DNA from: a virus
Virus record (IMG/VR): IMGVR_UViG_3300032316_000163
Span: 1 to 28,553 of that record
DNA length: 28,553 nt
Strand: one strand, 5' to 3'
Positions within the stretch are counted from its first letter, which is position 1, and each line of letters starts with the position of its first letter. The translations under genes were made by a program, and so were the position numbers. This document shows, one piece after another, positions 1 through 28,553 of the stretch. The notes beneath the pieces are model-generated. The model was not told the origin of the DNA and searched no databases. It worked only from the letters and a program-made list of their open reading frames with translations.

Positions 1-2
1 AT

Positions 3-752
3 ATGGAAATAAATCTACAACAAGTTCTGGCAACAAGTCAGAGCAAAGAATTGCAAGTCTTAAAAGCTGGGTTAATAGCTAAACATGATTATGAAATTGT
101 TGATGCTTTTGCTGGAGAAAAAATACTTAGTATTTCTACTCAAACATTAAAACAAAGTCTTGCATATATTTTTACATTGATTGGACTGTCAAATCCTCCT
201 ATGGCAGAAGAGTTTATGATAATAGAAGAGTTTATAAGATCAAGTTATCCACAATTTACAATTGATGAATTTAAACTTGCTTTTAAACTTGCTGTGCAAA
301 ATAAATTAGACTGTAGCGTTGAACATTATGAAAAATTTAGTCCTAAGTTTATAGGACAAGTGATGAACGCATATAGGACTAAAGCTAATGACATTAGAAA
401 GATCCAAAGTTATAAATCAATAGAAACTATGACTGTACCACAACTGTCAGAGAATGATATAGTAGAATTCACCAGAAAGGATTGGATGGAAAGTAAAAGA
501 CAAGATTTTAATAAGGTTTTTAATGCTGACAAAGTTTTTGGAATACTTTTAAAGCAAGGTTTGTTGAAATTTACTGCACAACAAATATTAGAAACAATTA
601 AAATTGTGCAAGAAGATAACATTTATAGATTAAATAAATTAAGTCATTTAGAAGCAAAAGACTTTAGTAAAAGAATGAAAAATGAGGATTTTATTGAATT
701 ACAATGCAAAAAATTAGCAATAGTAAAATATTTTGAAAATTTATCAAGTTAA
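3..752 (+). CDS. Conserved phage protein of unknown function, possibly replication-linked
   Basis: I do not recognise a named domain in this 249-aa protein. It looks soluble and mostly helical, with no signal peptide or membrane segment. The middle (about residues 65-130) is rich in aromatic and acidic residues with the pattern EEF-I-EEFIR, then FKLAFKLAV and VMNAYR, which looks like a compact helical domain. The C-terminal third is lysine-rich and could bind nucleic acid. The ATG at base 3 is the first possible start seen, but the window edge hides what lies upstream, so the true start could be earlier. It precedes a zinc ribbon, a nuclease and a sigma-like gene, which suggests an early or replication role by context only. 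Confidence 0.75.
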   Translation: MEINLQQVLATSQSKELQVLKAGLIAKHDYEIVDAFAGEKILSISTQTLKQSLAYIFTLIGLSNPPMAEEFMIIEEFIRSSYPQFTIDEFKLAFKLAVQNKLDCSVEHYEKFSPKFIGQVMNAYRTKANDIRKIQSYKSIETMTVPQLSENDIVEFTRKDWMESKRQDFNKVFNADKVFGILLKQGLLKFTAQQILETIKIVQEDNIYRLNKLSHLEAKDFSKRMKNEDFIELQCKKLAIVKYFENLSS

Positions 753-769
753 ATACCAGCATTATGGGA

Positions 770-793
770 CTACAAAGTATTGTTATACTGTAG
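770..793 (+). other. Imperfect hairpin in the gap before the zinc-ribbon gene
   Basis: The left arm CTACA-AA-GTAT pairs with the right arm ATAC-TGTAG: 5 bp and 4 bp stems separated by a two-base AA bulge, closing on a TGTT loop. It lies in the short gap between the first gene and the zinc-ribbon gene. No run of T follows, so it is a poor intrinsic terminator. It could be an RNA structure controlling the next gene, an operator, or chance. Confidence 0.4.
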
Positions 794-817
794 ACTTTGA
801 AATTTATTATAATACAT

Positions 818-1030
818 ATGTGGAAGCTAAAGAAGGAAGTAGTGGTTACAAGCAACCGGAATCATTTCAAGAAAAAATGCACGAAATGCTTAAAAAACAA
901 GGACTGGTTTGATTTTTATGTACAAAAGAAAAGAGTTGATGGAAGAGGAGTAAAGTGTAAAGAATGTATTAGTCAGTATGCAAACAATAGGACAAATAAT
1001 ATTAAATCAGGTACAATAAAAGCTTTTTAA
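818..1030 (+). CDS. Small zinc-ribbon protein
   Basis: This 70-aa basic protein has two CxxC pairs (Cys21/Cys24 and Cys47/Cys50), separated by a stretch containing the aromatic motif WFDFY. That is the layout of a four-cysteine zinc ribbon, as in many small phage DNA- or RNA-binding proteins and in the zinc part of some HNH nucleases. No HNH histidines are present, so nuclease activity is not supported. An in-frame TTG at 797 would add seven residues. I prefer the ATG at 818 because the domain is complete from there. The stop overlaps the next start as TAATG, so the pair is probably translationally coupled. Confidence 0.65.
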   Translation: MWKLKKEVVVTSNRNHFKKKCTKCLKNKDWFDFYVQKKRVDGRGVKCKECISQYANNRTNNIKSGTIKAF

Positions 1031-1371
1031 TGAATATAACTGCATCAGAACTAACTAAATGGGCTAAAAAAAGCTTAGAATACATGGGTTGCCGTCTAAA
1101 CAGAGTAAACAACATTCCTTATGGTAAAAGAAAAGGAACTATTCAAAAGGGTTGGCCAGATCTACAAGGGTATACAAAAACTGGTCAATATCTTGGAGTA
1201 GAAGTTAAAACAATAGGAGATCGACTAAGTCCAGAACAAATAGACAGATTAGAAGATATTTTTCTATGTGGAGGGATTGCTTATATTTGTACTGACAAGG
1301 ACAACCAACCTGTTTTAATTGAATGGTCAAAAATGAAATCATTACTGAGTACTGGAACCTTAAAGAAGTAA
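1030..1371 (+). CDS. VRR-NUC family nuclease
   Basis: This 113-aa protein matches the VRR-NUC branch of PD-(D/E)XK nucleases. The signature runs GWPDLQGY (Asp44), then GVEVK (Glu58 and Lys60), then LSPEQ (Gln70), which are the acidic, lysine and glutamine positions of that active site. The length is normal for the stand-alone phage form. Family members cut branched or structured DNA, such as Holliday-junction-like or flap substrates, so a role in replication, recombination or trimming DNA before packaging is likely. It starts on the stop of the zinc-ribbon gene, and the next gene begins inside its 3' end. Confidence 0.88.
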   Translation: MNITASELTKWAKKSLEYMGCRLNRVNNIPYGKRKGTIQKGWPDLQGYTKTGQYLGVEVKTIGDRLSPEQIDRLEDIFLCGGIAYICTDKDNQPVLIEWSKMKSLLSTGTLKK

Positions 1372-1823
1372 ATGAAGCATTTAGTAAAATGCAACCTGAA
1401 GAATTGCAATATGATTTAAAAGCTGAGGTATTTGTTGTCTTATGTGAAATGAATGAAGAAAAATTATTTGGATTATATAAAAGAAATGAATTAAAATTTT
1501 ATATTGTTAGAATTATGTTGAATATGATTAAATCCGATCGTAGTTTATTTTACAAACAATATAGAAATCACGTTGAATTTGGAACTAATGAACATCAAAA
1601 AGAAATTAATAGGTTACATGATGAGCCTAATGATCTTGTGGATCGTTTGGAAAAAAGTCTTGAAGGACTTCATTGGTACAGTAAAGAAATTTTAAAACTT
1701 TATGCGATCGATTTCAAAAAAAATGCAAAAGAATTAAGTAGAAAAACAGGAATCCCTTATATGTCAATTATAAGAACAATATCAAAAACCAAATCCGAAA
1801 TTAAAGAAAAACTTAAAAAATGA
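1323..1823 (+). CDS. Sigma-factor-like helix-turn-helix protein
   Basis: This 166-aa protein resembles small phage sigma-like regulators. The C-terminal part (about residues 117-160) has the order of a sigma-70 region 4: a helix ending WYSKEILKLY, a turn, then AKELSRKTGIPYMSIIRTI as the helix-turn-helix, then a lysine-rich tail. The N-terminal 80 residues are helical with LYKRNELKFYIVRIM and a KQYR motif, loosely like the core-binding region of diverged sigma factors. The gene overlaps the nuclease by 49 bases. The chosen ATG gives a complete helical N-terminus, and later starts would cut it. It may redirect host RNA polymerase to phage promoters. DNA binding is well supported, the sigma role less so. 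Confidence 0.65.
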   Translation: MVKNEIITEYWNLKEVNEAFSKMQPEELQYDLKAEVFVVLCEMNEEKLFGLYKRNELKFYIVRIMLNMIKSDRSLFYKQYRNHVEFGTNEHQKEINRLHDEPNDLVDRLEKSLEGLHWYSKEILKLYAIDFKKNAKELSRKTGIPYMSIIRTISKTKSEIKEKLKK

Positions 1824-2059
1824 TTTTATCAATATTAACTGCTATATGTGCATCACTATTTATTAACGATATACATAACATTCCCTATAAATGGAAAATC
1901 AATTTCAAGCCATTTAATTGCGGAAGTTGCTTGGCTGCATGGATTGCGCCAATACACTATTTCGCACCTCAACTAATTCAAAATATTACATCAACAATAT
2001 TTATTGCTGGATTTTTAGCGCCAATAGTTTCAAAATTAATATGGAATTTATGGAAATAA
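1820..2059 (+). CDS. Small membrane protein with a CxxC motif
   Basis: This 79-aa protein has a hydrophobic N-terminal segment (about residues 1-18), a central basic loop, the motif NCGSCLAAW (Cys34/Cys37), and a second hydrophobic stretch near residues 53-75. That suggests a two-pass inner-membrane protein with the cysteine pair near the membrane surface. Similar Cys-x-x-Cys plus Trp membrane proteins are common and mostly uncharacterised. The start overlaps the preceding stop as ATGA, typical of coupled translation. Its function is unknown. A redox-active pair or metal site is possible but not shown. Confidence 0.65.
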   Translation: MILSILTAICASLFINDIHNIPYKWKINFKPFNCGSCLAAWIAPIHYFAPQLIQNITSTIFIAGFLAPIVSKLIWNLWK

Positions 2060-2379
2060 TAGAAGAACATCGTAATTGGTTAGATCATAATATTGTAAAT
2101 TATGAAACAGCAAAAAATGGTTATATAAGAAACCTTGATTTGCCTGACTTACAAATGTATGAGCATATTTATAGGAAATATTTAGATCCTAATTTTTTAT
2201 TATCGGTTTGGTGTGGAAATTGCAAATATGAAATGATTATGAGGCTTTACAAATGGTATGAGAAGCAACCTAAACCAATAGCAAACATTGTATTTGAAAA
2301 TAAACCTTCTGAAAATGATCAAAGATTAGGGATTGAATTAATAAAACCAAAAAGAAAATATACAAAACGCAATGGCTAA
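2041..2379 (+). CDS. Conserved phage protein with a WCGNC motif, unknown function
   Basis: I chose the ATG at 2041, giving 112 aa. A farther upstream frame extends to 1918, but its first 41 residues are the shifted reading of the preceding membrane protein. A second ATG at 2050 is also possible. The protein is soluble, with a central VWCGNCKYEMIMRLYKWYEK segment that combines a Cys pair with aromatic residues, and it ends in a basic KPKRKYTKR tail. It probably folds as a small helical, perhaps metal-binding, domain. The gene overlaps its upstream neighbour by 19 bases and the acyltransferase gene by 8, so it belongs to the same operon. Confidence 0.65.
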   Translation: MEFMEIIEEHRNWLDHNIVNYETAKNGYIRNLDLPDLQMYEHIYRKYLDPNFLLSVWCGNCKYEMIMRLYKWYEKQPKPIANIVFENKPSENDQRLGIELIKPKRKYTKRNG

Positions 2380-2908
2380 TTTTATACACTCTACTGCAAT
2401 AATAGGTGATAATGTAACTTTAGGAGATAATAATTACATTGGTCCATATTGTATAATAGGTGATCCTGCAGAACATAAAAAATATTGGGAATATGAAGAA
2501 CAAATAAAAGATTATGGAACTTTAAAAATTATTCAGAAAGGACAAATAAAAAGAGGTTTAGTAAATATTGGAAACAATAATATCATAACAGGATTAGTTA
2601 CAATAGATGCAGGAACAAAAGATGTAACTACAATAGGTGATAATTGTTTTATTATGAAGCACGCGCATATTGGACACGATTGTCTGATCTATTCAAATGT
2701 TACAATAAGCTGCGGCGCTAAGATAGGCGGACATTCAGTTATTAAACAATATTCAAATATAGGATTGAATGCCGTACTGCATCAGTTTAGTATAATTGAA
2801 CAGGGTTGTATGATTGGCGCGAGTGCTTTTTTTAAAGGTACTACTCAAGAATTTAGTAAATATGCAGGCGTGCCTGCAAGATATCTTTCACCAAATATTA
2901 AACAATGA
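2372..2908 (+). CDS. LpxA-like left-handed beta-helix acyltransferase
   Basis: This 178-aa protein is built of hexapeptide repeats (many I-G-D/N-N steps), which form a left-handed beta helix. The segment KHAHIGHDC matches the LpxA active-site region: His99 and His102 align with E. coli LpxA His122 and the catalytic His125, followed by Asp103. HQF at 137-139 matches another LpxA substrate-site motif, and a GVPAR motif sits near the end as in sugar O/N-acyltransferases. It lacks the helical C-terminal domain of about 70 residues found in true LpxA (262 aa), so I expect a nucleotide-sugar acyltransferase rather than lipid A synthesis itself. It opens a four-gene glycan-type cassette. Confidence 0.88.
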   Translation: MANFIHSTAIIGDNVTLGDNNYIGPYCIIGDPAEHKKYWEYEEQIKDYGTLKIIQKGQIKRGLVNIGNNNIITGLVTIDAGTKDVTTIGDNCFIMKHAHIGHDCLIYSNVTISCGAKIGGHSVIKQYSNIGLNAVLHQFSIIEQGCMIGASAFFKGTTQEFSKYAGVPARYLSPNIKQ

Positions 2909-3495
2909 ACGAATTTGACAAGTGGCGCGAACGCTACGATACGATGACAATAGATGAGCAAATAGCTTATCATAATGAATTAGAAGCACGTTATCCAGAG
3001 CAGAATCATTACAATTATGATAACGTAAAGGAAGCGTTAATGCTATGTAATAAACCAATAGTATTAGAGTTTGGCACTTGGAAAGGCGATTTAGCTAAAC
3101 AAGCAATGCAAGACTTTAATATATCAGCTTGGTATGGTGTAGAAATTTGCGAAGCTGCAATTCGTTCAACTAAATGCAAAGAAGTTAATTATATTTTTCC
3201 TACAAAATTTGATTGGTTTACAGATAAAAGAACAATAGAAGCCGATGTTATTATAGCAACTCATTTTATTGAACATTTAAGTAACGAACATTTTAAACAA
3301 TTAGCTAAATATTGTAAAGGGGTTAAATACATTCATTTTGAATCCCCATTGATAGACGATGGCAATGATTGGGATGGGTACGTTGGTACACACAAGCTAA
3401 CAATAGGATGGAATAAAATAAATGAAATAATGAAAGAAAACGATTATAGTTTAATTATTGATAAACCCGAAAGCAAAACCTATAAAAGAAAATGA
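2905..3495 (+). CDS. Class I SAM-dependent methyltransferase
   Basis: This 196-aa protein has the main landmarks of a Rossmann methyltransferase: motif I IVLEFGTWKGDLA (about residues 52-64) for SAM binding, YGVEI (77-81) for the acidic ribose contact, and DVIIATHFIEHL (114-125) as the post-motif strand and helix. The order and spacing fit type 11/12 small-molecule or sugar methyltransferases. No DNA-methyltransferase NPPY or PCQ motif is present. The start overlaps the acyltransferase stop as ATGA, and glycosyltransferase genes follow, so methylation of a sugar or its precursor is the best reading. The exact acceptor cannot be told. Confidence 0.82.
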   Translation: MNEFDKWRERYDTMTIDEQIAYHNELEARYPEQNHYNYDNVKEALMLCNKPIVLEFGTWKGDLAKQAMQDFNISAWYGVEICEAAIRSTKCKEVNYIFPTKFDWFTDKRTIEADVIIATHFIEHLSNEHFKQLAKYCKGVKYIHFESPLIDDGNDWDGYVGTHKLTIGWNKINEIMKENDYSLIIDKPESKTYKRK

Positions 3496-4166
3496 AAGTA
3501 GCAGTAATCTTATTAACCTTAAATAGAAACGATTTAACGCAGCGAGTAATCGACCAAAACTTTTTTAATTCTGGATATAATGCTGACTGTTATTTAATAG
3601 ATAACGGAAGCGAGCAAGTAAATTTTAAATATCCCTTTACAGGTTATGATTTATCTAAAACTAAAAGAGGGATAGGCGCGGGAGTTAATGCAGGTTTAAG
3701 AATGACAAAAGATTATGACGGCGTTTGTTTATTAGCAAATGATATATTGCTTCCACAGAATTGGTTGTCAAATTGGGTTATGTTTGCAAAACGTGTGTCA
3801 AAAACGGGCATTATTGGCATACATTGCGTAGAGGAGTTACCGCCATTAGTTGACGGAATCCATAAAACACACGTTCCATTTGGCGATAATTTTATAACAA
3901 GGGAATTGATTGATGCGATTGGCGGTTACAATGAAGCCTACGATCCATACGGAATGCAAGACAGAGATTATGCAGAAAGGTCTGTAATTGCTGGGTTTAC
4001 TAATTATTATATTCCAGATCTAAGAAGCGAACATATAGGACACGATGTTGGGAATGGAACAGAATACAGGGCAATGAAAGATGAAAGCCTGCAAAGAGCG
4101 CAATCAGTTTGGGAAAAATACCAACCAATATACCATACAGAAAAAAAACTTAGATGCGAATTTTAG
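3492..4166 (+). CDS. Family 2-like glycosyltransferase (GT-A fold)
   Basis: This 224-aa protein begins VAVILLTLNRND, the nucleotide-binding opening of GT2 enzymes, followed by YLIDNGS (35-40) for the uracil contact. The metal-site DxD is represented by LLANDILLP (Asp84), an Asn-Asp form seen in several GT2 relatives. The acceptor-side motif is GGYNEAYDPYGMQDRDY (about 143-159), whose acidic residues are where the catalytic base usually sits. There is no membrane segment, so it is likely cytoplasmic. It overlaps its neighbours by 4 and 13 bases inside the cassette. The donor sugar and acceptor are unknown. Confidence 0.85.
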   Translation: MKVAVILLTLNRNDLTQRVIDQNFFNSGYNADCYLIDNGSEQVNFKYPFTGYDLSKTKRGIGAGVNAGLRMTKDYDGVCLLANDILLPQNWLSNWVMFAKRVSKTGIIGIHCVEELPPLVDGIHKTHVPFGDNFITRELIDAIGGYNEAYDPYGMQDRDYAERSVIAGFTNYYIPDLRSEHIGHDVGNGTEYRAMKDESLQRAQSVWEKYQPIYHTEKKLRCEF

Positions 4167-5161
4167 CAATTACAAGTAAGACAAGCGGGGTTGGTTATCA
4201 TAGGATCATAATGCCAATAGTTAATATGCGTAAAGACTATTGCTTAATGACAGATACAATAAGCGAAGAAACATTTGAAGGCAATTATGATATTGTAGTA
4301 TTAAATAGAATGCTTGCTAATATAACAACAGAGCAAATGATAGAATGGCGCAAAAAGTACGGGTTTAAATTAGTAGTTGATAATGACGACTATTGGCAAC
4401 TTGATCCTTCTCATATACTTTACGAACGATATATTTTAAATAACGTAACCCAACAGATTATAGATTGGATTAAGGTAGCCGATCTTTGTACTTGTACGCA
4501 CGAAAGATTAGCAGAGCAAATATATCAATACAATCAAAATGTAGAAATATTACCGAACGCTATTCCATACGGAGAAGAACAATTCCTTTTAGATAAAAAG
4601 CCTTCTGATCTTGTTAGGTTATTTTGGTCAGGATCAGGAACGCACGGAAGAGATATAGAAATATTAAGAAATCCAATGAAGCGAATTAACTTTCCTGTGA
4701 GGACAATCATAGCAGGATTTAATGAAGGTGAAAAGCCAATTTGGGACGGAATGATTTGCGCATTTACAAATGGATTAAAACTAAACCCAACAATTTACAA
4801 TTATAATGCGGTAACTGAATATATGGCAGCTTATTGCGATTCAGATATTTCATTAATACCTTTAGTTAATTCAAAGTTTAATTCAATGAAATCAAATTTA
4901 AAAGTGCTTGAAACTGCATCAAAAAGAAATCCTGTTATTGTTAGTAATGTAGATCCATACAAAGGTAATTATCCAGCATGTCACGTTAATAGTCAAAAGG
5001 ATTGGTATTATTGGATAAAACTTTTGGTAAATGATGAAGCTGCAAGAATTAGTTATGGTCAAGATTTATATGAATATTGTAATAAACACTATAATTTGCA
5101 TGAAGTAAATAAAAAGAGATTTTCTATTTATAATAAAGTAATAGGAAATGCCAGTAATTAA
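4154..5161 (+). CDS. GT-B-like glycosyltransferase
   Basis: This 335-aa protein starts with MRILAITSKTSGVGYHRII, a glycine-containing opening seen in diverged GT-B transferases. VLNRMLAN and LVVDNDDYW follow in the N-terminal domain, and LPNAIPYG leads into the C-terminal domain, which has the strand LVRLFWSGSG and the donor-site motif NLKVLETASKRNPVI. The last is in the position of the EX7E nucleotide-sugar site of GT4 enzymes. It is shorter than typical GT4 proteins (about 370-400 aa) and the N-terminal GGxG is weak. It closes the acyltransferase-methyltransferase-glycosyltransferase cassette and overlaps the next gene by 14 bases. Its target could be lipopolysaccharide, a virion protein or modified DNA. 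Confidence 0.8.
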   Translation: MRILAITSKTSGVGYHRIIMPIVNMRKDYCLMTDTISEETFEGNYDIVVLNRMLANITTEQMIEWRKKYGFKLVVDNDDYWQLDPSHILYERYILNNVTQQIIDWIKVADLCTCTHERLAEQIYQYNQNVEILPNAIPYGEEQFLLDKKPSDLVRLFWSGSGTHGRDIEILRNPMKRINFPVRTIIAGFNEGEKPIWDGMICAFTNGLKLNPTIYNYNAVTEYMAAYCDSDISLIPLVNSKFNSMKSNLKVLETASKRNPVIVSNVDPYKGNYPACHVNSQKDWYYWIKLLVNDEAARISYGQDLYEYCNKHYNLHEVNKKRFSIYNKVIGNASN

Positions 5162-5570
5162 ATGCTCAAATGGAAAATATAGAATAGGAAATGGATCTTG
5201 TGTATATCAAACAGAAGAAAAAGCTCAAGAAGCATGGGCAGCAATTAGAGTTGCAATGGCAGATAGTTATAATGACTACCCACAAGCAGCAAGAGTAAAT
5301 GCGCAAAGGGCAATAAATATAAGAGATCAATATAAAACAAAATGCGGAACACCTGTTGGTTGGGCAAGAGCAAATCAATTAGCTAAAGGAGATAATATTA
5401 CAAGAGACACTATAGCAAGAATGTCTTCGTTTGAAAGACATAGAGATAATTCTAAAGGTGATCCTAAAAAAGATTGTGGAGCACTTATGTGGTTAGCATG
5501 GGGAGGAGACGAAGGAGTTGCATGGGCTAAAAGAAAACTCGATCAAATAGATAATGAAAAAACACGTTAA
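5148..5570 (+). CDS. Conserved phage-domain protein (KCSNGKYRIG / AWGGDEG type)
   Basis: This 140-aa protein joins two short modules that I recognise from phage head-region proteins but cannot name with certainty. Residues 1-32 (KCSNGKYRIGNGSC, then EEKAQEAWAAI) resemble a short repeat often found beside phage proteases and portals. The rest, with RVNAQRAINIRDQY, GWARANQLA, MSSFERHRDN and MWLAWGGDEGVAWAKRKL, resembles a helical domain found fused to or near prohead proteases and portals. The gene follows the glycosyltransferase and precedes HNH and terminase genes. A packaging or morphogenesis role is inferred from the company it keeps. Confidence 0.7.
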   Translation: MPVIKCSNGKYRIGNGSCVYQTEEKAQEAWAAIRVAMADSYNDYPQAARVNAQRAINIRDQYKTKCGTPVGWARANQLAKGDNITRDTIARMSSFERHRDNSKGDPKKDCGALMWLAWGGDEGVAWAKRKLDQIDNEKTR

Positions 5571-5811
5571 AATTTATTTAGATCATTTTGGGTATGGAAT
5601 GGAAGATTTTATACCATGCGAAGTTTGTGGCAAAAAAGCAGTAGACATACATCATATAAATTCAAGAGGAATGGGAGGATCTAAAAATTGTGACACTATA
5701 GACAATTTGCAGGCATTATGTAGATACTGTCATACAGTCATGGGTGATACTAAAACACATTACGATTTTTTAAAAGAAAAACACAATAAAGTTTTAAATG
5801 GCAAAGATTAA
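5554..5811 (+). CDS. HNH endonuclease
   Basis: This 85-aa protein carries a full HNH beta-beta-alpha-metal motif: zinc-binding Cys22/Cys25 (CEVC), the catalytic His in DIHHI (33-34), Asn51 in DNLQAL, and CRYCH with Cys56, Cys59 and His60. A small HNH nuclease beside terminase genes is a known arrangement. HK97 gp74, for example, works with terminase in DNA packaging. The gene overlaps the upstream gene by 17 bases and the downstream tiny basic gene by 14. A packaging nuclease is more likely than a homing endonuclease, because it sits in the operon as a compact, coupled gene. Confidence 0.88.
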   Translation: MKKHVKIYLDHFGYGMEDFIPCEVCGKKAVDIHHINSRGMGGSKNCDTIDNLQALCRYCHTVMGDTKTHYDFLKEKHNKVLNGKD

Positions 5812-5920
5812 TTCAGACAATAGAAAAACAAATTTTGGTAAAAGAAAAAGAGGATCAGCAAAAAAATCTTTTAATAAACATTCTCCTAAAGAAAAATCTT
5901 ATAGGGGTCAAGGTAGATAA
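5798..5920 (+). CDS. Tiny basic protein ending in YRGQGR
   Basis: This 40-aa reading frame has an ATG inside the end of the HNH gene and a TAA one base before the small-terminase ATG, so it fills the gap exactly. The product is strongly basic (about a third Lys or Arg) with the run KRKRGSAKKSF and the ending SYRGQGR. I recall similar very small, basic proteins with that ending beside terminase genes in Bacteroidota phages, but this is memory, not a search. It could bind DNA or RNA. The tight fit between neighbours is the best evidence that it is translated. Confidence 0.65.
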   Translation: MAKINSDNRKTNFGKRKRGSAKKSFNKHSPKEKSYRGQGR

Positions 5921-5921
5921 T

Positions 5922-6335
5922 ATGGCAAACGAACAAAATTTAAAACCTTTTAAAAAAGGGTTTGATGAAAAAAGAAATATTAATGGTAGACCTCGTAAAT
6001 ATGTATCTAATCTAAAAGATCAAGGATATAAAATGGCGGAGGTTAATGATGCAATACAAGTACTCATGTCAATGACACAAAAAGAATTGACTGAAGTATC
6101 TACTAATCCTGATGCAACTGTTCTTGAAATGACTGTATCTAAAGCAATGCTTAAGTCAATGAAAAATGGTAGTTTATATTCATTAGATACATTACTTACA
6201 AGATCATTTGGTAAGCCAAAAGAAACAGTTGATACAAATATTAATGGAGAATTAAAAGCAAAGATTGAAGTAGTTGTAACTTCAAGTGCCATTCCATTAT
6301 CAAATAGAGAAACCGATGTAGATGTTACAAGATAA
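5922..6335 (+). CDS. terS: Terminase small subunit (putative)
   Basis: This 137-aa protein is placed as the small terminase subunit, which recognises the phage genome and hands it to the motor. The N-terminus has FKKGFDEKRNINGRPRKY, a form of the N-x-x-GRP-(K/R) motif common at the start of small terminases. Helical segments follow (VNDAIQVLMSM, then VLEMTVSKAMLKSM), and then LDTLLTRSFGKPKE, which resembles the end of the oligomerisation core. The longer frame from 5835 is rejected because it would read through the tiny basic gene. It overlaps the large subunit gene by 14 bases. Confidence 0.78.
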   Translation: MANEQNLKPFKKGFDEKRNINGRPRKYVSNLKDQGYKMAEVNDAIQVLMSMTQKELTEVSTNPDATVLEMTVSKAMLKSMKNGSLYSLDTLLTRSFGKPKETVDTNINGELKAKIEVVVTSSAIPLSNRETDVDVTR

Positions 6336-7485
6336 AATATTTGACACAACAGATGTATTTCAAGCAAATAGAGATGCAAATTTAGACATTGTAGTAAATC
6401 AAGGTGGAACCTCTTCGGGTAAAACTTATGCTATTATGCAGAATTTATTTTTACATGCCATAGAAGAACCTAATCAGGTTATAACAACCGTAGGACAGGA
6501 TATACCAAACTTAAAAGTTGGAGCTCTTAGAGATGCTGAAAACATTGTAGATTCAAGCGAGTTGTTACAACAATACATAAGTAGTTATAACAAGACAGAT
6601 CGTATATTTCATTTTTTTAATGGATCTGTACTTGAATTTAAAAGTTATGATGATTGGCAAGATGCCAAATCTGGTAAGCGTGATTATTTATTTATGAATG
6701 AGGCTAATGGTATACCTAAGCCAATATGGGATGAATTATATTTTAGAACAAAAAAGAAAAGTTATCTTGATTATAATCCAAATACTGAATTTTGGGTGCA
6801 CTCGGATTTAATAGGAAAAGATAATGTACAATTAATTATTTCAGATCATAGACATAATACTTTTTTAGATCAAAAAATACATGATAAGATCGAAGCAATA
6901 GAAGATCCAGAACTTTGGAAAGTTTATGCAAGAGGATTAACTGGTAAATTAGAAGGAGTAATTTTTAGAGACTACAATGTAATTTCAAATGTGAGTATTG
7001 ATGCTAAACTTATTGGATATGGTTTGGACTTTGGATATACAAATGATCCTACTGCATTAATTGCAATGTATAATCAAAATGGAGAATTAGTTTTAGATGA
7101 GTTAATTTACGAAAAAAGATTATTAAATGTTGATATTAGTAACAGATTAAGAGAATTAAATATTGGTGGAACTATTATTGCTGACTCTGCTGAGCCAAAA
7201 TCAATTGCAGAATTACAATCATATGGTTGGATGGTAGAACCTGCAAAAAAAGGTCAAGATAGTATTAGACAGTCAATTAATACCTTAAAAAGGTATAAGA
7301 TCAATGTGACACAAAGCAGTCATAATCTTAAAAAGGAGTTAAATAACTTTAAATGGAAGCAAAACAAAGATGGAAAGTTAGAGAATGTACCTGTAGACTT
7401 CTTAAACCATGCTATTGATGCCACAAGGTATGTATGTCTTAATCTATTAGACAATGTGTCACAAGGTAAGTACAGTTTTATATAA
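6322..7485 (+). CDS. terL: Terminase large subunit
   Basis: This 387-aa packaging motor has the ATPase P-loop GGTSSGKT (residues 28-35) and a Walker B region DYLFMNEAN (121-129) with the catalytic glutamate after it. The C-terminal RNase H-like nuclease supplies the acidic residues Asp236 (GLDFGYTNDPTAL), Asp288 (IIADSAEP) and Asp366 (NHAIDATRY). The layout matches the PBSX/Terminase_3 group. The length is slightly short for that group (about 400-450 aa), but both domains are complete. The nuclease cuts concatemers and the ATPase drives DNA into the head. The portal gene lies about 14 kb downstream, instead of next door as is usual. Confidence 0.96.
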   Translation: MLQDKIFDTTDVFQANRDANLDIVVNQGGTSSGKTYAIMQNLFLHAIEEPNQVITTVGQDIPNLKVGALRDAENIVDSSELLQQYISSYNKTDRIFHFFNGSVLEFKSYDDWQDAKSGKRDYLFMNEANGIPKPIWDELYFRTKKKSYLDYNPNTEFWVHSDLIGKDNVQLIISDHRHNTFLDQKIHDKIEAIEDPELWKVYARGLTGKLEGVIFRDYNVISNVSIDAKLIGYGLDFGYTNDPTALIAMYNQNGELVLDELIYEKRLLNVDISNRLRELNIGGTIIADSAEPKSIAELQSYGWMVEPAKKGQDSIRQSINTLKRYKINVTQSSHNLKKELNNFKWKQNKDGKLENVPVDFLNHAIDATRYVCLNLLDNVSQGKYSFI

Positions 7486-7601
7486 CTAATTGATTTTCAA
7501 TAGATTATCATTTATTTTAATATTTCTTGAAAAAAAGCTTGTAAAAATGAGCAAGATATGCAAGAAATGCTTAAATTAGCTATATAAACAAACAAACTAC
7601 C
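7486..7601. promoter_or_regulatory. AT-rich gap after terminase with a CTATATAA box
   Basis: This is a non-coding gap between the packaging operon and the next block. It holds CTATATAA at 7580-7587, 22 bases before the next ATG. The same 8-mer occurs in two other gaps (18574 and 19199). It also holds an 11-codon frame at 7547-7579 encoding MSKICKKCLN. A phage promoter is plausible because a new gene block begins here, but no match to the Bacteroidota TAnnTTTG consensus was found. Confidence 0.35.
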
Positions 7602-7778
7602 ATGAAAACTACAAACACAATTATTTGCACAAAAACTAACAGTTTATTTCAAACAGTGCAAGGAAGAAAAGCAACATTAAAAAGAGAATTCTTTTATAAT
7701 GGTGAATCTTATTTAAAAGGAATTTGGGAAGACACAAATGAAAAATTTGAGTTGCCTTCTTATTTTTTTAATAATTAA
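7602..7778 (+). CDS. Small hypothetical protein
   Basis: This 58-aa frame begins at an ATG preceded by an A-rich leader (AACAAACTACC), like other starts here. The product has no membrane segment and contains GRKATLKREFFYNGE, SYLKGIWED and a FELPSYFF ending, a pattern of short beta strands. No family is recognised. It is the first gene after the terminase block and sits upstream of a small membrane protein and the nucleotide genes. Normal codon use and the leader shared with nearby genes support translation. Function unknown. Confidence 0.55.
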   Translation: MKTTNTIICTKTNSLFQTVQGRKATLKREFFYNGESYLKGIWEDTNEKFELPSYFFNN

Positions 7779-7789
7779 AATTTACTAAT

Positions 7790-7939
7790 ATGAATCGTTT
7801 GAAAACCCCTCGACAAAAACAGTTAGAGCATTACGAGAAAATGAATGAAATTTATAAAAAAGACAGTCTTGACTTTAAGTGGTTTTTTATTATTATTATT
7901 TCGGCATTATTATTAACGGCAGTAATTGAAAATCTATGA
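7790..7939 (+). CDS. Small single-pass membrane protein
   Basis: This 49-aa protein has a basic, charged N-terminal half (MNRLKTPRQKQLEHYEK) and one hydrophobic helix, WFFIIIISALLLTAVI (residues 31-46), near its C-terminus. That predicts a single-pass inner-membrane protein with the basic part in the cytoplasm. The stop overlaps the next ATG as ATGA, which supports it being a real, coupled gene. No family is recognised. A holin-like role is unlikely because the lysis genes are elsewhere, at 27 kb. Confidence 0.55.
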   Translation: MNRLKTPRQKQLEHYEKMNEIYKKDSLDFKWFFIIIISALLLTAVIENL

Positions 7940-8205
7940 GTAACATTTTAAAAGATGCTCATAAAATTGTCTATGAGCGAACTGAAGAGAAGGCAAGACA
8001 ATATGGTCCATTTGTAGAAGGCATGCAACGTGCTGCACATATTTTAAATGGAATGACAGGATTAAATGTTGATGCAACTGTAATGTACAAAGCAATGATT
8101 GCTTTAAAATTATCTCGTGAGTCTTATAATCATAAAGAAGATAATTTATTAGATGCAGTAGCATACATGTCCTCAATGAACGATTTTTTAAACCAAAAAC
8201 AATAA
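7936..8205 (+). CDS. DUF6378-like small helical phage protein
   Basis: This 89-aa helical protein fits the pattern I associate with DUF6378: a first helix followed by KARQYGPFVEGMQRAA, then a central helix ending MYKAMIALKLSRES, then a helix starting with acidic residues, EDNLLDAVAYMSSM. The placement of Gly, Lys-Leu-x-Arg and the late Asp resembles small all-alpha MazG-like NTP-pyrophosphatases, although no enzyme activity is proven for this family. It sits upstream of a second MazG-like protein and deoxynucleotide enzymes, so a role in the nucleotide pool is reasonable. The start is coupled to the gene before it by ATGA. Confidence 0.68.
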   Translation: MSNILKDAHKIVYERTEEKARQYGPFVEGMQRAAHILNGMTGLNVDATVMYKAMIALKLSRESYNHKEDNLLDAVAYMSSMNDFLNQKQ

Positions 8206-8209
8206 AAAA

Positions 8210-8410
8210 ATGGAACAGATCACAGTTGGAACACAAGTACAGTTTGAATCTTTTGCTAAGCCAAAAAAAACAGTAAATGGTGAAGTAATTAAGATTTTTA
8301 CAAGTAAAAAAGACAATAAAGAATATTGTCAAGTAAAAGTAAATGGCAAACTAATTTCTAAACAATTGAGCAAAGTCATTGTACAACAAGAAGTACAACA
8401 AGCTCAATAA
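8210..8410 (+). CDS. Small beta-rich hypothetical protein
   Basis: This 66-aa basic protein alternates short strands: GTQVQFESF, VNGEVIKIF, YCQVKVNGKLI. Lysines and glycine turns lie between them, a pattern like a small SH3-like or KOW-like barrel. It ends in a Gln-rich tail (VQQEVQQAQ). No named family is recognised. It starts four bases after the DUF6378-like gene and is followed by a methyltransferase, so it belongs to the nucleotide-gene operon. Nucleic-acid binding is possible from the fold guess, but not shown. Confidence 0.6.
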   Translation: MEQITVGTQVQFESFAKPKKTVNGEVIKIFTSKKDNKEYCQVKVNGKLISKQLSKVIVQQEVQQAQ

Positions 8411-8421
8411 AAAACCTACCT

Positions 8422-9174
8422 ATGAAAAAATATAACACTACAGACTTAGATCCTGTATCTACATTTGAAAGGCATGTATTTCACAGAGATCAATTTGCTC
8501 ATTATCTTAGATGGTCACATATTGTTAAAGAAGCTAAGATCGGCGAGACAGTAGTTGATTTTGGTTGTGGTAAAGGCAATATGTTAGAGGTATTTTATAG
8601 AAACAAATTTAAATGCAAAAGATATGTTGGAATAGACATACGTAAGCATACAATTGAATTAGCAAAAGAAAAGTTTGCTGCTGTAGAATGGGCAGAGTTT
8701 TATGCAGATGATTTAATTGTGCCTACATTAGACTACAAACAATATCAAGCAGACAAAGTATGTTCATTTGAAGTAGCAGAGCACGTAGGCAAACAAAACA
8801 TAGAAGCATTTCTTACTAACATGAGAGACTGTGGAAATGAAAATGCAACATATTACATAAGTACTCCTAATCATGATGAGCAAGTAGGAGCCGCAGGTAA
8901 TCATACTTACGATTCTGGAGACGGAAGAGGAGTTGCAATACATGAATTTAACCACTTTGAGTTACAAGCACACATTGAAAAGTTTTTTACTATTGAAAAG
9001 AAATTTGGAACGTTTGCTTCAATTACTCATTATAAGCATTTGCTTAATGATTGGCAAATACAAATGTTTGAAGCGCTTAAATGTTATTATGACAGTAACA
9101 TGTTAAGTGTAATCATGGCACCATTTTTTCCAGAACAATCTCGCAATACTTTGTGGGTATTAAAACGCAAATAA
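8422..9174 (+). CDS. Class I SAM-dependent methyltransferase (type 11-like)
   Basis: This 250-aa protein has motif I VVDFGCGKGNML (about residues 44-55), YVGIDIR (68-74) for the ribose contact, and VCSFEVAEHV (112-121) as motif IV. The second half, with YISTPNHDE, a Gly/Asp-rich loop (SGDGRGVAIHEF) and an aromatic C-terminus, probably forms a substrate lid. There is no NPPY or cysteine loop of DNA methyltransferases, so direct DNA base methylation is not indicated. It lies in the nucleotide block two bases upstream of the MazG-like gene. A small-molecule or modified-nucleotide substrate is possible. The substrate is unknown. Confidence 0.82.
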   Translation: MKKYNTTDLDPVSTFERHVFHRDQFAHYLRWSHIVKEAKIGETVVDFGCGKGNMLEVFYRNKFKCKRYVGIDIRKHTIELAKEKFAAVEWAEFYADDLIVPTLDYKQYQADKVCSFEVAEHVGKQNIEAFLTNMRDCGNENATYYISTPNHDEQVGAAGNHTYDSGDGRGVAIHEFNHFELQAHIEKFFTIEKKFGTFASITHYKHLLNDWQIQMFEALKCYYDSNMLSVIMAPFFPEQSRNTLWVLKRK

Positions 9175-9175
9175 T

Positions 9176-9523
9176 ATGGAACTAAAAAACGAATTTGCTC
9201 CAATAAGACATTGGGCAGAAAACAGAGGACTATATGAAAAAGGCGACGTCAAGACACAATATATTAAATTGCAAGAAGAATGTGGAGAGTTAGCTAATGC
9301 TATTTTAAAAGATAACAGAGCAGAATTTATTGACGCTATTGGAGACATTGTTGTTGTGTTAACTAATCTTACTGAATTAAGCGGATTTAAAATAGAATGT
9401 AAAGGCGACATACAAAGTATAAGAAGTATTACGATCGAAGATTGTATTAATTCAGCTTATACAGTAATTAAAAACAGATCTGGATCTATGCAAAATGGTA
9501 CATTTATAAAAGATGCAAAATAG
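9176..9523 (+). CDS. MazG-like NTP pyrophosphohydrolase
   Basis: This 115-aa protein has the MazG-type metal site: LQEECGELANAI (Glu34, Glu35, Glu38), then EFIDAIGDIVVVL (Glu50, Asp53, Asp57), all within four-helix segments. After the catalytic core it keeps the family ending NRSGSMQNGTF. Such proteins cleave (d)NTPs to NMP and pyrophosphate and are often used by phages to shape the nucleotide pool. The length suits the short, single-domain form. It is followed with a small overlap by dCMP deaminase, which would use the dCMP released if dCTP is its substrate. That link is inferred. Confidence 0.86.
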   Translation: MELKNEFAPIRHWAENRGLYEKGDVKTQYIKLQEECGELANAILKDNRAEFIDAIGDIVVVLTNLTELSGFKIECKGDIQSIRSITIEDCINSAYTVIKNRSGSMQNGTFIKDAK

Positions 9524-9920
9524 AAATTTATTCTATATGAACTTGGCTCTTGAAGTAGCTAAAGCTTCTTACTGTCAAAGAAAGCAAGTAGGAGCATTAA
9601 TCGTACAAGGAGAAAATGTCATTGCAATTGGTTATAATGGTACAATAAGCGGTTTTCCAAATGTCTGTGAACTACAAGACGGAACTACCAGACCTGACGT
9701 CCTACATGCAGAGTCAAACGCAATAGCAAAATGTGCTAAATCATCTAACAGTTCAGACGGGGCGACTTTGTATGTAACTTTGTCGCCCTGCTTTGAATGT
9801 GCCAAGATCATAATACAATCTGGAATAAAAGATGTATATTACTTAGAAGAGTATCGTAATATCGATGGTTTAAACCTACTAAACAAATCAAAAATCTATG
9901 TTCAGCAAATCATATTATAA
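9513..9920 (+). CDS. dCMP deaminase
   Basis: This 135-aa zinc enzyme converts dCMP to dUMP. The zinc site is clear: HAE at residues 65-67 (His65 ligand, Glu67 proton shuttle) and PCFEC at 92-96 (Cys93 and Cys96 ligands). The surrounding GALIVQGENVIAIGYNG strand-turn and the region SGIKDVYY are typical of the deoxycytidylate deaminase family. The length fits the phage form. It overlaps the MazG-like gene by 11 bases and the thymidylate-synthase-family gene by 23, so the three are probably made together. dUMP would feed thymidylate synthesis if the next enzyme is a true ThyA. Confidence 0.92.
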   Translation: MQNRNLFYMNLALEVAKASYCQRKQVGALIVQGENVIAIGYNGTISGFPNVCELQDGTTRPDVLHAESNAIAKCAKSSNSSDGATLYVTLSPCFECAKIIIQSGIKDVYYLEEYRNIDGLNLLNKSKIYVQQIIL

Positions 9921-10545
9921 TGCAGAATTTGCATTTGAAAATCTATTTGACACAATAATGTCTGTAGGAGAAGAGAGAAATGGCACTAAGACACTTCACA
10001 ACGTATTAATAGAATTACAATCACCAGGAGACAATAATATAAAGACACCATGGAGAAAATGGAATAAAACCTATGCTCAATATGAATTTGATTGGTATAT
10101 GTCTGGAAATCCTAATGCGGTAGAAATATCTAAAAAAGCAAAGATATGGGCAAGCATGATGGACGCAAATGGTAATGTAAATTCTAACTACGGTTATCAA
10201 TGGCAAAGAAATGATCAACTAACTAAGGTAATAGATATGCTTAGAAATGATCCTCTGACACGTAGAGCAAGCATATCACTGTATGATGGTAAAGAATTAG
10301 ATCTATATACAAACGACACAATCTGCACATATGCAATAAACTTTTACATAGACAGAAATAACAGTTTAAGCATGCAAGTAATGATGAGATCTAACGATCT
10401 TGTATTTGGATTTTGTAATGATCAATATTGCTTTAGTGAATTACAACACATAGTTGCAAATGCCTTAAAATTACCTGTAGGAAAATACCATCACTATGTC
10501 TGCAATATGCACATATACGAAAGACATTATGATCTAAAGAAATAA
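9898..10545 (+). CDS. Thymidylate-synthase family enzyme, possibly dCMP hydroxymethylase
   Basis: This 215-aa protein has the core of thymidylate synthase: NYGYQW, LTRR (Arg pair for phosphate, 122-123), a cysteine at 143 in the catalytic position (TIC in place of PCH), MRSND (163-167) and HIYERH (205-210). In E. coli ThyA the motif after RSxD is GLPFN, where Asn177 selects dUMP. Here it is GFCND, placing Asp175 at that site without gaps. Asp at this position marks T4-type dCMP hydroxymethylase, so dCMP may be the substrate. It is shorter than ThyA (264 aa). Plain thymidylate synthesis remains possible. Confidence 0.85.
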   Translation: MFSKSYYNAEFAFENLFDTIMSVGEERNGTKTLHNVLIELQSPGDNNIKTPWRKWNKTYAQYEFDWYMSGNPNAVEISKKAKIWASMMDANGNVNSNYGYQWQRNDQLTKVIDMLRNDPLTRRASISLYDGKELDLYTNDTICTYAINFYIDRNNSLSMQVMMRSNDLVFGFCNDQYCFSELQHIVANALKLPVGKYHHYVCNMHIYERHYDLKK

Positions 10546-10547
10546 CC

Positions 10548-10778
10548 ATGTCAGGTAAATATCCTTATTTTAAACAAAACAATAAAACTATGCCAGATAT
10601 AGCAATGTGTAAAGGAATAGATTGCCCATTTAAACTGCAATGCTACAGATTTACAGCTAAACCAAGTGAATACCAAACGTATTTTTTAGATCCACCAGTT
10701 AAGAACGGAAAATGTGATTACTATTGGGGAGAAAATGCTGCAAAAATTATTAATTTACCTAAAATTCCTGTGAAATAA
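10548..10778 (+). CDS. Small four-cysteine protein
   Basis: This 76-aa protein has cysteines at 21, 26, 32 and 56 in the arrangement MCKGIDCPFKLQCYRF, then GKCDYYW, with a conserved-looking middle (KPSEYQTYFLDPP). Four cysteines spaced this way suit a zinc or iron-sulfur site. No enzyme motif is present. I recall proteins of this kind as common small unknowns in Bacteroidota phages, but this is not verified. It starts two bases after the thymidylate-synthase-family gene, so it is in the same transcription unit. Function unknown. Confidence 0.65.
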   Translation: MSGKYPYFKQNNKTMPDIAMCKGIDCPFKLQCYRFTAKPSEYQTYFLDPPVKNGKCDYYWGENAAKIINLPKIPVK

Positions 10779-10780
10779 CT

Positions 10781-10939
10781 ATGAAAAACTACTACGAACT
10801 AAAACAAACAACACTTGACAAGTTAGAAATTGAAGGACTTATTGAGAGGATCAAGAAACTTGAAAAAGAATTAGGACTTAAAGAATTAGAAATCAGACAG
10901 TTAAATAATAAACTTAGACAAACTGTTGAACAAGATTAA
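10781..10939 (+). CDS. Small coiled-coil protein
   Basis: This 52-aa frame starts two bases after the preceding stop. From about residue 12 onward the product is almost wholly charged helix with leucine heptads (LEIEGLIERIKKLEKELGLKE, then LEIRQLNNKL), a parallel coiled coil. No membrane segment or cysteine is present. The close spacing and the strong heptad pattern support a real gene. It could help a partner dimerise or act as a small regulator. No family is recognised. Confidence 0.6.
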   Translation: MKNYYELKQTTLDKLEIEGLIERIKKLEKELGLKELEIRQLNNKLRQTVEQD

Positions 10940-10985
10940 TTAAATATCAATTATATTTATTAAATTACATTCATAAACTACTACC

Positions 10986-11345
10986 ATGATAACTAATTTT
11001 GAACACATTACAAGAGAATTAACAGATGAAGAGTGCAAGTTAGTTCCAATCCTGATTAAAGGATTTAGCACTAAAAGAAAAGAAACTGCAGTAAAAGCCC
11101 CTGAAATTGTTGAGGCAATTAATAATCAAGCAGATAAGTTTGGATTAAAAAACAAATTTAGTGAAGTTAGATTAAGAAAAATAGTTAATTTTATACGATC
11201 AGAAGGTATTCTTCCCCTAATGGCAACATCAAATGGTTACTACTGCACGGACGATCGAGAAGAAATTAGATCACAGATCGACAGTCTTACTCAACGTGCA
11301 GAAGCAATCATGGTGTCAGCAAATGGTTTAAAAAAGTATCTATAA
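10986..11345 (+). CDS. Winged-helix-like phage protein
   Basis: This 119-aa protein opens with ITRELTDEECKL, then has a helical core APEIVEAINNQ followed by SEVRLRKIVNFIRSEG and GYYCTDDREEIRSQI, in the order helix, recognition-like helix, wing, as in winged helix-turn-helix folds. The C-terminus (SLTQRAEAIMVSANGL) looks like a dimerisation helix. It probably binds DNA and could be a phage regulator or replication accessory. It is the last gene before the structural region and lies behind a 46-base AT-rich spacer, so it may have its own promoter. Function inferred from the fold only. Confidence 0.65.
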   Translation: MITNFEHITRELTDEECKLVPILIKGFSTKRKETAVKAPEIVEAINNQADKFGLKNKFSEVRLRKIVNFIRSEGILPLMATSNGYYCTDDREEIRSQIDSLTQRAEAIMVSANGLKKYL

Positions 11346-11407
11346 TGGTAAAACTGTTACTTAAATATATAAAAAAGTAAACCTATAGATTTACAAAATC
11401 AATTATT

Positions 11408-12094
11408 ATGCAAACAAGAATGACATGGGACAAACTTACTTTATGGCAATATCAACAGATGATGCCAATTCTAACAGATCCTAACAAAGATTGGACAAAG
11501 TTAGATCAAGAAGTAAAACTATTGTGTATAATTACAGGATTAACAGAACATCAATTAGATAGTTTAGATTTGGTAACATTAAAAGAATTAAGATCTGAAT
11601 TAGATTTCTTAAATGAAGAAATAAAAGGCAAACCAGTTGATTTTATTATCGTAAATGGTAAAAAATACAGATGTGTTTATGAAATTAAATACATGCCAGC
11701 AGCAAGATATATTGAAAGCAAGGTTTTCTCTAAGAAAACTTTAGAAAACTTACATAAGATTGCGGCATCAATGGTTATACCACAAAAGAAGAATTGGTTA
11801 GGCAAATGGGTTGATGACATATATGATGCAAGTAAGCATGAGATGTATGCCATGGATATGCAAGAAGCAAATTATGTGCATGTCTACCATTCGCTTGTTT
11901 TTTTTTATCAAGTTTACAGAAATTGGATCGAAGTTTCTCAGGATTATATGGTAAAGGAGATGATGGAGGCGGGGATGAAGATGGAGGAAGCGAAACAAAT
12001 AGTCAATCTTTTATGTCAATCTATGGATGGCACTACACCTGCTATCTTATTGCCGCACAAGAAAATATTAGAATTGAGGAAGTCTTTGAAATGA
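11408..12094 (+). CDS. Tail assembly chaperone, zero-frame product
   Basis: This 228-aa protein is placed as the G-like tail assembly chaperone. It is a soluble helical protein with LTLWQYQQMMPIL and YEIKYMPAARYIESKVF segments, and it leads the tail gene block. Two features favour this call: the next frame (-1) stays open to 12177, and a T9 tract at 11898-11906 forms an in-phase T_TTT_TTT slippery heptamer at 11899-11905. Zero-frame residues 167-228 end with LLCQSMDGTTP and a basic helix. The tape measure gene lies 4 kb downstream, not directly after as in many siphophages. The leader contains an AATATATAA stretch. Confidence 0.7.
   Translation: MQTRMTWDKLTLWQYQQMMPILTDPNKDWTKLDQEVKLLCIITGLTEHQLDSLDLVTLKELRSELDFLNEEIKGKPVDFIIVNGKKYRCVYEIKYMPAARYIESKVFSKKTLENLHKIAASMVIPQKKNWLGKWVDDIYDASKHEMYAMDMQEANYVHVYHSLVFFYQVYRNWIEVSQDYMVKEMMEAGMKMEEAKQIVNLLCQSMDGTTPAILLPHKKILELRKSLK
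11899..11905 (+). promoter_or_regulatory. Probable -1 ribosomal frameshift slippery site (T_TTT_TTT)
   Basis: The heptamer lies inside a nine-T run (11898-11906) and is in phase with the zero-frame codons GTT TTT TTT TAT, so both slipping tRNAs would re-pair perfectly in the -1 frame. The -1 frame is open from 11842 to a TAG at 12175-12177. Tail assembly chaperone genes are a known place for such shifts. No clear downstream stimulatory hairpin or internal Shine-Dalgarno was found. A length error in the T run is the main alternative. Confidence 0.55.
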
Positions 12095-12177
12095 AAACAA
12101 TAGAGTTTTTAAATAAAATGGCATACATGAAAGCTAAAAACGCTTATGAGAGAGAAGAAGCAAAGCGATTAAGATAG
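11905..12177 (+). CDS. Tail assembly chaperone -1 frame extension (T-like domain)
   Basis: This is read if ribosomes shift by -1 on the T run. It would join residues 1-166 of the zero-frame protein to 90 new residues, 256 in all. The extension starts with an acidic glycine-rich linker (GKGDDGGGDEDGGSE) and then has a compact segment IYGWHYTCYLIAAQENIR, followed by EEVFEMKTIEFLNKMAYMKA and a basic tail. That pattern of Gly-Trp, a short hydrophobic helix and EFLN-x-x-x-Y looks like the T-domain of frameshifted tail chaperones. An ATG at 12091, coupled to the zero-frame stop by ATGA, could also give a 28-aa protein. Confidence 0.5.
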   Translation, partial: LSSLQKLDRSFSGLYGKGDDGGGDEDGGSETNSQSFMSIYGWHYTCYLIAAQENIRIEEVFEMKTIEFLNKMAYMKAKNAYEREEAKRLR

Positions 12178-12205
12178 TTTGTAGGTTTATTGGTAGTAAA
12201 CGATT

Positions 12206-12236
12206 CCCCTGGTATTTCAATACTGGGGGTTTTTTT
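12206..12236 (+). terminator. Rho-independent terminator after the chaperone gene
   Basis: CCCC at 12206-12209 pairs with GGGG at 12225-12228, and the stem continues inward through TGGTAT with ATACTG (two wobble pairs), closing on a TTCA loop. Seven Ts follow (12230-12236). It ends the chaperone transcript or dampens read-through into the next gene. Confidence 0.8.
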
Positions 12237-12239
12237 ATG

Positions 12240-12273
12240 CTGGTATTTAAGATCTATTTTTCTATTTAATTAC
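12240..12273 (+). promoter_or_regulatory. Leader shared with the 21.4-kb gap
   Basis: The leader between the terminator and the ATG at 12274 contains AAGATC, then CTATTTAATTAC directly before the ATG. The leader before 21472 has TTAGATC, then CTATTTAGTTAT, in the same place. The two share 10 of 12 bases just before the ATG and the GATC core upstream. It may be a promoter or a translation-start element repeated with the terminator. Confidence 0.35.
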
Positions 12274-12999
12274 ATGAGTGAAGCAAAAGCGCAAGCCAAG
12301 TTACTTAAAGAACAATTTTTAAAAACAGTTGGAGATCAATTTAACTTGATAGATCCTACTGAATTTCCTGTTGCTGAGCAATTGTTAATTTATTACGGAA
12401 AACTTTTTAATGATACAGTACAAAAAAATCTTGATAAATCAGGATCTATTGCATCTGGTAAAATTGGAGATCTTGCTGTACCTAAGATCACAAAGTTTGG
12501 TACAGATTATGAGATGATGCTTGGTTATGATAAAGATAATCCTGCTTCTGTTTACTATAAATATGTAAACAAAGGGGTAAAAGGTGTTGGAGGAGTAAAT
12601 CAAAAACCAAAAAGAGTTGCTTCTGACAGTCCATATGCATACAAAACACCATACCCAAATAAAAAGATGGCAACATCAATTTTGCAATGGTATAAGTTAG
12701 GTAAAGCAAAAACAAGTTCAGAAACACAGACTAAAAAGCTAAGTAAGACACAAAGAAAAAGTAAAAAATTAAAACAAGTAGTAAATAAAGCAGATTCACT
12801 TAAGACTTTAGCATATGCAACTGCATCTGCAATTAAGAGAGACGGTTTAAAAACTACTTCATATTTTGATAATGCTATTAAAAAGGTATTTGATAAAGGA
12901 TTTTTTGAAAGCATGGCAATAGCTTTAGGTGGTGATGTTCAAATTCAAATTAGACAAATAGGTAATAAAATAGAAAACAATGGCTATAACAATAAATAG
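12274..12999 (+). CDS. Putative head-tail connector or minor structural protein
   Basis: I start this 241-aa protein at the ATG at 12274, after the terminator. A longer frame from 12190 would read through the terminator. The middle has DTVQKNLDKSGSIASGKI, VPKITKFGTDYEMMLGY and YKYVNKGVKGVGG, a pattern similar to the gp10-like (HK97) group of head-tail joining proteins. The KKMATSILQWYKLGK segment follows. The lysine-rich stretch at about residues 145-180 is likely surface or DNA-facing. It lies between the tail chaperone and the large tail-tip genes, so a structural role is likely. The exact position in the virion is uncertain. Confidence 0.6.
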   Translation: MSEAKAQAKLLKEQFLKTVGDQFNLIDPTEFPVAEQLLIYYGKLFNDTVQKNLDKSGSIASGKIGDLAVPKITKFGTDYEMMLGYDKDNPASVYYKYVNKGVKGVGGVNQKPKRVASDSPYAYKTPYPNKKMATSILQWYKLGKAKTSSETQTKKLSKTQRKSKKLKQVVNKADSLKTLAYATASAIKRDGLKTTSYFDNAIKKVFDKGFFESMAIALGGDVQIQIRQIGNKIENNGYNNK

Positions 13000-14194
13000 T
13001 GTTCCAGCTACTTATCCATCAATGCATGATGATTTGTGGTTTGTCGCTTCTTCTACTAATGTAGGAGTAACAAACTTTAAATTTGTGTATGATGTTTACA
13101 TTAATAGTTCTCAAGTAAGTAGAAACAAAATATTTCCTTCACCAAGTGCTGAAGGTTCTTATGGAGTATTTAATGCATCACCAATGGTAAGAGCATATGT
13201 GACAAATTATTTTGAACCATCTGGATCTACTGTTTTAATGGCATCAAATGATAAGATCAAAGTTGATTATCAAGTAAGAATAGGAGAAGAGGTTAGTGGT
13301 GCAGTAGTTGCAAACTTGGCAAGCGGATCTTATTCAGCTTATAACTATTATCCACCTTTATTTGGTGATATATTTACAGAGAATGGCGAAGTACCATTGG
13401 TACTGTCAAACTATTATGATAATTTATTAATTGAAAACTATACAGATGACTGGTTAAGCGATCGTGATCAAAACGATATTACAATTGAATATGGAGATCA
13501 ATTCTTTATTACATTTTTAAAAATCACTGCAGGATCTTATAATTTATGGGTACAACCAACAAATGAAAATGGAACTGTTGGAACTGCTGTAAGTGGTGGA
13601 ATTACAATGACTGGACAATTTAATTTCTTTAATTTTCAAGCTGCTGCTATTAATACATGGGCTGGAAGTGAAATTATTACACAATCAACTTATGGATATA
13701 ATGTTTACATTACACTTGGAGCTGCTGTTACAAGAGTTTTAAAATTTAAACAAGTATGCAATCCAAAATATAGACAATACAATCTACATTTTTTAAATAG
13801 ACTTGGTGGATATGATTCAATGGCATTTAGATTAGTAAATAAAAGAAAGAGTGAGTTTCAAAGATCGTCTTATAGACGTAATCCTTATCAATTATCTAAT
13901 GGTCAAATGACTAACATAGATAGTTATAACAAGTACAATGAAACAACTTATAATTTTGCAATTCAGCATACTGATTATTACAATTTAACATCTGATTGGA
14001 TTAACGATCAAGATTACGCATGGCTTGCACAATTAGTTGCATCTCCTATTGTTTATATGGAAGTTCAAGGAGCATTTTTTCCAATAACTATTAGAAATAA
14101 TAATTATCAATATAAGTATCAAATATCAGATGGCTTATTTAATTTTGATTTAGAAGTTGAAGTTGGTAAATATTTAAACAGTCAATTTAGATAA
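12980..14194 (+). CDS. Putative tail structural protein (distal tail or baseplate)
   Basis: This 404-aa beta-rich protein has many short strands and Asn/Tyr turns, with no enzyme motif and no membrane segment. Notable parts are KVDYQVRIGEEV, LKFKQVCNPKYRQYNLHFLN, RLGGYDSMAFRL and VNKRKSEFQRSSYRR. I recall similar sequences in Bacteroidota phage tail regions but cannot name a family. It overlaps the connector gene by 20 bases, and its stop codon shares one base with the ATG of the 692-aa gene. Position and size fit a distal tail protein or a component of the tail tip. The order of tail genes before the tape measure is unusual. Confidence 0.6.
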   Translation: MAITINSVPATYPSMHDDLWFVASSTNVGVTNFKFVYDVYINSSQVSRNKIFPSPSAEGSYGVFNASPMVRAYVTNYFEPSGSTVLMASNDKIKVDYQVRIGEEVSGAVVANLASGSYSAYNYYPPLFGDIFTENGEVPLVLSNYYDNLLIENYTDDWLSDRDQNDITIEYGDQFFITFLKITAGSYNLWVQPTNENGTVGTAVSGGITMTGQFNFFNFQAAAINTWAGSEIITQSTYGYNVYITLGAAVTRVLKFKQVCNPKYRQYNLHFLNRLGGYDSMAFRLVNKRKSEFQRSSYRRNPYQLSNGQMTNIDSYNKYNETTYNFAIQHTDYYNLTSDWINDQDYAWLAQLVASPIVYMEVQGAFFPITIRNNNYQYKYQISDGLFNFDLEVEVGKYLNSQFR

Positions 14195-16272
14195 TGATAA
14201 GCACAGAAATTTATATTGAAGATCAATTAATAGATCTATTAAAAGATATAGGTACAGATTTTACTTATACTATTGATGATGTAAAAGAGTTTGGATCAAA
14301 AAATACATCATTTAGTAGAACTATTTCAATACCTGCTACTGCAAAAAATAATAAGATCTTAGGTTTTGCTTTTGATATTACTATGTCAAATGAGCACAAT
14401 ATAGATCTACCAAATGTAAATACAAACTTTACTCCATCTCAAGCTGCTAAATGCGAAGTTTATATTGATAAGATTCAGATTTTTAAAGGTGTTATTCGTA
14501 TTTTAGAAATAGTATCTAATAACAATACAACAGAATATCAATGTGCGGTGTTTGGTGAATTAGGTGGTTTTATTACTGAGTTAGGCAATAAGCGTTTAGA
14601 AGATTTAGATTTTAGCGAGTATAATCATACTTGGAATGTAACTACAATTGAAAATAGTTGGAATACAATAAATGGGTCAGGTTATTATTACCCATTAATC
14701 GATTACGGTAATGTTTCGAGTAATAAAGACGATTTTAGTGTTTCAGCTTTTAGACCTTCGTTATATGTTAAGGAATATATTGAAAAAATATTTGAAGATA
14801 CTACATACAGTTTAAATTGTGACTTTTTTAATACAGACTTTTTTAAAAAGCTTATTATACCAAATAACAGTCAAGGAATTCAAGGTACAAATGATAGATT
14901 TATTTTAGGTACGATTGCAGCAACAAAAACAATTTTAAATAGTAATACTCCAACAGCAAGAAATGCAAATTTGTCTTTTGATTCTACGACTTTACTTAAC
15001 TTTACAGAAAATGCAGGAAAAAGTATATTTACTTATACTGATGTTACAAAGACAATTAATGCATTGGCTACAATAACAGGCATTTATCAAACTGATGCTG
15101 CGTCATCTATTACTGCAACTTTATATGTTGGAGGTGTTGCAGTTCAAACATTGACACAAAATACATTTTCAGCAAACAATCCTTTTACTTTTAATATTAA
15201 TTTTACAGGTCAAATATTAAATACAAATCAAGTTAGTATTGAATTAAGTGTACCTGTAACTGCAAATACTTATATTGTTAATGTATCAAGTGCAAACTTT
15301 ACATTTACTCAATTAGCAGCACAGTTAACAACAGTCGCTTACAATGGTACTGTTTCAATCAATTCTAACTTACCAAAAGGAATATTTCAAAAAGACTTTT
15401 TTTTATCAGTATGTAAAATGTTTAATTTATATGTTTATCAAGATAATATAAATGAAAAGCAAATAAATATTGCTCCATATATTGATTTTTATTCTGATGC
15501 AGTAACTAATTCATTAGATTGGTCACAAAAAGTAGATACAAATTCAACTTGGTCTATAAAGCCAATGTCACAATTAAATGCACGTTATTATGCATATAAA
15601 TATACTGATGATTCAGACTACTTTAATGAAAACTACAAAAAGAAATACGTTCAATCATATGGTGATTTTTTATATGATTCTGAATTTGATTACATAAAAG
15701 ATACTGCGTCTACAAATATAATTTTTGCACCAACTATATTAACGCAACCAACTTCGCACGGACACCTTGATAAATATTTTTCGGCTATTTATAAATTATC
15801 TAATTATAATACACAAGAAGATCCAATGGATTCTGTAATTCGTATTTTAATGGCTAAAAAATTAAACATTGCGCACCAATGGCATATTAAAAGTGGAATT
15901 AATGGCGCAGGTACTAATTTAGCTTCATTAAATACTTACGGATATGCGGGACACTTGGACGACCCGACAAACCCAACAGTTGACTTAAACTTTGGCGCAC
16001 CAAAGGAATTGCAATTTCCTGCGACAACATACCCGACAAATAATTTATTTAATACATATCATAAACCATATATTTTAGAAATTACAGATATTGAAAGTAA
16101 ATTATTAACTTGTAGAGTATATTTAAATACATTAGATATTTATAATTTGGATTTTAGTAAGTACATATGGATTAATGGTGTACTATTTAGATTGAATAAA
16201 GTAGAATCTTATGATCCTACAGCATATAGGACAACTATGGTTAATTTATTAAAAGTAATAAACACAAATTAA
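14194..16272 (+). CDS. Putative tail hub or tail-tip protein
   Basis: This 692-aa protein begins IYIEDQLIDLLKDIG, with FGSKNTSFSRTISIPATAKNN (about residues 33-53), a pattern I associate with the hub-like tail proteins of Bacteroidota phages. The next 300 residues are beta-rich with TFSANNPFTFNINF-type strands that may form an immunoglobulin-like or carbohydrate-binding insertion. The later part, PKGIFQKDFFLSVCKMFNLYVY, looks like the hub beta-barrel. No lysozyme or peptidase motif is seen. It lies directly upstream of the tape measure gene with a one-base overlap, consistent with a tail-tip component that anchors the tape measure. Confidence 0.62.
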   Translation: MISTEIYIEDQLIDLLKDIGTDFTYTIDDVKEFGSKNTSFSRTISIPATAKNNKILGFAFDITMSNEHNIDLPNVNTNFTPSQAAKCEVYIDKIQIFKGVIRILEIVSNNNTTEYQCAVFGELGGFITELGNKRLEDLDFSEYNHTWNVTTIENSWNTINGSGYYYPLIDYGNVSSNKDDFSVSAFRPSLYVKEYIEKIFEDTTYSLNCDFFNTDFFKKLIIPNNSQGIQGTNDRFILGTIAATKTILNSNTPTARNANLSFDSTTLLNFTENAGKSIFTYTDVTKTINALATITGIYQTDAASSITATLYVGGVAVQTLTQNTFSANNPFTFNINFTGQILNTNQVSIELSVPVTANTYIVNVSSANFTFTQLAAQLTTVAYNGTVSINSNLPKGIFQKDFFLSVCKMFNLYVYQDNINEKQINIAPYIDFYSDAVTNSLDWSQKVDTNSTWSIKPMSQLNARYYAYKYTDDSDYFNENYKKKYVQSYGDFLYDSEFDYIKDTASTNIIFAPTILTQPTSHGHLDKYFSAIYKLSNYNTQEDPMDSVIRILMAKKLNIAHQWHIKSGINGAGTNLASLNTYGYAGHLDDPTNPTVDLNFGAPKELQFPATTYPTNNLFNTYHKPYILEITDIESKLLTCRVYLNTLDIYNLDFSKYIWINGVLFRLNKVESYDPTAYRTTMVNLLKVINTN

Positions 16273-18551
16273 TGGCAGAAGAAGTAATTGGTATAAAAAT
16301 AACCACAGACGCAGCAAATGCAACCGCTGAAGTACAAAAATTAGACAAAGCATTTTCAGATACAGATACATCTGTAAAAAGTTTAAGAACACAACTTAAA
16401 GAGGCTCAAGCACAGGTTGGTTTAATGGCTGATAAGTTTGGAGCAACATCTAAAGAAGCGGTTAATGCTGCTAAAAAAGCCGCAGATCTTAAAGATCGTA
16501 TTGGTGATGCAAAAGCATTGACTGACGCATTTAATCCTGATGCAAAGTTTAAGGCAGTTGCTTCTTCATTAGCAGGTGTTGCTGGTGGATTTAGTGCACT
16601 TCAAGGTGCAATGGCTTTATTTGGAAATGAAAACAAAGATGTAGAGAAAGCATTGTTAAAGGTAAATGCTGCAATGGCGTTGTCTCAAGGTTTACAGGCT
16701 GTTGGTGAAAGCGTGGATTCATTTAGACAATTAGGTGCAGTAATTAAAAGTACAACAGTATTTCAAGAATTAAATAATGCTGCAACAAAAACAGCTACAT
16801 TTGTACAAAAGGCATTTGGCATAGCAACTGTTGAAACAAGTCAAGGATTTAAAGTTTTAAAAGGCGCTATTGTTGCAACAGGAATTGGCGCATTGGTTGT
16901 TGCTTTGGGTTTAGTAATAAATAACTTTGATGCAATTTCAGATTGGATAAAGAAAAGTCCACTTGGCGCATTAGCAAAAGGCGTAGGTGGATTAGTAGAA
17001 CAATTTACAGATTTTATTGGTGTAACAAGCGAAGCAGAACGTAATTTAAATAAATTATCAGTTGCTAATAAACGTGCAAATGAAGATATTGAAAACAGGA
17101 TTAAAGTATTAAAAGCTCAAGGTGGATCTGAAGATGAGATTTACAAATTAGGACAAAAAAGAGTTGAAAACGAATTAAGTACTTTACGTGAAAGTTTAAA
17201 AACAAAAGGTAAATTAACAGAAGAAGAAAATAAACAGTTTAGAGATTTAAAAACTGAGCAATTAGTTTTAACTGCTGATTATAATAAAAAGACTTCTGAT
17301 GCTGCAGCAAAGGCAAATGAAGAAAGTAAAAAGAAACGCGATGAAGCAAATAAGCAAGCTATTGAAGATAAGAAGACAGCTGATAAAATGCTTATTGATT
17401 TACAGAATGAAAAAGCATTAGCTGAAATTACTTCTGAAGATGACAAAGCAAAGAAACAAGCAGAGATAAATTATAATGCACGTGTAGCAGAAATCGATGC
17501 TTTAAAAGTTGATGTAAAAACAAAGAACGAATTAAAAAAAGCAACTGAAGAAGCTTATCAATTAGAAGTAAAAGACATTGACGATAAGATAAAAGAAAAA
17601 CGTGCTGAAAACGATAAAAAGTTTGAAGAAGAATTACAAACAACATTATCAGAAGCAAGAATAGCTAAATACAAAGAAGGTAAAGAAAAAGAAGTTGCGG
17701 CATTAGACGAGGCTTTAGTTGCTGATACAAAAAAAATCTTAGACAATGCAGATTATACAGAAATTCAGAAAAAAGTACTAATTGCTGCATTAAAAGAAAA
17801 GCATGGTGCTGAACTTGGAGAAATAGATGCTAAATATGTAAAAGAAGCAGATGACAAAGAGCAAGCACGTTTAGATTCTATTGTAAATAATGAAAACCTT
17901 TCATATGCAGCAAGGAAGCAAGGCGTTGATGATGCATTAGCTTTAAATAAAAAATTATTTGCAGAAGGTAAAATTGACAGTGTAGCATATACTAAAACTG
18001 AAAAAGAATTAGCTGATGCAAGAGTTGAAATTGGTAAAAAAGAAGCATCTGCAAGAGCTGAAAATGCACAAAAAATTAGTTCAACATTAAAAAATGCTGC
18101 TAAAGCAATTGGTGAACATACTGTCGCTGGTAAAGCTGCTGCAATAGCTGCTGTTACAATTGATACTTATATGTCAGCAACATCTGCATTTAAGTCTTTA
18201 GCTGGAATTCCAATTGTTGGTCCTGTATTAGGTGCGGTTGCTGCAGCTGCTGCTATTGTTGCAGGATTAAAGAATGTAAAAGCAATCTTAGCAGTTAAAA
18301 CACCTGATGTACCTGCTGGAAGTTCTGAACCTGGATTTGTTGACATACCAAGTCCTGGTGCACCTGCAACTGGCGGTGCTATGCCATCTTTAGGTGGTGG
18401 TGCGACTCCTAATTTAGGTGGTGGAGGAGGAGGAACTGGTAATGGTGGAGGTGGTAATGGAAATACAATAAGAGCTTATGTTGTTGAACGTGATATTACT
18501 AATTCTCAAAGTAGACAAGAAGAAATTCAAAACAGAGCAAGATTTGAATAA
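16272..18551 (+). CDS. Tail tape measure protein
   Basis: This 759-aa protein sets tail length and is ejected with the DNA. It has a helical N-terminal part, a hydrophobic segment KGAIVATGIGALVVALGLVI (about residues 197-216), a long charged coiled coil rich in Lys/Glu (about 250-590), a second hydrophobic stretch near 620-670, and a glycine-rich tail with several GGGG runs before a closing AYVVERDITNSQSRQ. The usual rule of about 0.15 nm per residue gives a tail of roughly 110 nm, which is an estimate from length alone. No lytic domain is seen. The protease gene follows after a short AT-rich gap. Confidence 0.88.
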   Translation: MAEEVIGIKITTDAANATAEVQKLDKAFSDTDTSVKSLRTQLKEAQAQVGLMADKFGATSKEAVNAAKKAADLKDRIGDAKALTDAFNPDAKFKAVASSLAGVAGGFSALQGAMALFGNENKDVEKALLKVNAAMALSQGLQAVGESVDSFRQLGAVIKSTTVFQELNNAATKTATFVQKAFGIATVETSQGFKVLKGAIVATGIGALVVALGLVINNFDAISDWIKKSPLGALAKGVGGLVEQFTDFIGVTSEAERNLNKLSVANKRANEDIENRIKVLKAQGGSEDEIYKLGQKRVENELSTLRESLKTKGKLTEEENKQFRDLKTEQLVLTADYNKKTSDAAAKANEESKKKRDEANKQAIEDKKTADKMLIDLQNEKALAEITSEDDKAKKQAEINYNARVAEIDALKVDVKTKNELKKATEEAYQLEVKDIDDKIKEKRAENDKKFEEELQTTLSEARIAKYKEGKEKEVAALDEALVADTKKILDNADYTEIQKKVLIAALKEKHGAELGEIDAKYVKEADDKEQARLDSIVNNENLSYAARKQGVDDALALNKKLFAEGKIDSVAYTKTEKELADARVEIGKKEASARAENAQKISSTLKNAAKAIGEHTVAGKAAAIAAVTIDTYMSATSAFKSLAGIPIVGPVLGAVAAAAAIVAGLKNVKAILAVKTPDVPAGSSEPGFVDIPSPGAPATGGAMPSLGGGATPNLGGGGGGTGNGGGGNGNTIRAYVVERDITNSQSRQEEIQNRARFE

Positions 18552-18573
18552 ATGATAATTAATTTAAAAAAAA

Positions 18574-18581
18574 CTATATAA
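18574..18581 (+). promoter_or_regulatory. CTATATAA box before the prohead protease
   Basis: This exact 8-mer lies in the 34-base AT-rich gap after the tape measure gene, 12 bases before the protease ATG. It is the same sequence found at 7580 and 19199. A Pribnow-like or phage-specific -10 element is a guess. Confidence 0.3.
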
Positions 18582-18585
18582 TATT

Positions 18586-19179
18586 ATGAATTTAGAATTA
18601 CCAGTATACATGTTGGATATTACTGATGATGTAAATGATGAATCACAAGTTGATTACATCGCATTAGTAGATCGTCCAGCAATTCAAAAAAATTGGAATG
18701 CTTTTAATAACAGTCAAAAATTTGAAATTGTTTCTGAAGACAGGCGTATTATTTCTGGTCCTATTATGTTGGCTGATACTCCTATCTTCCGTAGTGATAG
18801 CCAGTTTGGTGATTATTATGTTGCTTTCAGTAAAGAGACTATTATTAAAATTGCTCAAAAGTTTTTTAAAAAAGGTTTTCAAAGCAATGTAAACTTAATG
18901 CATAACAGCAAACAAACGTTTGAAGGTGTTACATTATTTGAAAGTTTTATTTCAGATCAAGATCGTGGTATTATGCCAATGAAAGGATTTGAAGATGCTC
19001 CATGGGGATCTTGGTTTGGATCTATGATTGTAGATAATGAAGAAGCATGGGCAAAAGTTAAAAGTGGTGATATTATGGGCTTTTCAGTTGAAGGTCTTTT
19101 TAACTATAAACCAAGAGAAGTTAACAAAGTTGCTTCTATGGTAGATGAGATTAAAAGGATTTTATCTGAAGTTAAGTGA
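18586..19179 (+). CDS. XkdF-like prohead protease
   Basis: This 197-aa protein resembles the phage serine proteases of the XkdF group (Peptidase_S78-like). The N-terminus has VDYIALVDRPAI, typical of the family. The candidate active-site residues are His106 in NVNLMHNSK and Ser167 in IMGFSVEG, joined by FESFISDQDRG and GSWFGSMIVDNEEAWAKVKSG. It probably cleaves scaffold and capsid delta-regions during head maturation, followed by a scaffold gene and the capsid gene, which is the classic order. The size suits the family's protease core without an attached scaffold domain. Confidence 0.85.
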   Translation: MNLELPVYMLDITDDVNDESQVDYIALVDRPAIQKNWNAFNNSQKFEIVSEDRRIISGPIMLADTPIFRSDSQFGDYYVAFSKETIIKIAQKFFKKGFQSNVNLMHNSKQTFEGVTLFESFISDQDRGIMPMKGFEDAPWGSWFGSMIVDNEEAWAKVKSGDIMGFSVEGLFNYKPREVNKVASMVDEIKRILSEVK

Positions 19180-19198
19180 TAAACATTTGATTTAATAA

Positions 19199-19206
19199 CT
19201 ATATAA
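19199..19206 (+). promoter_or_regulatory. CTATATAA box before the scaffold gene
   Basis: This identical 8-mer lies in the 37-base gap after the protease gene, 18 bases before the scaffold ATG and inside an A-rich leader. It is the third copy in the window, all in gaps before genes. Confidence 0.3.
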
Positions 19207-19216
19207 AACAAAAAGT

Positions 19217-19825
19217 ATGAACGCACAGGAAGCAATTTTAAAAATTAAGGCATTGTTTGAAGACAATGTTGCACCTGTTGAGGAAGTTAAAGCTGAAGAA
19301 ACTAAGGTTGAAGAAACTAAGGTTGAGATGGCTGAATATTCTTTAATGGACGGTACTAAAGTTGAAATTTCAGCTTTAGAAATTGGTGGTACTGTACTTT
19401 TAGCTGATGGTACTCCTGCACCTGCTGGAGAACATCAATTAATGGATGGTACACAGATTCAATTAGACGAGAATGGTATTATTGTTGAAATTTCTTCTAA
19501 TACAGAAGATGTAACATCTGAACCAGACACTGAAGTTGAAGCTAAAAAAGAAGAAGATAAAAAAATGCAAGAAATGCAAGAACAATTTGAAGCTAAAATA
19601 GCTCAACTTGAAGAAGCAAAAATTGCATCAAACAAAAAAGTTGAAGAATTAGAATCTAAGGTTAAGCAAGGATTTGCACAAGTAGCTGAATTAATAGAAG
19701 CACTTTCAAAAACTCCGGCTACTGATCCAATTCGTAAACCTAATTCTTTTGAATCCTTTGCAACATCTAAGGATATGAAAGAAACAAGATTAGAAAAATA
19801 TAGACAAGCATTATTAAACAATTAA
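19217..19825 (+). CDS. Capsid scaffolding protein (putative)
   Basis: This 202-aa acidic protein follows the protease and precedes the capsid protein, the usual place for a scaffold. The N-terminal part has two copies of a 5-residue EETKV repeat, then a beta-type pair of strands around LMDGTKVEISALEIGG and HQLMDGTQIQLDENG. From about residue 110 it is a charged coiled coil (KKEEDKKMQEMQEQFEAK, then KKVEELESKVKQGF). The C-terminal basic helix (TRLEKYRQALLNN) is like the capsid-binding tail of scaffolds. It has no membrane segment or enzyme motif. Cleavage by the protease is expected. Confidence 0.8.
   Translation: MNAQEAILKIKALFEDNVAPVEEVKAEETKVEETKVEMAEYSLMDGTKVEISALEIGGTVLLADGTPAPAGEHQLMDGTQIQLDENGIIVEISSNTEDVTSEPDTEVEAKKEEDKKMQEMQEQFEAKIAQLEEAKIASNKKVEELESKVKQGFAQVAELIEALSKTPATDPIRKPNSFESFATSKDMKETRLEKYRQALLNN
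19295..19324 (+). repeat. Tandem 15-base repeat (two copies) inside the scaffold gene
   Basis: GAAGAAACTAAGGTT occurs twice without a gap and encodes EETKV twice in the flexible N-terminus. The repeat is in frame, so copy-number change would add or remove five residues without breaking the gene. Confidence 0.9.
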
Positions 19826-19837
19826 AATTAAATAACA

Positions 19838-20800
19838 ATGGCATTTGACGTATCAACATTAGCCGCTTACACAGAACAAAATGAAGCCTTATTGGTAACT
19901 GATTCTGTATTAGGCGCAAAGACTGCTTCTTTAATTAAGAGTGCAGGCAACGTTATGGTAGGAGTGAAATCTTCTGAAACCATAAATATCATGGACACAG
20001 ACGCAGTCTTCCAAGCAGGTGGATCTTGCGGATTTACTGCATCTGGTTCAACAACTTTTACTCAAAGAACAGTAACAGTTGGAAAAATTAAAGTAAACGA
20101 AGCGCTTTGTCCAAAAGACTTAGAAGCTAAGTATTTACAAAAAGCATTACCAACAGGATCAATGTATGATTCTATTCCTTTTGAGCAAGAATTTGCTGAG
20201 AAAAAAGCTAAGACTATTGCTGCTCAATTAGAAACTGCTTTATGGCAAGGTGATACTGATTCAGTAAACGTTAACTTAAACAAGTTTGACGGATTAGTAA
20301 AATTAATCGGTGCTGCAACAGGACCAGTAGCTGCAAATAGTGCAACTTATATTGCAACTGCGCCTATTAGTGCTGCAACAGGTATCGTAGCAAGTAACGT
20401 AATTTCAATTTTTGATGGCGTTTACAAAGCTATTGATGCAAAGGTAGTAGCTTATGATGATATGACTATTTTCTGCGGTATGGATTCTTTTAGAACTTAC
20501 ACTATTGCATTAAAGAATGCTAATATGTTTAACTATTCTTTTGATGGTAAATCTGATAGCGAATTTGTATTGCCAGGTACTCCTATTAAAGTTGTTGCTT
20601 TACAAGGTTTAAACGGAACAAATAAAATTTACGCTTCAAGATTAAGCAACTTGTTCTTAGGAACAGATTTGTTAAACGAAGAAGAAAAATTTGAAATCTT
20701 CTATGCAAAAGAAGCGGATCAAGTTCGTTTTGTATCTGAGTTTAAAATGGGTGTAAATTTCGCTTTCCCAGACGAGATAGTGAAATTTATCTTATCATAA
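19838..20800 (+). CDS. Major capsid protein (HK97-fold, putative)
   Basis: This 320-aa protein is placed as the major capsid protein by position (after protease and scaffold) and by a size and composition typical of HK97-fold coats. It has a mixed beta/alpha layout with long conserved-looking runs such as VGKIKVNEALCPKDLEAKYL, EFAEKKAKTIAAQLETALW and a C-terminal KFEIFYAKEADQVRF strand with a closing VNFAFPDEIVKF. No delta-domain is visible at the N-terminus, in keeping with a separate scaffold. A strong terminator follows, consistent with a highly expressed gene. HK97 fold is inferred, not shown. Confidence 0.82.
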   Translation: MAFDVSTLAAYTEQNEALLVTDSVLGAKTASLIKSAGNVMVGVKSSETINIMDTDAVFQAGGSCGFTASGSTTFTQRTVTVGKIKVNEALCPKDLEAKYLQKALPTGSMYDSIPFEQEFAEKKAKTIAAQLETALWQGDTDSVNVNLNKFDGLVKLIGAATGPVAANSATYIATAPISAATGIVASNVISIFDGVYKAIDAKVVAYDDMTIFCGMDSFRTYTIALKNANMFNYSFDGKSDSEFVLPGTPIKVVALQGLNGTNKIYASRLSNLFLGTDLLNEEEKFEIFYAKEADQVRFVSEFKMGVNFAFPDEIVKFILS

Positions 20801-20805
20801 TATTA

Positions 20806-20830
20806 GGGGGGTTTAATCGCCCCCCATTTT
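20806..20830 (+). terminator. G6/C6 hairpin terminator after the capsid gene
   Basis: GGGGGG (20806-20811) pairs with CCCCCC (20820-20825) across an 8-base loop (TTTAATCG), followed by ATTTTAT. The T tract is short, so it may act as a partial terminator or as an mRNA-stabilising hairpin for the capsid message. Confidence 0.7.
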
Positions 20831-20853
20831 ATAAAATTTAAAAATTTAAAAAT

Positions 20854-21375
20854 ATGCCGTGCGCACTTACACAAGGATATTCTTTAGACTGTCGCGATAG
20901 TTTAGGTGGAATAGTTGAGGTATATTTTACTGAAGCAGCAAACGTAACAACAACAACTGAAGCAAGTGGTGTAATTACCGCTTTAACTAAAGCTGTTGGA
21001 AAACGTTTTTGGAAATATGCTTTAGTAAAAGATACATCAATGTTCAACCAAACAATGAATGCATCCGTTGCAAACGGAACTGTATTCTATGCACAAGAAT
21101 TAACGATTATCCTTAACAAATTACAGACCAATACAAGAAATGAATTATTGTTATTGGCACAAAATTCTTTAGTTGCAGTTGCAAAAGATAGCAACGGAAT
21201 CTATTGGTATTTAGGAAAAACACGTGGTATTGATATGACTGCAAATGCAGCATCTACAGGTACTGCACAAGGTGACAGAAGCGGATTTACTTTAACTTTC
21301 ACAGGTTCTGAACCTGCGTTAGCGCCAAGTGTAATTTCAACTGTTGCTACTGCTTTAGAAACACCTGGAGCTTAG
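20854..21375 (+). CDS. Putative major tail tube protein
   Basis: This 173-aa protein opens with CALTQGYSLDCRDSLGGIVE and has the look of a single beta-sandwich, with strands such as VEVYFTEAANV, GTVFYAQELTIIL and GDRSGFTLTFTGSE. There is no membrane or enzyme motif. Proteins with the start G-Y-S-L-D-C-R-D next to capsid genes are, as I recall, counted as structural in Bacteroidota siphophages, usually as tail tube. That is from memory and needs a structure match. The gene is framed by terminators on both sides (20806 and 21406), so it is probably expressed at its own level. Confidence 0.6.
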   Translation: MPCALTQGYSLDCRDSLGGIVEVYFTEAANVTTTTEASGVITALTKAVGKRFWKYALVKDTSMFNQTMNASVANGTVFYAQELTIILNKLQTNTRNELLLLAQNSLVAVAKDSNGIYWYLGKTRGIDMTANAASTGTAQGDRSGFTLTFTGSEPALAPSVISTVATALETPGA

Positions 21376-21405
21376 TAACTTAGTTTTTCATAGGTTTAAG
21401 GTTTG

Positions 21406-21436
21406 CCCCTGGTCATTAATTTGGTCAGGGGTTTTT
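21406..21436 (+). terminator. Rho-independent terminator after the tail-tube gene
   Basis: CCCCTG (21406-21411) pairs with CAGGGG (21426-21431), with three further inner pairs (two wobble), an ATTAATTT loop, and five Ts after the stem. Stem sequence and layout resemble the terminator at 12206, which also begins CCCCTGG. Confidence 0.82.
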
Positions 21437-21439
21437 ATT

Positions 21440-21471
21440 GTAAACATTAGATCGTTTCGCTATTTAGTTAT
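21440..21471 (+). promoter_or_regulatory. Leader shared with the 12.2-kb gap
   Basis: It contains TTAGATC, then CTATTTAGTTAT directly before the ATG at 21472, matching the leader at 12240-12273 at 10 of the last 12 bases. Both follow CCCCTGG-type terminators. A repeated promoter or start element is possible. Confidence 0.35.
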
Positions 21472-21846
21472 ATGATCAGATTAACTAAAGGTCAAACACA
21501 GAATATCATTTTAACATTAACTGAAAAGCAGTTATTGACTAATCCAAACTATTTATTTGTTTTCACTAATAGAAGTGCAAACACTGAGATCAAGTTTGTA
21601 AAATTAAATGGAACTGATGTTAGTATCTATAAAGATCGATACAATGAGTTTAGTATAACTACTAATACAAATTTTGGATCTTCATTAAATGGTCAATATG
21701 TTTATGAAGTTTATGAGCAAACAAGCACATCAAATACTAATCCATCTGGTTTAAATCTATTAGAAACTGGAATTATGGAATTAGTAGGTGAAGCATTCTC
21801 ATATACTCAATATTCGACAAATGACACATACAAAATAAGACAATAA
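21472..21846 (+). CDS. Small structural protein of unknown function
   Basis: This 124-aa protein looks like a single beta-sandwich: TQNIILTLTEK, YLFVFTNRSANTEIKFVKL, FSITTNTNFG and QYVYEVYEQTST are clear strands, followed by an ETGIMELVGE ending. It has no membrane segment. I recall similar proteins as common structural unknowns in Bacteroidota phages and prophages. It lies between the probable tail tube and the portal and shares one base with the portal ATG. A capsid decoration or tail-related role fits the fold, but I cannot choose. The shared leader and preceding terminator suggest separate control. Confidence 0.6.
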   Translation: MIRLTKGQTQNIILTLTEKQLLTNPNYLFVFTNRSANTEIKFVKLNGTDVSIYKDRYNEFSITTNTNFGSSLNGQYVYEVYEQTSTSNTNPSGLNLLETGIMELVGEAFSYTQYSTNDTYKIRQ

Positions 21847-23645
21847 TGGATTTTAAACCAATGGATTTAAGAGTATTAACTTTTGCAGAAGCACGCCAAC
21901 CTGAATTTAAAGAAAAGAAAGGTGAAGGATATATGCAATATGGCGATCGTAATGATTACCCAGTATATTTAGTTGATCTATTTAATAAATCAGCTAAACA
22001 TAATGCAATTATTAAAAGCAAAGTACATTATATAACAGCAAATGGTTGGAAAGGAAGTCCTGAAGCTGAGACATTTATTCAGAAGGTTAATAGAATGGAA
22101 AGTCTTAATGATCTTTCAAGAAAAGTATCTTTAGACGCAGAATTATTTGGTGGATATTATTTAGAAATTATATGGTCAGAAACTGGTCAATTAGCTGAGA
22201 TATGGCATACAGATTACACATCTATAAGAACAAATAAAGATAATACACAATTTTGGTATAAAGAAGATTGGAAAGACAATAAAGAAAAGCCAAAAGTATA
22301 TACTGCTTTTAATCCTAACTTTCCTACTGGATCTCAAATTCTATACATAAAAGAATATCGCCCAAATATGGGTATTTATTCTTTACCTGGTTATTTTGGT
22401 GCATTAAATTATATTGAATCAGATATTGAAATTTCTAAACACGTTTTAGGAAACGCACAAACAGGATTTAGTGCAAGTAAATTAATTACTTTGCCAAATG
22501 GTGAGCCAAGTGATGATGAAAAAAGAAACATTGAACAAAGGTTTAGCAAAAGATTTAGTGGTAGTGATGGTAAGAAATTTATTTTAGCTTTTGTTAATGA
22601 CAGTCAAAGAAAGCCAATTATTGATGATTTAGGCGCGTCAGATATAACTAAAGAAGATTTTGGAAGAGTAGATACACTTATTCAAACAAACATCTTCAGT
22701 GGTCACCAGATTACGACTCCGTCTATTTTTGGTATTGCTGAGGCAGGTAAGTTAGGATCAAGATCAGAAATGCGCGATGGATATGAAATCTTTAAAAATA
22801 CTTACGTCAATAGTAAGCAAATGCACCTTGAAAGTGTGTTTAATATGTTGGCTAAATATAGAGGTATTGAAAATCCTGATTTGTTAATTATACCAACAGA
22901 AGCTATTGGAATAGAATTTAGTGAAAGTGTTTTAAAAGAAATTGCACCTAAAGAATGGATATTAGAAAAAGCAGGTATTGATGTTTCTAAATATCAACCA
23001 GTTGCTGAGACTATGAAAGCTCGTTTTAATGATGATTTTACTATATTTCATGAATTTGGAGAATCAAAAGAATCTTATAAAGTTTGGAAACAAAAAACAA
23101 GATTTTCAGATGATACAGATTTTCAAATGTTTGCAGATGTAAGTCAATTACAGTCAAATGTATTAGATCTAATTTCTAAAGATAAAAGAGTAACAGTAGA
23201 TGTTATTGCTGAAGTTTTAAAATCAAATCCAGATACAATAGCTAATGTAATTAGTGATTTAGTTGATTTAGGATATTTAGAAGTAAGTGAGTATTCGATT
23301 GGTAAAGGTATTGATGAAAATATTATTACTGAGCATATATTGACTGCTCCATTAAATGAAATTGTTGCTAAAATAAAACCTACAACAAAAGAATTATTAA
23401 TTAGATATTCTTATGAATGGAAAGCGGGTTTTAACAATACAGACAAAAAAACAAGTCGTCCATTTTGTCTTGCTTTATTAGATGCTGGTAAAATGTATTC
23501 AAGATCTGAAATAGAGCAAATAAGTGCAAGACTTGGTTATTCAGTTTGGGATCGTGGTGGTGGTTGGTATACAGTACCTGGCACTGAAAAACATGAACCA
23601 AGTTGTAGACATCAATGGGTATCTAACATCGTAACAAGAAAATAA
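21846..23645 (+). CDS. Portal protein with extra C-terminal modules
   Basis: This 599-aa protein begins with a portal core (about residues 1-400), including DLFNKSAKHNAIIKSKVHYI, ILYIKEYRPNMGIYSLP and a helical stem region with KEDFGRVDTLIQTNIF. After it come two modules. Residues about 432-482 (SNVLDLISKDKRVTVDVIAEVL, then NVISDLVDLGYLEVSEY) have the layout of a winged helix-turn-helix. Residues about 517-599 contain KTSRPFCLALL, a Gly-rich RGGGWYTVPGT and CRHQW, a motif set I know from the C-terminal part of phage head morphogenesis (SPP1 gp7-like) proteins. So portal and head-morphogenesis functions may be fused. No frameshift is seen. Confidence 0.85.
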   Translation: MDFKPMDLRVLTFAEARQPEFKEKKGEGYMQYGDRNDYPVYLVDLFNKSAKHNAIIKSKVHYITANGWKGSPEAETFIQKVNRMESLNDLSRKVSLDAELFGGYYLEIIWSETGQLAEIWHTDYTSIRTNKDNTQFWYKEDWKDNKEKPKVYTAFNPNFPTGSQILYIKEYRPNMGIYSLPGYFGALNYIESDIEISKHVLGNAQTGFSASKLITLPNGEPSDDEKRNIEQRFSKRFSGSDGKKFILAFVNDSQRKPIIDDLGASDITKEDFGRVDTLIQTNIFSGHQITTPSIFGIAEAGKLGSRSEMRDGYEIFKNTYVNSKQMHLESVFNMLAKYRGIENPDLLIIPTEAIGIEFSESVLKEIAPKEWILEKAGIDVSKYQPVAETMKARFNDDFTIFHEFGESKESYKVWKQKTRFSDDTDFQMFADVSQLQSNVLDLISKDKRVTVDVIAEVLKSNPDTIANVISDLVDLGYLEVSEYSIGKGIDENIITEHILTAPLNEIVAKIKPTTKELLIRYSYEWKAGFNNTDKKTSRPFCLALLDAGKMYSRSEIEQISARLGYSVWDRGGGWYTVPGTEKHEPSCRHQWVSNIVTRK

Positions 23646-23646
23646 A

Positions 23647-24234
23647 ATGAGTAAAAACACACTATTCATATCTGTACAGAATATAAAAGACAGAACAGGA
23701 TTGCATGCAAATGTAGATGAAAAATTAGTATTACCTGAAATTAAGACTGCTCAAGATATGTATATCTTACCAGCATTAGGATCTGCTTTATATAATGAAT
23801 TACAAACAGCAGTTGATGCAAATGCTTATACAAACTTGCAAAATACTTTATTAAATGATTATATCGCTGACTGTTTAATCTATTATGTTTTATCTGAATT
23901 ACCAAGTGGATTAAGTTTTCAATTTTACAATAAAGGTTTAATTAGAAAAACAGGTGAAAATCAAGAGACTCCATCAATGCAAGATATGATTGATGTTGCA
24001 AATAGATACAGAGCAAGAGCAGAATTCTACAAACAAAGATTGATTAAATACTTAAAACAAAATAACGCTTTATATCCTAATTATTTAAATTTTGGTAGTG
24101 GTATTGATTCGATCAAACCAGACAATGAAGGTTATACAGTTTCAATGTGGTTAGGTGATAATGGATGCTGTGGAGATGAAAATAGCAAAAAAAGTTTTGA
24201 AGAAAGATATCAAGGCAATATAGGTTGCTGCTAA
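23647..24234 (+). CDS. Head-tail connector or adaptor protein (DUF6712-like)
   Basis: This 195-aa protein begins TLFISVQNIKDRTGLHANVDEK, then LVLPEIKTAQDMYILPALGSALY, a start I recognise from conserved Bacteroidota phage neck proteins (DUF6712-like, from memory). The middle is helical (NLQNTLLNDYIADCLIYYVL), and a Cys-rich end has CCGDEN and a closing CC. It starts one base after the portal stop, so it is tightly coupled to it. A head-completion or adaptor role under the portal is the best reading. The C-terminal cysteines could form disulfides or bind metal in the virion. Confidence 0.72.
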   Translation: MSKNTLFISVQNIKDRTGLHANVDEKLVLPEIKTAQDMYILPALGSALYNELQTAVDANAYTNLQNTLLNDYIADCLIYYVLSELPSGLSFQFYNKGLIRKTGENQETPSMQDMIDVANRYRARAEFYKQRLIKYLKQNNALYPNYLNFGSGIDSIKPDNEGYTVSMWLGDNGCCGDENSKKSFEERYQGNIGCC

Positions 24235-24236
24235 AT

Positions 24237-24365
24237 ATGAGTAAACAAGTAACAATTAAAAACCAAACTAAACTAAAAGTTTATTTGGAAAAAGCAAAAA
24301 AGAATGACACTAAACCAAATAGTGAAAGAACTAACAAAGATAGGCAACGACCACGAGCAAATTGA
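24237..24365 (+). CDS. Tiny basic protein overlapping the next gene
   Basis: This 42-aa frame starts two bases after the connector stop and runs 62 bases into the next gene in another frame. It is very basic (KNQTKLKVYLEKAKKND, then RTNKDRQRPRAN) and has no family I know. The close start supports translation, and an A-rich leader (CTAAAT) precedes it. Against it, the overlapped part would be double coding with a gene whose own start (MTLNQIVKEL) looks genuine. I rate it as possible. Confidence 0.35.
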   Translation: MSKQVTIKNQTKLKVYLEKAKKNDTKPNSERTNKDRQRPRAN

Positions 24366-24753
24366 TTATGTCTATTTTGGTGATGTATGGGAGCGTTTAA
24401 GCAATGCGGAGGTTACTTATCCTGCTATGTTTTTTACGTTAACAGGCGCCAATGTTGGTCCTAAAGAAATAGGTTATTCATTTAGTTTTTATTTTATGGA
24501 TCGTATGCTTATGGAAGAAACAAACGAAACAGAAGTATTATCAGATATGACACAAGTTGCAGGTGATATTGTTGCTCAGTTAAGATACCCTGAAGATTAT
24601 TCTATTGTAACTTGGACTTTAAGTCAAAACATACCTGTTACATTTTATACAGAAAGCGATCCTGATTTATTAGCCGGTGTAAAATTAGATGCTACTTTAA
24701 CCGTGCCATTTATTAACAATAGGTGTCAAGTACCTTCAAATTATAATTATTAA
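24304..24753 (+). CDS. Head-tail completion or tail terminator protein (putative)
   Basis: This 149-aa protein starts LNQIVKELTKIGNDHEQIDY and follows the connector, then has GDVWERL, TYPAMFFTL and alternating strands (SFSFYFMDRML, WTLSQNIPVTFYTE, DATLTVPF). That mix of an early helix and later beta strands resembles neck or tail-terminator proteins. It shares its last base with the tail fibre ATG. The role is inferred from position and layout. No close named family is certain. Confidence 0.62.
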   Translation: MTLNQIVKELTKIGNDHEQIDYVYFGDVWERLSNAEVTYPAMFFTLTGANVGPKEIGYSFSFYFMDRMLMEETNETEVLSDMTQVAGDIVAQLRYPEDYSIVTWTLSQNIPVTFYTESDPDLLAGVKLDATLTVPFINNRCQVPSNYNY

Positions 24754-26705
24754 TGGAATCAAAAAAAATTAATCAATTAGCTACAGAGCTTGTACCTGAT
24801 TTATCAGATCTTACGATCATTGGTGATCCTACAACTGGCATAAGTAAAAAAATTACGCTTTCACAAATGGCGTCTTTGTTTACAGGTACAGTTGAAGAAT
24901 ACGCAAACTTTGCGGCATTCCCTTTGGTTGGTGTTGCTGACACAATTTATGTGGCAAAAGATACAAACGTTATTTATAGGTGGGATTCAACTGCGTATGT
25001 GGTTTTATCCCCTAATATTATTGCGTCACTTGTATTTAACGACGCGAATGGATTTGACGGAAATATTGCTTTGGTTGGTTCAACTGCAACGCTTACAATT
25101 ACAACTGCATTAACAACAGGTTCGGTTGGTTTTATAGGTGCTTCAGGCGCTTTATTACAAGACAACGCAAACTTCTTTTGGGACGATACTAATAACAGAT
25201 TAGGTTTAGGCACAAATGCGCCAACAACTGCATTGGACGTTTTCGGTTCAGGAATTATTGGACGCATAAACGGAACTTCAACTAACAATGCTTATTTAGG
25301 TTTTTCAAGTGCAGGTACAAACAAATGGTCAATTGGCAATGTTCAGTCTGACCATAGATTTAGAATATTTAGTGAAGCAAATAGTGCTGAATTAGTTTCA
25401 GTTTTACAAACAGGTGAATTTGGTATTGGTATTGCAAACCCTACGACAAAGTTTCATATTGACGGCGCTGCTTCAGCATTGATTGCTAACTTAGACGCAA
25501 ACGTTTCTGTTGCAAAAAGTGTATCATTCCGTTCAGATAATAGTAACAGATTTAACATTGAAGTTTCAGGTACAGAATCAGGTTCAAATGCAGGCGCGGA
25601 TTTATTTATTAGACGATATTCAGACGCGGGTTCTTTAATTGATACCCCTTTGACAATTACACGTTCAACAGGTAATGCAACTTTTAGTGGTATTTTAATT
25701 ACGCCGCAAGTAAAAGCTGCAACAAGTGCAGGATTAAGTATCAATGCAAATAGTGGAACACAGGTAGCGGATTTTGGTGCAGGGGGTAGTGCTAATATGA
25801 CTTTATTTGGGGGTTTAAGTGGTACAACTATAAGTTTATCAACTAATTATGTTGGTGGTTCAGTAGGAATGTTGCACCTTACAAGTAATGGTACAGAAGG
25901 TGGTGGAATAACACTTGAAAAAACAAGTGGTACTGCTCAAAAATATAAAATAGGTTGTAATAGTACAAATCAATTTGTTATCTTTAATGAAACTGCGGTT
26001 AATCAGCCTTTTACTATTACAAGTGCAGGCATTACAACTATTTTAGGTAATAGTGGCTCATTAGTACAACAAGCTGCTACTGTTGGTGGGGATGTATTTC
26101 ACGAATTTAAAAATTCAGTTGGTACAAGAAGGGCATATTTGGGATTTGGTGGTGTTTCAAGTTCATTATTTGAAGTTTCTAATAATGAAAATGGTGATAT
26201 TTCATTTAGGGCTAATAGTGCAGAAAGATTGCGTATTACAAATGCAGGTGTTTTAAATATACCTTTTGGACAAATTACATTCCCTGCAACACAAAATCCT
26301 TCATCAGATGCTAATACTTTAGATGATTACGAAGAAGGTACTTGGACTCCTACCCTTTTAGATAGTAGTAACTCAAGCGTATATTCTTCAGGAACAAAAT
26401 ATGGAACTTATACAAAAGTAGGCAGAATAGTTACTGCTACTGCCGTATTTGATGCCACTACTTGTGTAGCCGGAAATTCTGTAAAGGTTTCAAACCTTCC
26501 TTTTACTATTACAAGTGATTTAAGTAGATATCCGGGATTTAATTCTCATACAACCGGAACTGCTTTAACAGGAACGACAATTCAAGGTGGATATGCAAGA
26601 CCTTCAGAAACTAATTTCCAATTAATTCAAAGAGATTTACCTACTACGGTTAATTTTTCAGCGGGAAGTTTTAGTATGTTTTTAACAATTATATACGTAA
26701 TATAA
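24753..26705 (+). CDS. Tail fibre or receptor-binding protein
   Basis: This 650-aa protein starts with SKKINQLATELVPDLSDLT and GDPTTGISKKITLSQMA, an attachment module common to phage fibres, then YANFAAFPLVGVADTIYVAK. The shaft carries repeats of the LGLGTNAPTTALDV / FGIGIANPTTKFHI type with short glycine-rich strands, as in trimeric beta fibres. The C-terminus has DDYEEGTWTPTLLD and a TYTKVGRIV segment, typical of fibre tips. It likely binds the host surface. The first third uses more GCG/ACG codons than nearby genes, suggesting recombination, as is usual for fibres. A small companion gene follows. Confidence 0.85.
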   Translation: MESKKINQLATELVPDLSDLTIIGDPTTGISKKITLSQMASLFTGTVEEYANFAAFPLVGVADTIYVAKDTNVIYRWDSTAYVVLSPNIIASLVFNDANGFDGNIALVGSTATLTITTALTTGSVGFIGASGALLQDNANFFWDDTNNRLGLGTNAPTTALDVFGSGIIGRINGTSTNNAYLGFSSAGTNKWSIGNVQSDHRFRIFSEANSAELVSVLQTGEFGIGIANPTTKFHIDGAASALIANLDANVSVAKSVSFRSDNSNRFNIEVSGTESGSNAGADLFIRRYSDAGSLIDTPLTITRSTGNATFSGILITPQVKAATSAGLSINANSGTQVADFGAGGSANMTLFGGLSGTTISLSTNYVGGSVGMLHLTSNGTEGGGITLEKTSGTAQKYKIGCNSTNQFVIFNETAVNQPFTITSAGITTILGNSGSLVQQAATVGGDVFHEFKNSVGTRRAYLGFGGVSSSLFEVSNNENGDISFRANSAERLRITNAGVLNIPFGQITFPATQNPSSDANTLDDYEEGTWTPTLLDSSNSSVYSSGTKYGTYTKVGRIVTATAVFDATTCVAGNSVKVSNLPFTITSDLSRYPGFNSHTTGTALTGTTIQGGYARPSETNFQLIQRDLPTTVNFSAGSFSMFLTIIYVI

Positions 26706-26721
26706 AATAAATTAATATAAA

Positions 26722-26979
26722 ATGTCATTAAAAGAAAAAAAAATAATAGATAAAATAGAATTAACAGAATTTAATACTATTCAAATTCGTACTGCAACAA
26801 TCATTGAAAAAGATGGTGTTGAGATTGCTAAAACATATCATAGACACGTTGTAAGCCCAACTGATAATATTGAAAATGAAGATTCAAGAGTACAAGCAAT
26901 AGCCAATGCAATTTGGACACCTGAAGTAATTGAAGGTTACAAAGCAGAAATGCAAAAAATAGAAAATAAATATAAATAA
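26722..26979 (+). CDS. Small fibre-associated protein (putative)
   Basis: This 85-aa protein has IELTEFNTIQIRTATIIEKDG, then AKTYHRHVVSPTDN, then a helical end AIANAIWTPEVIEGYKAEM. This strand-strand-helix layout and its place right behind the fibre gene match small proteins found after phage fibres, sometimes proposed as fibre assembly factors. There is no membrane segment. Its stop overlaps the next ATG. The name is from context and recall only. Confidence 0.65.
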   Translation: MSLKEKKIIDKIELTEFNTIQIRTATIIEKDGVEIAKTYHRHVVSPTDNIENEDSRVQAIANAIWTPEVIEGYKAEMQKIENKYK

Positions 26980-27386
26980 TGACTATATTTTTAAGCATAG
27001 TATTTTTAGTTCACTTAATTAGTTGGGTTTTATACCAAAAGCATCAATTCAATGAACGCGACCTTTACGCAAGTAAACCACAGGAAGCATACGAACAAAA
27101 TAAGAAATGGCATTTTTGGAAGGGAATAAACCATATTTCAGTTTATGTTTTAGTTTGGTCGCTTTATGGTTTTTGGTCAATGTTTTTATTTGCAACTGCT
27201 TTTTGGTTTGGCTTTGACATTCTTTGCAATGTTATTGTTTTAAAAAGACCTGCATTTTATGTAGGGGTAACGGCTGACACAGATAAATTTATTAGAAAGG
27301 TAGCTGAATTTATAAAAATAAAACCTGAATATACTTCAGCATTGATAAAAGTATTAATTTTACTAATATTATTAATTTTAAAATAA
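26979..27386 (+). CDS. Multi-pass membrane protein
   Basis: This 135-aa protein has a first membrane helix near residues 2-18, an amphipathic cytoplasmic or periplasmic loop with aromatic residues, two closely spaced helices around residues 48-84 (VYVLVWSLYGFW, then FLFATAFWFGFDIL), and a C-terminal hydrophobic stretch ALIKVLILLILLIL (about 121-134). That gives about four passes. It lies between the fibre and lysis genes, so it could take part in lysis, superinfection exclusion or be unrelated. It has no cysteine motif and no recognised family. Confidence 0.65.
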   Translation: MTIFLSIVFLVHLISWVLYQKHQFNERDLYASKPQEAYEQNKKWHFWKGINHISVYVLVWSLYGFWSMFLFATAFWFGFDILCNVIVLKRPAFYVGVTADTDKFIRKVAEFIKIKPEYTSALIKVLILLILLILK

Positions 27387-27390
27387 AACT

Positions 27391-27570
27391 ATGATTACTT
27401 TAAACGAACAACAATTAACAGAACTAAATCAATTTTGTCAGGAACTTCCAACAAAATACGGAGTGCCTTTATTACAATGGTTTAAGCAAATTCAAGACGA
27501 ACAAAATCCTAAGACTGAAGCAAAAGACCCATTCAATAACCCAAATGACCCTAACGCAGGTTTAGGATAA
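27391..27570 (+). CDS. Small hypothetical protein
   Basis: This 59-aa acidic frame has its ATG four bases after the previous stop. The N-terminal 40 residues are helical (LNEQQLTELNQFCQELP, then LLQWFKQIQDE) and the C-terminus is a Pro/Asn-rich tail (PFNNPNDPNAGLG). No membrane segment or known domain is seen. The tight spacing on both sides (8 bases to the next gene) and typical codon use support it. Confidence 0.6.
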   Translation: MITLNEQQLTELNQFCQELPTKYGVPLLQWFKQIQDEQNPKTEAKDPFNNPNDPNAGLG

Positions 27571-27578
27571 ATTTTAAT

Positions 27579-27761
27579 ATGACACCGCATAGCAATCAAG
27601 CCGACATAGGCACAGGAATAAGCGTTTTAAGCGCTATTGTAAGTATTTCAACAATTCAACCGGTTGTCACATTATTTGCCGGTTTGATTGCTATAATTTC
27701 GGGTATAATGGCTATTCGCTATTATTACAATGCAACTAAAAAGGTTAAAAATGATGACTAA
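27579..27761 (+). CDS. Holin-like small membrane protein
   Basis: This 60-aa protein has two hydrophobic helices (GISVLSAIVSISTI and PVVTLFAGLIAIISGIMAI) joined by a short Gln-Pro turn, and a basic end (KKVKNDD). That is the layout of a small two-helix holin. The N-terminus is polar with no signal cleavage site. It is followed by a spanin-like gene and the endolysin gene, the usual lysis setting. A second holin candidate lies at 28262, so which one forms the hole is uncertain. Confidence 0.6.
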   Translation: MTPHSNQADIGTGISVLSAIVSISTIQPVVTLFAGLIAIISGIMAIRYYYNATKKVKNDD

Positions 27762-28278
27762 AAATATTATGATAATTGTTTTGGTTGCAATTGTTATCTT
27801 ATTTTTAGCAAGTGATCCCACCCATGTCGGTGGATCTATAGATATTCAAATTGATACAGTTTACAAAGATACAATAATAGAAAGATGGCACAAAGGAGAT
27901 AAGATCTCTTACAAGGTTATTGATTCAATACCATATCCGGTTACAGTTTACGATACACAATTTATAGTAAAAGATTACAATACTATTAGAAATTACAGAG
28001 ATACTGTTATTTTTGATTCTAATTCTATAGTAATAAATGATACTATTAGCCAAAATAAGATAATAGGACGTTCATTAGAAATGAATCTACATGAAAAGAA
28101 AATAATTGTTACAAATACTATAACAAAACCCGATAAGAATGCTATCTATATTGGAGGAGGTTCTAATTTTAAGACAGCATTTATAGGAATTCAATATAAA
28201 ATACCAAATCAAATTATAGGACTTTCATTTGTTTCAGATAAAAGCTTTCAATTATCGTATTATGTTAAATTTCGTTAA
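27754..28278 (+). CDS. Spanin-like signal-anchored periplasmic protein
   Basis: This 174-aa protein has an N-terminal hydrophobic helix (IMIIVLVAIVILFLA, about residues 5-19) and a periplasmic part rich in short strands and polar repeats (DTVYKDTIIERWHKGDKI, then YRDTVIFDSNSIVINDTIS). The Asp-Thr-Val-Tyr repeat is a feature I know from proteins beside phage lysis genes in Bacteroidota (possibly DUF6808). No lipobox cysteine is seen, so it would be the inner-membrane type. I start it at the second ATG; the ATG three bases earlier is equally good. It overlaps the holin-like gene by 8 bases. Confidence 0.55.
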   Translation: MTKNIMIIVLVAIVILFLASDPTHVGGSIDIQIDTVYKDTIIERWHKGDKISYKVIDSIPYPVTVYDTQFIVKDYNTIRNYRDTVIFDSNSIVINDTISQNKIIGRSLEMNLHEKKIIVTNTITKPDKNAIYIGGGSNFKTAFIGIQYKIPNQIIGLSFVSDKSFQLSYYVKFR

Positions 28279-28459
28279 AAACTTGTTGGCTGATGAAAGA
28301 GGATCTATTAGTCATAAAAGAAGTTTGTCTATAATTGGATCTTTTATACTTTTTGGTGTTTATTGTTTTACTAAAGAACAACATTTGGCCGATCTTATTT
28401 TTTATTTAATATGCGCATGGTGTGGATTAGCCACTGTTGATAAATTTTCAAATAAATAA
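28262..28459 (+). CDS. Second holin-like small membrane protein
   Basis: I start this 65-aa protein at the ATG at 28262; a start at 28229 would add eleven residues. The sequence after the start has a charged stretch ERGSISHKR, then two membrane helices (SLSIIGSFILFGVYCF and LADLIFYLICAWCGLATV) and a short tail. This layout (basic N-terminus, two helices, little else) fits holins and similar phage membrane proteins. It sits between the spanin-like gene and the endolysin gene, two bases before the latter's ATG. Confidence 0.6.
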   Translation: MLNFVKNLLADERGSISHKRSLSIIGSFILFGVYCFTKEQHLADLIFYLICAWCGLATVDKFSNK

Positions 28460-28461
28460 TT

Positions 28462-28553
28462 ATGAAATTATCAGAGCATTTAGATCTATCTGAAGTAATT
28501 CGTAGCGAATCAGCCAAGAGAAATGGCATTTCAAATATGCCAACGGATCAACA
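28462..28553 (+). CDS. Endolysin, peptidase M15-like, start only
   Basis: The window ends 30 codons into this gene. The visible part has LSEHLDLSEVIRSESAKRNGISNMP, which matches the start of M15-type D-Ala-D-Ala carboxypeptidase endolysins (Leu-Ser-Glu-His, Ser near residue 15-17, then Gly-Ile-x-Asn-x-Pro). The zinc site lies beyond the window and cannot be checked. It follows two holin-like genes and a spanin-like gene, which completes a lysis set. Confidence 0.72.
   Translation, partial: MKLSEHLDLSEVIRSESAKRNGISNMPTDQ

Follow-up and report, generated by a model that had tools for sequence, protein, structure and literature searches.

Long dual coding after a conserved nine-T run in a probable tail chaperone gene of a phage family

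The window analysed here, 28,553 nt of viral DNA (positions 1 to 28,553 of IMG/VR record IMGVR_UViG_3300032316_000163), contains a gene in which the comparison of homologous sequences strongly supports a -1 change of reading frame at a run of nine T's (T9), followed by long dual coding. The same comparison confirmed that 62 to 85 codons after T9 are under selection in both frames, indicating that two protein ends are specified by one stretch of DNA. We consider it fairly likely that the gene encodes a G/GT-type pair of tail assembly chaperones, whose slip exchanges the C-termini instead of merely extending G.

The T9 run and its two reading frames

The gene and its site comprise the following features.

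11408..12094, + strand: zero-frame gene ‘G’, 228 aa, probable tail assembly chaperone (open frame; IMG/VR homologues)
11898..11906, + strand: T9 run, invariant (same phase in 227 of 228 informative loci and in phage P12024S)
11899..11905, + strand: slippery heptamer T_TTT_TTT in the zero-frame phase (sequence)
11905..12177, + strand: -1 frame ‘T’ extension, 90 aa (open and conserved in distinct homologues with the site)

The zero frame starts with the ATG at 11408, reads T9 as GTT TTT TTT TAT and stops at 12092-12094. An earlier note on this DNA had described the heptamer as in phase, the -1 frame as open from 11842 to 12177 and the zero frame as continuing for another 62 residues to its own stop. 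All of this was borne out: the -1 frame is free of stops from 11842 until 12175-12177. Counted from the heptamer, 62 codons remain in the zero frame (189 nt with the stop) and 90 in the -1 frame, so that the predicted product of a -1 slip, the GT fusion, would be 256 aa long and read ...SLVFFLSSLQK... across the junction. The overlap of about 250 bases that had been proposed agrees with the 253 nt over which both frames are open. Its part upstream of the heptamer, however, is incidental, because a -1 stop lies at most 30 codons upstream of T9 in 164 of 166 distinct homologues; the conserved two-frame part is the 189 nt after T9 (~255 nt in one clade).

Relatives were collected by scanning IMG/VR with the -1 peptide (62 loci) and with alignments (347 and 408 relatives, 80 fetched from each). 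The last scan used the domain upstream of T9 alone as its query, so that the run could not bias the result. Exactly nine T's in the same phase were present in 227 of the 228 informative loci, and these 227 amount to 166 distinct sequences and 32 representatives (<85% identity). The run is preceded by Val, Ile or Leu and followed by Tyr or Cys, with the nine T's always kept. Against the codon usage of the same genes, and with sequences treated as independent, finding the three third-position T's in all 32 representatives has a log10 P of about -28; a chance origin of the conserved T9 is excluded. Nor is the T count a sequencing error, since contigs assembled independently from many metagenomes all show the same number. 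Distinct homologues with the site keep the -1 frame open after T9 rather than broken by stops. In complete sequences (the deletion variant L089 apart) it runs for 83-95 codons downstream of the run, which, together with the -1 stops close upstream, indicates that this frame is maintained from T9 onward.

The only exception among the 228 loci, L151, differs from an otherwise identical sequence by a 98-nt deletion (within 5001-5900), which takes out T9 and fuses the G domain in frame with the T domain; it may be an assembly error or a natural fused variant. L151 and L089, the latter with an internal junction, look like assembly or deletion variants and were left out of the dual-coding tests. In IMGVR_UViG_3300043436_001856, a 63-kb contig, the G/GT region occurs twice (L081 and L108), ~31 kb apart, possibly one genome assembled twice.

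A cultured relative was found only via a fold search. gp38 of Nonlabens (Persicivirga) phage P12024S matches the G profile (hhalign 95.2%, E 2.7e-8) at ~20% identity and reads CTT TTT TTT TAT at the corresponding position, its T9 being in the same phase and the alignment resting on the same FFY. At this level of divergence, a shared T9 implies that the site is old. The P12024S -1 frame spans 81 codons and carries a GW-like motif (WSWYHT); between the two T parts, only a motif-level alignment was obtained, the hhalign match not being significant. The zero-frame extension of P12024S is only 25 codons long (78 nt with the stop), as opposed to 62 codons in the window gene. In the P12024S record, gp38 and gp39 are annotated as two separate hypothetical proteins. 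The fold search also led to Flavobacterium phage 6H, in which a size-matched gene (L237, 9950-10960, minus strand) ends in RCFFYSTR and a stop, four codons past a T6C run; a T-like -1 frame follows the T6C, but with a TAG two codons past the site. One relative of the window gene sits in a contig of a Chitinophagaceae metagenome-assembled genome. Taken with the Nonlabens and Flavobacterium phage matches, this points to Bacteroidota as the probable hosts.

Selection on both frames and the predicted C-termini

Differences between family members, tabulated by codon position, amounted to 0.29/0.20/0.51 upstream of T9, became flat within the overlap (0.27/0.30/0.31) and returned, in the -1 phase, to 0.32/0.20/0.52 past the zero-frame stop. 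This is the succession of normal coding, double coding and normal coding in the other frame. Synonymous change was compared in 73 disjoint pairs. In the -1 frame it was 0.065-0.097 within the overlap against 0.276 past the zero-frame stop (lower inside the overlap in 56 of 67 informative pairs), and in the zero frame 0.051-0.155 against 0.258 upstream (lower in 68 of the 73 pairs). The homologue comparison proposed in the earlier note thus revealed synonymous constraint in both frames of the overlap and, along with site conservation and codon-position rates, upheld its reading of a -1 frameshift with dual coding.

One clade, in which the zero frame continues for 81-85 codons past T9, allowed the same -1 codons to be compared under either condition. 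Synonymous change at -1 codons 70-83 was 0.111 where the zero frame continues and 0.295 where it has ended (P 1.3e-7), a contrast that speaks for selection on the zero-frame extension itself. When codons were drawn at random among synonyms, preserving only the -1 protein left the zero frame open in 0.3-6% of draws per sequence, and preserving only the zero-frame protein left the -1 frame open in at most 0.8%.

AlphaFold2 models of the products were built from 32-sequence alignments and, with these, the two C-termini could be divided into the following segments.

11906..12031, + strand: G-specific helices, residues 167-208, conserved, replaced in GT (AlphaFold2; suppressed -1-frame synonymous change)
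12032..12091, + strand: zero-frame C-terminal tail, residues 209-228, predicted to be disordered, opposite the folded T domain
11950..11994, + strand: acidic, Gly-rich linker of the -1 frame, T residues 16-30, predicted to be disordered, opposite zero-frame helices
12001..12171, + strand: helical T domain of the -1 frame, residues 33-89 (pLDDT ~90; alignment)

The G model (mean pLDDT 82) places the slip point, residue 166, within a helix spanning residues 156-176, with helices 178-187 and 192-208 coming next, both predicted with good confidence. The G-specific block has a pLDDT of 81-92 to about residue 200 and of 60 over 201-210; in the tail behind it, values fall below 50 (residues 208-214 and 216-228). 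Missing from GT would be zero-frame residues 167-228; the first part of these, 167-208, is conserved and predicted to be helical. The -1 product begins with a short, low-confidence helix ahead of the linker, which itself scores below 50 and is variable in the alignment. The T domain carries an invariant F-x4-GW and LN-x3-Y-x-K. The Gly-Trp and EFLN...Y motifs singled out in the earlier note were therefore genuine, with G41, W42, L69, N70 and Y74 of the -1 product invariant in the 32 representatives. In these models, the ordered part of each frame lies mostly opposite a disordered part of the other, suggesting a division of labour between the frames.

Slippage by ribosome or polymerase

Since established G/GT frameshifts are ribosomal (PMC5009743) and the site of phage P2 is similarly T-rich, a ribosomal -1 slip is the default reading, and we regard it as probable. 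Most ribosomes would then pass T9 in frame and produce G (228 aa), and a fraction would shift back by one nucleotide on T_TTT_TTT and produce GT (256 aa), composed of G residues 1-166, the short helix, the flexible acidic linker and the small helical domain. As the slip falls inside a G helix, GT would be left without the last conserved G helices and with a different C-terminus.

Bacterial -1 frameshifting is usually helped by downstream RNA structure and by an upstream Shine-Dalgarno-like stretch. At T9, the downstream RNA folded no better than shuffled sequences (z +0.8 to +1.6), a search for consensus pairs revealed no conserved structure after the site, and no conserved purine-rich, Shine-Dalgarno-like stretch was found upstream of it. 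This lack of stimulators is one reason to treat transcriptional slippage as a serious alternative to ribosomal frameshifting, albeit an unlikely one. RNA polymerase would slip on T9 and produce mixed mRNAs, of which those with one extra U (or two fewer) would enter the T frame, giving the same proteins. Uninterrupted A or T runs of about nine or more are of the length expected for transcriptional slippage, and T9 is such a run. It always counts nine T's, two more than a ribosomal slip requires, and the outer positions are always T even though the flanking residues vary (Val/Ile/Leu; Tyr/Cys). Those outer T's could, however, be explained by the amino acids, as the second base of aliphatic codons on one side and, on the other, as the first base of Tyr and Cys codons combined with a Leu in the -1 frame.

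Runs of T7 and longer are avoided in the remaining genes of these phages, where they occur 22 times against about 57 expected. The scarcity of T8 (2 observed, 10.9 expected) and of A9 or longer runs (3 observed, 19 expected) would fit a polymerase that slips on such runs, but in-phase T7 is avoided as well (16 observed, 40 expected), as a ribosomal hazard would be, and T9 elsewhere is not clearly depleted (4 observed, 6 expected). The fuller proposal, that in Bacteroidota phages polymerase slips at T9 without stimulators to yield two chaperones with exchanged C-termini and ordered segments facing disordered ones, we hold to be slightly less likely again. Runs of A9 or A10 were also seen within long open frames (315-370 codons) of relatives, at 1072 in both L195 and L199, 477 in L170, 972 in L205 and 2314 in L058; these are possible further slippage sites.

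Chaperone function and comparison with known frameshifted tail genes

Besides a probable tape measure gene, the genome has genes for a terminase, a portal, a head protease and head and tail proteins. Two features downstream of G/GT bear on its surroundings.

12206..12236, + strand: intrinsic-terminator-like hairpin followed by T7, after the GT stop (10-bp stem; fold z -3.9 over 12196-12240)
16272..18551, + strand: probable tape measure protein, 759 aa, Ala/Lys/Glu-rich (PHROG 3336, E 9e-7; PHROG 2854, E 1.6e-4)

The hairpin with its T7 suggests that a transcript can end after the G/GT gene. From the GT stop (12177) to the tape measure gene (16272) the distance is 4.1 kb, as the earlier note had it, with three other genes between. 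The gene order from 6322 to 24234 is unusual: terminase, methyltransferase, dCMP deaminase and thymidylate synthase precede G/GT, and probable tail-tip genes, tape measure, head protease, head protein, a tail tube candidate (20854-21375) and portal come after it.

The identification of the gene as a tail chaperone, already put forward in the earlier note, is probable. A chaperone role is the most likely one because of the frameshifted pair, the tape measure gene and the fold matches of the G and T models to annotated tail chaperones, which are weak (E 0.48-4.6), together with a weak fold match of the T model to phiC31 gp42. Scans of G and the -1 peptide against Pfam and PHROG gave nothing relevant, and searches of the PDB by sequence and by fold nothing significant. 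No significant match emerged when G, GT and a distant homologue were run by tblastn against 50,697 phage records. Lambda G and T matched neither by sequence nor by profile; known members of the G/GT type have little sequence in common. A Pfam VWA7_N match of G (E 0.0014) was set aside as below the curated cut-off. Both the G model and the T model also match a single BFVD entry, A0A6J7WJY4 (243 aa), which, judging from these models, may have the two parts fused in one frame. If the pair works as in lambda, the tape measure protein would be bound by the shared domain and the tail tube protein recruited by the T domain, with the slip rate setting the G:GT ratio.

The frame change and dual coding could also be real but belong to another phage protein made in two forms, such as a head-tail or packaging factor, which we judge improbable. 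Such an assignment would fit the lack of any sequence link between G/T and known chaperones, and the P12024S homologue, gp38, directly follows the terminase gene. Yet the combination of a frameshifted pair, a small C-terminal -1 domain and a tape measure gene fits the chaperone pattern, both domains have their weak fold matches with annotated tail chaperones and with phiC31 gp42 (an annotated ribosomal-slippage product adjoining the tape measure gene), and no other candidate frameshifted pair was noticed in the window. Far less probable is independent translation of the T domain from an internal start codon, with T9 incidental, even though the annotators of P12024S gave the T part its own gene from an ATG at 23663: the -1 frame has no start codon conserved across the family (FM, FI or FA stands before GW), its conservation starts at T9 itself, including the LSSL/I-x-x-LD segment, and an invariant T9 is at odds with an incidental run. 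Least credible of all, and already at odds with the comparative data, is that only one frame matters, the other being open by chance or as a by-product, or that the T count is a sequencing error; the YGW codons of the -1 frame do largely determine the zero-frame MDG motif, but synonymous change is suppressed in both frames, the clade with a longer zero frame shows the corresponding drop in the -1 frame, and independent assemblies agree on the T count.

A chaperone pair with exchanged C-termini shares its general layout with lambda G/GT: each has one start, a -1 change near the end of a shared domain, a small -1 domain at the C-terminus and a tape measure gene in the same phage genome. The two differ in the slip site (G_GGA_AAG in lambda, a -1 ribosomal frameshift; T9 in the window) and in the length of zero frame that follows it, 18 nt in lambda against 189 nt in the window gene and ~255 nt in the sister clade. 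In lambda, T is appended to an almost complete G, whereas GT of the window would lack the last conserved G helices; retention of essentially all of G is usual in the known cases compared, though no strict requirement. Nor is the gene order lambda-like: the tail tube candidate lies at a distance from G/T, and the tape measure gene begins 4 kb further on. The E and E+E' products of P2 (T_TTT_TTG) resemble the window gene in their T-rich -1 site, common N-terminus and alternative C-termini; the zero frame of P2, however, ends 21 nt after the heptamer, its run has six T's, and the gene adjoins the tape measure gene. HK97 gp13/gp14 and phiC31 gp41/gp42 are annotated slippage tail proteins upstream of a tape measure gene, with a possible two-frame overlap of at most 52 nt and 82 nt, respectively.

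That the overlap is unusually long rests on these four yardsticks (lambda, P2, HK97 and phiC31), rather than on a survey, and on the literature, where searches of open-access papers turned up no tail chaperone described as having long dual coding. A short overlap, as in the known cases compared, makes the shifted product an extension of the unshifted one. Selection on both C-termini over 62-85 codons implies instead that the unshifted product has a C-terminal function of its own, with GT as an alternative form of the protein rather than a G to which T is added. Long dual coding by slippage occurs in this family as a clean natural example, in which sister clades of differing overlap serve as controls. 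The cultured P12024S makes testable whether ribosome or polymerase slips and what the G-specific end does in tail assembly. Genes of this kind stand in public records as two unrelated hypothetical proteins. Frameshifted tail chaperones as such are well known; what sets this gene apart is that a slip would exchange the C-termini, with both selected over a long two-frame stretch.
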